Source of the DNA: Dysidea avara | Taxonomy: Eukaryota; Porifera; Demospongiae; Dictyoceratida; Dysideidae | Direction: 5' to 3' | Length of the DNA: 64,000 nucleotides | Assembly: GCF_963678975.1 (NCBI RefSeq) | Contig: NC_089282.1 | Span: 434,001 to 498,000 of the forward strand | Translations under genes and position numbers: made by a program | Notes under the pieces: generated by a model | The model's database searches: none | What the model saw: only the letters and a program-made list of their open reading frames with translations | What the model was told of the DNA's origin: nothing | Shown here: positions 1 to 64,000 of the stretch, piece after piece | Position numbering within the stretch: the first letter of the stretch is position 1 | How the letters are laid out: each line of letters starts with the position of its first letter

Positions 1-1212
1 AGTTTCCATGGAATAAAGAATTGAATTTTTTACTTTTCTTTTTATTGATTGTCAAACTGTACTATTGGCTTAATTAACACTATAATGTTGTAAGCTTGCT
101 ACACAGTTGCTACATTAAGCCATTCCAGCTTGTAGAACAAACACAGTTATCATCACCAAGTTTGAGGATCAGTAGAGTGATAGAGAAGCTACCCAATGGT
201 ACGATGTTTTGTACACTACTCAGTTATGACTACATCTTGTCATATATCAACCCCTGAGGGTGTTTTATTGAGGTTGAGGAGTTGATGTCACCAGACAAGC
301 ATCATGTGATCAAGTGCGTGGATGTATGGGTAGATCACCTGATCAGAGAGGCTGTTTGACTGGTTGAACAGGAATGGACCACAAAACAACATCTTCACCA
401 CAAACATGTGTTTAGTTCGATCATCACTAGACACTATTGACCACATCTCTCCATATGTCTTAGCTGTATAGTAAGATCAGTGTATTCAACAGTCCTCTTG
501 TATAACTGATATGGGCCAGCTGTTTAGTAGTGATGTGAAGCCATTTAAATATCAGGGATAAGGTAAACTGGAACACTCACACACAACACTATCACCTTAT
601 ATCACTGTAAATGACAAAAGTTTGGTGTAACTAAAATTTAAGAATTGAGGAAATTGCCAAACTATTAGCAAATTAGTTACTGTTCAATATTGGCTCCATG
701 GTAACCTTGTCACCAACATGTTTTACAACAACAATGAGATTGACCAAACTGAAGTGATCACAAACTTTATGGTACACTTACAATGTTTACTATCCACAGG
801 AGGTGTATGACACACTCATGTGAGCTTGTACAGAGCAATTAACAACCAACTTTGGGAGAGCATTGAAAAATAGGAGCTGATCAAAAGCCTTTATTATGCG
901 TAATTTAATGGTGCAGTGAACCCCACTGAACCCCAGTGGTTTGATATTAATATACATGGTGAATGGAGATGTCAAAAAACAAAAAAAGTTTTCCACACAA
1001 AATGGAGGGTAAATACCAACAATGGAAGAGAATAGCACTGGAAATTGTATTCAAGGTCTCCATAATCCTGTAAAGCCACATTAAGCATCCGTTTAGAAGC
1101 CAAAATATGCAATAACATGAATTCTTTTTGATAGCGGTGCTGTACTTCTTCTGTTTACCATCTATGATCTGATCGTATCCATTCCAAATAAGGAATAGTC
1201 ACTCCTAATACT
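1..1212. other. No convincing gene; AT-rich non-coding stretch
   Basis: Apart from the short exon candidate at 273-359, I see no coding signal here. The open frames are short and lack recognisable domains. Homology to the dispersed repeats described elsewhere begins only at about 1213. Confidence 0.5.
273..359 (+). CDS. Possible terminal exon of an unidentified gene
   Basis: An AG acceptor at 271-272 opens a frame of 28 residues ending in TGA at 357-359. It contains DKHHVIKCVDVWVDHLIREA, whose composition looks coding rather than random. A second exon-like stretch lies at about 128-198 and is followed by GTACGATG, a possible donor, but the phases of the two do not match, so they may not belong together. 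The family is not recognised. The gene would start upstream of the window or within the first 270 bases. Confidence 0.22.
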   Translation, partial: VEELMSPDKHHVIKCVDVWVDHLIREAV

Positions 1213-2927
1213 ACAAGTATACGAAAAAATTTGGAATTTTCAACTAGAGTAGGGACCATAGCACATCGATAAAAAGTACTGAAACAAGCTGGAGTAGTGC
1301 ATGATATTAAATCACAGTAAAACAATAAGAAGTGTTATATCCCTACTGTGCATTTCCATTATGGTATCTTGAGCACAGTAGGGATATAACACTTCTTATT
1401 GTTTTACTGTGATTTAATATCATGGACTACTCCAGCTTGTTTCAGTACTTTTTATCGATGTGCTATGGTCCCTACTCTAGTTGAAAATTCCAAATTTTTT
1501 CGTGTACTTGTTTGTTAACTTTTTTTGTAAATAGTTTTATTATGACTGGTAAACCCATGCATACCGCATCCAAAATTCCCAGCCCCTTGCTGTCTGAAAA
1601 GTGAACTATCTGTTATGCTTCATTGCCAGCTATGTTCAACCCATTGCAGGGCTGGAGCCCAGAGATTTTGAGTGGTCTCGCCATCCATGGACTGCAATGA
1701 AGGTCATAGTTATGCACATTACTCAGTTTTTATTGATCTAATATGATCTGTAAATCAGAGATTATCTGCTTTGGTGTGTTACTTAACTGCATGTGCTATA
1801 AGTACACACAGCATGCTAAGCTAGAGGGGTCAGGGGGCATGCTCCCCCAGAGAAACTTTTTGAAAATAGATACTCTTAAACGGCATCTGGAGGCTATGCA
1901 AAGTCTCTTCTTTTTGCTAACCTCAATGGTAATTTGTGCTATATTACCAATTAATTGAGATTCATATCTGACCATTATAGCTAGTAGCTAATTTTATTTT
2001 CATGATGTATACAAAATTTCTCAACGTGAAAGTTTAGTTTTAGATTGTAACTGCATGACATGCATGATCAATGCAGTGTGCCAAGCAGATGACTCACTGG
2101 GTATTTTAAGACAGTTAACACAGGTATCATTGCTTAGACTATAAGTACTGAATGGAGTATCACGGTGACTGTTCTATTAGAGTATCTCAATCTTTTCACT
2201 AAAATTGAGTAGCTGAAAAGTGATTGGCTGGACTGTGGGCTCTGGCCCTGATCCATTGCACAGCATTTCGAATCAAGAACTGTTCGTAAAGCACCTCTGC
2301 AATCCACGCATACCAATAGAAAGAAATCATGCCGCATGCCCCAATTATATTAATTATCGTTTGAAAAGTGAAGTATCTATTACGCTTTGCTGTTGGCTGT
2401 GTTCAACCCGTTACACAGCAGTACGGATCAAGAACTGTTTGAAAAGCACCTCTACTTTCAAAACAGCCACTACAGAAAATACAGACGATTTCCATTACGA
2501 AGGGAAGCCATCACGTACTATCGCCAAATCAACACTTTTCGCTGTCAGCAAAGATGAATGGGACACCAAGGAGGACACTGGTAAGTCCATGAAGAATGCA
2601 TTGTACGTACTGCGGTATGCCAAAAGGCACCTGTCGGGCCAAAGCAACGTCGAACAGTGAAAAAATCAAGCCTGTAGCCTTATCTGTTATCGAGTTACAC
2701 TTGTCTGAAGGCATCAGTCAGTTACTTAGTCAGTAGAAAATTCTGTTGAATAATTTATTTTTTAAATTCCATAGCAACTTGTTGCAAGCATTTCGGGTCG
2801 ATCTGAAAGCTTGTTTGGGCTTAGTTTCACCTAACCAATACTGCCTCATCGTCATCTGGGAAAATTGAGATTGGCTTTTGGGTGATATTTCGTGGGCCAC
2901 GCCTACTCCTTTGTAGAGAACAATCTG
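1213..2927 (+). repeat. Composite palindromic repeat, copy 1
   Basis: The left part (1213-1511) is a nearly perfect foldback: arms of about 138 bp at 1213-1350 and 1374-1511 with a 23-nt centre. The right part shares sequence with copies at 9871-10910, 46076-47205 and (inverted) 11167-11707. That shared part includes a coding-like segment at about 2245-2660, with KDEWDTKEDTGKSM near residues 111-124, and a tail ending in a conserved GGGCCACGCCTACTCC block near 2893-2908. About 1680-2240 is not shared with the other copies and is probably inserted or diverged sequence. This is probably a non-autonomous DNA element family of unknown class. Confidence 0.75.
1815..1890 (+). repeat. Fragment of the GGGTCTGGGGGCATGC repeat family
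   Basis: The G-rich then C-rich block followed by CAGAGAAACTTTTTGAAAATAG resembles the subterminal part of the inverted-repeat element at 34729-35399. It sits within the non-shared part of composite repeat copy 1, so it may be an insertion remnant. Confidence 0.45.
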
Positions 2928-3479
2928 TTATCAGGATCAGTAGTTTTGCTCAACAATAGCTTGATTGCTTGATTTCACATGATTGGGACCTTGATCAACA
3001 GTGTTAAAGTTCTTGTTTACCTTCAAGGGAGTTTTATGCATTTGATCACCTCTTTTGAGGACTTCTTAACCCAGTACAAACTAACCTTTTGATCACTTGA
3101 TTTGAGTTTGATCCTGGCCACAGATGGTTGTACAAGACTATAGAGGATATGATTAACGGCGTGCCCAAGAATTTTGACGGTGAAAAACTATTGTCAATCC
3201 CATACAAAAGTATGGGTAGCAAATATAGCTCAGACCATAACTCGCCACATGAACTATAGATTTCCTCTGTTATGTTGTACACGTAAAGGAATATCTATCT
3301 CTCTGGAGAAACTGTTGTAGCTGGTCTAATTTGTGATTTGCACTAGCATACCAACAACACATTCCTTTACCATTGTGATGTAAACATCACATTTTTCTTA
3401 GAATGTTTTTGGGTAAATTTAACACATATCCTCTATTGGTAATGTTGTAAGTGACCATAGATAGTAGAAACACTTTTTA
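2928..3479. other. No gene seen
   Basis: Only short open frames without domain similarity are present. No strong repeat relationship inside this window was noticed. Confidence 0.4.
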
Positions 3480-3486
3480 TTTATTA

Positions 3487-3645
3487 ATGCTTTACAGCAC
3501 AAGTGCTGAAGGTCTGTAGGACACCTGGTCCTACAGCCTGTTTAAAGTTGTTACATAAAGTGTGTTTAGAAAGGAGAAAAAATCCATGACTGGACCTGGG
3601 TATGCACAGCCTCAAACCTGCAGCCATCCGATATTATCTTAGGGT
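3487..3645 (-). repeat. tRNA-derived SINE-like repeat, copy 1
   Basis: About 150 bp are closely shared with 61000-61145 and partly with 54095-54255 and 58045-58080. On the minus strand it contains GCAGGTTTGAGGC, a good match to a Pol III B box. On the plus strand a small hairpin is formed by CTGTAGGAC and GTCCTACAG. The B-box match and dispersal suggest a tRNA-derived SINE; a clear A box was not established. Confidence 0.5.
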
Positions 3646-3946
3646 TATCCTAACCCTAACCCATCCACTTCACATTCTCTATCTATGTAATGACTACCCA
3701 GAGAAAAACCATCATGAACGATTTCTAGATCCACCACTGCATAATGACCAGATAGCAGAAACGTTTCACATCATCTAATATGTAGTGACTAACCCTTGTT
3801 ATGAAACGACTTCATCAACTACTTTGTGTCAAACTAACACAACAATACTGGTGTGGTGTATATCATATTACTCACATTTGTCAGAAATAAATTTGGACGG
3901 ATCAAACGAGTCCTTTACTGCCTGTATGAAATGAAATGTTACTGTA

Positions 3947-4063
3947 TCACGTGACAATACATCGTACCGCGGTAGGAGTAATCGACTTGACAGCAGTTGA
4001 AGTGGTAGACGATTGTGATGGCTTCCCCACCTTCTTCTTTTTCTTGCCTTTCTTTTTACTGTC
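3947..4063 (-). CDS. Candidate first coding exon of a divergent minus-strand gene (Lys-rich N-terminus)
   Basis: Read on the minus strand, an ATG at 4063 opens MDSKKKGKKKKKVGKPSQSS, followed by a Ser/Thr-rich stretch, ending at a stop at 3947. A GCG|GTACGA donor at about 3969 could splice the frame into exons further left, which I could not identify. The composition (Lys-rich start) is unlike the surrounding repeats. The start lies 87 bp from the kinase ATG on the other strand, which suggests a head-to-head gene pair. Function cannot be assigned. Confidence 0.35.
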   Translation of the reverse strand, partial: DSKKKGKKKKKVGKPSQSSTTSTAVKSITPTAVRCIVT

Positions 4064-4150
4064 CATCTTACTCTCTAATACATTGGTGCAATAACTAAAA
4101 CTCACGTGAACTAAGCCCCACCCATATCTAGTCTGTACACAACAGAGGAG
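4064..4150. promoter_or_regulatory. Short bidirectional promoter candidate
   Basis: The 87 bp between the divergent ATGs at 4063 (minus) and 4151 (plus) contain a palindromic E-box CACGTG at 4103-4108, an inverted CCAAT (ATTGG) at 4082-4086 and a CCCCACCC GC/KLF-type box at 4117-4124. A second CACGTG lies at about 3949-3954. No TATA box is evident. Confidence 0.4.
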
Positions 4151-5006
4151 ATGACAAGTAATAACGAGGTGAATCATTTGATCCTTACTGGAGTGAAAAT
4201 TAGTGATTGTGAAGTAGGTACAGGAGCGTTTGGAAGAGTGTTTGAAGCGGATTATAATGGGACCACGTGCGCTGCTAAACAAATGCACTGGATATTACTA
4301 GAGGGTGTATCACCAGATCAACGTGAACAATTCAAACAATTCTTCCTCCACGAGTGTCTGTTACACAGTAAATTTGATCATCCAAACATAGTGAAGATGT
4401 TAGGAGTGTATTATCCTAGTGAAGGAGATGTTCTACCAGTTCTAGTGATGGAACTGATGGAGTACAAGCTCACTACATTACTGGACAAGTCCCAGGATAT
4501 TCCCGTGTATGTGAAGTTGTCAATATTACAAGATGTCAGTAGAGGAGTCCATTACCTCCACACTCTAAACCGTCCTGTGATACATCGTGATCTCAGCCCC
4601 AACGATATCCTCTTGAATAACAACTTGGTAGGGAAACTTTGTGACTTTGGATTAGCAAAGAAGATGCCTGGGTCACCATATTCATCAGAGGAGATGACAC
4701 AAGCTCCAGGAGGTATTAGTTTTATGCCCCCCGAGGCATCTGCAGATGATCTTCACTATGGGTTACCATTAGATGTGTTCTCATTTGGTTGTGTGGTCTG
4801 TCATGTGATCAGCCAACAATGGCCAATACCTTCTGATCCCACTAAACAGGGTAAACCATTATCAGAAGTTGAGAGACGTCAACATTTCATTGATCAGATC
4901 AGTGATGAGTCACTTAAACAACTGGTGATATCATGTTTGGATGATGATCCAGAAAGACGTCCTCCAATATCACAGGTGTGTGGGAGGATTACCAGTATAA
5001 TAACAG
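4151..5006 (+). CDS. Copy A exon 1: TKL-like protein kinase domain
   Basis: Residues 23-28 form the glycine loop GTGAFG. K43 is the ATP-anchoring lysine, E68 the probable C-helix glutamate, H145-D147 the HRD motif, D165-G167 the DFG motif, and FMPPEA (191-196) the APE-like end of the activation segment. One oddity is that the Asn that normally follows the catalytic loop is Asp152 (HRDLSPND). The domain ends with the conserved late-lobe Arg in DPERRPPISQV. A GTGAGC donor at 5007 and an acceptor TATAG at 5068 join the frame through a split Gly codon to the ROC exon. Unspliced, the frame would stop at 5041. The start is the ATG after GTACACAACAGAGGAG, also conserved at copy B. Confidence 0.75.
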
Positions 5007-7498
5007 GTGAGCTGACATGTTTGTATTGTATTAGTGTGTAGTGTAATGTGTCAACCTTACTACTATAGGTCACTATTCTAATGATGACACTATCAAGATG
5101 GCCTACTCACTGGCTATGAAACAAGGAGTAGCTGAGTCCAGGGACCTACAGGTGTTACTGGTTGGAGCAGAGAACACCGGAAAGACTTGTCTCATCTCAT
5201 CTTTTCTTGGTGAGCAGTTTGTTGAGGGACAAGCAGCTACTGAAGCAGTTGAAGTTGATGTGTGTAAAATTTACTGCAAAGACTGGACCAGAATCAGTGA
5301 CTCTGACAAGACTGACCTCCTCCATCATCAGTTTGTTGACCAGCTCAGGGGGAATGTTGTGAAGGATATGATGCCACTCAAAGCTCCTAATAAGGTAACA
5401 ACTTCCAGTAGACCTGTAGTGAAGTCTGGTGGTGTTGTGTCTACTTCATCTGTGACTACCCCTCCCACTAGTACTAGTGATCATCTTCTTGAGCCACACC
5501 CACAAGACCTGCAGGAAGTTTCTTCCAACACTTCCCAATATGATCCTGATAGTCTGAATCTTGCTCTGTGGGATTTTCCAGGTCAGGTGATCTTCCATAA
5601 CACTCACTCTGTTTTCATTTCAGCTAGTGGAGTAGTGACAATCACATTTAATGCCTCCATGAAGTTGACAGGTGTGGTTGTTCCTCGTGAAGGTTCCCCT
5701 ACACCTCCAGAATGTGCTATCATCATCTCCAGTATCCACTACTGGCTACAGGTAGTTCATTCAATGTGCTCAGTAGAGGGAAGGGAGGGAGACCTGTCTC
5801 CATTACAACCAGCTGTAATACTAGCAGGTACTCACATTGACTTGCTTCATCTTAACATCAAGGTTGCTCAGAAGATCGCCAAGGAAATGATCTTACCTCA
5901 ACTTAAAGAGGAACTATCTGACAAGCATTATGCTCAACACTTGGTTGGTATGGGTGAAGGTATTGAGGCTGCTCTAGAGCAATTCTGTTTCTTTGTCAGT
6001 AACAAGTGTAGGGATGAAGAGATAGAACGTCTGAAAAATACTGCCATTGAAGCTGCCACTTCACTTAGGAAAAACAGCCTATTTATTTCCTTAAAATTGA
6101 GCGAGCACTTTTACAGCACAAAGAGCAGGTAATGTCAAAATCCACAATGGTTGAGGTGGTTACAGAAAGCACATTTCCAATAGCTGAAAACAGCTCAGAG
6201 TTTGAAGGTGTACTAAGGTACTTCCATGACAAACGTGTCATCTTGTACTTCAGCCAGATTGAGTCTTTGAAGGATCTGGTGATCTTGTCCCCACGATGGT
6301 TAGCTAGGCTCTTCAGCTACATCATCACTGCTCATTCTTACAAGAGAGGTAAAGGATTTGATGAAGCTTGGAAACGACTTACCAAATGTGGTATTCTTCA
6401 TGAGAGTCTTCTCCAGCACATGTTGGACAAGTTCCACTCAGACTACCCCAGTGTAGTAAAGGTTAGCAAGGAACAAGTGGTGGATATTCTGCTGTGTTTC
6501 CACCTGGTAGCTCACATCACTAGAGAAGCTTGGTTCAGTGAAGAGGGTTATCCATCACTACCAGATAGTGGTAACACCTTCATCGTTCCTTCTCTTGTTC
6601 CCCGTAATGAAGGGAGGAATCCTCCTAACACCAAACAGGAGAGGATCATCTACTTCAAGTTTGTCAGTGGCTTTATCCCAACCAGTCTCCTCAACCAGTT
6701 GATAGCTGATTGTATCTGTCGTAATGTGGAGAGGAATACTCGACTGTTGTGGTGAGTGTAGTGTTAGTGAGTGTGGTGTATTGTAGTATGAGACATGGCA
6801 AGGTGGGACTACAATTGGGAGCAGATCAGAAATACTACATCAGCCGGTGTGAGAAGAAGAGTATCCAGTTGACGATCACTATGCCAGTGAGAGATGATGT
6901 GAAGAGAGGAGGGTGCTGATTGATGACATCACTAGATGACTGGATGACATCATGAAGGTGTTCATGCCAACAGTGAAGAAGAGGCCAGTCTTATTGGTTC
7001 CCTGTCCAAACTGTCCTACCCTCCATATCACTCTTGATGAGGTGTGTAGTGGTAACACCATTTTCTGTACTGCACCGCTTTGTCGTTACTATGGTGACCT
7101 GTTACCTCATGAATCACATGATCTTACTACTCTACCAGGTGAGATAATAATCTCATTACTGATTGTATAGTGTAAGTGTTTATAGGAGCTGACAGGAAGT
7201 TGGAAGTGTTCACTAAATATTATGCTAGTTTAACTAGTGTCCTACCCATCAAGAACATCACCAGTCATTTGATCAGTGTAGGAGTGATAAGTGTTGAAGA
7301 TGAGGAGGTTATCCAACAAATGACTAGATCATCAGAAGGATCTTCTCTGGTTCTTAGGAAGATAGCTAGCTCCCTCAAAGCTGGTCAGACCAAAAGTTTT
7401 GACATGTTATTATTGATCATGGAGAAACATGCATGGAGGTGTGTCATGTGATGAACTAGCCAATCAGATGAGAGGAGAACTAACAATAACCACAACTG
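4151..7498 (+). pseudogene. Kinase-ROC-COR-CARD gene, copy A (degraded from the COR region onward)
   Basis: This is a paralogue of the gene at 37109-40783 with the same exon plan: 4151-5006, 5069-6751, 6787-7138 and 7186-7498. Exon 1 encodes an apparently intact kinase. Exon 2 encodes ROC with P-loop GAENTGKT and G3 DFPGQ, but has a 5-A run at 6070-6074 where copy B has 6 A (39166-39171). This shifts the frame in the COR; the original frame resumes at 6132. Exon 3 lacks 10 bp relative to copy B near 6910, giving an early TGA, and has a second TGA (in AGATGACTGG) where copy B has TTA. Exon 4 has a 4-bp insertion near 7430. The ROC linker is also shorter than in copy B, and the last exon was not found. 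Either it is a pseudogene or it survives as a truncated kinase-ROC protein. Confidence 0.8.
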
Positions 7499-8154
7499 GT
7501 ATGATTAACACATGATATGTGATACATAAAATGATATATCCTTCTATTCCACTACGTACTCAACAACGACGAAGAATATTACAACAACAACAAAGAAGAT
7601 GTAATATTCTATAAACTAACTGGTGAAATTTAATACAAGTATACAGTCAAATTGTGTTTTATTGGTTATCATGCAACATAACTCTTATGTAACTATAAAC
7701 TCTACACATGCACACACTGGAATTGTTTTTATTATTCAAAAGCTGACAATATAAATGAAGGTGTGAACAACAACACTTTTCAATGTAGTGTTTGTATTAT
7801 GTTGTTATGTAAGATGGAACTACTGGGTGAAGCTACCAATAGGGCACGAAATTTTCGTGGATTGCTAAAATGCGGTGAAATCAGTCATATTCGTGGAATA
7901 AATTTTCATGATTTAGACACCAACCTTCATACAACTTGTACAGGAACTACAAAATATTTAATTTTCGTAGATAAGATGCCTGCGAAATCGACAACTTTTA
8001 TTCCACAAAAATCTCCTGTCCTACAGTGGTTGTAAGTCATGTGTTAATTAGATGAAATTATTGGGTGAAGCTAGTAAGACATGACAAGTTTATGATAATG
8101 ATCCTTCTCCACACAATCCATGTACTACTTGAAGTCCTCTGGGTACCACCACAC
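7499..8154. other. 3' flank of copy A; no gene seen
   Basis: The sequence diverges from copy B just after the exon 4 donor at 7499. A small inverted pair (GAATATTAC and GTAATATTC) flanks a CAACAA-rich stretch near 7575-7615. An open frame of 90 codons at 7763-8035 has no recognisable motif and is not counted as a gene. Confidence 0.4.
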
Positions 8155-8377
8155 TTACTTCTCTTCCTCATGTTCTTTCTGTAACTCCTCAATCTGTTCA
8201 TAACGTTTGGCCAGTTCCTCTCTTCCTTCCTTACACATCCTCTGGCCAGTAGCTATGGCCTCCTTAGCATACCCATACTCCTTACCCATCTCCAGCCAGG
8301 AATCAGCATGAAGCAGGTACACCCGGGGGTTTGTTGGGTCAGTTACTATCGCCCTGTAGCTATCAATAACCATTAAC
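8155..8377 (-). CDS. Last exon of a TPR-like gene
   Basis: On the minus strand a CCTACAG acceptor precedes the frame. It encodes IDSYRAIVTDPTNPRVYLLH, then a WLEMGKEYGYAKEAIATGQR segment, and ends in an acidic/basic coiled tail (EELQKEHEEEK) before the stop at 8155. The pattern of paired helices (YRAIVTDPTNPRVYLLHADSW, then KEYGYAKEAIATGQRMCKEG) is typical of a tetratricopeptide repeat. It probably joins the exon at 8686-8842. The family was not identified further. Confidence 0.55.
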
Positions 8378-8685
8378 CTGTAGGGGGTGTGATGTAATTG
8401 TGATCACATGATCTCTCCTTTGACTTCTTAAAACATGATCCCCTCTGGTAGTAAAGGTCACTACAGTAGGGACTAACACAACAACAGGTCAATATTGTCT
8501 AATAAACATTGTGCTCATGTGACTAAGTTTGTGATATACTGACAATGTTGCAAACATGAAGTGGTGTGTGATGTATATCAAATATGTGTTATTGAGTACA
8601 AAGGGATTACTAAAAGGAAATTATGACAATAATAACAAAGTCAAAACCACCACACACCACCAGCTAAACACAGCGTCACACTCAC

Positions 8686-8842
8686 CATACTTTTGATGGC
8701 ATCAGTGATGGCTGCCTTTACGTTGTTGTTCCTTTCTCCCTCACCAAGGCAACCTGCTATTCCTTCTCATTATGTTCAGCAAAGAACTCTTCCACTCTAA
8801 GCTCCACGTATGGCAAGTCCAGGGATAGGATGTAATCTGATT
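8686..8842 (-). pseudogene. Upstream exon of the TPR-like gene, with a reading-frame lesion
   Basis: On the minus strand an ATTTAG acceptor precedes SDYILSLDLPYVELRVEEFF, and a GTGAGT donor follows IKSM at the low end. The frame is broken: after HNEKE a TAG appears, and coding-like sequence (AGCLGEGERNNNVKAAITDA) continues in another frame, implying a 1-2 nt indel. The gene is therefore probably dead or wrongly assembled here. Upstream exons were not found. Confidence 0.45.
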
Positions 8843-9115
8843 CTAAATGTAAGACACAGTGTGCCATATAGATAGGCCATACTGACATTAAATATAAGAC
8901 AACTAGCCATTAATTTTTGCTTGTTTTACGGAAAGCTACAGGTTGAATAGCAAAACAAAACTAGTGTGTTCCTTGTCTCCTTAAGTGATGCTGTCTACCA
9001 AGGTGCTTCCTTGACAAGGCACATCTTCTCGTAACACTCTGCATGGGATTACTGAGGTCAACTTGAAATGACTGAAGCTGCTGGGAGTAAAAGAATGAAG
9101 ACTACTGAGGGGTAG

Positions 9116-9632
9116 ATCTGGGATTTTTCAAAGGGGGTACTAAGCTAGTTAGGCAGTGGCAGATTCAAGGGGAGGGGGACAAAATAAATAAAACATTATA
9201 CAAGATCGAGATACTCTAATAGAGCAGTCAGTGAAATAAGTCACCACATACAATACTATTGATAATCCTAGTACATATTTGCATATAAATACGAAAAAAG
9301 TGGCAGTAGGTGCACTATCCCATGTTAGCTTGCTAAGGATGAAATAATTATGCTGCATGTGGTCTTGTGTGTGACATTGTTTAGAGCTACGTATAGCTAA
9401 CTGAACTACTCATGACTGTCACTTATCCCTATACAACTCTTGATCTATGTAGTCACTTAGAAAGCAGATATAATTTGTGGATTAAACCACTCTACATCAA
9501 ACTTTTCAGTCTGAAACATTTGAAATAGCTTTAGATTCTGGAGACTGCACCCACCCCTCCCCCCTCCCCCCAGTTCATACACCTACCACACTGGTGCACC
9601 CCCTCCTTACCAAATTCTGGATCCACCACTGC
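9116..9632. mobile_element. Miniature inverted-repeat element(s) of the CAGGGGCGGATC family
   Basis: GCAGTGGCAGATTCAAGG near 9155 pairs with CTGGATCCACCACTGC near 9617-9632, and a second left-end-like sequence (GGGTAGATCTGGGATTTTTC) lies at about 9110. G-rich and C-rich subterminal tracts are inside. A CTCTAATAGAG motif lies near 9213. The ends resemble those at 34729 and 35399. The exact boundaries are uncertain. Confidence 0.5.
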
Positions 9633-9870
9633 TAGGGACATCTATATAGTGGGCACTAAAAGATGTGGCAACTGGTTGATACAACTAGTAGTGGCATCTG
9701 GGGATATGCCCTCAAGTTGGATTTTTGCAAAAAAAAGAAGCAATAACAACTACAAGGTGATTACCCATTGTGATCACAATATTATACTGATTAGCACATG
9801 TGGTTCATTGTAATGTACAACAGTTTTATCATTTCACTTAATATCTCTACCCCATTAGCCATAACATAAC

Positions 9871-10910
9871 AGGTACAAAGAAAAATTTGGAATTTTCAAC
9901 TAGAGTAGGGACCATAACACATCGATCTGAAACAAGCTGGAGTAGTGCACGATATTAAAAGCACAGTAGGGATATAACACTTCTTATTGTTTTACTGTGA
10001 TTTAAAATCGTGCACTACTCCAACTTGTTTTGGTACTTTTTATCGATGTGCTGTGGTCCCTACTCTAGTTGAAAATTCCAAATTTTTCTTTGTACCTGTT
10101 TGTTAACTGTAAATAATTATTATGACCGGTGAACCCACACATACCGCATCTGAAATGGCGCCATGCACCCCAATTATCGTCTGAAAAGTGAAGTATCCAT
10201 TACGCTTCGTTGTCAGCTGTATTCAACCTGTTACACAGTATTTTCAAACCAAGAACTGTTTGAAAAGCACCTCTGCACACCGAGACGCATTCCGAAAGAA
10301 ATGATGCCACACGCCCCAGTTATATCAATTATCGTATGAAAAGTGAAGTATCCATTACGCTTCGTTGTTGGCTGTGTTCAACCCATTATACAACAGTACG
10401 AATCAAGAACTGTTTGACAAGCACCTCTGCTATTAAAATAGCCACTATGAAAAATAAGGATGATTTCCGTTATGTGAAAGGAAGCCACCACGTGCTATTG
10501 CCAAATTGACACTTTTCGCTGTCAGCATAGATGAATGGGACACAAAGGAAGATACTGGTAAGTCCATGAAGAATGCATTGTATGTACTGCAGTATGCCAA
10601 AAGGCACCTGTCGAGACGAAGCGACGTTGAACAGCAAAAAATCAAGCCTGTAGCCTTAGCTGTTATCGAGTTACGCTTGTCTGAAGGCATCAGTCAGTTA
10701 CTTACTTACTCAGTAGAAAATTCCATTATTTTTAAAATTCTGTAGCAACTTGTTGTAAGCGTTTCGGGTCGATCTGAAAGCTTGTTTGGGCTTAGTTTCA
10801 CCTAACCAATACTGCCTGATTGTTGTTAGGGGAAATTGAGGCTGTTTTTTGGGTGATATTATTTTGTGGGCCACGCCTACTCCTTTGTGGTCCCTACTAT
10901 ACACTACTAT
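9871..10910 (+). repeat. Composite palindromic repeat, copy 2
   Basis: The foldback occupies 9871-10098, but its left arm has lost an inner segment, so the arms are unequal. The shared right part carries the coding-like DEWDTKEDTGKSM segment (within 10506-10745). It ends with the GGGCCACGCCTACTCC block near 10869-10884 and TGGTCCCTACTATACACTAC near 10888-10907. Confidence 0.7.
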
Positions 10911-10976
10911 CATAGTGTATGATTTATGTTAACTTGTATGGATCTATTTCAATCTGAACATTGTTTCATTCTGTAG

Positions 10977-11078
10977 ACAACTCAGGTTATGAGTTTGAAT
11001 TCAGATTTTGTGAAATTGAATTGGTACAAGTTGCAGTATTTGATGACTCATACTGTAGTATACATGGAGACAGTGGAG
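10977..11078 (+). CDS. Isolated exon-like segment between inverted repeats
   Basis: A CTGTAG acceptor at 10971-10976 and a GTACCT donor at 11079 bound 102 bp in one open frame (phase 1 at both ends), encoding YEFEFRFCEIELVQVAVFDD and ending GDSGG. GDSGG recalls the serine-protease active-site motif, but the rest does not look like a trypsin domain. It lies between composite repeats in opposite orientation, so it could be a captured or stranded exon. Confidence 0.28.
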
Positions 11079-11166
11079 GTACCTTATCCTCACTAACTTC
11101 TACACTGCTTCCCAATATTTTATACTCCTATATAAACATGTAATTCTTGTTAGTAAATAATCATAC

Positions 11167-11707
11167 AGTACTATAGTAGGGACCACAAATGAGTAGGTGT
11201 GGCCCACAAAATAACATCACCCAAAACCCAGCCTCAAATTTCCCTGACAACAATGAGGCAGTATTGGTGAGGTAAAACTAAGCCCAAAAAAGCTTTCAGA
11301 TCCACCTGAAACACTTTCAACAAGTTGCTACGGAATTTTAAGAATTATTTATTTAATGGAATTTTCTATTGACTGACTGACTGATGCCTTCAGACAAGCA
11401 TAACTTGATAACAGCTAAGGCTACAGGCTTGATTTTTTCACTGTTCAACGTGCTTCGGCCTGAGAGGTGCCTTTTGGCATACCACAGTATGTACAATGCA
11501 TTCTTCATGGACTTACCAGTGTCCCATTTATTTTTTCAGACAGCGAAAAGTGTCGATTTGGTGCATGGCGCCATTTCAGATGCGTTATGCATGGGTTCAC
11601 CAATCATAATACTGTGATTTAATATCATGGACTACTCCAGTACTTTTCATCAATGTGCTATGTATGGTTCCTACTCTAGTATAAAATTCTAAATTTTTGT
11701 ACTTGTA
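11167..11707 (-). repeat. Composite palindromic repeat, copy 4 (inverted, internally deleted)
   Basis: This is the reverse complement of the composite family. It starts with the GGAGTAGGCGTGGCCC-type end (here AGTAGGTGTGGCCCAC) and contains the coding-like block with a deletion. It ends with a single remaining foldback arm (ATATCATGGACTACTCCAG to TTTTTGTACTTGT near 11707). With copy 2 it forms an inverted pair about 250 bp apart. Confidence 0.65.
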
Positions 11708-11989
11708 ACAATTGATAGTTACTATTGTATAGTCAGTCACCTAACATCTAAAATTGTATATTCGGACTTACATGTAATATAAATATTAGTTGACTGACTA
11801 TACATATGAGTATGTGTGTACACTTGTATGTGTACTGTACAGATACATTGAGAAGAAGTTTTATTTGTATTTGTATGGTAAGCCTAAACTACAACAGTTC
11901 TACCTACTATGGCAGTTTGGAATTTACAGTTAGACGGTGGATACACTAAGAAATGATCTACAGGTATATCATAGCTTGCATGCACACTG

Positions 11990-12070
11990 ACCTTGATTAT
12001 CCGAACAGTAGTGGTGACTGTTCTATTAGGGTATTTTGTCAACAGTAGATAATAATATGTGTTCCTAATG
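11990..12070. repeat. pogo/Tigger-like miniature element fragment
   Basis: TTGATTATCCGAACAGTAGT followed by the TGACTGTTCTATTAGGGTAT motif resembles the subterminal region of the element at 51729-51940. Similar sequence (TTTATCCAAACAAATTCAG) recurs at about 12750-12815. Confidence 0.4.
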
Positions 12071-12159
12071 GATTGCTAAATTATTTACAGAAATGCTTAT
12101 CCTATAGTTACAGTACATTAAATTTGTTACGAGGCTGTGTGATGTTTCTCTCTCTTGTT

Positions 12160-12694
12160 TTAAAGTTTACTCTACCTCGTAGACATCTCTTTTACATTGT
12201 TCACTGTGTGGTCAAATGTACAAGAACACAGTCTGTACATGTTTGTGGAGATTGGAAGGAATGTCGTTCACGACAGGTGGATACTGACAAGTACAAACCA
12301 GCAAATCTTTCAGCAACTTCTCATCATCTTTATTACACAACCTGTTTGATACAGTGTAATAACAACTGCACAAAGTAGTGAGTGATTTTTGTTGAAATAG
12401 TTGAAATACACAGTGAACAGTGGAGCTATTTACTCTCTACCTGCTACAAGAATAGCAAAGAAACAATACTGCAGGATATTTGCTTTGAAACACCACATTT
12501 CACCATTGCACCTTATTACACTGTTGCCCAACTTTCAATAAGTGTAGGCCCCAGTGGTAACTAACCCAGCTGTTAACAAGAAACACCAATTTGTGAGTTA
12601 CAAAGAAGGATGGCCCATGGTGTCACTATTTGTAAATAATACAGGCGTTTTTAATCCATTAGGAATGGGAACATTATCTATGGTTTTTTATTAG
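12160..12694 (+). pseudogene. Decayed Cys-rich coding stretch, family unknown
   Basis: Open sequence continues over about 500 bp with only a few breaks. The first block has CVVKCTRTQSVHVCGDWKEC and YYTTCLIQCNNNCTK, then TAGTGA near 12376. The same frame goes on with EIVEIHSEQWSYLLSTCYKN to about 12540. A frame change then leads to TNPAVNKKHQFVSYKEGWPM and NNTGVFNPLGMG, ending at TAG 12692-12694. The Cys spacing and N-glycosylation-type NNT suggest a secreted or extracellular domain. It may be a damaged gene or the edge of several exons. I do not recognise the family. Confidence 0.3.
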
Positions 12695-12814
12695 AGTGGT
12701 GTATGTTCTATTAGAGTAGTTGAACACTGCTCTGTATATAAATGAATGGGCTTCGTTTATCCAAACAAATTCAGTTATCTGAACAGGCACACAGGTGTTA
12801 GGATAATAAAGGTC

Positions 12815-15030
12815 ATACTATACATTGTTCTATGGAGGTGGCTCAAACTGTTTGCCTTGAATTGGCTGCAAGGTATAGCTTTAACCCCATACACACAAGT
12901 AGGAATACTGTGAAATGAAGAACATTGCTTTCTCATCCCTTCTCTTTCCCTTGATGTCTCTCATTCCTCTCCCTTAAATTTTAGACAAAATTTTAAGAAA
13001 GTCTCAAACAACTGCATAATCATACTATCATAGATCACTACAATCCATGATTGTGAAAAAGGTACTAAGATGAATATAGGCCTGAGTTAAAATTAATATG
13101 CTCAAGTTTTGCTTTAAATTTTAACCTACCATGCTCTTCAGTGCTCCCATTATGCTTGTATTATGTTCCTAGGCTAGCAATATTTCTTACAATTATCTTG
13201 GAACATTTTAACCAGTGAATATTCTATTAGAGTATTTCACTACCAAGTAACTGTTCTATTAGAGAGTAGTTTCCACTGACTGCTCTGTTAGAAGCAAGCA
13301 AGGGCATAGGCAGGGGGGGTTCGGATGGTTTTGACGAACCCCATTTCAGAGGCATAATTTTAAATAATTAAAAAACACATCAATCTTACAGCCCTGGAGC
13401 TCTCCGGTAGCTATTTGCACATTGGCACTCCTCTGTACAACTTTTGAGGGTCACATTGCAATAGTGCTAAGATGACACGTTTGTTCAATGCATTACAATA
13501 ATGACATCATCAATATCTGTTGCATCACATGATCAGTTGTGCACGTGATGCATGGTGAAATGGCAAGGGACTGTTGGTTGGTTGAGACATATTACAAGGC
13601 AGCAGCTGCGACAAACTTGAGTGGTCGTGTTATACATGTGTCAGATCAGCACAAACTGTGAATAGTTGAAGTATATTTACCTGATGAATGGTTTATTCAT
13701 ACGTCACATGGCCCAATGCATGGCTTACACACCACAATGCTATACACAGGAAAAATACTGGAAGTACTGGAAAATTAATGTTTCCTCAAGCACTTACGCC
13801 CCCTTGAGGTCTCCCTTCACCATGTATACAGCAAATATACTGGAATGTGATATTCATCATGAAGGATTTCACTTGGTAATGGAGACCAGACTCTACGGTA
13901 GCACAGACTATGTCCATTTCTGGCAAGCCGTTAACAAGTAAATGATAAGCCACAACATGGGTTTTTCCTTAGGATTTGTCATTTTGAGAAAATGAGTAAC
14001 CATACAATGACAGCAGACAACCTATACTTTTCATTGATTTACAGGTGTGTGGTAACATTCTTATGTATGTCAACTACTTCTAAATCATGCACACTAACCT
14101 CATCTCTGAACTCCTCTAAAAGTATGTAAACAGTTTATCTGCACACCCTGCCACCTCCTTGGTTGTCTACTTGTAAGACTTTGACACCACTGATATCACG
14201 AGGGATTTTTTCCTGCACCTGTTAACTGCAAAAACTTGAAAGTAAACGGAGTGTCTTCAATGGTGGCATCATGGAAAGTTGACTTAATTTCACCTTATCC
14301 TCTGTACAATCGGACTACAACTCCAACAAGCCCAAAATATCTTTCTTGTTTCTTGGTATAGGCATAATTCCATTAACTGACAACTTCTTGTAACAACTAG
14401 GAAGGCATATAATCTCCCTGTCCCAAGTAGTTATCTTTGTGGGCTTTGTTACTTCTCTCCTTCTACACTTTCCCAAGATGGAAGTTGTATATGCATAATT
14501 ACTCTATTAACAACAGCAAAATAATTACATGTATGAATACGTGTCAAACATGTGTTCCTGGATTTTTAAAAATCGTACACCAGTAGCAAATAAAACAATT
14601 TTAAACTTTTAAGTGTTTCGTGTTATAACCCAGCAGTATAACATCTGATTATTCTAATGAAAGATCTTTCTATGATGATTAATGTTATAGCTATACTAAT
14701 TTTTAGCTTATTCATTCCCATTTCATTCCCTTAAGCGGTTTGCCTGGTAGGTATGACAAGAAAGCTATGTGTTAGCTGATTGTTACACTCATATGAAAAT
14801 GGGTACAACTAATCACTGGACTAGACTTAGACTACTAGTGGACTGGACTAACATATTTTTAGTTTGCATGGTAAGGTTGGTTTTATTGAATTGGGCTAGC
14901 ACAGGGATAAGGAACCTGCAGCCTACTAATATAGAGCAGTGACACTAGCAAAAACTTTGTGTTCTAATGATTTCACTACTTCTGATCATGTTTTACAGCA
15001 CTTATACACTTTGCTCGGAAACCTGTTTCT
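12815..15030. other. No convincing gene; several short motif copies
   Basis: CTCTATTAGAG-type motifs occur near 13227-13290. A 91-codon open frame at 13666-13941 contains IHHEGFHLVMETRLYGSTDY, which could be an old exon, but it has no clear splice sites or family. The rest is AT-rich without structure I can name. Confidence 0.35.
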
Positions 15031-15034
15031 CTGT

Positions 15035-15337
15035 TTAGAAGAAGTCTGTTTCATGCAAATTGCATTGGTTGCTCATTCCAGTGATAAAACTGCATAAACA
15101 CGTTAGTGATGGTGGCCTTACCAAATGATCTGAAGTAAGAAATGTAGTCACACCAGTACTGATATATAATGACTGCATAATCTGTTCCCTGGGCAAGTAG
15201 TGAAGGTCTGGATCTCTGTGAAGTGCCATCTTATAGTTGTTAAGAATTAGGTATTTCTTCTCTAGTGCTAAATTGGATAATGTATTCCTTGCTATTGTTT
15301 GGCATGTATTGTTGCAGCTCTTATTCACCATGCACAA
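15035..15337 (-). other. 100-codon open frame, unassigned
   Basis: On the minus strand the frame includes YKMALHRDPDLHYLPREQIM. It has no recognisable domain, no convincing splice context and no homologue elsewhere in the window. It may be chance or a relic of a transposon. Confidence 0.15.
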
Positions 15338-15339
15338 CT

Positions 15340-16600
15340 ACTGTCAAAACAGTCAGCTATGATGAGGTGTTGTTGGACTTGCAGAAAGTTGTCTGTAAAA
15401 ATTAAAGCCCAATTGTTTCTACTATTGCCCTCTTACAGGTAAGACACTCCTGCCAAAATGGTGGAATATCTGTGTTCACATCTGTTCTGATACCATCTAC
15501 ATGTAGTATGTTCAGACTTCTTTGGGTTTAAACTTAAGACTATCAAACACATTGCAAAGTTTGTTACAAGCTTCTACATGAGTTGCTTTGTCCGCTACAG
15601 TACCAGGTAGAGTAAATAACTCCACTGTTCACTGTGTATTTTACTGCTGTGCTGCAGGGAATGTGATAGTGATAATTATCCAAAAATTAACCTACCATGA
15701 TATCCTTGAATGAAACAAAGTGATGGCAAACCATTTGAGACACATGTAGCTAAGCTATTATTAATCTATTGTAGCTATAATCAAATATCACGATGACTGC
15801 TATCATGGTAGTTCTTACAAGTGCACTGCTAGCTTGCCTATAAATACTATGTGACCAAAAATAATTATTAATTTATTAGTGTTGTACAAGCTTGCCACTA
15901 TCTCAAACACTTTATCATTGGTTAACTTTCGCTAGTACATTCCCTGCAGCATATTGATTAATTGATAAGGAGTATATTTACTGTAGAGCATAGTAAGATC
16001 ACTGTAGAAGTCAGCATTTGCTTACTTTGACTTTTCCTTACATTCATCATTTTAGTAGCAGCTAGGAGGCTGCAAGATTGCTAAAGGTCCTTAGCTAGCA
16101 AGACTCAATAAAACTAATCTTAGAATGTGTAAAACCAAAATAATATGCTGGTCCAGTACACCCTATGAAAAAGAACAATGCAGTTTATAGTTTGAGACTT
16201 GGTACACAAATTTCTGTATGCCATATGTGACCACCTGAGCGAAAACCACGCAGCCATTTCCACTTGCTTTAATAACATGTTAAGAGTAAAAATACTGTAT
16301 GCATTCTTTGATCTCTCTGGTACGAACTGAAATTAAGCTCAAATTAGTAAAACAGGATTTGCCTGTTCATGGAGAATAAGAAATTTTGTTTCATGTTATA
16401 CAACAAAGTTACGTGAGTTATGGGCAATTAATTATCCTACATTAGAAATAGTTTATCATCATCATTTATTTGTTGGAATGGCCTTCATCTTCATCAACAT
16501 GAACAGTACAGGAAAGTACTACACAATGGATTTGCCTGTTCATGGTGAACAGATTGAGCTGAGTCCCATCTTTGTAGTTTGTTTCAGTCACGAGTTATGG
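15340..16600. other. No gene seen
   Basis: AT-rich sequence with short open frames only. TTTGCCTGTTCATGG occurs twice (near 16358 and 16531), hinting at a diverged local duplication. Confidence 0.35.
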
Positions 16601-16841
16601 TCAATAAATTAAGCATCTGTACATGTAACAATTGAGTCCATTACTGTTAACGCAATAGCTCCGAGACCATTCATCATGAAAAGCTCAAAGTTTGGCTGAT
16701 AACTTAGTAAATGCACCTCAGTGACTTTTACATTAACAGTTTTTGTAATGCACTTCATCACATTAGATAACAATAATTGTAGTTTTTGATTTAGCACATA
16801 CACTGGCACACAATACTCAATTTTTGAGGTATGTGAATCAC

Positions 16842-17129
16842 TCAAAATTCACTTGAATCACAGTTCCCTATCACTCCATTTGTACTGTTGCCAGTGTTGG
16901 ATTGACCGCATGTGCTACCATCATCTCTTACATGAACTCCGCTTCCATCACTACTACTATTCTGTAATCCAAGGACGGCATTTATCACACTGCTGACAAT
17001 ATTCGCCATGGCAGCAGTATCCACGTTGCTTAAGTCCATGAGTCTTGTGAGACCAGAGCACTGCCAGAAGTATTGATACGTGGAGTGCCTGCTTAGAACT
17101 GTTATCGATTTACTAACATCTGCTGACAA
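16842..17129 (-). CDS. Uncertain open frame overlapping the 130-bp tandem repeat
   Basis: On the minus strand the frame encodes HSTYQYFWQCSGLTRLMDLS, then NVDTAAMANIVSSVINAVLG, and a Ser/Gly/Asn-rich tail (SSSDGSGVHVRDDGS) to the stop at 16842. The N-terminal half is the 130-bp repeat unit. The other two copies are shifted in frame, so only the unit nearest the unique tail stays open with it. It may be an exon that has been tandemly copied. No family is recognised. Confidence 0.25.
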   Translation of the reverse strand: MSADVSKSITVLSRHSTYQYFWQCSGLTRLMDLSNVDTAAMANIVSSVINAVLGLQNSSSDGSGVHVRDDGSTCGQSNTGNSTNGVIGNCDSSEF

Positions 17130-17380
17130 TATTCGCCACGGCAGCAGTATCCACGTTGCTTAAGTCCATGAGTCTTGTGAGACCAGAGCACTGCCAGAAG
17201 TATTGATACGTGGAGTGCCCACTTAGAACTGTTATCGATTTACTAACATCTGCTGACAATATTCGCCACGGCAGCAGTATCCACGTTGCTTAAGTCCATG
17301 AGTCTTGTGAGACCAGAGCACTGCCAGAAGTATTGATACGTGGAGTGCCCGCTTAGAACTGTTATCGATTTACTAACATA
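16991..17380. repeat. Three tandem copies of a 130-bp unit
   Basis: Units start at 16991, 17121 and 17251, each beginning TGCTGACAATATTCGCC, and are nearly identical (for example CCATGG versus CCACGG). The near identity indicates a recent local triplication. Confidence 0.9.
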
Positions 17381-17429
17381 GTTAGTCAGGCACAGGAAGC
17401 AATCATGCCTTACCACGAATTAACATCTT

Positions 17430-17545
17430 CAACTGTAAGTAAAAAGAAATGGGACACAAAGGAGGAGAAAGGCAAGTTCACGATGCGTACATTGTGTGTA
17501 CTACAGTATGCCAAAAGTAACCCGTTGGACTGAAGCAACACAAAC
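17430..17545 (+). repeat. Diverged fragment of the composite repeat coding-like segment
   Basis: It matches the DEWDTKEDTGKSM block of copies 1-3 with many substitutions, but still translates as WDTKEEKGKF and then VLQYAKSN before a stop. No foldback is present next to it. Confidence 0.5.
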
Positions 17546-18989
17546 AAGTTGATGTTATGCTACTTCTTAAAACCAGGCAACTGTGCAGTTAATACTTTCC
17601 CATTCTAACTAAATAGGCAATTAATCAACCATGTATATTTTATCCACGCTATTGCTATTATTAATATTAATTCAGCTAGATAATTGGATTAGTAAACACT
17701 GTAATTTAATAATTCATGGATTATTTTGTAATTCTGTAATTACGTTGCCATGTGCTGCTAATGGAGCGTAACTATACACTTTAAACAGCAAATTACACTT
17801 AACACTGCAAATGTATATACACAGAAAAGCTGCAAATGATGCAATACTGTCAGTGCACTAGTGTTGTTTCAGTACCAGCTTGTTATTTCAGTTCCAGTTC
17901 CAGTTCTAGAATCATAAACCTTTGGAATTACAGTTCCAGTCTAAAACTATAACTGTTAGAATTACACTGAGTTCCAGTTGTGGAACCATAGCCTTTAGAA
18001 TTATAGTACTAGTTCTAGAACTACAACCTTTAAGATTACAGTTCTGTTTTTAGTTCTGCATAATTAGTTTAGTGCTCCATTTCTAAAACAATGCACAGTG
18101 TGCGCTAAACTATGTGTTATGTATCTAGGCAGAACAACTACTACAAAACTAACTATACATGCAAGGCATTGATGCTCCAAGGCTTTGATTATAGGGTGAT
18201 TTGAAGTTAATTATCAAACATTAAACTAGATATAAACACATTTCGGAATGGCAGAAACACCTAGGTAGTGAGAATTATCAGTTTCACTTCAGTGTTGCAT
18301 TGGGTGTATACAATCACTGGACTGGATCGTGGACTGGACCAGTGGACAAGCAATGGACTGGACTAATGAATAGACCATGGACTGGACAAGTTTCTTTCTT
18401 TTTATTGCAAGTAGCTATTTAGGAAACTGGTTGTATATAACTACAGTATTTTTCCACAGCAACACTAAATTTAGGCTATACATGTAAGTGGACCTGTCAA
18501 CTTACAGCTTGTATATGGAAAAGCAAGATCAACAGATAAACTACAGCTACTTAATTTTGCTTACTCAAATGCCCATAGTTTGTGTTAGAGGATGCATGTC
18601 ACCACTACAATATTAAATGTTAAGAACAAGAAGGATGGTGGATGCACACACACACACAGAACTAAGAGTTTAACTGTAAATGGAGTAGCTATTTAATACT
18701 TCAATTTTTAACAGCTATTTTGCATGTGTTTCAAGATTGACTACCAAACAATCCCTGCTAAAAACATTAACACAAGTTGTTATTTATAAACAACCCTAGA
18801 AAAATGAACAAACAATGCAGGTGGGCAAAGTTGATAGGTTTATTTGCATATTCTACACGTGTAGCTCTTTTATAGCACTATAACTAAGTTCAATATCTCA
18901 AAAGCATGAAAGTTTAAAGCCAAAATTGTCCTCAGAAACAAGTAACTCTAACAATGCAATGGTTTCTCCAAGCCTGAATACTATATAAG
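17546..18989. other. Low-complexity GTTCCAG-rich and GGACTGGAC-rich stretch, no gene
   Basis: At 17880-18065 variants of CAGTTCCAGTTC and GGAATTACAGTTCC repeat irregularly. At 18310-18390 GGACTGGAC recurs. Similar sequences lie on the far side of the hAT element (21340-21390 and 21530-21730). A short CA run lies at about 18643-18658. Confidence 0.5.
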
Positions 18990-21328
18990 TAGTGTTGTAA
19001 TATATAGTAATGTGTTCTAAATTTTGTTATTGTTGTTGTTATTGTAGAGCTTCACAAAATACTTTTAGTTTTAGTTATTAATTGTTAACAGTGAAGCCAG
19101 CAGGTACAATTTAGTTATTGTTAATATTTGTTATTTTTAATATTTATTATTGTTATTGTTACATTCAAAGGTAAATTACATATTCTATACGTATACATGT
19201 ATTAAATGTACTGATCATTAGCCTTAATCAGGACTTCTCTCTCTAAATTAGTGTTGGTTAAACGATTGCGTCTACCAATACAGCAGTACCCTGCTAAAGA
19301 AAAGGTGCGTTCTATTGGAGCACTAGATGCAGGTACTACCATTAAGTCTACTGCTAAGCGAAAAAGATTTGGTAATGTAGTTTCCAACTCTAACCAAAAT
19401 GTAAGAGCATCTTTTTTACTGGGCGTTGGTATGTTGAACCGCAATTCATAAAATCTCTCAATTTCACTTTCAGCAGTAGTTGCAGCTATACCTTTGTCAA
19501 CCTGGTGTGCTTCTAGTAATCTTTGGCTTATGATACTGGATAAGTGACGAAATTTCTTTAGAGGAGGTTGTTCATCACTGTTTGCTACCACAGACACAGT
19601 TTCTGTGCTTCCTGACTCAAGGGTGGTGTCAGTAAATTCTGATATTTCAGTTTTCAATGCAACTATAAGATGTGCCTTTACCACTGTGGTCTGTTGATCA
19701 TTCAAAATTAGTGTGTATTTTGGATCCAGAAATGTTGCAACTAAGTAATACACATCAAATCCAGCTGCAGAGGGATTCACATATTTATCAAAACGGCTTT
19801 TCAGCTCATTGTTCAACCTTTTTGATATGGTAGCCATTCCAGGCTTTGTAGACATCTCTTCCAAGTGATACTGTAATTCTACTACAATATAGGTACAACT
19901 GATGATATAGTGGTATATTCTTCCCCACTACACAGAGTTGTGTATTCTGCAAAGGGTTGCAGCAATTCTTGAATATTTTCTAGAACTCTCCATTCGCTGT
20001 TCTGCAAACCATCCCAGCTGTGCTCATCCAGAACTTGTATAACAGAAGCCTTGACTATTAAAAATCGATTAATCAGTAGATATGTAGAGCTCCACCTAGT
20101 TGGGCAATCTCCTAGTAGTTTTAAGCCAGCATTTTCAATCAGTTTTTCAGTTGCTTTTAATGATTTGTTAAATTTGCTTACTATATTCTTGGCTTTTTTA
20201 ATGGTGTGTCTAAATACACTACACTCATCAAATTTACTGACAACCAGTTGTAATGAATGGGCAAAGCAACTAAGCCTCCTATATATCCAACAAATGCTAA
20301 TTCATGTTCAAATTCATTTTCATCGAACTCTCTTTCTTGTTCATACATGTCTTGTTGATGTGATTCTTCGATGGTTTTTTCCTGATCAGGTAAAGAATCA
20401 TCTAAGCTGCCAGTGTCCAATACATCTACGTTATCTGTATCACACAATTCAAAATCTTCCTCATCATCACCTTCATTTTGCATATTTTCTTTTTGTTGTA
20501 GCTGTAGAATTTTGAAAGCCTTCACCATGTTGCTCCCATTATCAGTTATTATGCTTCCAATCTTGTGATCAGGAATGTTCCAATCTTTGAAGATTTGCAA
20601 AACAATCTTTAATACTTCCTCTCCTGTATGAGGGCTTGGCATGTGTTTCACTGCTAAAAGTGACATTGTGACGCTTGTGACTGGCAAAGAAATGAGCAGT
20701 GACACCAATAAAAAGAAGCAGTCATTCCCTTCTTGCTCCATATGTCAGTACAAAAATTTACTTTTCTAGCTTGCAACATGTGGGACAAAATATTGCCTTT
20801 TAAATCTATAAGCACTTCGTTTATCTTCTTTGACATCATATACCTAGATGGAATAGAGTACTTACTGTCTAATTCTGTGATTAGTGAAGAGAAAGTTGGA
20901 TCCTCAACCAAGCTAAAAGGGGCACTAGATGCTGCTTAAAATATAGATAACTTTTTTGTGATAGCCTTGCATTTAGGATCTTCATTATTATACAGCTTGG
21001 GCCTCTTAAGAAAAGTAGTGATTTTTGGTTGATTACTTTCCATTGAAAATTACAGGCAGCATTAGCTCTAGTACATGACTTCTTTTCATTTTCTTTCTCT
21101 TTGTTTTGCTTTAATCATAAATACTACCAGGGGAAGTGACTTTAACCAGCTAATTGTCAAAGCAAATCCTTAATGTTACAAAAACTCTGTGACCATTATT
21201 TTTATTGTTATTAATTGTCGCTGTCTATAAAAAATCTTTTAGTTATAGTTTTGTTATTGTTAACAATAAATTTTATCCCTTACAAAAACTGGTTTTTGAT
21301 ATTGTTATTGTTAACAATTACAACACTA
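18990..21328 (-). mobile_element. Full-length hAT-family DNA transposon (decayed)
   Basis: The terminal inverted repeats are TAGTGTTGTAA at 18990-19000 and TTACAACACTA at 21318-21328. They are flanked by 8-bp direct repeats TATATAAG (18982-18989) and TATGTAAG (21329-21336), seven of eight matching, the length expected for hAT. GTTATTGTTAACAAT-type subterminal repeats lie inside both ends. The transposase is on the minus strand. Total length is 2339 bp. Confidence 0.85.
19202..21090 (-). pseudogene. hAT transposase, broken by frameshifts
   Basis: Reading right to left: a Cys/Trp-containing N-terminal segment near 21050 that could be a BED-finger relic; FCTDIWSKKGMTASF near 20760 carrying the first catalytic Asp; SIITDNGSNMVKAF near 20545 carrying the second; an acidic linker; and the C-terminal dimerisation region with ASSAPIERTFSLAG near 19320. 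Frame changes are visible near 20735, near 20275 (Cys-Phe-Ala-His coding resumes in another frame) and near 19870, where the open frame 19202-19864 begins. The protein cannot be made from this copy. The family is a ZBED-like hAT transposase. Confidence 0.85.
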
Positions 21329-21336
21329 TATGTAAG

Positions 21337-24040
21337 GCATGAGTCCAGTTGTTCAGTCCTCCAGTTCAGCCCAGTGTAAGCTATATAACCTTTTGCATCA
21401 TTCTATTGAATACTTATCAGTTCTTGCTTTTATCAGCTAGCACACTAACTGTAGTCGTGTAATGAGCATTGTGTTTGCTATTTTTATTGATAACAACTAA
21501 ATGATTATGACCAATTTCAGTTCAAGTATTAGCTCCAGTACTTGATAAATTTTCATTTTAGTTCCAGTTCTAGTTCCAATATTTAGGAAAATTAATTATT
21601 GTTCCAGTCCCAGTATTGAGGAAAGTAAAATTATTGTTCCAGTTCCAATTCTAGTTCTAGAACTGGAACTAAATTAAATTGCTGGTACTGGAATTACTTT
21701 TAGTTCCAGTACTGAGAACTGGAACAACACTACAGTGCACCACATTAAGGCACAATGAACAAAGTAGTGACATGCATATAATTATATTATAAAATAAAAT
21801 GTGCGGGTACAGAGACAAATGTTTTGCCATTAAGGTATAAGGTATAATGGACAAGGAATGATTCTCTCTTAGATGATCAAGACTATTCAATAGCAATACC
21901 TGGTGTGAATAAAGAGTAGGATTTATAAATCTACCAGGTATAAAGGTCAGGTCTAGCTTCACTTAAATATCTGTAATTTCCACATCCTTTGTCACTATAG
22001 AGCTGTACTCTAATTTACTGTAGTGGATATTTTGCATTCAAATACTCAAACTATTTTGTAAGGCCTTAGTGATTTTCTGTTCTCATCAGCATCCACTTGT
22101 GTTTTCTTTGCCACATATATCCCATTATTAAAGATGTAGCTAACCAGTGATATCAAAAAGATCGAGCATGTGCAGTTCAGTTCTTAAGATTACTGCCCTT
22201 ATATACCAGCTACCTTGTTCACTGTAGTCACAAACTCCTTAAAGATTGTGCATTGAACCTTCTAATATTTATATGTTAGTAAAATTCTGCAATCACAAAG
22301 GACAACTATATAATGTAGCTACCTCTAATGATCTACTTCAGATGTAGCTATACGTATAGGCTGCTATAAGATCAATTCTGTATGTATCTAAACAGATAAC
22401 TACCAGTGATATAGATCAGTTCTGTATCTAAATAGCTAACTACTAGTGATACAGAAAGTTGAGATATGAAAATAAGCCTATAGCTATATATAGCCATATT
22501 GACCCGCATGCCGATTTTCTGATGAAAAAAAAAACAGAATATCACAAAAATTAATAATGGCCTAATAAGTCTACTCAATATTTTAAATTATTTTTCTCTA
22601 AATCTGATAAAGCAATCAAGTATGATAATTGAAAATTTCCCTTATGTATGTTAACTTGTGATCAACCTCACAAAGAAGAAGCAAGCTAAGCGTATAGCCC
22701 TAAAGGTAGTCATATATAAGCTGGTTGCTGGGGACTCGCTAAATATGGTGGAGCATGAACATATTGATATATTGAGATATTTAATTGACAGGTTCACTTG
22801 CAGGTTACTCACTGAAATGAGCTCATAAATGCTTACTAAGCTGTGCCATGCTTTAAGGCATTGTAGTAGTAGACACGTACACAGTTCATTCTAAATGCAA
22901 GAACTGTCATAATTATGGTATACATTCGGCAGTTTTTAAAAGTTAAATTATTTCATAACAGTGCATGGTCAGTCAATCATGGACTCATAGCTTGTGGGGA
23001 GAAAATTGTAAAATGCTGAAAGACTATTGCTAAAGAAATTGTTACTGAGAAAGCATGGCACTATTCAAGCTATTTCAGGGGCTAAAAAAGAGGCTAGTTG
23101 TGGCTAAAAAGCTAGTTGTAAATGACTTTTGGCTAGTTGTAAATAGTGATTTGGCTAGTTGTAAAAGTCAGACTAAAATAGCAAGCTGTGTTAAAGTCAA
23201 AAATTACATACATGTGCTGTGTATTTTTAGCTACAGGGATTTGACTAAAAGTACCTCAAGATCCAGTCTTGAGATTGCCATTTTCAAAACTTTCCACTTG
23301 TGGTCCAATAAATTGCAACTTATAGTTATGGTCATTAATTTTCCCAGTCCACTACTGATATAAAATCATAGCCTTAAAATCTTATAAAACAGTAGTTTGA
23401 CCTAAATAATTGGCTTGTATACGTCACTGTAAATTTGTTTGCTATTTCCTAGTTTCAGGTCTCAGTCACTTATCTCAAATTGCTTCCAGATTTGATCTTG
23501 CCACAATTATGTTTCAACTAGGTAAATATGCTTCCACACTCCCCTGAAATCCCTTTAATCATTCCCTTCACTGAATCATAATTGTAGTGCATATTTCAGG
23601 TCATTGATTGCCTTGGCTTTTACACATACAAAGCAATATGACGGTACATAGGAGTCTTTGGTTTGCACACTAAATTAGCGAAATTAACTAGTCTCGATTA
23701 TAAAACCTTGGATTATTTTCAGTGTACAGCTAGAGTGATACAATGAACATTATAACATTCATTTGTTTAACAGGGGAACTGGTATTAAATTGTGTTTTTT
23801 TTACAAAATTACGCACAACAGCCACTGTATGTACACATCTGATATTGGGTGCGATCAGCTAATTGAAAGGGAATAATTATACAAAGTATAATGTACAATT
23901 TTAGTACACAGTTAGTGACTCTATATTGTACTGTCATTTGAGTGGTACTGCAGTACCATTCATCATCAGGTGCAGTGGTAATCCCAACACAATTCCTAAT
24001 GTAATTTGAATGTATATGATATTTCAAATAAATTCTTATT
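21337..24040. other. No gene seen
   Basis: GTTCCAGT-rich low complexity lies at 21530-21730. A short repeated phrase (GATAACTACCAGTGATAYAG) occurs twice near 22395-22455. The remainder is AT-rich, with short open frames that lack domains. Confidence 0.4.
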
Positions 24041-24048
24041 ATCCTTAC

Positions 24049-24141
24049 CAGTGATACCACAGATTACATTTTTCACAGCAAATCATGTCAACATTTGCAC
24101 AGACAAAAGTGCAAGCATTACAAAACCACTCTATCCTTTTC
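24049..24141 (-). CDS. PHD-finger-like exon (partial)
   Basis: On the minus strand a TTCATAG acceptor precedes WFCNACTFVCANVDMICCEK and CNLWYH, and a GTAAGG donor (complement at 24043-24048) cuts the frame right after WYH. The C-x2-C, then CCxxC-x2-WYH pattern is that of a PHD zinc finger. Neighbouring exons were not found. It could be part of a host chromatin gene or the PHD module that some invertebrate LINE ORF1 proteins carry. Confidence 0.4.
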
Positions 24142-24269
24142 CTATGAACTACATGAGTGCATATAACAGTCAACACAAGAAGTGATAGGCAGGCTGATAT
24201 ATAGTTACCTATCATTTTGAGATGCTGCCAAGCTTCGACTGAACACAAAGGTTTCAACAATACTAATCC

Positions 24270-24855
24270 AGCACAATGGTCAATGATATAGTCTGGTATA
24301 TCAGTCTTCAGATCTTGCAGCTAAATTTCATTGATATCTTTAGTTGGCTTTTATTTAAGATCAACTCTAGGACATCTGCAAGACACACACGGTTGACTAT
24401 TTGTGTTGTATGCATATTATACCCACCCTTACATTTATGTGTATACAAATCCACAAAGCTATACAACCACCATTATTGTATGCATATTATTGAACACTAT
24501 GTATACACACATGGGCTTTGTTATGTACATACATGCATCTACAGTAGTTTGTCTTTACTGAAGAGTACAAGTAACAGTTCATAAGTGGGCTAACTATATA
24601 ATATAGGAGGCAAAGTATCAAATAATCATATGCATGGTTGCATATGTATACAACAGTGAGTTCACTGAGTTGTCAGTACTGATTGCATCCATGCATATAC
24701 TATAATATTGCATGGTTTAGAAGGAATTAACAGGCTTCGTTGATCATAGATATCATTTGTATAATCGCATGTCACAATAATTATTATCATTGATATCAAT
24801 AACGTCATTAATATGTGATACTGACCCCTTCTGAAATATAAATAATGCTATTTGC
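24270..24855. other. No gene seen
   Basis: AT-rich sequence with ATGCATATTAT and CATATGTATACA-like repeats. No coding or structural signal. Confidence 0.35.
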
Positions 24856-24862
24856 AAGAAAA

Positions 24863-27314
24863 TTATATTACATTCTCATCCTGCTTGCATTTTTCTTCTG
24901 ATGTCATCTCACTGTTGACAAATAAAGACTGTTGTATTAACATTTTCTTAATTGAACTGGGTTTAGCTAGTTTAACAGTAGACTTCTTGGGATGTTTGCG
25001 TTGTGAATGAAATGGATTTTGTGGGATAATTTTTGTTGTTACTGGAGTATTATTGATGTAGTGCATAGTAGTTGGAGATTTCATATGAATAATATTAGTA
25101 GCTCTGCAAACAAAGTTATTAACGGTCTTCAATATGTTAGTATCATTGCAATGTGATGCAATTGACTGTAAAGTGGCAATATTCTTATGAACATGTGATG
25201 CTAATGATGAAGTCTGATGTGACAGAGAAGTCATTTCTTGTAATATTTTTGTGGTCTCATTCTGCTATAGTTGTGCATCACTTGTGATAGTATGAGAGGT
25301 ATTGTGTACATTATACATATTATACATATACATCACTTGTGATAGTATGAGAGGTATTGTGTACATTATACATATTATACATATACATCACTTGTGATAG
25401 TATGAGAGGTATTGTGTACATTATACATATTATACATATACATCACTTGTGATAGTATGAGAGGTATTGTGTACATTATACATATTATACATATACATCA
25501 CTTGTGATAGTATGAGAGGTATTGTGTACATTATATATATTATACATATACATCACTTGTGATAGTATGAGAGGTATTGTGTACATTATACATATTATAC
25601 ATATACATCACTTGTGATAGTATGAGAGGTATTGTGTACATTATACATATTATACATATACATCACTTGTGATAGTATGAGAGGTATTGTGTACATTATA
25701 TATATTATACATATACATCACTTGTGATAGTATGAGAGGTATTGTGTACATTATACGATACATATTATTCTGATAAAGTTTTCTTATTAGCAAGTGAATG
25801 TGCTTGCATATTGTTAAACGTACCAATGAATTAGGACATGTACAGCTAAATTGGTGGATACATATATCACATTCAGTACGCCGTAAAGGGCAATTTGGTG
25901 AGCATCTTACGTCTTCCTTATGAACATCATAGTACAGTAATGGGTTTTTGGATGAGACAACTCTCCACAAATCAAATCCATTGTCCTGTATTAAATCTGT
26001 TGATAATTCCACACTGGATTTATGTCTCTGGTTAATGCAACTGATCCTATGAGATACTTTTCCCTTTTCTAGCTTGAACAGGCGTTCAAATCCTTTATCC
26101 CTAGCTATCTTAAGTAACAAACGGATGCATTTGTCCACTCTTTTGTTAATTCTTCCCTTCATATATACATACTTGAGCAATCGATGAAAACTTTCAACAT
26201 GCATGTTTGTATTTATGCCTGCTTTTCTTCTATAGCACAAGGCCCACTGCTCCTTCTTTGCACTGTAATAGGTTATAAAGTATTCCGCAAATATACCTGT
26301 GTCTGGATGCTCTTGTAGTTGCTGTTCAAAGTTTAATAACATTGTGTTGAATGTGTTTATGTCTGTTTCCTGTGCTAATATGTGCAGTGAATGATATACC
26401 TGACATTGTAGCTCTGCATTAGCAATTTTGCTAGCAATAGCCCCCCTCCATGCTCTGTCTACATGCCAAGTACACAGTAACTTGTGTGGACTATCTGAAA
26501 ATGCATATTTCCATGCATTATAGAACTGGTCTGCGTCATCTGTCATTATCCAACGTGTATTAATCATTCCAACCCTCTGTTTGAGAGTTTCAAAGAATAA
26601 ATGTACCACGTGGTGATCTTCCCTACCATCCAGTTGGATAGCCTTCACTAAATTCATCAATTACCATGACAACGATTAATGTAAAATCATATCCTGTTGT
26701 TTTGAAGGTGGAATCAATGCACACTATGTTATTGCCAAACTCCTTCATTATGTGTGCTTGGTATGGTGTTTGTAATACCATCACAAAGTCGTTTTTGTTT
26801 AGATAATTATAAGCTGTTAGAACTACTCCCTGTTGCTTGTAAAACAACACAGGAGACTCCTTGTCACTCTGTTTTATTTCTTCCACCAGCATTGCTACAC
26901 TTGTAGCACCATCTGAATGTCTTTCAACAGATCTTAAAGAAAAAGCCCTTTCAATATTGAGGATATCCCTTTTTGTCATGATGTGGGACCGTTTTTCATC
27001 AACACAAACATTGTCTCTCACATCATCCAATATTCGATCAATCGTAACCCAGTCTGATAGTTTTTTAGCTATCTCAATGTGTTTTGATTTAGGAATACGT
27101 AGATGTCCGAGGGATACTGTGTGCCTATAGTGTGTACTACAGATTTCCACCTCAACGGTCCTTCAACTGTTTTCCTCACAGTTAAGCTAGCTGTGCAGTG
27201 GGCATTCAGTTTACAAGAGCCTTGAGATTTTAATGACCTCTTTCCACTACTAACTGTATTAAAGAATCCAGTTCTGTTACAATAATAGTACTCAACACTT
27301 TCATTGTTTATCAC
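24863..27314 (-). pseudogene. MULE-type transposase with SWIM finger (broken)
   Basis: Order on the minus strand: an N-terminal Cys/His-containing region (27314-27150); a helical region; CIDSTFKTTGYDFTL near 26690 with the first catalytic Asp; IMTDDADQFYNAW near 26540 with the second; MHVESFHRLLKY near 26190 with the Glu; and a SWIM finger FSCTCPN...ICKHIH near 25840. There are frame changes near 27140 and near 26635 (the first frame stops after EGYPTGW and coding resumes at REDHHVV). The frame then runs into the 55-bp array. A tail-like frame (FHSQRKHPKKSTVKLAKPSS, within 24863-25234) lies beyond the array and probably encoded the original C-terminus. No terminal inverted repeats were identified. 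Confidence 0.8.
25276..25765. repeat. 55-bp tandem array (nearly 9 units) inside the MULE transposase
   Basis: Units starting CATCACTTGTGATAG recur at exact 55-bp spacing: 25276, 25331, 25386, 25441, 25496, 25551, 25606, 25661 and 25716 (the last partial). Two sub-variants differ by ATACAT versus ATATAT. Because 55 is not a multiple of 3, the array shifts the reading frame unit by unit. There are no unique spacers. Confidence 0.95.
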
Positions 27315-27319
27315 TTTAC

Positions 27320-29100
27320 TGCCAGTTGATTTTACTGCCAGTTGAATTAATTTGTGTAGTACATATATCAGGCATCAAAACAATACCATATGTTGGAAAT
27401 TTGGAATCACAGTTGATCGATGCATATAGCTCATAATTACATAAGTTGAAGCTATGTACACCATATATGCAACATTTTAGTAAAAGGCTATGGATCAGTA
27501 CGTATATAGTTGACCAATAAGTAACTATAAAATATGTATACCAAATTCTATACAGTACATGCATACAGTCAGTCATGTGCTCCATACATTCAGCTTATAT
27601 ACAGCTAGTATACCTGTTTTTGCTGTAGTGACATGCAAGGTCTCTGCAATAAACTTCTTCTGCTGCCTATAAAGTAAAATAATGCATAAGATACTACGTT
27701 TGAAGGTGCAGTACCTTGAGGATTGTGATGATCTGCATTCCGTCTACTCTGTTCATAATGACACCTTAACAGATAATATCATGCAAGCAATGCTCATGAG
27801 ATCAGTCACTACAAGTACATAATACTAGCACACTATATCTCTTGAATCAGCAGTAAATTCATCATAGACTGGTGTAGTAGTGAAATACATACATAATCAT
27901 ATTACCTGATTCCATGGCTATTTTGGAGGTGCAGATTATGCTGGAGTTATTTAAATGCCTGGTATAATTTATAGTAAAGCAACAGTGTCATAATTTCCTG
28001 TACAAATTCTCATGTAGTAGCTCCATGATGTTTTTGATACACTCCAGCAAACTAGCCAACAGAATCCTATTTGTCTTGTCATAAACATTGATTGGCTAAT
28101 TTATTTTTGGTTTTGCATGTCCATCTTGTCAACTAGTGTTATCACAGTAACAGATCAATGTTACTTAGTAACATAATCTTTACCTGGTAACCATTGCTAA
28201 GCAACTGTTACTAGGTGTGAAATATTATAAAGCTTTTCAATAGCTTTATTTCAATTTTTTTACATAGCAACAATTGCTATTGTTTGTCTTCAAGAACATT
28301 GCAGAACTTAACCTCCTTATAACATTCTAAGTGCAAGACTATATTGGTGTAATTGCACAAATACTTAGAAATTCCACAATGGCTTCCAGTAAGAGTATAA
28401 TTATTATGCACTCTGCTTCCAGGTGTAAGATAAGATGTTGTACTAACATTAACACTACAGATAAGTTACTAGGATGATTGGTACTGTATTTTATTTAGTG
28501 CTGCACAGATAAATGCTTCAAATAATTGTTAGCCCAGCAGAATAAGACTCTTTTAGCTAAACCTTAGGCAGTGCAAAACTAACTATATGTTGCTGGTCCT
28601 ACAAAATTGACCAGGTGACCAGGCTATTTTTGCAACTTTTCAATGCGGTACACTACATTTGACATAACAGTACATGGAATTATAATGAACTGCTCAAAAT
28701 CACCTGCTGAACTTCTGGATATATTGGGATATTAACTTGACAAGTTCATGTTGAATTATCAGAGAAATCAAAATTTAACCCACTCTTTTAAAATTTCTTC
28801 CAACATGACACAAATTGACACTGTATGACTGCATCACAAGATAAAGTCATACACCAACTTTCATTTGATTCCTTCCATTACAACTTTAAGGCCTTGCCTC
28901 AAACTGCTGGATACACATTGGACAGACAGTATAATTATTTTGTATAATGAGCTGGTGTACAGGCCTTCTAAATAATAATAACAATAATGTTAATGTAGCG
29001 ACTGTAGGTGTTTTACTGTATGATTGCACAATACTTTTACTATTCAACTATATAGTGAAACAAGTCTTATTAGATCACTGTATATATATATATATATTTT
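27320..29100. other. No gene seen
   Basis: AT-rich sequence with short open frames. A (TA)n and T-rich run at about 29080-29114 lies immediately before the LINE 3' fragment. Confidence 0.4.
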
Positions 29101-29111
29101 ATTTTTTTTTT

Positions 29112-31770
29112 TTCAGGAGACTCAAAAAGACCTGGGAGTGATTGTCTCCAGTGACCTGAAGTGGTCAAATCACTACAATTCTATAATATCTAAAGCATAT
29201 AAATTGTTGGCTCTGATACGACGTACTTTTTGTTCCAATCACTACCCATCAGTCAAGCTACATCTGTATATTACTTTAGTTCGTCCTCATCTTACCTATT
29301 GCTCTCAGTTATGGCGACCGTACCTAATCAAGGACATATTATGTTTTGAGCGTATTCAACGTCGAGCAACCAAACACATCTTGAATAATTATAATATCAG
29401 CTACAAATCCAGGTTATTAGAACTCCATCTTCTACCATTCATGTATATCCTCGAGATTCAGGATGTTTTGTTTGCGATCAAGTCACTTAAGTCACCCACA
29501 AGAAACTTTGACATTAATAGGTACACTACAGGGTCACATTAATAGGTACATTACAGGGTCACATTAATAGGTACATTACAGGGTCACATTAATAGGTACA
29601 TTACAGGGTCACATTAATAGGTACACTACAGGGTCACATTAATAGGTACACTACAGGGTCACATTAATAGGTACATTACAGGGTCACATTAATAGGTACA
29701 TTACAGGGTCACATTAATAGGTACACTACAGGGTCACATTAATAGGTACACTACAGGGTCACATTAATAGGTACATTACAGGGTCACATTAATAGGTACA
29801 TTACAGGGTCACATTAATAGGTACATTACAGGGTCACATTAATAGGTACATTACAGGGTCACATTAATAGGTACACTACAGGGTCACATTAATAGGTACA
29901 CTACAGGGTCACATTAATAGGTACACTACAGGGTCACATTAATAGGTACACTACAGGGTCACATTAATAGGTACATTACAGGGTCACATTAATAGGTACA
30001 TTACAGGGTCACATTAATAGGTACACTACAGGGTCACATTAATAGGTACATTACAGGGTCACATTAATAGGTACATTACAGGGTCACATTAATAGGTACA
30101 CTACAGGGTCACATTAATAGGTACATTACAGGGTCACATTAATAGGTACATTACAGGGTCACATTAATAGGTACATTACAGGGTCACATTAATAGGTACA
30201 TTACAGGGTCACATTAATAGGTACACTACAGGGTCACATTAATAGGTACATTACAGGGTCACATTAATAGGTACATTACAGGGTCACATTAATAGGTACA
30301 TTACAGGGTCACATTAATAGGTACATTACAGGGTCACATTAATAGGTACATTACAGGGTCACATTAATAGGTACATTACAGGGTCACATTAATAGGTACA
30401 TTACAGGGTCACATTAATAGGTACACTACAGGGTCACATTAATAGGTACACTACAGGGTCACATTAATAGGTACACTACAGGGTCACATTAATAGGTACA
30501 CTACAGGGTCACATTAATAGGTACACTACAGGGTCACATTAATAGGTACACTACAGGGTCACATTAATAGGTACATTACAGGGTCACATTAATAGGTACA
30601 CTACAGGGTCACATTAATAGGTACATTACAGGGTCACATTAATAGGTACACTACAGGGTCACATTAATAGGTACATTACAGGGTCACATTAATAGGTACA
30701 TTACAGGGTCACATTAATAGGTACACTACAGGGTCACATTAATAGGTACATTACAGGGTCACATTAATAGGTACATTACAGGGTCACATTAATAGGTACA
30801 CTACAGGGTCACATTAATAGGTACATTACAGGGTCACATTAATAGGTACATTACAGGGTCACATTAATAGGTACACTACAGGGTCACATTAATAGGTACA
30901 TTACAGGGTCACATTAATAGGTACACTACAGGGTCACATTAATAGGTACATTACAGGGTCACATTAATAGGTACATTACAGGGTCACATTAATAGGTACA
31001 CTACAGGGTCACATTAATAGGTACATTACAGGGTCACATTAATAGGTACATTACAGGGTCACATTAATAGGTACACTACAGGGTCACATTAATAGGTACA
31101 CTACAGGGTCACATTAATAGGTACATTACAGGGTCACATTAATAGGTACATTACAGGGTCACATTAATAGGTACACTACAGGGTCACATTAATAGGTACA
31201 TTACAGGGTCACATTAATAGGTACATTACAGGGTCACATTAATAGGTACATTACAGGGTCACATTAATAGGTACATTACAGGGTCACATTAATAGGTACA
31301 TTACAGGGTCACATTAATAGGTACACTACAGGGTCACATTAATAGGTACATTACATTTACTCAGGGTCACACCAGATCCTCTACACATAATAAACTCAAA
31401 CATCGTCTCCATATTACTAACTTAAATAGAAACTCTTATTTCCATCGTCTTCCTCGTTTGTGGAATGCTCTTCCTGTAATCAATACCAATTTATCAATTG
31501 CAACCATCAAGGCTAAACTAAAGAAATTTATGTGGAATCATTTTGTAACTCATTTTGACGATGACAATCACTGTACCTACCATTATCTATGTCCGTGCAG
31601 CAAATGTCATGATCTCTCGCCACCATCAAACTTTCAAACACTATGGCTAAGTTATAATTAGTTAAAATAATTATAATGTATGTATAACTTGTGTTTTTAG
31701 GCTGCAAGCACCAGTTGCTTGCAGACCCTTGGCATACTTGCCATAAAGTAATAATAAATAAATAAATAAA
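29112..31770 (+). mobile_element. 5'-truncated LINE 3' end, split by a minisatellite
   Basis: From 29117 the frame encodes the C-terminal end of a non-LTR reverse transcriptase: ETQKDLGVIVSSDLKWS, LYITLVRPHLTYCSQLW, then FERIQRRATKHIL. At 29511 it runs into a 25-bp tandem array. After the array the same protein family resumes (RLPRLWNALPVINTN, near 31450) and ends at a stop at 31659-31661. A 3' hairpin (CTGCAAGCA / TGCTTGCAG, 31702-31724) and a TAATAATAAATAAA tail (to about 31770) follow. The upstream RT core and endonuclease are missing, as in typical 5' truncation. Confidence 0.85.
29511..31370. repeat. 25-bp minisatellite, about 74 units
   Basis: The unit is ACATTAATAGGTACAYTACA plus GGGTC. 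It repeats with almost no variation except a T/C at one position (ACATTACA versus ACACTACA). The first unit coincides with the LINE codons for INRYTTGSH, so the array grew from LINE coding sequence. The last unit carries an 8-bp insertion (TTTACTCA) before LINE sequence resumes. Confidence 0.97.
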
Positions 31771-31978
31771 AGACTAATGTATGTCTGCCTCACTTGTGTA
31801 CCAAATGATCTGTTAAATGTAACCACCTCGAGCTCCTTACTAAGTTCAGTAAATTTTGGTCAAAAGGTGACCTGAAGTGACAGAATTCATTTTCAGTATT
31901 GATTTTGCTGCATAGCTATTGTTAGATTGACTTTGTCTGATGTGTGATTTGGATCAGTTTTGTAAAATCTTGTCACAT
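31771..31978. other. Spacer between two LINEs
   Basis: About 200 bp without features, between the tails of the plus-strand LINE and the minus-strand LINE. The two elements lie tail to tail. Confidence 0.5.
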
Positions 31979-34025
31979 TTATTATTTTTATTATTATTAT
32001 TAATGGACAAAAATTGCTTGGCAGTACAAGACTGTCAAGCTAGGCCGCAGGCCTTTGAGAGTGCCCATATCTTGTTGTTCTCCATAAATCATCAAGATTC
32101 TTCTTAAACAATGCCACGATTGGTGCAGAAATAACATCTGCTGGAAGAGAATTCCACAAATTAACTACTCTGTTGGTGAAAAAATTATGCCTTACTAGCA
32201 GCCGAGATCGAAATTTAAAGAGTTTACGGTGGTGACCTCTGGTGGTATCCGTATTACTCAAAGTGAAAAATGAGGTAGGGTTGATGTCATAGTAACCATT
32301 CAATATCTTGTAGGTCTCAATTAGATCTCCCCTTTGACGTCTACAAAACAGTGAATATAAACCAAGTCTCTCTAGATGAGTTTCGTATGGTAAATCAAAT
32401 AAACTAGGTAATAACTTGGTGGCACGTCTCTGTACTTTCTCTAAGAGATCAATATCTTTCGCCAAGTAAGGGCTCCAGACCTGGATGCAATACTCCAAGT
32501 GAGGTCTGACATACATTTTGTACAAAAAAGTCAACAAGTCAACAGAAAAAAGTTTGAAGGACCTTCTTAGCAAACCAAGAACTTGCATAGCTTTTGCTGC
32601 AGCCTTACGACACTGTAGAGATGGTTTCAAGTCTTCAGTGCACCAAATACCAAGATCTTTTTCTTCTTGCACTTCTGTGATTTCAAAGGGTAAGTTGGTG
32701 GAACTGCCCAGCATAGAGTAGGTGAACGGAGCAGAGTTACTAATCCGCATCAGCTTACATTTAGCTATATTGAACCGAAGCAACCATGTGTGAGACCACT
32801 GCAACAATCGGTCAACATCACTTTGCAGCCTAAGGTGATCGTCAAAGCTCTGAATAACAGAATAAATTTTTGTATCATCAGCAAACATTCTTACATTACT
32901 TTCAATAAGGTCTGGGATGTCATTAACATATAATATAAACAACAAGGGCCCTAAAACAGACCCCTGGGGGACTCCACTCACCACCTGAGCCCAAGACGAC
33001 AAGTGACCATTCAACACAACTCTCTGGAAGCGGTTGGAAAGAAAGTTTGATAGCCACAAAGACAAATTACCACGAACACCAAATGCTTCCAACTTGGAGA
33101 TCAATCTATGATGAGGTACAGAATCAAATGCCTTACTGTAGTCTAGAAATATGACATCAATGCCAAATCCTTGATCCAAAGCAGAAGTCCACTCTTCAAA
33201 AGTTGATAACAAGTTAGTAAAACAGGACTTCCTGTTAACAAAACCGTGTTGCTCTCCATTAAGTATGCCTTGCCCATCAAGAAAGGTTACCAATTCAGAA
33301 TGTATAATAGATTCCAGGATCTTAACAACTAAAGATGTCAAACTAATTGGCCTGTAGTTGGAAGCTTGGTTTCTTTGACCCTTTTTAAAAACAGGAACAA
33401 CGTGTGCCTGTTTCCACTCATCAGGGAGGACACCACTAGATAAGGATTGAGATTACAGAATGGTTAAAGGTACATAAAGTGTGTTAGCACAAGCTTTTAA
33501 GACGTAAGAATGTATACCATCTGGGCCAGGAGCTTTGTTAACCTTGAGCTCAAGTAGCTTCTGAAGAACTGTTGACTCTGTTATGTCAATATCACAAATA
33601 CTATCTTCAGACACAAAGGAGGGAACAGGCATACTAGATAAATTTTCTTTGGTAAATGTTGACTCAAAGAATTGGTTTAGGGTTTCAGTCACCTCCTGGT
33701 CATCAGCAGTGAGAGAACCATCACTCTTTATCAATGGGCCAATACTAGGTCTAATCTTCTGTTTAGACTTAATGTAACTGTACAGTGCTTTTGGATTAGA
33801 ACGAAGCTTGTCTAACAGGGACCGTTCATAAGAATTTCTAGCAGATCGTATCTTACATTTGACATCATTGTGTTTTGCTGCATAGGTGGCATAATCAGAT
33901 CTTGATTTGGAATGTTTATATTTGGTAAAGGAAAGTTGCTTAGCTTTAATGGCTTTAGAGAGGTTTTTGGACCACCAAGAGTAGGTTTATTATTTTTAGG
34001 AATGGAAGTCGGGATTTGAAAACAG
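31979..34025 (-). mobile_element. Second LINE, 5'-truncated, minus strand
   Basis: The element runs from a linker region (WWSKNLSKAIKAKQ-type sequence, near 33970) through the reverse transcriptase to a 3' hairpin (arms 32016-32025 and 32031-32040, one mismatch) and an A/T-rich (TAA)n tail at about 31979-32003. No endonuclease domain was found upstream. The 3' layout matches that of the plus-strand LINE at 29112-31770. Confidence 0.85.
32040..33734 (-). pseudogene. LINE reverse transcriptase (CR1/jockey-like), broken
   Basis: The frame 33341-32040 (433 codons) holds the RT palm motifs: LDYSKAFDSVPHHRL (motif A), SGVPQGSVLGPLLFILYVND (motif B) and VRMFADDTKIYS (motif C, catalytic ADD). The thumb and C-terminal region follow with VRPHLEYCIQVWSPYL and VNLWNSLPADV. 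The preceding fingers region is in another frame: 33734-33453 contains KVNKAPGPDGIHSYVLK, ending in a stop at 33453. Upstream linker coding (about 34000-33760) is in yet another frame. At least two frame breaks therefore make it non-functional. It would have copied LINE RNA at nicked target DNA. Confidence 0.9.
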
Positions 34026-34074
34026 AAAAATATATTCAACTCCCATAAGAAATGTATAACTGTTATCGGATCTG

Positions 34075-34293
34075 CGAAAAGGGGTCTTATAGCCTTTTCA
34101 AGTTTCCGATCATGACGAGTCATAACTCATCATGTGTTTAACCTATTGTTTTAAAAGTACATTCAGGAATAGTGCTACATGTGCATGTTAGGAGTGTGAA
34201 GTGACCAAACTTCAGGCTGGTACCATACTCACAAGTCAAGTTATGGATTTCTAGGCTGCACTTGCAATTGGAAAGGCTATAAGACCCCTTTTC
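34075..34293. mobile_element. 219-bp miniature inverted-repeat element
   Basis: A perfect 22-bp inverted repeat (GAAAAGGGGTCTTATAGCCT... at 34075-34096, complement at 34272-34293) encloses about 175 bp without coding capacity. It lies just upstream of the truncated LINE. Confidence 0.65.
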
Positions 34294-34723
34294 ACAGAAT
34301 ACTGTACATAAACATAGATGAAGAGGTTGACAATATGTGTGGCCTAGCTTATGATAAATTTCTGTTGATAAGTTTCTTGTTAGGCTCACAAGACATAGTG
34401 ATACACTAATACTCCTCTTTCCGGACTTGTATTGTTTTGCTGTAGATACAATTATCTAGCTACTTAATTGCATAGATATTTATGCAATTGTAATGACAGT
34501 GTTCAGTTCCAATATGGTATAGCTACTTTGATTATATTAAAGTGAACTTTGTTGGTTAACAAAGTATGTGTACTGCATAGTTACCTTTCAATCTATGCTT
34601 CAAATCACACAATGCATCATAACTTCCTGTATTTTGTAGCATCACTTGTTTAGTGCAACAAAGAATACAGTTTTCTGTTAAAGACATAATATTATGCATT
34701 CATGGATTTTATTTGATATCTAT
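34294..34723. other. No gene seen
   Basis: AT-rich spacer between two miniature elements. No coding or repeat signal noticed. Confidence 0.35.
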
Positions 34724-34728
34724 AACTC

Positions 34729-35399
34729 CAGGGGCGGATCTAGGATTTATAAAAGGGGGGGGGGGGGGGGGCTAACTCAAGGTACTAATCTCTTGGGTAT
34801 AGAGGTGTGCGAAGCATGCTGGAACTAGGGGGTCTGGGGGCATGCCCCCCCCCAGAAAATTTTTGAAAAATAGATACTAAAATACTGCAATTTGGAGACA
34901 TTTCCACATAAAATTCATAGGCCTGTAGATATTTTATATACTGCCTTTAGATTATAGGTATAGCTCTCTGAAGCATTTTGCTAATGAAAAAGTTTGGGTA
35001 GGTATAGACAACCAAGTACATGATGCACCCCTCACACAATTGCACAACACTGAATAGGTGCATGTTAGAATAATAATGTTGAAAGTGGAAAATTTTGAAA
35101 TTTGAACAGTACAAGATTGAATCTGAGAGCATTTTCAATGGAAATTGTGTACCTGAATTAAGTATTACCATACATATTAACTACACAAGTAGATGAATGA
35201 AGCCCTTTAAACAGACCAATTCACCTCATTGTATGTATAGGTGCAGGCAGATTTGGAAAAGTTTTATAACAGAACCAGTTACATGTTTCCAGTGAATGTT
35301 CTATTAGAGTAGTTAGCTGACTGCTCTATTAGAATATCTCGATCTTGTACACCTCCAATGCTGATCCGTGCCCAAAGCCCCCCCCTGGATCCGCCCCTG
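34729..35399. mobile_element. 671-bp inverted-repeat element, CAGGGGCGGATC family
   Basis: Ends CAGGGGCGGATCTAGG (34729) and CTGGATCCGCCCCTG (to 35399) are inverted copies. A 5-bp direct repeat AACTC flanks both sides (34724-34728 and 35400-35404). Inside are a long G run (about 34747-34770), the block GGGTCTGGGGGCATGCCCCC, and two copies of the CTCTATTAGAG-type motif near 35290-35335. It is non-coding. The CAG-starting ends recall hAT, but the target duplication is not 8 bp. Confidence 0.75.
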
Positions 35400-35409
35400 A
35401 ACTCCTTAC

Positions 35410-35579
35410 CTATTTTACACTTTTGACCATCACAGTGCTCCAATAAACTCTTGCATGTGCAATGCTTTGATGTGCCACATAGACTGTAAAGTTGCATTGC
35501 AGAAGCAAGTGTTACCAAGATTAGGTAATCCAAACAATCCGATACGATCAACAGACTTATTCATTGTAGAAACAAGCAA
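35410..35579 (-). CDS. Ubiquitin-specific protease Cys-box exon (partial)
   Basis: On the minus strand a TTTACAG acceptor leads into MNKSVDRIGLFGLPNLGNTC and FCNATLQSMWHIKALHMQEF. GLPNLGNTCFCNATLQ is the catalytic Cys box of the USP/UCH family of deubiquitinases; the Cys of GNTC would be the nucleophile. A GTAAGG donor ends the exon at 35410. The frame has a TGA at 35430-35432 before that donor, while a neighbouring frame (KSLLEHCDGQKCKIG) stays open to the splice site, so an indel may have broken it. The Asp/His box exons were not found. The element 34729-35399 sits right after the donor, in the intron. Confidence 0.6.
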
Positions 35580-35585
35580 CTGTAA

Positions 35586-36029
35586 ACTAGCTGTAAACAG
35601 GTATGAAACTGTAGCAAACAACTGTAAATTGCTTTTATACCAAGCAGGTGACCTCAGTGAGAGATCATGATGAAGCCTTGCTGCAACATCCTAATGGATA
35701 GTGACAATAGACTATTGATTGCACATACCCTTTCATATAGGTAACAACAGCTGCTTATTGTCTTTGTATAAATGTTCACATTGTTATTAGTGGTTGTCCA
35801 AGTCATCATTAAGGGCATGGATATAGCTATGTTTTCACAGCATACACAGGTCCATAAGTAGCTAACATGAGAGGTCACTGTGTGAAGCATGCATGGCCTT
35901 AAAACTTAATATGTATAACGCAAACTGCATGCATGTTTTTTTTTTAAATTATTTGAAACATCATAACATAGCTACTGCAAATGTGTTTAGCACTTAGGTA
36001 TTAAATTGCAACATGTGAATGTAACTCAC
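35586..36029. other. Probable intron or spacer of the minus-strand USP locus
   Basis: AT-rich, with no coding signal. It lies between two minus-strand exons with plausible splice sites. Confidence 0.35.
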
Positions 36030-36116
36030 AGAATCATGAGTTGAATATAGATGTCACACTGCTCCAAATCTGCTAGTGCCTCTGCTAGCTCACTACTGAG
36101 ATCCAGCTTTCTCCGC
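36030..36116 (-). CDS. Minus-strand internal exon, possibly of the USP gene
   Basis: A TTGTAG acceptor (complement at 36117-36120) and a GTGAGT donor (complement at 36024-36029) bound 87 bp that are open in the frame RRKLDLSSELAEALADLEQC followed by DIYIQLMI. The sequence looks amphipathic and helical. The 450-bp distance and same strand as the USP exon make one gene plausible, but this is inference. Confidence 0.45.
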
Positions 36117-36119
36117 CTA

Positions 36120-37042
36120 CAATTTAAAACAGTACTATAATTAGCTAATTATTTTCTCTTTTACTGCATAGCTACCTAACATAAAAATGATTCATTAAAA
36201 TGATTATTCTTGGGTTGAAAATAGCTACTCTGTCAGAGCCTCCAGGAGTCAGAGCAAGAGTACATAAAAATAAGAGAGTGTCCAACTCTCTATGAGGTAG
36301 CTACTTACAAATGCACTGAGTCAAGTTATCAGTAAACTTTAAATTATATCGAGATATTCTTGTTTTATTTTAACACTTTGCAGTCAAGTGAAAGGCTTGT
36401 TGATCAATGGGACTGCACATCATTGACTTCTGCTGAATTATCTCTTGAGTTGTTGACATGTTGTAGATCAAAGCATTTAGCACGTTGGGTGAATACAGCT
36501 TGTTCCATCATCACTTGACTCAGTGCCTTTGGGAGTCTATATATTCCAATAGGACACTCTCTCTTATTTTTATTATTATGTACTCTTGGTCAGAGTATAC
36601 CCATAAACATGCCAACACTCAACGTTTCTGTTAACTTGCTATTTAACTTCTGTTCACCAGATGCAACACTGACTGTTTTGTTATAGACCTGCTCAAGGAG
36701 CAAAATTCATAGTCAGTATAATCCAATTTGAGGTTAGGAAGCCGTAGTTGGCAAAGCTGCATTCCTATAAGGCTGCATTCCTTATGCTGCGTTCCTGTTA
36801 ATAACAATTTTGCCGGACATAGACTGTACACAACATAATACTTAGCTACATACAGTAGTAGTAAGAGCGTATAGTAATCACTTCGCTAGGACGGCTATGA
36901 GCGACGAAGCAGTGTAGTTCACAACTGCAACAGCACACGCAATCGCCCTAACATTGCAAGGATATCTGAGTTCACAGCTGTAACAGTACAATCACCCTAA
37001 CATTGCATAAGAAGCCGTATTGATATAAAACGCCCATTCGTT
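36120..37042. other. 5' flank of copy B; no gene seen
   Basis: CTCTCTTATTTTTAT-type and AGAGTACATAAAAATAAGAG sequences near 36255-36280 and 36560-36590 form a loose inverted pair. Near 36900-37000, AGTTCACARCTGYAACAG occurs twice. No promoter element shared with copy A was seen. Sequence similarity to copy A begins only at about GTACACAACAG (37094). Confidence 0.45.
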
Positions 37043-37108
37043 GTGACTCGAGTTATTCCGCTATTCCTTAGTTCCGCCTTTTACAAACTCCCGTACACAA
37101 CAGACGAG

Positions 37109-37988
37109 ATGGCAAGTAATGACGGCGTGAAGCATTTGATCCTTACTGGAGTGAAAATTAGTAATCGTGAAGTAGGCAGGGGAGCGTATGGGAGAGTGTT
37201 TGAAGTGGATTATAATGGGACCACGTGCTTTGCTAAACAGCTACACTCAATTCTGGAGTCTGAACATTTCAAACAACTCTTCCTCCACGAGTGTCTGTTA
37301 CACAGTAAACTTGATCATTCAAACATAGTGAAGATGTTAGGAGTGTATTATCTTAGTGAAGGAGATGTTCTACCAGTTCTAGTGATGGAACTGATGGAGT
37401 ACAACCTCACTAGATTACTGGACAAGTCCCAGGATATCCCCATGTATGTGAAGTTGTCAATATTACAAGATGTCAGTAGAGGAGTCCATTACCTCCACAC
37501 TCTAAACCCTCCTGTGATACATCGTGATCTCAGCTCCAACAATATCCTCTTGAATAACAACTTGGTAGCAAAAATTGGTAGTTTTGAAGAAGCCTGTGTG
37601 ATGTCATCAGACTCATCAAAAGAAATAATAGGAAGCAGTTCTTTTTTTATGCCCCAACATGCTCAGAATGCATTACCATTAGATGTGTTCTCATTTGGTT
37701 GTGTGGTCTGTCATGTGATCAGCCAACAATGGCCAATTCGTAGAGGTGAAGAGTTCATCCCCAAGCCACTCAACTTTGTTCGTTTACCACTAAAACATAT
37801 ATCACCACAAGTATATTGTGAATTATCACAAATATATAAGACATCGGAAGTTCAGAGGCGTCGTTGCTTCATCAATGAGATCGGTGATGGGTCACTTAAA
37901 CAACTGGTGATATCATGTTTGGATGATGATCCAGAAAGACGTCCTCCAATATCACAGGTGTGTGGGAGGATTACCAGTATAATAACAG
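37109..37988 (+). CDS. Copy B exon 1: kinase-like domain
   Basis: It encodes residues 1-293 plus one base of the next Gly codon. The activation segment differs from copy A: DFGLAKK is replaced by SFEEACV, and the APE-like PPEA is replaced by PQHA. The segment before the last helices is longer than in copy A (NFVRLPLKHISPQVYCELSQ inserted). The intron 37989-38050 is removed at GTGAGC...TATAG. Confidence 0.75.
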
Positions 37989-40783
37989 GTGAGCTGACAT
38001 CTTTGTATTGTATTAGTGTGTAGTGTAATGTGTCAACCTTACTACTATAGGTCACTATTCTAATGATGACACTATCAAGATGGCCTACTCACTGGCTATG
38101 AAACAAGGAGTAGCTGAGTCCAGGGACCTACAGGTGCTACTAGTTGGAGCAGAGAACACCGGAAAGACTTGTCTCATCTCATCTTTTCTTGGTGAGCAGT
38201 TTGTTGAGGGACAAGCAGCCACCGAAGCAGTTGAAGTTGATGTGTGTAAAATTTACTGCAAAGACTGGACCAGAATCAGTGACTCTGACAAGACTGACCT
38301 CCTCCATCATCAGTTTGTTGACCAGCTAAAAGAGAAGGCTTTGGATATGATGGACACCAGAATGGAAGTTGTTGCATTGCTCAGTACATCCACTAAGCCA
38401 AGTGTCAAAAACCTAGATGTACCCCATCAAGATAAAATGTTTGAAAAGCTCAAAGGGAGGATTGTAAAAGGAATGACGCCTCTTAAAACTACCAATAATG
38501 TAGAACCCTCCAGTAGACCTGTAGTGAAGTCTGGGTCCACTTTAACTGCCCCTCCCACTAGTACTGATGTTTCTAGTAAGCATCTTCCTGAGCCACACCC
38601 ACAAGACCTGCAGGAAGTTTTCAACACTTCCCAATATGATCCTGGTAGCCTGAATCTTGCTCTGTGGGATTTTCCGGGTCAGGTGATCTTCCATAACACT
38701 AACTCTGTTTACATTTCAGCTAGTGGAGTAGTGACAATCACGTTTAACGCCTCCATGAAGTTGACAGGTGAGGTTGTTCCTCGTGAAGGTTCCCCTACAC
38801 CTCCAGAGTGTGCTACCATCATCTCCAGTATCCACTACTGGCTACAGGTAGTTGATTCAATGTGCTCAGTAGAGGGAAGGGAGGGAGACCTGTCTCCATT
38901 ACAACCAGCTGTAATACTAGCAGGTACTCACATTGACTTGCTTGATCCTGACATCAAGGTTGCTCGGAAGATAGTGAAGAAAATGATATTACCTCAACTT
39001 AAAGAGGAACTATCTGACAAGCGTTATGCTCAACACTTGGTTGGTATGGGTGAAGGCATTGAGGCTGCTCTAGAGCAATTCTGTTTCTTTGTCAGTAACA
39101 AGTGTAGGGATGAAGAGATAGAACGTCTGAAAAATACTGCCATTAAAGCTGCTACTTCACTTAGGAAAAAACAGCCAATCTATTTTCTTAAAATTGAGCG
39201 AGCACTTTTGCAGCACAAAGAGCAGGTAATATCAAAATCCACAATGGTTGAGGTGGTTACAGAAAGCACATTTCCAATAGCTGAAAACAGCTCAGAGTTT
39301 GAAGGTGTACTAAGGTACTTTCATGACAAACGTGTCATCTTGTACTTCAGCCAGATTGAGTCTTTGAAGGATCTGGTGATCTTGTCCCCACGATGGTTAG
39401 CTAGGCTCTTCAGCTACATCATCACTGCTCATTCTTACAAAAGAGGTAAAGGATTTGATGAAGGTTGGAAACGGCTTACCAAATATGGTATTCTCCATGA
39501 GAGTCTTCTCCAGCATATGTTGGACAAGTTCCACTCAGACTACCCCAGTGTAGTAAAGGTTAGCAAGGAACAAGTGGTGGATATTCTGCTGTGTTTCCAC
39601 CTGGTAGCTCGCATCACTAGAGAAGCTTGGTTCAGTGAAGAGGGTTATCCATCACTACCAGATAGTGGTGACACCTTCATCGTTCCTTCTCTTGTTCCTC
39701 GTGATGATGGGAGGAATCCTCCTAACACCAAACAGGAGAGGATCATCTACTTCAAGTTTGTCAGTGGCTTTATCCCAACCAGTCTCCTCAACCAGTTGAT
39801 AGCTGATTGTATATGTCGTAATGTGGAGAGGAATAGTCGACTGTTGTGGTGAGTGTAGTGTTAATGAGTGTGGTGTATTGAGTGGTGGATTGTAGGATGA
39901 GACATGGCAAGGTGGGGCTACAATTGGGAGCAGATCAGAAATACTACATCAGCCGATGTGAGGAGAAGAAGAGTATCCAGTTGATGATCACTATGTCAGT
40001 GAGAGATGATGTGAAGAGTGGTGAAGAGAGGAGGGAACTGATTGATGACATCACTAGATTACTGGATGACATCATGAAGGTGTTCATGCCAGCAGTGAAG
40101 AAGAGGCCAGTCTTATTGGTTCCCTGTCCAAACTGTCCTACCCTCCATATCACTCTTGATGAGGTGTGTAGTGGTAAGATTATCTTCTGCTCTAATAAAG
40201 ATGGTGATGTTGATCTTCCACCTGGTTACTATGGTGACCTGTTACCTCATAGATCACATGATCCTAATACTCTACCAGGTGAGGTAATAATCTCATTACT
40301 GATTGTATAGTGTAAGTGTTTATAGGAGCTGACAGGAAGTTGGAAGTGTTCACTAAATATTATGCTAGTTTAACTAGTGTCCTACCCATCAAGAACATCA
40401 CCAGTCATTTGATCAGTGTAGGAGTGATAAGTTTTGAAGATGAGGAGGTTATCCAACAAATGACTAGATCATCAGAAGGATCTTCTCTGGTTCTTAGGAA
40501 GATAGCTAGCTCCCTCAAAGCTGATCAGACCAAAAGTTTTGACATGTTATTATTGACCATGGAGGAACATGGAGGTGTGTCTTGTGATGAACTAGCCAAT
40601 CAAATAAGAGAAGAACTAGCACAAACCACAACTGGTATAGTAACAAACTGTATAGTGTAATAGTTGTGATGTGTTCCATTAGGTGACCATCAACCATCAG
40701 CTACACAAGACACATCTAAAATGTCTACTGTAACAATGAGATATGATGAAGACAAAAGTAACCATCTTGTGTACCAGTACTAG
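37109..40783 (+). CDS. Kinase-ROC-COR-CARD-like signalling protein, copy B (five exons)
   Basis: Exons 37109-37988, 38051-39848, 39896-40278, 40326-40634 and 40683-40783 join in frame to 1156 residues. Domains: kinase 15-290 (glycine loop GRGAYG 23-28, K43, HRD 138-140, N145, but DFG replaced by SFE at 158-160 and no APE, so probably a pseudokinase); ROC GTPase from about 320 (P-loop GAENTGKT 326-333, switch-like DFPGQ from 500, THID 586-589); COR from about 640 to 1000 with a CPNC pair; CARD-like helical bundle about 1030-1105. The order is the reverse of LRRK kinases, and LRRs are absent. All introns are 47-62 bp with GT-AG ends, and the total length is an exact multiple of three, which supports the model. 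The start is the ATG homologous to copy A; an in-frame ATG also exists at 37043. The cellular role is inferred only: GTP-switched signalling with death-fold contacts. Confidence 0.8.
38051..39848 (+). CDS. Copy B exon 2: ROC GTPase and COR
   Basis: It carries P-loop GAENTGKT, WDFPGQ and GTHID. The COR part includes VILSPRWLARLFSYIITAHS and KFVSGFIPTSLLNQLIADC. The Thr/Ser/Pro-rich stretch between about 38400 and 38620 is a flexible insert in the GTPase domain and differs most from copy A. A GTGAGT donor at 39849 splits the Trp codon. Confidence 0.8.
39896..40278 (+). CDS. Copy B exon 3: COR end and Cys linker
   Basis: It starts after GATTGTAG and encodes RHGKVGLQLGADQKYYISRC, a charged helix, and VPCPNCPTLHITLDEVC, whose CPxC pair may bind metal. 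A GTGAGG donor follows at 40279, phase 1. Confidence 0.7.
40326..40634 (+). CDS. Copy B exon 4: CARD-like domain
   Basis: It encodes SLTSVLPIKNITSHLISVGV, ISFEDEEVIQQM, EGSSLVLRKIASSLKADQTK and SFDMLLLTMEEHGG. The helix pattern, with HLI..GVIS.EDEE.I and F..LL..ME at the end, is that of a CARD. A GTATAG donor at 40635 and phase 1 lead to exon 5. Confidence 0.65.
40683..40783 (+). CDS. Copy B exon 5: terminal exon
   Basis: After a TTCCATTAG acceptor it encodes GDHQPSATQDTSKMSTVTMR, then YDEDKSNHLVYQY and TAG at 40781-40783. It is hydrophilic with no domain. Similar short exons follow downstream, so other ends may be used. Confidence 0.55.
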
Positions 40784-40938
40784 TTGGCTATATGATCTGT
40801 CAGTAGTTTTTGTATTATATGTACAATGAGACATTTGTGCTCATTATTTTAAAAGGAGTCCTTATAAATTTAACTGTAGGACAACACGTATTTGTTTACA
40901 CCATAGTCTCATTATTTGTATACTGTTAATTACTGTAT

Positions 40939-41245
40939 TAGCTACACATTCATCACATGATGGGGACACATCACATGATGGGGAGACAACAAGACCATCA
41001 ACCAGTCATGATAAAGGCAACAGGTAATAATATATTAATGTTGTTGATGAAATATTATTATTAATGGTGCTAATAAAATGATCACTAGAGAGGTACAGTC
41101 ATCACATGTTGGAAGAACACAACCACCAACTGGTAATGTAGCTGAACTATATTGTGTGTAGTTGTGATATGTTCCTTTATTAGGTGATCTAGCTGTGGGA
41201 GACACACCTGATCAGAATGATGATCAGGACACACACAAAGGTGAC
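40939..41245 (+). other. Possible alternative 3' cassette exons of copy B
   Basis: Three short coding-like stretches, each ending in a GT donor, resemble exon 5 and its intron. They are near 40945-41020 (ACCATCAACCAGTCATGA, donor GTAATA), near 41092-41131 (CAACCACCAACTG|GTAATG) and near 41184-41239 (TTTATTAG|GTGATCTAGC, donor GTGACT). The intron between the last two resembles the exon 4/5 intron (TAGTTGTGATATGTTCC). They may be duplicated tail exons or decayed copies. Confidence 0.35.
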
Positions 41246-41328
41246 TTGTATAGTATGTGTTGAGCTAAGCTTAAGAGCATATGAAAATATTTGTCAATTT
41301 AGCCATAATGTACCATTAATGTAAATGT

Positions 41329-41592
41329 GGGCAATTCTATACCTGGGGGGACAAGAAAGGAACAGCATAACTATTGTTGTTTGGTAAAGTAGAATTTCAG
41401 GGGGTCTGGGGGTGCAATCCCCGAAGCTGCAGGATTCTTGCAATTTAAAGGCTTGAAAACAGCCTAAAATTTATGCTAAAAACATGAAAAATGCTAATAA
41501 TAACAATGCCAATCTATACTGCAACATTTCCCCAAGATTTTTAAAAAGTTATTTTTCAGCAGGGGGGCCATGCCCCCCTTAGAATCGCCTGT
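41329..41592. mobile_element. Miniature G-rich inverted-repeat element
   Basis: CAATTCTATACCTGGGGGG at the left and CCCCCCTTAGAATCGCCTG at the right are imperfect inverted copies. Inside are GGGGGTCTGGGGGTGCAATCC and GGGGGGCCATGCCCCCC, as in the 34729 element. Confidence 0.5.
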
Positions 41593-42271
41593 GAATGTGG
41601 GTGATACAAAAATGAGTATGAGCTTATACTGCAGATTTTTAGCCATGCATAGACTTCCTGTATTTATGCCATGCACTTGAGTGTACAAGACATATCCCCA
41701 ATATGTGTTATTGTAGTTAGAAATCAAACTAATGCTTTGGTTGTTTGCAATCATGTGGATCAATGTCTGTATGTGTAGGCCCACAGCTGTGTCTTGGGTT
41801 ATTCATCCGTGAACAATCTGTTAAGTTTTTGACCCCAGACCCCTTCTGCAGGCAACTTCATGATCAGTCCTATTAGAAACCCCCTTATAATCCTGGATAT
41901 GCCCCTGTTGAGATTTTCTATTCCTGCTATTAATCAGGGGTGGATCCAGAAATGGGTTTCCTTTTTGGAAGAGCCTTAATATTACATGATGCAAGTTTTT
42001 CTCTAATTCAGTACACTAATATCAGTTTATCAGTCAAATAAATACTCATTGCAAACACGATGTGCTATGATGTGCTAGGAACAAATTGCAGTTGTGCAAA
42101 CAAATAATTTGTATCAACCTTCATTGCACTTCATTGGTTGAGAGTGTGACCATGTAATGAAGATTATAGTTGCTGTGAAACAGAAAACAAAATGACATTG
42201 ATTGGTAGGATTTATTATTTTAATAACTCAATTTTTATGGCAGGCATGCATAAGTATAATATCAGGAGCTT
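41593..42271. other. Fragments of CAGGGGC-ended repeats, no gene
   Basis: CCTGGATATGCCCCTG at about 41894-41909 is a right end matching the left end at 50713. CAGGGGTGGATCCAGAAATG at about 41937 is another end. No coding signal. Confidence 0.4.
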
Positions 42272-42892
42272 ATAATCATAGATTATAGACACACACACAG
42301 GATTTGAAACATGTCACGTGATATCACAAAAGTCATGTTAAGTTCATCCTCAAAGTAAGTTTTGTTGCAGAAAAGTTCTATTATTGTATTAAATAAGCCT
42401 GTCAGGTAATACAAGCGCCTTATCAAGCAATTCTGTTGACTTTTGAAAGAATTTTCTTCAAAGCGGAATTTTAGGCTCACGGATGATCCTAACCTACACA
42501 TTTGTGGTACTGTTTACTCGTAGTGCCTAGCAAAAATGAACAAACCCTGTGGATTTATAAGTTGTTAGACATATATTACGTATCCAAATCAATGCAAAAT
42601 GCTTCTTTGTGTAGTGGGCTATGAGCTATGACCTATTAAGGTAGCATCCAGTGTCGAACATCAAAGGATTTGTGGTACCGATTACTCAGCAACGGAGACT
42701 ACTGCAAGGCTGTAATTCATGTAATACAGTCGTTATGATCCACCATTCACCCAAGTCGAAGAATTATTTCTCTTATACCATCTGTTGGAGAGTTACAACC
42801 TCGGTTACAACAGCTTTAACACCTGGCTGATAGGTGAAGATTAGCCGCGAGTTTCCAATCCCATGTGTGTGTGTGTGTCTATAATCTATGTT
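42272..42892. mobile_element. Possible 620-bp foldback element
   Basis: CATAGATTATAGACACACAC near 42277 and GTGTGTGTCTATAATCTATG near 42869 form an inverted pair. The interior is non-coding. The CA/GT runs could partly explain the match. Confidence 0.4.
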
Positions 42893-42954
42893 ATAATCAA
42901 GTTCAGAGGATGAGCTCTCTGCTTCAGACTAGTCAATAAGCTCCTGGTACAGGA

Positions 42955-43850
42955 TATTATGAGTGCAATCAAGACACACCGTAGTGTGTCGTGTGGCCCA
43001 AGAAGCCGGCGCACCACACCGTGAGTATATTGACAAGAAGAAAGAAAATGTGATTTTCACACCTTTGTAGCTCCATGATCCTTCATCCGATTGGAACCAG
43101 TTTCACTGCAGCGGTGCCCGCCAGGTAAGCCACCCCACATACCAGATTTGAAGAAAATCACCTTAGCCATTTCTGAGATATGAGTGGCTAAAATTTCGTT
43201 TTTATTTCTTGGTTTTTTTGTTGTCTTTTTCTTCTTATTCTTTGTCTTTTCGCACTCTGTGAAAAATTGCTATAAAACACAAACGCATAATCAGATCACC
43301 TTGAAATTTGGCACACATGAAGGCAGTCCAAAGGCGAATTCTAGAATCAAATTTGGTGCAAATTTGATGAATAGTTCAGGAGTTATGACCGATTATTCGC
43401 GTAAACAAGATCGATTTGTTGTCACACCTACAGGGTAAACCACTTCATGGAATGAGTTGAAAATCGGTTTGTGGATAGATCAACCATTGTAGGAGTGCCT
43501 TTTGGTGGTTTGAAAACAATCGAAATTAAGATCATGGAGATATGACACGAAACCTAAGGTGTGTAACAATTGCGCGATCAAAATTCGTGAATAAAATTAC
43601 CAACAATTTTTACACCTACCAGGCAAACCGCTTAGAGCAATGAGCTGAAAATTGGTATGTGGCTGGAATAATAATCGTAGAAAATCCTTGTAGTAGTACA
43701 GAAGAATCGGAGTACAAACCATTGAGTTATGATTCGAAAGCCAACTATGTGTAGCAAATGCGAGATTGAGATACTCTAATAGAACGGTCACCCTAATAGA
43801 GCACTCAGTTACATTTATTACTCACTCCATTATAGAATTTTCTATTACAT
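42955..43850 (+). repeat. About 900-bp dispersed repeat, copy A
   Basis: It starts with a small palindrome (GACACACCGTAGTGTGTC) followed by CAAGAAGCCGGCGCACCACA. Internally, two related roughly 180-bp segments each contain GAGCTGAAAATTGG or GAGTTGAAAATCGG and GATATGA. It ends with two CTCTAATAGA-type motifs, then passes into the 31-bp minisatellite. The reverse-complement copy is at 59575-60490. Class unknown. Confidence 0.7.
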
Positions 43851-45993
43851 TGCAAGTTATTCTATAGGGAATTCAGCTGCAAACAGTTAATTTTATACAC
43901 AGTTCAACTACAAGCCAAGTCACCCTGTAAAGAGCTCAACTATAAATATATTGCTGTAGAGATTCAGGACATCACAAGTCACACTGAAGAGAGTTCAGCT
44001 ATAAACAAGTCATGCACCCTGTAGAGAGTTCAGCTACAAACGGGTCACTCTCTACAGAATTCAGCTACAAACAAGTCATCGTGTAGGGAATTCAGCAACC
44101 AAAAACCACCCTGTAAAGAATTCAGCTATACAGACAAGTTACTCTATAGAGAGATCAGCTAGAAACAAGAGAGAGTTCACAACTAGAAGACGTCACCTTG
44201 TAGAGAGTTCAGCTACAAACAAATCACCCTGTAGAGAGATCAGCTAGAAGAAGTTACCTTGTAGGGAGTTCAGCTATACAAGAAACTACCCTGTAGAGAG
44301 TTCAGCTGCAAACAAATCACCGTGTAGAGATTTCGACTACAACCAAATCACTTAGTAGAGAGTTCAGCTACAATCAAATCACCCTGTAGAGATTTCAGCT
44401 ACAACCAAATCACCCTGTAGAGAGAAACAAGTTACAGAGATCAGCTAACAGAAGTCACCTTGTAGAGAGTTCAGCTACAAATAATAAGTCACCCTGTAGA
44501 GAGTTCGGCTACAATGAAACCATCCTGTACAGAGTTCAGCTAGAAACAAGTCACCCTATAGAGAGATCAGCTAGAAACAAGTCACCCTGTAGAGAGCTCA
44601 GTTACAAACAGACCACCATGTAGAGAGTTCAAGTAGAAACAAGTCATGCTGTTGAGAGATCAGCTAGAAGAAGTCACTTTGTAAAGAGTTCAGCTACAAA
44701 AAAACTACCCTGTGGAGAGTTTAGCTATGAACAGATCACCCTGGAGGGGAAACAAGCTACAAACAAGTGTCTCTGTAGAGAGATCAGCTAGAAGAAGTCA
44801 CCTTGTAGAGAGTTCAGACACAAACAAACTACCCTGTAAAGAGTTCAGTTACTAACAAATCATGCCCTGCAGAGGGTTCAGCTACAAACAAATCAGTTCA
44901 GCTACAACCAAATCACCCTGTAGAGAATTCAGCTCCAAAAAGTCACCCTGTAGAGAGTTCAGCTACAACCAAATCACCCTGTAGAGAGATCAGCTAGAAC
45001 AAGTAACCCTGTAGAGAGATCAGCCAGAAGAAGTCACCTTGTAGAGAGTTCAGCTACAAACAAATCATCCTGTAGAGAGCTCATTTACAAAAAAAAAAAT
45101 CACCCTGTAGGGAGTTCAGCAGCTATGAACAGATCATCATGTAGAGAGTTTAGCTACGAACAGATCACCCTGTAGAGAGTTCAGCTAGAAACAAGTCACC
45201 CTATAGAGGGATCAGCTAGAAACAAGTCACCCTGTAGAGAGCTCAGCTCCAAATAGATAGAGTTCAGCTACAAAAAGATCACCCTGTAGAGAGTTCAGCT
45301 ATGAAAAGATCACCCTAGAAAGAGTTTAGCTTGAAACAAGTCGCCCGGTAGAGAGATCAGCTAGAAACAAGTAACCCTGTAGAGAGATCAGCCAGAAGAA
45401 GTCACCTTGTAGAGAGTTCAGCTACAAACAAATCATCCTGTAGAGAGCTCATTTACAAAAAATCACCCTGTAGGGAGTTCAGCTATGAACAGATCATCAT
45501 GTAGAGAGTTTAGCTACGAAAAGATCACCCTGTAGAGAGTTTAGCTACGAACAGATCACCCTGTAGAGAGTTCAGCTACGAACAGATCACCCTGTAGAGA
45601 GTTCAGCTACGAACAGATCACCATGTACAGTTCAATTCAAGTAGAAACAAATCATGCTGTTGAGAGATCAGCTAGAAAAAGTCACTTTGTACAGAGTTCA
45701 GCTACAAAATATACCCTGTAGAGATTTTAGCCACAAACAATTTACTCTGTAGAGATATCAGTTTGAAACAAGTCACTCTGTAGAGAGATCAGCTAGAAGA
45801 AGTCACCTTGTAGAGAGTTCAGTTGCAAACAGATCATCCTGTAGAGAGTTCATTTATTTAAAAATCACCCTGCAGAGAGTCAGCTGCAAACAAATCACAC
45901 TGTAGAGAGATCAGCTTGAAATTATACACAATGTAGGGAGTTCAGCTACGTACAAGCAATTCACCCTGTAGAGAGTTCAAGTTACCCTATAGA
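43850..45993. repeat. Degenerate ~31-bp minisatellite
   Basis: Units of the form CACCCTGTAGAGAGTTCAGC plus TACAAACAAAT alternate with a TAGAGAGATCAGCTAGAAGA subtype. A longer block is itself duplicated (about 44985-45170 versus 45355-45550), showing higher-order amplification. The array continues at 47592-47720 after an insertion. Confidence 0.9.
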
Positions 45994-47591
45994 CAGTGTT
46001 GCGCTGCTACTTTTACAAAGTAATATATTACATATTACTCGTTACTGCCACTGCGATGAAATACGTTACAGTTATATACAAGTACACATAAAAGTTTGGA
46101 ATTTTCAACTAGAGTAGGAACCATAGCACATTGATAAAAAGTACTGAAACAAGCTGGAGTAGTGCACGATTTTAAATCACAGTAAAACAATAAGAAGTGT
46201 TATATCCCTACTGTGCAAATCCGTTATGGTATCTTGAGCACAGTAGGGATATAACACTTTTCATTGTTTTATTGCGATTTAATATCGTGCACTACTCCAG
46301 CTTGTTTCAGTACTTTTTATCAGTGTGCTATGGTCCCTACTCTAGTTGAAAATTCCAAATTTTTCCGTGTACTTGTTTGTTAACTTTTTTTTGTAAATAA
46401 TTATTATGACTGGTGAACCCACGCATACCGCATCTGAAATGACGCCACTCATCCCAATTATTGTCTGAAAAGTGAAGTATCCATTATGCTTCGTTGTCAG
46501 CTATCTTCAACCCGTTACGCAGTGTTTCGAATCAAGAACTGTTAGAAAAGCACCTCTGTAATCCACGCATATCGAAAGAAATGGTGCCGTGCGCCCCGGG
46601 TTATATCAATAATTATCGTCTGAAAAGTGAAGTATCCATTACGCTTCGTTGTCGGCTATGTTCAACCTGTTACACAGCAGTACGAATCAAGAACTGTTTG
46701 AAAAGCACCTCTGCTATCAAAATAGCCACTATGACAAATACGGACGACTTCCGCTACGAAGGGAAGCCATTACGGGCTACCGCCAAATCAACACTTTTCA
46801 CTGTCAGCAAAGATGAATGGGACACAAAGGAGGACACTGGTAAGTCCATGAAGAAGGCATTGCACATACTGCGGTATGCCAAAAGGCACCTGTCGGGCCG
46901 AAGCAATATCGAACAGTGAAAAAATCAAGCCCGTAGCCTTAGCTGTTATTGAGTTACGCTTGTCTGAAGGCATCAGTCAGTCAGTCAGTAGAAAATTCCG
47001 TTAAATAAATTATTTTTAAAATTCCATAGCAACTTATTGATAGCGTTTCGGGTCGATCTGAAAGCTTGTTTGGGCTTAGTTTTACCTAGCCAATACTGCC
47101 TCATCGTCTTCAGGGAAAATTGAGGTTGGTTTTTGGGTGATATTATTTTGTGGGCCACGCCTACTCCTTTGTGGTCCCTACTATACACTACTATCGTAGT
47201 GTATGATTGTGTATGATTACTTCAATTTAAAAGTAACTAGTAATATGTTATATTACATATTACACAATGTATAAAGATACTTTGTTAGGTAATAATATTA
47301 CAGTAGCGCGCTAGTTAAGTAATGCGTTAGTACTTTGTTAGGTAATAATGTTACAGTAACACACTAGTTAAGTAACGCATTATACTTCGTTCGGTAATAT
47401 TACAGTAACGCGTTAGTACTTCGTTAAGTAATAATATTACAGTAACAAGTAGTTTAGCGCTATTTAATAACGCATTACTTATGTGAAGTGACAATCCGTT
47501 AGATATTACCAGCGTTGGAAATGTAGCGCGTTATATTACTTCGTTACTGCATTAAGTAATAATATTATGTAATGCGTTACGCCCAACACTG
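45994..47591. mobile_element. hAT-like non-autonomous element inserted in the minisatellite
   Basis: Ends CAGTGTTGCG (45994) and CCCAACACTG (to 47591) are inverted. The flanking 8-bp sequences CCTATAGA (45986-45993) and CCTGTAGA (47592-47599) are a target duplication with one mismatch, both lying in the minisatellite unit. The interior is rich in GTAATATATTAC and GCGTTA motifs and is split by the composite repeat at 46076-47205. Confidence 0.8.
46076..47205 (+). repeat. Composite palindromic repeat, copy 3
   Basis: Full foldback at 46076-46376, then the shared right part with coding-like SKDEWDTKEDTGKSMKKALH (within 46494-46919), then the terminal GGGCCACGCCTACTCC block and TGGTCCCTACTATACACTAC near 47173-47192. 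This is the best-preserved copy for comparing boundaries. Confidence 0.8.
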
Positions 47592-47720
47592 CCTGTAGAG
47601 AGATCAGCTACAAACAAATCACCCTGTAGAGTGTTCGGCTAGATACAAGTCACCCTGCAGAGAGATCTAGAAAAAGTCACCTTGTAGAGAGATCAGCTAC
47701 AAAAGAGCCATTCTGTGGAG
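47592..47720. repeat. Continuation of the ~31-bp minisatellite
   Basis: CACCCTGTAGAGTGTTCGGC and similar units resume directly after the hAT-like insertion. Confidence 0.8.
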
Positions 47721-47920
47721 AATAATTGACATGTAATAAATATATGTATATAATTTGTATAATTACTAATAAAATCTAATGTATTAAAAATCTTCTTTAA
47801 GTTCTTTTCTTCCTGTGGTAAAGAAAAAAACAGATGGGTTAAAAAGCCCCAAAGCCAGCCACAGACCGGCTTTGCAGTATGCAAATACAAAAAGAAGTGA
47901 TATCTTATCAAAAAGTGGCA

Positions 47921-48075
47921 CCAAATTCACCTGAATTGTTGTTATTAAAATTTTTCCATTAACCTACCATCACAGCCATTTCTTGGCCGCCACTTTGGAT
48001 TTCACATCTTTTTTCACCATGGCCTTTTTGGGGGCCGCACCTTTTTTACAGCTTGGCTGTTTTTGATTAGATTAC
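47921..48075. repeat. Half copy of the 58210 foldback element
   Basis: From CACCTGAATTGTTGTTATT to GGCTGTTTTTGATTAGAT it matches the right arm of 58210-58539. The left arm is not present here. Confidence 0.6.
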
Positions 48076-48137
48076 TATAACAACACTAAAAAGAACTTTA
48101 AATACTTTGCAATAGACCTGGCTCCACCATTGTTAAT

Positions 48138-48189
48138 CCAGGCGTGCGCCCACAGCCAGCCAAAAGGTCGGCTGTGGGCACACGCCTGG
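48138..48189. repeat. GC-rich 20-bp palindrome
   Basis: CCAGGCGTGCGCCCACAGCC (48138-48157) and GGCTGTGGGCACACGCCTGG (48170-48189) pair with one mismatch around a 12-nt loop, standing out in AT-rich surroundings. Confidence 0.75.
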
Positions 48190-48368
48190 TTTACAGAAAA
48201 TTTTAAAGAGTTTCATTATATACCTGAAAACCGTTGCTTAGCAATGATAATGTGATCTCAACTAACTTACCTGCGAGAAGTTAATGCATCTATATACTAC
48301 TTTCACGTCTCACTTCAAAGGGAAGAGAAGGTGTATAAGTGGTATAATAGCACTGCTATCAGTGCTCA

Positions 48369-48470
48369 GGAATGCATTAACGAGAAATGGAGGTAGCATA
48401 TACAAGTTATATCCCTCCTAGTAGTGATATAACTTGTATATACTACCTCCTGTTCTCATTAATGCATTCC
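48369..48470. repeat. Long hairpin, 45-bp arms with 12-nt loop
   Basis: Arms 48369-48413 and 48426-48470 match at about 41 of 45 positions. It could be a tiny foldback element or a hairpin RNA precursor; no promoter is evident. Confidence 0.75.
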
Positions 48471-48479
48471 AAGCATTCT

Positions 48480-49520
48480 CAGAAATCATTCGATTTCTTT
48501 GATGAAACCGTGTGACCTCCTCTGCTTTAATATAGCGACACTTCACAGGATCAGTAGTGGGTTTTAGTTTTGTAAAGTGAGCTAAAGCATAGATCATGGA
48601 CTTGGGGAAGAAGATAGTTCATTGTTTTACTGAATGAAGAAGGTCACAGGTTAGTTTATATTGATCATGTTGCATTCAATAGTCACTTGGCGATGTCCAG
48701 ACACTGGGTATAGCGCTTAATTGAATTGGCCATTAGTGTTAATAGTATTCACTACTTTAGTTTATTCATGGGTAGTAAAAGTAAGTACTTTAGTGCACTT
48801 GAATCGTCTTTATATTGCTGTTTTGACACCTGGCGCGATGTCACACACACGTAGTGACTGGGCGTGGCGCTTAATTGGCTAGGCCTATAACGCTGTAAAC
48901 ATATTCACTGCTTTAATTTATTCATGGCTAGTATAGTAAGTTTTTTTTTATTAACAATCAAATTATGATGAACAAGGTGTATACAAAATAAAAGCAAGTG
49001 GATCCTCGGACAACATGCGACCACACAACTGACTGGTAATTGGGTCAGCACGCGGGCATGGCAAGGAAAAGAAAGACTATTTACACACACACATACAGAA
49101 AAATTAATTACACACAAACATTAATTACAAAACAGATTTAGTAAATTTAAAAGCAGTCTGGGTTGACAGTTCATTCCTTAGAACTTCGACCAAAGAATAT
49201 CTGCTGAGAAGCAGATATTGAGGCTCTGGCCATCTCATTCAAAAGTCCTCTAATACTAGCTTTAGACAAAGAGAATACTACTTTATAGTGCCCTTAAGCT
49301 TCATTATGAGCTGTTCAGCTCGTATTTGAGCTTCCTGTGTTTAATTGTGTACCCACAATCGAAGCGATCTGCATGGACGTGTACGTTTGGCCTCTCAGCA
49401 GCGCCTTGTCATTGCTCTTACGACGTTATCCACAATCGAAATTCACATGGTCCCATATAAATACAATCGCAAAGCATTCCCGCAGTTTCCATGCACACTT
49501 GCAGGTGAGTCACCCAAGTG
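48480..49520. other. No gene seen
   Basis: Two related segments, TAGCGCTTAATTGAATTGGC near 48710 and TGGCGCTTAATTGGCTAGGC near 48866, each followed by TTTATTCATG, suggest a diverged local duplication of about 160 bp. No coding signal. Confidence 0.35.
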
Positions 49521-49589
49521 GAATATAGAGTAAGTCATCAATAACTGGATGATCCTTTTCCCGGACACCTGTAGTTGCCAAATGGATAA

Positions 49590-50300
49590 ACCAATCAGTT
49601 TAAAATTTGGAGCGTGTAAAGGTCTAGGCTAAAGTACTTTGAAAGTAAAATTTCAGCTTGAAGCAGCTAGGAATACGAAGCCAATATATCTGTCCAGAAA
49701 AGCAATCAATAACCGGACAAAGTGATCAATAATCCGGACAGTGGCCCTGAACTCAGTAACTACAGCTCCGATTTCCGCCAAACTCTAGGGCATGTAACAT
49801 CAGACTATGGTCTTGTGTTGATAAAAATTTGGAGTCTCAGCTATGCTTGGTTTGGAAGATACAGCTCGTTGAAGTCAGCGTGTTTCGTGGACTACCATTT
49901 CCGGACACCGCTATTTTTTGGTTTTTGGGAAGCCAACGTATTTACAAGATCTCCACAGCCACTTAAATTATGGAAACAGTTGCTGTGAACATTGTGCTAC
50001 TGCTGTTTGATCCAGGTGTAGTCCGTTTTGTCTGCAGCAACTCCTTACATGCCATTAACTAATGTTTTCGAACAGATGGGTCTAGTATACAGTGCATTAA
50101 CATGCCCATGCAGCCCTAATCTCTGCATGTATGATGATTTTGAGACGTGTTTTTATAGTTAAATGATGTAAAGGGTACAATATGAAAAAACTTTCTTCAA
50201 TTATCAAGGGTGCTAGCTAGTTTATCCCACCATTTAAGGCATTATAGTCAAAGTGCTCAACCTTTATACAGTGATACATCAATAACTGGACAATCTTTTT
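49590..50300 (+). repeat. Direct repeat D1 (CCGGACA-rich family)
   Basis: It is nearly identical to 53310-54025. It includes an 88-codon open frame (49722-49988) seen in both copies. CAATAACCGGACA and CAATAATCCGGACA lie near 49707-49740. Confidence 0.8.
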
Positions 50301-50712
50301 TTTGGACACCTGTAGTTGTCGAATGGCTGAACCGATCAGTCTGGTATTTGGGACGTTTAAGGTCTTATCTGAAGTACTTTAACATTCCAAATTATTGTGC
50401 ATAATTTTGCAACCAAAGTCATTTGGAAGGAACCTGTGGAGAGCCAAAATCACACTAGATCACAATCAGGTATATAATCAATCAACCATTAAATATTATG
50501 GTCAAAGTATATACTTCAAATATGAAGTTGGCATCTCTAAAAAATCTCATTTTAGGTATTGTGTCTCACTCAGTCTGCAGCAAATATGCCAGCATAATAA
50601 ATATGCTAATGTATTATGTGGATATTTCAAGATATTAACACCTTGAAATACTCTCTAATAGAGCGATCAGTGGAAAATGCTACACTCTAGAACAGTCCCT
50701 TTGGAGTTAAAT

Positions 50713-50750
50713 GCCAGGGGCATATCTAGGATTTTTATAATGGGGTTTCC
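50713..50750 (+). repeat. Left end of a CAGGGGC-ended element
   Basis: CAGGGGCATATCTAGGATTT followed by a G run matches the inverted end at 41883-41909 and, less closely, 34729. The element continues beyond the insertion at 50756-51123, perhaps to about 51515, where C-rich sequence (GAAACCCCCCTCTATACACC) resembles a right end. Confidence 0.45.
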
Positions 50751-50755
50751 ATCAG

Positions 50756-51123
50756 CAGGGCCGCCCACAGGGAGACTGGGGCATTTGCCCTGGGCCCCAG
50801 CCTGAAAGGGGCCCCAGGAGGCCCCATCAAGGGCCCCTTGAATACCTGTTTAAAAGATCGGTATACTCTAATAGAGCAGTCATATCTAGATACTCTAATA
50901 GAGCAGTCACAGTATTCTTCAGAGGAGCAGTGTAGCAAGCTTATAAATAAGGAGATATTGTTGGTGAGGGGTAGCTATTGTTAGCATGTAATGACTTTTT
51001 TTTTTTTTTGGTCTTTGACTTGCAGCTTGGGTGAAGTTGTGATTCAGGGTGGAAACCTCCTTGCCCCTGGGGCCCCACTTTAAATCTTTGCCCTGGGCCC
51101 CTTAATTTCTCAGGGAGGCCCTG
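50756..51123. mobile_element. 368-bp hAT-like miniature element
   Basis: Ends CAGGGCCGCCCACAGGG and CAGGGAGGCCCTG are inverted. The flanking direct repeats are TCCATCAG at 50748-50755 and 51124-51131, a perfect 8-bp target duplication as made by hAT transposases. Two CTCTAATAGAGCAGTCA motifs lie inside, near 50866 and 50892. It is inserted in the CAGGGGC-ended element. Confidence 0.85.
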
Positions 51124-51131
51124 TCCATCAG

Positions 51132-51728
51132 TAAAAATGTGGACAGCTATACAGCTTGTGTAATAATAAACTAAACTCAGTACTCAGCAATAATCAATAA
51201 GACAAATAGTACAGTACTATAACATATGCCTCTTTGTTTGAAAAAGCCATCCATCACTTGTTAGATGTTTCCATGGTAAAATTAAAATCCCACAATCGAT
51301 TATAACAATACTCTAAATAAAGTGCATTTAGCTTGTATTACTGCTGTGAGTGATAGTGAGACTCACAGTGAAAGACTGATTTATAAAGGTATTTGTACTC
51401 TCTAATTAGGTAGTATTAATAACTGCACTCTTACTGAGGCAAGTTTAATATTTTATGAGTTTTTTGCTGTCAAAGGGGGTTTCCTGAAACCCCAGAAACC
51501 CCCCTCTATACACCCTTGAATGCCCTAATAGACCATTTCACTGATTAAAATGTTTCTGGATATTTGACTCTGGCTTAATTGCATCTCTTCCCTTCAAAGC
51601 ATATTGTGTAAATGATGGTGTCATAGTTTGTAGTCAAATCATATACTATCTGCTTTTATTTATTAATGTCATTGTAAACTAACTACCTGTAGTGGCCAGC
51701 CATAGTTTTTCCTTATTCTGAGCAACTA
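51132..51728. other. No gene seen
   Basis: AT-rich. It probably contains the remainder of the CAGGGGC-ended element up to about 51515. Confidence 0.3.
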
Positions 51729-51940
51729 CAGTGCTCCCTCGATATTCAACCTCATCAGTATCAAGACATGTTCAGATAATCAAAAAGTTCGGATAGTCAA
51801 AGCCCATTCATTTATATACAGTCCAAATACTCTAATAGAACATCCATATTGGACAAAATACTTTAATAGAGTAATCTTTTCTACTGTTCGGATATCCAAG
51901 TGTTCGGATAATAGAGAATTGAATAATCGAGGGAGCGGTT
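51729..51940. mobile_element. pogo/Tigger-like miniature element
   Basis: CAGTGCTCCCTCGATATTCA (51729) and TTGAATAATCGAGGGAGC (to about 51936) are inverted ends of the CAGT-CCTCGATTATCC type typical of pogo-like elements, with TA just before the left end. Two CTCTAATAGA-type motifs are inside. Confidence 0.65.
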
Positions 51941-53095
51941 TAGGTACTATAGAAGTTCCGACTTCATCGGTCTATCACTAAAACAGGGTTCAGCTGTACA
52001 GATGTCTACGCACCGAAATAAAATTATGAGAGCTAAATTAAGATCATCTTTATCATCTTTATCAAGATCATCTTCATAGCATGTATACTTCTTTGGTTAT
52101 AATGGCATGTATACACATCAACTTAGGATATCCACCACGGTATGTACCTGTTCTTGTAAGTAGCTGTCTTTTCCTATCTTACAAAACAGTGGCTAAGTGA
52201 CAGTGCTATACTCACTATAACTTAACAAAGAAGTTTGTCACTGAATTTTAGAAAATCACCTATAAGGGTGCATTTGACACACAAAATATTCAATGATTAA
52301 ATAATAAGCTTCTTCATACAATCCACTTGTTATTGACATTAATTCTCAATTCCTTGAATTACAATTTAAATATTTTTAAAACTGGACCCTGCACTAAATT
52401 ATTTCATGTGTGATGATTTTCTCATAAAGTGAGGTAAGAACTTCATATCAGGTAGTAAGTAAATTATAGACAAGCTTTTTAATTTAAATATTTTGTTGGA
52501 GAGTTTAGTGGCATCTTTATTAGGAATGATTTGAAGTACTGCTTAAAAGTAAATATCCAATTTAGTGCACACTTAAAAGGCAGATAAGCAGTTGGTGCAA
52601 AGATAATCAAAATGTAATAGTGCTGCACATGCTAAGTATTTGCATCAACTACAAGTTGCTGTAAGATCCTGTAATTGTGTCAAACTGAAAATATGATTTC
52701 CTGAATAGCAGTAGGTGTACATCTGCCATCTGAGACTATAGAGCCTTTCGTTTACGTGCAGACTGTAGTTATAAGTCAGTAGACTTTGATTAGTCCACTT
52801 CATTAAGGATTTTAGAGCTGCTATTGGTAATTGGTTCAAGTAATTGGTTGTTTGCTGTGGATAAAATACATGTACATTTGCTCTGTAGTCTTATATTAGG
52901 CAGAAACAAGATGCATTAAACAATAAGGCAACACACTGTGCAGAAATTTAATAAACACACAAGTTAATGCACTATAGGACAATCTGTTTGAAAGACAAGT
53001 GCACTATACAGATTTGAATTTTCTTCAATAATAAGCAGGCCGGGGTGTTAGTACATCCCATGCAGCATTTCAGTGACATTGTGATGTTCATACAT
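51941..53095. other. No gene seen
   Basis: AT-rich with short open frames only. Confidence 0.35.
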
Positions 53096-53099
53096 CGAT

Positions 53100-53290
53100 T
53101 AGGTGGCTATGGAGATCATGAAAATGCATCATTCCAAAGAATAGCAGTGTCCGGAAATAGTATATGAAACAAGTTAATTTTAGCGTGCTGTATCTCATTC
53201 TCATAGTTGAGACTCCAGACTTTCATCAACATACGACCATACACTGATGTTACATGCCCTAGGGTTTCAGGAAAATCAGAGTTTTTGTTA
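53100..53290 (-). repeat. Inverted fragment of the D1/D2 repeat
   Basis: It is the reverse complement of about 49790-49960: TGTTACATGCCCTAGGGTTT near 53248 answers AACTCTAGGGCATGTAACAT. With D2 next to it, it makes a diverged inverted pair. Confidence 0.6.
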
Positions 53291-53309
53291 CAGACTTCCC
53301 AAACGAATA

Positions 53310-54025
53310 AACTGATCAGTCTAAAATTTGGAGCGTATAAAGGTCTAGGCTAAAGTACTTCGAATATAAAATTTCAGCCCGAACACTTGAAGCAGCTAGG
53401 AATACGAAGCCAATATGTCTGTCTGGAAATGCAATCAATAACCGGACAAAGTGATCAATAATCCGGACAGTGGCCCTGAACTCAGTAACTACAGCTCCGA
53501 TTTCCGCCAAACTCTAGGGCATGTAACATCAGACTATGGTCTTGTGTTGATAAAAATTTGGAGTCTCAGCTATATTTGGTATGGAAGATACGGCTCGTTG
53601 AAGTCAGCGTGTTTCGTGGACTACCATTTCCGGACACCGCTATTCTTTGGTTTTTGGGAAGCCAACGCATTTACAAGATCTCCACAGCCACTTAAATTAT
53701 GGAAACAGTTGCTGTGAACATTGTGCTACTGCTGTTTGATCCAGGTATAGTCCGTTTTGTCCGCAGCAACTCCTTACATGCCATTAACTAATGTTTTCGA
53801 GCAGATGGGTCTAGTATACAGTGCATTAACATGCCCATGCAGCCCTAATCTCTGCATGTATGATGATTTTGAGACGTGTTTTTATAGTTAAATGATGTAA
53901 AGGGTACAATATGAAAAAACTTTCTTCAATTAGCAGGGGTGCTAGCTAGTTTATCCCACCATTTAAGGCATTATAGTCAAAGTGCTCAACCTCTATACAG
54001 TGATACATCAATAACTATGCAATCT
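53310..54025 (+). repeat. Direct repeat D2 (CCGGACA-rich family)
   Basis: Near-identical partner of 49590-50300, including the 88-codon open frame at 53451-53717 with a few substitutions. Confidence 0.8.
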
Positions 54026-54094
54026 TTCTCAGGACACCTGTATATAGCTGTTGTATGGCTGAACCAATCAGTCTGGTATTTGTTATTGTTATTA

Positions 54095-54255
54095 ACACCA
54101 GCACTGAAGGTCTGACAGCAACATGTGCTGCAGCCTTAGGATTACCTAACCTAATTGCAAGGACTTAGACTTAGTGACTTATAGCTGAAAAGGTGTAACA
54201 GAAAAGGGGCCAAAGTAAGGAAAAAAAATCCCTCCAACCCCAGGATTTGAACTGC
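54095..54255 (-). repeat. tRNA-derived SINE-like repeat, related copy
   Basis: On the minus strand GCAGTTCAAATCCTGGGG is a near-canonical B box. The right part of the plus strand resembles the repeats at 3487 and 61000 (GCACTGAAGGTCTG). It interrupts the CCGGACA family. Confidence 0.45.
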
Positions 54256-54416
54256 AGGTCACCCAATGTCTAGTCATTTGGACCGTACAAGGTCTTGGCT
54301 AAAGTACTTTGAATGTAGAATATCAGCCAGAACACATTTGAAGCAGCTAGCTGGGAAAATGAAGCACACATGTATAGAAAAACAACCAATAACTGGACAA
54401 AACAATCAGTGGCCCT
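54256..54416 (+). repeat. Third, partial copy of the CCGGACA family
   Basis: TGGACCGTACAAGGTCTTGGCTAAAG-type sequence through CAATAACTGGACAAAACAATC matches 49600-49760 with moderate divergence. Confidence 0.6.
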
Positions 54417-54847
54417 CAACTACAGGTGTCCGGGAAAAGGATCGTCCGGTTATTGATGGCTTACTCTATCAGTTGTAACATGGGCACTTGTGATTTGCCT
54501 GAAATATACACACTTGCACTCGGGATGCGCGCTCATGCTTGTGCATATATTTCATGCAAATCACTCGTGTCCATGTTACAACTACTACGTACGACTTATG
54601 ATTACTTTGATATATTGCTGATATTTTACCAACTGAAGACAATAATCACTGATAAAAGCAATCATTGGCTCCACCCTGAAAGACAAAGAATGATCCATTC
54701 AGAAGCTTCTCTACTTCAGAAGTGAGCTATATAGCTACAGTATATACCACTACACCTTTCTTGCTCTAGTACCTTCTATATATGAGCACATTAAACAAGT
54801 GAATAATTTAGCTACTAATAAAGCAAATAAATCAAGAAAATTAATAT

Positions 54848-55101
54848 GCACCTATCAATGTCAAGCCCCACCTCCAGGGGCCCCATACATCTATTCGGGA
54901 TTTGACATCTACATCTTGCCCCACCCGTGGGGCTGTTGACAGTGGCAGTTTACTGAACCAAAATTATTTTTATAGGTAAATCAAATCCCTTATAGAAACT
55001 CCTCTTTCAAGGTGGGAACATAGTGGAGCGCCAGTACTTGATACTAGACTTTGTCAGTTGCCCCACTCTACCCGGGGGTGGGGCATGACATCGATAGGTG
55101 C
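54848..55101. mobile_element. 254-bp miniature inverted-repeat element
   Basis: GCACCTATCAATGTCAAGCC (54848) and GGGCATGACATCGATAGGTG (to 55101) are inverted copies over about 30 bp. Non-coding. Confidence 0.65.
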
Positions 55102-56184
55102 TGTGCAATACCAAAACAATATTTATTGCAGTCAAAAGTCCAGAGTGTGGCAAGGGATATTCTCGTAACTGTCATCACGGTCTTCAAAAACATCAATGTC
55201 ATAAAATTCACTGACTCATGCGTACTCAGAAATCATTCTTCACGTTCCTAGAAATGAGAAAGACATCGTGAGATGGAACAAGCTGGGAATGCACATCATG
55301 TCATGTAGTGATTATATTATTACTCAGCTGCGGTTGTAAAGTGCAGCATGACTTTGAAACAACATCAAGTTTTGTGTAAGAAAAAAAGTTTTGTGTATTT
55401 TGTATAGCAAAGAGAAGGAGTACAAACCTTTCGAAGGTAATAAACACAAATACATTAACAGTAGGTGATGTAACCTAGTGTATATGCTATGTATTGGGGA
55501 CTACCGACGGTGCACAAACCAGGAAAAATGTTAGAAAGACCCTAGGAAACTCAATGACACCTGTATTTTAAGAATTTAATTGCAATGCAAGTAACAGTAC
55601 ACTCACTATAAACTGGGACCACATGAGGTCAGGAGACATACTTACCTCTCCCCTAATATCAAATTTGCAGTAACAGTAAAGCTCAGCAAATGTATTCCTA
55701 CAAAGAAGGTACTAAAATTTAGTCCATGTACATTATGTGCATACACACACACAGAGTTAGAAAGGAGAAGGGTCTGGTGACCGTAGTATATGGTACTTAT
55801 GTGACTACCACTATAGTGGTAGAGTTAATAAAATTGCAGTGTACAGTAGCCAATCAAATTACAGTATCCAGTTTATATGACATAAATCATGTAGTTTGCA
55901 CCATGAATAACAGAATAACCATGGAAACCAAATAGGAATGGTTGGGAACTACCTAATCTGAGGTACACCTGCCACCCTTCTCCGACTTATGTTGAGAAAC
56001 ATGAAGCTTCGTGCTTTCTTCATCAGGTTACAACAATCTGATCAAAATCACTTACACAATTTTACATTCCATTTGCACAAGTACCGTATATTACAGTCAA
56101 CAGGTCCTTACTCTATGGGCATGCACTGCCAGACTATAACTGTAGGTTTCATTCAGTTAAGCCAAATTTGAATATGAGAATTAA
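55102..56184. other. No gene seen
   Basis: AT-rich sequence. The open frames at 55726-55935 and 55989-56171 lack motifs and splice context. Confidence 0.35.
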
Positions 56185-56194
56185 TATTATTAAT

Positions 56195-56730
56195 GCTGTG
56201 CCTAGAGTCACGGCACCGTGACTGGACATTTTGCTGCTAAAGTTACGGTGCAGTCACCCAGAATTCACACTGAAGGTAAGTTTTTGTTGAGTTTGAGGCG
56301 AGCTAGGGTTGGCAGGAGTCTCTTATTCCCCGAGTATTCGACTTTAGGGCACACGCCTAGTAGTATGCCCCGAGCATTCAACTTTAGGGGACGCGCCTAG
56401 TAGTATGCCCCGAGCATTCGACTTTAGGGGATGCACCTTGTACTTTAGAGTTAGGGTTAGGGTAAGGGTTCGGGTAAGGGTTCAGGTTTAGTTTCTTCTT
56501 TACTGGTGTTATTTATATAGGCTTCTTCGTGAATGACATATTTAAGGTACAAACTAAGGGAGCAGGGTAGCTGGGACCGCAGTGATATAGTGGTAGGGTG
56601 CTGGGCTAGATAGAGTATGGGATGTCCTGGATTCGATCCTCGCTTTAACCAATTTTTTTTTCTTCGTTTTTTTAGGTTTTCTGTCTAAGTTTTTTTTTAT
56701 TCACGTGATTGCTGTGACTCTAGGCACAGC
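56195..56730 (+). mobile_element. 536-bp miniature element with tRNA-like promoter
   Basis: Ends GCTGTGCCTAGAGTCAC (56195-56211) and GTGACTCTAGGCACAGC (56714-56730) are perfect inverted repeats. TATTATTAAT flanks both sides (56185-56194 and 56732-56741, one base offset). Inside are three tandem units of about 40 bp with CCCCGAGCATTCRACTTTAG (about 56328-56440), a GGGTTAGGGTAAGGG run (about 56454-56490) and a tRNA-like block. Confidence 0.8.
56575..56665 (+). promoter_or_regulatory. tRNA-like Pol III promoter (A and B boxes) with T-run
   Basis: ATATAGTGGTAGGGTGCTGG resembles a tRNA D-arm A box and CTGGATTCGATCCTCG a B box, about 40 nt apart. A run of eight Ts follows at about 56653 as a Pol III terminator would. 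The T-stem and acceptor stem do not pair well, so this is not a working tRNA gene but may still be transcribed. Confidence 0.5.
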
Positions 56731-57156
56731 CTATTATTAATGATCACACAAACAGCTATGATTTGCCATGAAAAGCAGTTTGTTATTATCCTTGCTATAT
56801 ATCTTATGCATCCGGTTAAGTGTAATAGCTTCTTTACAAGTGTTTCAGCATATTTTTAGTAATACAAACCCCATCCACCTTTGAATAGCACAAGACAACC
56901 ACTCTACAGTAAATCTTACCACTCTAGAGCATCAGCTGTGAAACACATGTTACATTGGTCAGGGGACTTTCCCAGGCATTCATGCCAACAAGGCAGTTAC
57001 AATGCAGTCGAATTTATAAATTCAGTAGTTAGCCTCATATTGGGGTAATATACAGTTATACACTAATTGGAGTGCTACTCCTATATATATAGGCAGAAGC
57101 ACTGTAAAATAGCATACCCCTACGTACAATGATAGTCCTATATATATGGGTTGGGG

Positions 57157-57793
57157 CAGACATGGGGCCAAGTACATTTAAAAGTACTTAAGTAAAGTAC
57201 AAGTACTTTTGAATTTTCCAAGTACAAGTACAAGTACTCCTGCAGCAATCAAGAGAGTACTTAAGTAAAGTACAAGTACATGTTGGAAGTACTTAAGTAA
57301 AGTACAAGTACATTTTGCTGTAGTAAAATATACGCTGTATTCAGTGTATTGTAGTATGTAAGTGTGCCAAGTGGGGTTGATACTTTCAGGTTTTTGTCAA
57401 CCATTCTCTCTCTTAAACTCTTAGAATGCACTGACTTGAACAGCAGCATTGTTTTTGTTTGCCAGAATGCTATGACATCATTAAACATGGTAACATGATA
57501 CATACTAAGGTTGGGGAAGGCAGTAGAAAAATCGCAAGAAGTTGTAAACTGCACCTTCATACAATTTTGTTATTCTCATTGTACACCCACTGTGTACAAA
57601 CTATGTACAATGTTTGCAGTACTTACAAGTACTTTAAGTACTCAAGTACATACAAGTACTTAGTGAAGTACTTGAGTATAAGTACAAGTACATTGGGAAA
57701 ATTAAGAAAGTATTTAAGTAAAGTACAAGTACTTTCTAATCTGTACTTAAGTGTACTTAAGTATAAGTACTCATGTACTTGGCCCCATGTCTG
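57157..57793. mobile_element. 637-bp hAT-like miniature element
   Basis: Ends CAGACATGGGGCCAAGTAC and GTACTTGGCCCCATGTCTG are perfect inverted repeats, flanked by identical 8-bp direct repeats GGTTGGGG (57149-57156 and 57794-57801). Subterminal zones on both sides consist of repeated AGTACTTAAGTAAAGTACAA motifs, perhaps transposase binding sites. Confidence 0.85.
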
Positions 57794-57801
57794 GGTTGGG
57801 G

Positions 57802-58045
57802 TATGCAAAATTGTTCTTATATTTGTTCTTATATATAGAAGAAATTTTGCATGGGGTACACAAAACTGTTCCTATATAAATAGGAGAACATTTGTATAGG
57901 GGTATGCAAAATTGTAAGAAATTTGTGCATCCTTGGACTAAATTGTTTATCATATTAAAAGATTTTGCATGAAATATGCAAAATACTTGTCCATATATAA
58001 GTTTATAATTATAGCAGGCAGTCCCTAATACATTTTCAGTTATTG
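57802..58045. other. Short local repeats, no gene
   Basis: GGGGTATGCAAAATTGTTC, GGGGTACACAAAACTGTTCC and GGGGTATGCAAAATTGTAAG recur between about 57795 and 57915, a diverged tandem of about 60 bp. Confidence 0.5.
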
Positions 58046-58209
58046 GTTTTACAGCATAAGTGCTGACAGTCACCTGTTTAAAGATGTCACATATTCATAC
58101 TCAAGACATGCACTTGTATAGGCAGTTGACTGAATCCACAGATAGCAAAACAACTTGCGCTATTTTTTTTCACTTTAAAAATTGTTAATTTTTTTGATTA
58201 AAACAAGTA

Positions 58210-58539
58210 TCTAATCCAAAACAGCCAAGCTGTAAAAAAGAGTGTGGCCCTCAAAAAGGCTATGGTGAAAAAAGCTGTGAAATCCAAGGTGGCGGCCAAG
58301 AATTAGCTGTGATGGTAGGTTAATGGTAAAAATTTTAATAACAACAATTCAGGTAAATTTTGGGGTGCCGCTTGGTCTTGGCACAAAATTCACCTGAATT
58401 GTCGTTATTAAAATTTTTACCATTAGCCTACCATCACAGCCAATTGTTGGCCGCCACCTTGGATTTCACATCTTTTTTCACCATAGCCTTTTTGAAGGCC
58501 GCACTCTTTTTTTTACAGCTTGGCTGTTTTGGATTAGAT
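58210..58539. mobile_element. 330-bp foldback element
   Basis: Arms of about 150 bp, from ATCTAATCCAAAACAGCC at the left to GGCTGTTTTGGATTAGAT at the right, pair around a short centre near 58360-58380. A right-arm copy lies at 47921-48075. Confidence 0.8.
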
Positions 58540-58757
58540 TTCACTTCTCTTTGTATTTGTATACCCTAAAGCCAGCCTATGGCCAGCGTTTCTAGACCCA
58601 GTTTCTAGCTACTGTCAAAGAAATGATTTGAGCTTTTTTATTTGCTAGGTGTTATCTAGGCTTGCTATGCTCTCCAAACGTGCATAGTTATTAACAAATG
58701 TCTAGCTGTATTGCTTGCACAAGGTTGCTTTCTTCAAAACAGCATCGTTAAAAAATT

Positions 58758-59215
58758 GTTTTGAACGCACTACCATCTCCGACGAGAGAAGCCAGATCTT
58801 TCTCACCACATGGTGACACGGTTGGATGCTTACTTAGTCTATACTGCAAAGATGGAAAGAATCAAAGGATGTATGCTATCTGGCTGGTGATGTTGAAATA
58901 TTTTATCGCCAATTTGGGACGTCGGCGATCTCTGCCACCAAAGCAGCTGCAGCTTCATGCCATCCGGTTTGATATATTTAAAGTGTAAGTGGTTAGTGTT
59001 GCAATTAACCCATAATTAGTAAAGTAGTTTCAATTACACAAGCAGTGGGTTGCATTATTTTTAGTAAAATCACCGTAATATTTCATCGTCACCAGCCAGA
59101 TAGCATACAGTTTAGAATTCTTTTTAAACTTGCATTATAGACTGAGGGAACATCCAGTTGCATGAACATGCTGTGAGAAAGATCTCGCTTCTCTCGTGGT
59201 AGGAGCCAGAGCAAC
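58758..59215. repeat. Diverged inverted pair (about 140-bp arms)
   Basis: GACGAGAGAAGCCAGATCTT (58780) to ATCTGGCTGGTGATG answers CACCAGCCAGATAGCATAC (59091) to AGATCTCGCTTCTCTCGT (59197). The arms are clearly related but diverged. Open frames on both strands here are by-products of this symmetry. Confidence 0.55.
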
Positions 59216-59574
59216 TCAAACACATTTTTTGTGATTTTGCAGACACAAAAACGAGCCATATTGTAAGCCACCCAGCTAGATGTTTATCCATTACTATGCG
59301 TGTTTGCACTGCACAACAACTTAAGATAACATACAGCTAATAAGAAAGTTCGACTCAGTCCTTTGCAAGAAGCTGCACTTACAATTCCATGTTTTTACTG
59401 CAAATCACAAAATCCGCGAAAATACGATGTGCCAATTTCTCAATCTAAAAGACTCGCGGCTTCTGATTTGTACTGGTTCAAATATCAGTACAACAAGCTA
59501 AGTATCCTGCAGTAGTAAAGAAATTGGGTTATTGAAAGTCGATTTTTTCATTGGGGACCCTAACAGTGATTTGT

Positions 59575-60490
59575 TTCTAGCTGATCTCTCTACAGGGTGA
59601 TTTTTTTTGTAGCTGAACTCTCTACAGAATAATTTGCAATGTAGTAGAATTCTATAATGGAGTAAATAAATTAGCTGAATGCTCTATTAGGGTGACTGTT
59701 CTATTAGAGTATCTCGATCTCGCATTAGCTACATGGAGTTGGCTTTCGAATCATAACTCAGTGGTTTGTAATCTGATTCTTCTGTACTACTGCAAGGACT
59801 TTCTATGAAGATTATTCCAGCTATACGCCGATTTTCAGCTCATTGCTCTAAGCGGCTTGCCTAGTAGGCGTAAAAACTAATACTTTTTTTATAAAAATCG
59901 ATTGCGTAATTGCGACACAGGTTGGGTTTTGTGTCATATCTCCATGGTCTTTATCTCGATTCCTTTCAAACCACCTAAGGACACTCCTATGATGGTTACT
60001 CCATCTACATGGCAATTTTCAACTCATTCCATGAAGCGGTTTACCCTGTAGGCATGACAACAAATCGATCTTGTTTTACGCGAATAATCGGTCATAACTC
60101 CTGAACCATTCATCGAATTTGCACCAAATGTGATACTATGATTTGCCTTTGGACTCCCTAAGCTTTCTGTGTGCCAAATTTCAAGGCGATCAGAGTACAC
60201 GTTTGCGTTTTATAGCAATTTTTGCAAGTGTGCAAAAAGACGAAGAAAAAAAAAATGAAGAAATTTTTGCAGCTCATATCTCGGAAATGGCAGGAGCGAT
60301 TTCCTTCAAATTTGGAATGTAGACTCCCCTAGCTGGCGGGCAACTCTGTAGCAAATTTGGTTCCAATCGGATAAGGGATACCCGAGATACAAAGGTGTGA
60401 AAATGATACTTTCTTTCTTCCTGTCAATATACCCACGGTGTGGCGCGCCGGCTTCTTGAGCCGCACGACACTATCGTGTGTCTTGATATA
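59575..60490 (-). repeat. About 900-bp dispersed repeat, copy B (inverted)
   Basis: Reverse complement of 42955-43900. It includes a few minisatellite-like units (CTCTCTACAGGGTGATTTTT near 59584-59630), the two CTCTATTAGAG motifs (about 59676-59710) and the GCCGGCTTCTTGAGCCGCAC end near 60448-60467. Confidence 0.75.
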
Positions 60491-60999
60491 GAACAAGCGA
60501 TAAATAATGGCATGTATATATAGTTCGGTGAGAAAATCTCTACATTGGCATGTTAATTATATATAACAATTATTTTGACTGATGTTGTTCCGCAAAGGTG
60601 ATTTTCTTCGTGCAAGATGTCTATAGGATGATTTTTAAAAATGGTTTTCTTGACAGTGTGTGTCATTTGGGGTGATCCATACTGTATAGTTGAGATGAGA
60701 TCCCTCTATTATTAACTCTTGTTCAAACTATAAAACAGTTTAGAAGATACTTCTGTGCGTAATATGTTGTTAAAAGTGGTTTGTTTAACAAGCACTTCCT
60801 TAGCAGTGCATAGCAACGTAATTGAAGATTTATGAAAATTTCAAGAATTACGAAATCTGAGAATTACAATAAATTATGGATTATTGCACAACATAATAAA
60901 AATAGTAATACATAGTTTGTTAATTCCAGATGAGTTAGCTAGCTGCATGGCACCTGGTTTTTAGAAGTAGCACAACATCAACTTGTTTTTACGGCTTTA
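60491..60999. other. No gene seen
   Basis: AT-rich spacer without coding or repeat signal. Confidence 0.35.
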
Positions 61000-61145
61000 C
61001 AACACAAGTGCTGAAGGTCTGTAGGACACCTGGTCCTACAGCCTGTTTAAAGTTATTATAGAAAGTGTGTTTGAAAAGGTGGAGAAAGGAGAAAAAATCC
61101 ATGACTGGACCTGGGAGGCCTCAAACCTGCAGCCATCCGATTAAC
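61000..61145 (-). repeat. tRNA-derived SINE-like repeat, copy 2
   Basis: Close match to 3487-3645, with the same B box on the minus strand (GCAGGTTTGAGGC) and the same small hairpin. Confidence 0.5.
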
Positions 61146-61483
61146 GCTCAAACGCTTACAGGAGTCTGCCAGGTGGTCAGAATGTTTTCTCCTTGTCAAT
61201 TTCAAGTATATATCCATAGGAACTCTAGAGAGTGACTTATTATCTCAAAGTAATGTAAAGACTAATGAGATATGGCAGGCAGTAATTGGCATGGTAATAA
61301 GCTAGAGCCAATAATATGCTTTTATAATAGCTTATTGCATGTGCTTTTAAGATCAAGCCCATTGAGGATTAAGTGCTTGAGAGCTGAGTGTTTTATTAGA
61401 GTATAACAGTATTTCCTGACTGCTGTGTTATGACTACTCTATTAGAGTATCTTGATCTATGTTTGTGCTCATTATTTTTTTAA

Positions 61484-61533
61484 AGTAATCCTTATTATAG
61501 TATACAAAGTAATCCTTATTATAGTATACAAAG
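61484..61533. repeat. 24-bp tandem duplication
   Basis: AAAGTAATCCTTATTATAGT plus ATAC occurs twice in a row next to the inverted repeat of the DIRS element. Confidence 0.85.
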
Positions 61534-61537
61534 TACT

Positions 61538-61956
61538 TTCCGAATGGCTCAGGGCATGTAATGCCTGCATGCTATTAGGAATTACATGAGGAAGGTGAAG
61601 TTGAAATATCAATATGTAAGGAGCATAATTACACACTATTACAGCAATTCGAAGTGTTCACGTGACAAAATAATCAAAATTAAGTCATTTCCGGAATCTG
61701 GAGTATATAAACTGCCACGTGTTCGTCCAGACCAGCTCTTTGTAGTTATCAGCTTGAACATGACTGATCCACACTCTTGGCATGGGTGCCCTAAAGGTTG
61801 TGCATATGTGCTGGAAAAGAATTAACAATATAATGAAGCTATGCATAGATACATTTGTGGAGGGTACATAGGGGGGGACATATTGATATTTCAACTTCAC
61901 CTTCCTCATGTAATTCCTAATAGCATGCAGGCATTACATGCCCTGAGCCATTCGGA
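61538..61956. repeat. 78-bp perfect inverted repeat of the DIRS end
   Basis: Left arm 61538-61615 (starts TTCCGAATGGCTCAGGGCAT) and right arm 61879-61956 (ends ATGCCCTGAGCCATTCGGAA) are exact reverse complements around a roughly 260-bp centre. A shorter related phrase, CATATCAATATGTAAG, lies just inside the coding end at 61983-61998. Confidence 0.9.
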
Positions 61957-61958
61957 AA

Positions 61959-63857
61959 TTACATTTCGGAAGGCTCCGTTTCCATATCAATATGTAAGTT
62001 TGAAGTCCCCTCTGATGACAGGATAGCTCGTCCGTATGTGGACTGGCTCTTGTCACCAGCTGGTAGTCTGTGGTAGAACTTCCGAAAGGTACTCTCAGAT
62101 GACCAATCTGCTGCCTGTAGGATGTCAGAGATGGTAACACCAGAGCAAGCTGCTTTTGAAGCTGCTGCTCCTCTCACCGAATGGGCCTTGAATATGCCCG
62201 TATCTATACCCGCTTCTTGTAAGCAATTCTTCAGCCATCTAGCAATCGTACTGCTGGAGACTGGGTCATGCTTTCCAATCCAGGAAAGAAATAGAGTGGT
62301 TTTCCCACTGTCCTTGCCTGAGATAGGGGCACGGAACTCTTGAGTTCTCTTCTCGTATGCCTGAATCGTGACAACTGGGCAGATGAGTGGTTCGTCTGGA
62401 AATCTGGGATAAAAGAAATCCGCTAGGGGTTTTGATGGTCTGCTTTGTTTTGACAAGTGTTGGGGTTTAAAGACTACGCCCTCAGCAGTGAAGGACCGGC
62501 TTCTGATGTCTAACTTACTCAAATCCACTGACCTTGAAGGCCTAGTCAATGCCAGGAGCATTGTTGTTTTTAGAGTAAGTGAGCGAAGCGTAAGTGCCTC
62601 ATTAGTACCCAATTGTTTCAGGTACCTTAATACCACTCCATTGTCCAATATCCCAGAAAGTAGAATATCTTGGCTGGGGGGTCTCTCATTGAATACTCCC
62701 TTGAGTAACCTGGTGATCAGGGGGTGCTGCCCCACCGGTTGGCCATCCACCTCGGCATGGACAGATGAAATTGCTGAACGGTAGGCATTGAGGGAACGGT
62801 ATTGGTATCCCTTCTCATACAAGTTGGCTAAAAAATTGGCAACATCCTCTACAGGTCCAACAAGGGGATTCCTATCCCATTGATGACACCAATCTGTCCA
62901 TTTGGTAAACAATGAATTGTAGTTGGATTGCGTTTTTGACCTCCAGGAGGACAAGAGGAGGTCTGAAGCTTGTGAAGAAATTCCCCGTGATTCAAAGGAT
63001 TCCCTGAGATGGGCCATGCAACTAAGTCTGGAACTCCCTGACTCATTATGAATTCCTGGTCTGATGGGAGCATAACCAGATCCTCTACTGAGGGTAGTAG
63101 CCGCGGGTAATCCTCCAGGAGTCCCAGGATGGTTGGGAACCATGGTTGAGTACTCCAAAGGGGGGTGATCATGATCAATCTGACCTTCTGATGATTCACC
63201 TGTGACAGGCATCGAGGTATCAGACACCATGGGGGGTTGGCATATCCCTGCGTCATTGACCAAACCTGGCTGAAGGCATCTGTCCCCTCTGCCTCTGGGT
63301 CTGGTCTCCAGCTGAAATACCTCGGTAACTGTCTTGTGAGGCGGGAAGCGAATAGGTCTATCCCGCAAGGCCCCATCTGGGACTGGATTCTGCTGAATAT
63401 ATTGGGGTTCAGCATCCAGTCGCACCTGTCCCTCACAGTTCTGGACTCCTGATCTGCTGCTGTATTTTGTACCCCTGGGAGATGTTCTGCCGCTAGGTAT
63501 AAATTCCGTTGCAGAGTTCATTCCCATATGGTCACTGCTAGATTGCAGAGTGGTTGGGAGTGAGTCCCGCCCATCCTGTTTATGTAGGACACCGCAGTTA
63601 TGTTGTCCAACTTCAGTTGTATAGTTATGCCGGACTTCTCCTTCGTAAAGCACTGGATTGCTAGGAATGCTGCAAGGAGCTCCAGGTAATTGATGTGGTT
63701 CAGGGACTCTGCCTTTGACCACTGTCCCCCTGTCCGGGTTTCCCCTTGGCGTGCTCCCCAACCCATGTTGGAGGCATCGGACTCGATGGTCATGGATGGC
63801 CTGCGAGGTCGTAGGGGTGATACCATCAGGGAACTCCTGTCTAGTGATATCCACCAC
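61959..63857 (-). CDS. DIRS tyrosine recombinase
   Basis: The frame is open for 632 codons. The N-terminal part (before about 63030) overlaps the RT/RNase H frame and its true start is unclear. From about residue 275, RESFESRGISSQASDLLLSS and KTQSNYNSLFTKWTDWC form the core-binding domain. The catalytic domain follows with LALTRPSRSVDL (first Arg), AHSVRGAAAS (His-x-x-Arg) and FRKFYHRL (catalytic Tyr), all key residues present. The enzyme would integrate circular or linear element DNA by recombination. This frame looks intact, in contrast to the neighbouring RT/RNase H frame. It ends about 3 bp before the inverted repeat. Confidence 0.85.
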   Translation of the reverse strand: MVDITRQEFPDGITPTTSQAIHDHRVRCLQHGLGSTPRGNPDRGTVVKGRVPEPHQLPGAPCSIPSNPVLYEGEVRHNYTTEVGQHNCGVLHKQDGRDSLPTTLQSSSDHMGMNSATEFIPSGRTSPRGTKYSSRSGVQNCEGQVRLDAEPQYIQQNPVPDGALRDRPIRFPPHKTVTEVFQLETRPRGRGDRCLQPGLVNDAGICQPPMVSDTSMPVTGESSEGQIDHDHPPLEYSTMVPNHPGTPGGLPAATTLSRGSGYAPIRPGIHNESGSSRLSCMAHLRESFESRGISSQASDLLLSSWRSKTQSNYNSLFTKWTDWCHQWDRNPLVGPVEDVANFLANLYEKGYQYRSLNAYRSAISSVHAEVDGQPVGQHPLITRLLKGVFNERPPSQDILLSGILDNGVVLRYLKQLGTNEALTLRSLTLKTTMLLALTRPSRSVDLSKLDIRSRSFTAEGVVFKPQHLSKQSRPSKPLADFFYPRFPDEPLICPVVTIQAYEKRTQEFRAPISGKDSGKTTLFLSWIGKHDPVSSSTIARWLKNCLQEAGIDTGIFKAHSVRGAAASKAACSGVTISDILQAADWSSESTFRKFYHRLPAGDKSQSTYGRAILSSEGTSNLHIDMETEPSEM

Positions 63858-64000
63858 TGTAGGTCCCTCTCGGCTTCCAGGGTGAGCTGGAGTTTGACGT
63901 TGAACCTGGACATCCTGTTCACTAGGGATTGATCCTCCCCAGTCACAGAATGTATCATATTCTGTAGGGCCCTGTAGTGCAGGGGTGCTTGCCAGATGGC
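62849..64000 (-). pseudogene. DIRS reverse transcriptase/RNase H polyprotein, C-terminal part
   Basis: From the window edge: APLHYRALQNMIHSVTGEDQ (end of RT), ESDASNMGWGARQ (RNase H first Asp), NYLELLAAFLAI (Glu), LKLDNITAVSYINRMGG (second Asp), then IWE followed by TGA at 63518-63520. Coding resumes in the same frame (NLYLAAEHLPGVQN, then RCDWMLNPNIFSRIQSQMGP and CGIDLFASRLTRQLPRYFSW) to the stop at 62849. Since related proteins often have Trp after WE, the TGA may come from TGG. It overlaps the recombinase frame by about 1 kb, normal for DIRS. RT motifs lie outside the window. Confidence 0.85.

Follow-up and report, generated by a model that had tools for sequence, protein, structure and literature searches.

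A ROCO-family gene encoding, in order, a predicted pseudokinase, ROC-COR and a CARD-like domain

ROCO proteins in which the kinase comes first are represented by DAPK1, which the consulted sections of two papers place in a third ROCO group with the kinase before RocCOR, no LRRs and a death domain after it (PMC6337361; PMC6320773); in the sections of the former, this group is the only one with a kinase preceding RocCOR and without LRR (PMC6337361). Death-fold partners are also on record in Trichoplax, for which excerpts of two reports describe ROCO proteins with CARD and death domains (PMC4104024; PMC11378527). Outside the ROCO family, RIPK2 is described as a CARD-containing serine-threonine kinase, and the same account, in the part available, finds no RIPK1/2 ortholog in Trichoplax sp. 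H2, similarly to cnidarians (PMC6321704). The initial annotation of the locus studied here spoke of an inverted LRRK-like order. Measured against LRRK this is correct, but DAPK1 was already known to have the same order, as set out in the section cited (PMC6337361). Because the DAPK1 group and the Trichoplax CARD and death-domain ROCO proteins have already been reported, the inversion alone is not a novel feature. No kinase-ROC-COR-CARD arrangement was found in titles or abstract openings among the matches listed from the open-licence literature, which is no proof of absence, and the combination may already be drawn in a published figure.

The window analyzed here is the whole stretch of DNA, 64,000 nucleotides long. 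It contains the kinase-ROC-COR-CARD-like gene at 37109..40783 on the + strand, designated B, and a paralog 33 kb upstream, designated A. The gene model of B is sound. The five exons proposed in the initial annotation join exactly in frame to give 1156 residues and a stop; we reproduced both coordinates and joins, and the four introns (62, 47, 47 and 48 nt) are GT..AG in 4/4 cases, each bringing an in-frame stop if retained (4/4). The parts of the gene model treated below are as follows.

37109..37988, + strand: exon 1 of B, carrying the start codon and the predicted pseudokinase (kinase domain, residues 1-293)
37989..38050, + strand: intron 1 of B, 62 nt, GT..AG, phase 1; A identical at 61/62 bases
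38051..39848, + strand: exon 2 of B, ROC GTPase domain, COR-A and beginning of COR-B
39896..40278, + strand: exon 3 of B, from the splice model
40326..40634, + strand: exon 4 of B, CARD-like domain, residues 1022-1123 (40328-40633)
40683..40783, + strand: exon 5 of B, short tail with the stop codon; nothing in A aligns with it

No in-frame Met lies between the ATG and the closest upstream stop. A chance open frame was rejected, as 37109-40783 contains an open stretch of up to 607 codons, whereas the longest stretches in mononucleotide shuffles (n=200) averaged 91 codons and never exceeded 173. The possibility that two neighbouring genes had been wrongly fused was also rejected, given that intron 1 is short, canonical and matched by A at all but one base, and that the domain order is the same in A and B.

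A Pfam scan of the full-length B protein returned six families up to E 1, including Pkinase (5.9e-30, residues 19-285, 105 bits, above the Pfam cut-off), PK_Tyr_Ser-Thr (3.9e-24), Roc (2.3e-10, best stretch 322-362, 41.2 bits against a cut-off of 27) and the Ras profile (8.9e-6). The GTPase motifs and the COR halves are located as follows.

38146..38169, + strand: ROC G1/P-loop of B, GAENTGKT, residues 326-333
38665-38682, + strand: ROC G3 of B, WDFPGQ
38920-38940, + strand: ROC G4-like motif of B, AGTHIDL
39175..39693, + strand: COR-A of B, residues 669-841; Pfam 2e-10, 41.2 bits against a cut-off of 35.3
39739..40142, + strand: COR-B of B, residues 857-975, across intron 2; 7.6e-6, 26.2 bits, just under 27.0

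The P-loop is kept and, by inspection, B has the G1, G3 and G4 motifs of a ROCO GTPase, which we take to be GAENTGKT, WDFPGQ and THID, with a long insertion in ROC that places 165 residues between G1 and G3. The tandem of ROC and COR (COR-B being just under its cut-off) likewise marks the protein as a member of the ROCO family. An NCBIfam scan of residues 1-685 gave seven families, all of them models of kinases, GTPases or lanthionine synthetases and each scoring far under its cut-off. Neither LRR nor Ank families were found in the full-length protein up to E 1 in Pfam. In contrast to the LRRK-type layout, with LRR before ROC and the kinase after COR, the kinase match of B (19-285) precedes ROC, and 36 residues separate its end at 285 from the start of the Roc match at 322. 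The order of kinase, ROC-COR and C-terminal domain given in the initial annotation is thus borne out, and the Pfam search it had suggested for the spliced protein placed Pkinase, Roc and COR-A above their cut-offs and COR-B just short of its own, with CARD not among the families up to E 1.

Active eukaryotic protein kinases carry a Lys (VAIK), the Asp of HRD, the Asp of DFG and the Glu of APE. In B, Lys43 and HRD are present and the DFG and APE sites are changed.

37571..37594, + strand: changed DFG site of B, KIGSFEEA, residues 155-162; KLCDFGLAK in A
37646..37663, + strand: changed APE site of B, FMPQHA, residues 180-185; FMPPEA in A

Thus B reads GSF at DFG and PQH at APE where A has CDFG and PPEA. 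The DFG site was compared in the A-B protein alignment and in alignments with CTR1, and the APE site in the nucleotide alignment, the protein alignment being gapped there. Neither these changes nor paralog A had been mentioned in the initial annotation. The kept elements are GRGAYGRV, Lys43, Glu61, HRD at 138-140 and a DPERRPP motif, which we take to fill the roles of Gly-loop, lysine, glutamate, HRD and subdomain XI Arg.

Because DFG reads GSF and APE reads PQH, the kinase of B is probably catalytically inactive. Some kinases without a canonical motif are active, and the N-terminal domain of B could be an active signalling kinase that phosphorylates substrates despite its motif changes, as the initial annotation implied, regulated by the GTPase as in DAPK1 or LRRK2, a reading that we consider improbable. 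The retained Gly-loop, Lys43, Glu61, HRD and subdomain XI Arg and the strong Pkinase match speak for it, as does the effect of GTP at ROC on DAPK1 kinase activity reported in the sections of two papers (PMC6320773; PMC6337361). Set against these are the altered DFG and APE sites, an activation segment 27 nt shorter than that of A, and a Pkinase score of 105 bits for full-length B compared with 131.8 for the kinase part of A.

The closest PDB sequences to the B kinase are CTR1 and IRAK4 (best 60 of 69 matches at E up to 1e-14), followed within the same best 60 of 69 by the plant receptor kinases LysM and SYMRK, and by WNK, TAK1, roco4 (7.1e-16), CDK6 and LIMK1. These relationships suggest that the B kinase belongs to the TKL group. 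No DAPK entry was found in the best 60 of 69.

4151..7498, + strand: paralog A, kinase part 4151-5006 with DFG and PPE kept, followed by ROC-COR-CARD remnants

A and B begin to resemble each other 16 bases upstream of the ATG and remain alike until ~10 bases beyond the donor of intron 4, and the 5' flanks and last exons do not align. A has donors and acceptors at introns 1-3 and the donor at intron 4, and a piece of it also matches COR-A (2.2e-11). Relative to B its frame is broken by a 1-nt gap at ~6069, which lies in a run of A bases and could be a sequencing error, a 10-nt gap at ~6898 and a 4-nt insertion at ~7428, and the exon 3 region contains a TGA stop. The damage in the two copies is complementary: in A the kinase looks intact and the rest is broken, and B has an open frame with changed kinase sites. 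A tblastn search of the window with the B protein returned A and B only, besides one row at E 8.4 that was discounted as a chance match and not an extra ROCO copy. A search for relatives gave five pattern matches in genome contigs and three in viral contigs, of which 0 were confirmed, so that it yielded no relative from another species. A 24-base piece of the 31-bp minisatellite had 0 matches in either set of contigs.

Over 3306 ungapped positions of the alignment, which takes in introns 1-3, A and B differ at 236, and the differences cluster in the activation segment, with 41 in one stretch of 129 nt compared with a maximum of 24 in 2,000 permutations. The divergent patches lie near 37209-37268, in the activation segment (37569-37688) and the stretch that follows it (37740-37868), in the ROC insertion (38324-38588) and at the end of COR-B (40190-40268), the structural names being our assignments. 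Synonymous divergence was estimated by segment, the values deriving from small counts and depending on the alignment: dS is 0.36 in the activation segment (residues 154-196; dN 0.43, 7.5 synonymous differences), compared with 0.03 (96-153) and 0.13 (197-212, 14 codons) on either side. In the other kinase segments dS is 0.19 (1-95), 0.51 (213-262) and 0 (263-294), in the ROC region 0.08 (295-372), 0.22 (373-510) and 0.08 (511-665), and further on 0.09 in COR-A, 0.09 in COR-B and 0.03 in CARD. Despite its strong divergence, the activation segment of B is open in frame, and net length changes of 21, 27 and 72 nt within the kinase domain all preserve the reading frame. The concentration of differences in the activation segment suggests that patches were exchanged with a more distant paralog, as opposed to decaying in place.

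Between the two copies, dN/dS is 0.18 in COR-A (10 synonymous, 7 nonsynonymous), 0.48 in ROC residues 511-665, 0.62 in the ROC insertion, 0.65 in COR-B, 0.81 over the whole kinase (26 synonymous, 79 nonsynonymous) and 1.28 in the CARD segment (2 synonymous, 9 nonsynonymous), and the P-loop segment has 4 synonymous and 0 nonsynonymous differences. Codons with gaps or stops were excluded (26/294 in the kinase, 44/138 in the ROC insertion, 0/104 in CARD and, among the 509 codons of residues 511-1019, 13 with gaps and 1 with a stop). By these comparisons, constraint is clear in COR-A and in the P-loop segment alone, and neutral decay of A may account for some of the signal. The high ratios in the kinase and CARD segments, together with the three frame-breaking length changes and the stop in A, are what could be cited for B belonging to a lineage-specific multigene family and turning into a pseudogene like A, its motif losses representing damage under relaxed selection and no scaffold role. 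We regard such decay as unlikely, if a serious contender, since the reading frame of B runs open for 1156 codons, its introns are GT-AG and the A-B differences are patchy, as the permutations indicate. The jump of dS in the activation segment relative to its immediate neighbours, small as the counts are, is predicted by exchange with a more distant paralog and not by uniform decay.

At the C-terminus, the initial annotation had named a CARD from the helix pattern. The domain encoded by exon 4, when searched in isolation, matches CARD as its only Pfam family (E 0.0095), but at 16.4 bits it stays below the gathering score of 23.9, and CARD is absent from the six families found up to E 1 with the full-length protein. 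A 231-residue piece comprising COR-B and the CARD-like domain gave CARD at E 0.014. Among nine controls (one reversed, eight shuffled), none matched a death-fold family (0/9), but 3/9 hit an unrelated family, in one case at 0.0044. Taken by itself, the E-value of the CARD match is therefore not convincing, and the support comes from CARD having been named before the profile search. The corresponding domain of A matches CARD at E 0.013, which is not independent because the two are 95% identical. No PDB sequence matched up to E 10 (phmmer; two-sequence profile), and a crude helix propensity scan, suggestive only, is compatible with about six helices. CARD is a plausible assignment below the curated threshold, and its six-helix fold is putative. 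An excerpt on DAPK1 reports that its Death domain, although it folded poorly when isolated, bound ERK2 (PMC3726526), and by analogy even an irregular death fold could be an interaction module.

The shared order of N-terminal kinase, ROC-COR and C-terminal death-fold-like domain could also mean that B is a divergent DAPK1 ortholog that has lost its ankyrin repeats and whose Death domain has been mis-scored as CARD. This orthology is highly improbable and was set aside on kinase type, missing ankyrin and the missing Death match: CTR1 and IRAK4 lead the best 60 of 69 PDB matches with no DAPK among them, Ank is absent up to E 1, and Pfam gave no Death family for the isolated C-terminal domain up to E 10, with search filters dropping most matches above 0.1. 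None of the marks of the DAPK1 group, namely a calmodulin-dependent-type kinase (in the best 60 of 69), ankyrin repeats and a Death domain, was found in B.

In our reading, B is a true ROCO gene from an animal-type genome, presumably expressed, and encodes a variant ROCO protein whose GTPase switch would control the clustering of CARD and whose pseudokinase would serve as a scaffold; to this explanation as a whole we assign a probability of roughly 45%. Beyond the domain assignments, we infer that the ROC-COR pair would act as a GTP-regulated switch, the state of which would set how close the C-terminal CARD-like domains lie to one another, and that the domains, once clustered, could recruit CARD-bearing partners of the caspase or adaptor type. 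The kinase fold, with its ATP-site lysine and HRD and without DFG or APE, would serve as a docking or allosteric scaffold with no phosphate transfer, and paralogs with an intact DFG, for example the kinase part of A, may be the catalytic version. Precedents for the switch differ. In the sections consulted, the monomer-dimer state of the C. tepidum Roco protein shifts with GTP turnover (PMC6320773; PMC6337361), dimerisation of LRRK2 in cells is not regulated by nucleotide (PMC6320773), and DAPK1 dimerises via its Roc and kinase domains and not via COR (PMC6320773). Because of the LRRK2 and DAPK1 results, as described there, a dimer set by GTP is not a general ROCO rule.

A bolder proposal, which we hold to be doubtful, is that B represents a ROCO class apart from the three recognised groups, in which RIPK2-like ends were built around a GTPase core independently of DAPK1, the dead kinase and the GTP switch would together gate nucleation of CARD filaments in the cell-death or immune signalling of an early animal, and exchange of segments between paralogs would keep swapping active and dead activation loops. 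If our main reading of B is true, the layout of kinase, ROC-COR and death fold has at least two origins, each using its own kinase and adaptor parts, and would be a recurring design that places a nucleotide switch ahead of death-fold assembly. A pseudokinase version of a ROCO protein could also separate functions that depend on phosphotransfer from those of scaffolding.

Compared with the known systems, B resembles DAPK1, as that protein is portrayed in the sections cited, in its N-terminal kinase, central ROC-COR, death-fold-type end and absence of LRR. It differs from DAPK1 in a kinase nearest to CTR1 and IRAK4 (best 60 of 69) and not of the calmodulin-dependent type, in the absence of ankyrin repeats, with just the short 36-residue spacer between the kinase and Roc matches, in an end that is CARD-like and not Death, and in the loss of DFG. 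With LRRK1, LRRK2 and the Dictyostelium Roco kinases, the second ROCO group, B shares the pairing of kinase and ROC-COR (its ROC-COR stretch matches LRRK2 weakly, at 0.0068), and it departs from them in having the kinase before ROC-COR, no LRR, a CARD-like end and a kinase that is probably inactive. RIPK2 has its kinase at the N-terminus and its CARD at the C-terminus. B has the same two ends, the latter CARD-like, but unlike RIPK2 it carries an intervening ROC-COR and has lost DFG. The excerpts describing the Trichoplax ROCO proteins do not mention the kinase-ROC-COR-CARD order (PMC4104024; PMC11378527), and the set described for Trichoplax adhaerens, an expansion of at least 17 genes in an early-branching animal, is like B, as far as those excerpts go, in having CARD among its partner domains.

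Beyond the end of the five-exon gene for the pseudokinase-ROC-COR-CARD-like protein, short open stretches at 40942-41262, beginning ATHSSHDGDTSHDGE and GDLAVGDTPDQNDDQDTHKG, follow ATTAG acceptors in a phase that fits exon 4 (40326..40634, +), and could provide 3' exons alternative to exon 5 (40683..40783, +), which encodes a short tail and the stop.

Transposon-like and repeated sequences in the window are the following:
1212-2914, 9960-10935 and 46077-47222: dispersed repeat, present three times
11172-11561: partial inverted copy of this repeat
19205-19927, 32043-33452 and 61959-64000, minus strand: transposon-like loci
25276-25756: 55-bp tandem array, 8.7 copies, 99% matches
29511-31355: 25-bp tandem array, 73.8 copies, 98% matches
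43853-45985: 31-bp minisatellite, unit AGTTCAGCTACAAACAAATCACCCTGTAGAG, copies about 70% alike
56445-56491: degenerate TTAGGG array, 7.7 copies, 76% matches

At the minus-strand loci, the hAT dimerisation region is matched at 1.2e-9 and the reverse transcriptase family RVT_1 at 1.3e-32; the locus at the end of the window reads as a putative DIRS-like element. Both tandem arrays overlap the ends of frames: the 25-bp array that of 29024-29542, which by its reading looks reverse-transcriptase-like, and the 55-bp array that of a frame on the minus strand whose match to MULE (0.023) is weak and falls below the cut-off.

Pieces of the three dispersed copies are 83-90% alike, and two of the copies carry related 147-codon frames (2217-2660 and 46476-46919), for which a Pfam search to E 0.1 returned no match. 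AT skew is 0.265 in 44001-46000, an interval that overlaps the minisatellite. The TTAGGG array resembles a telomere, yet lies within the window.
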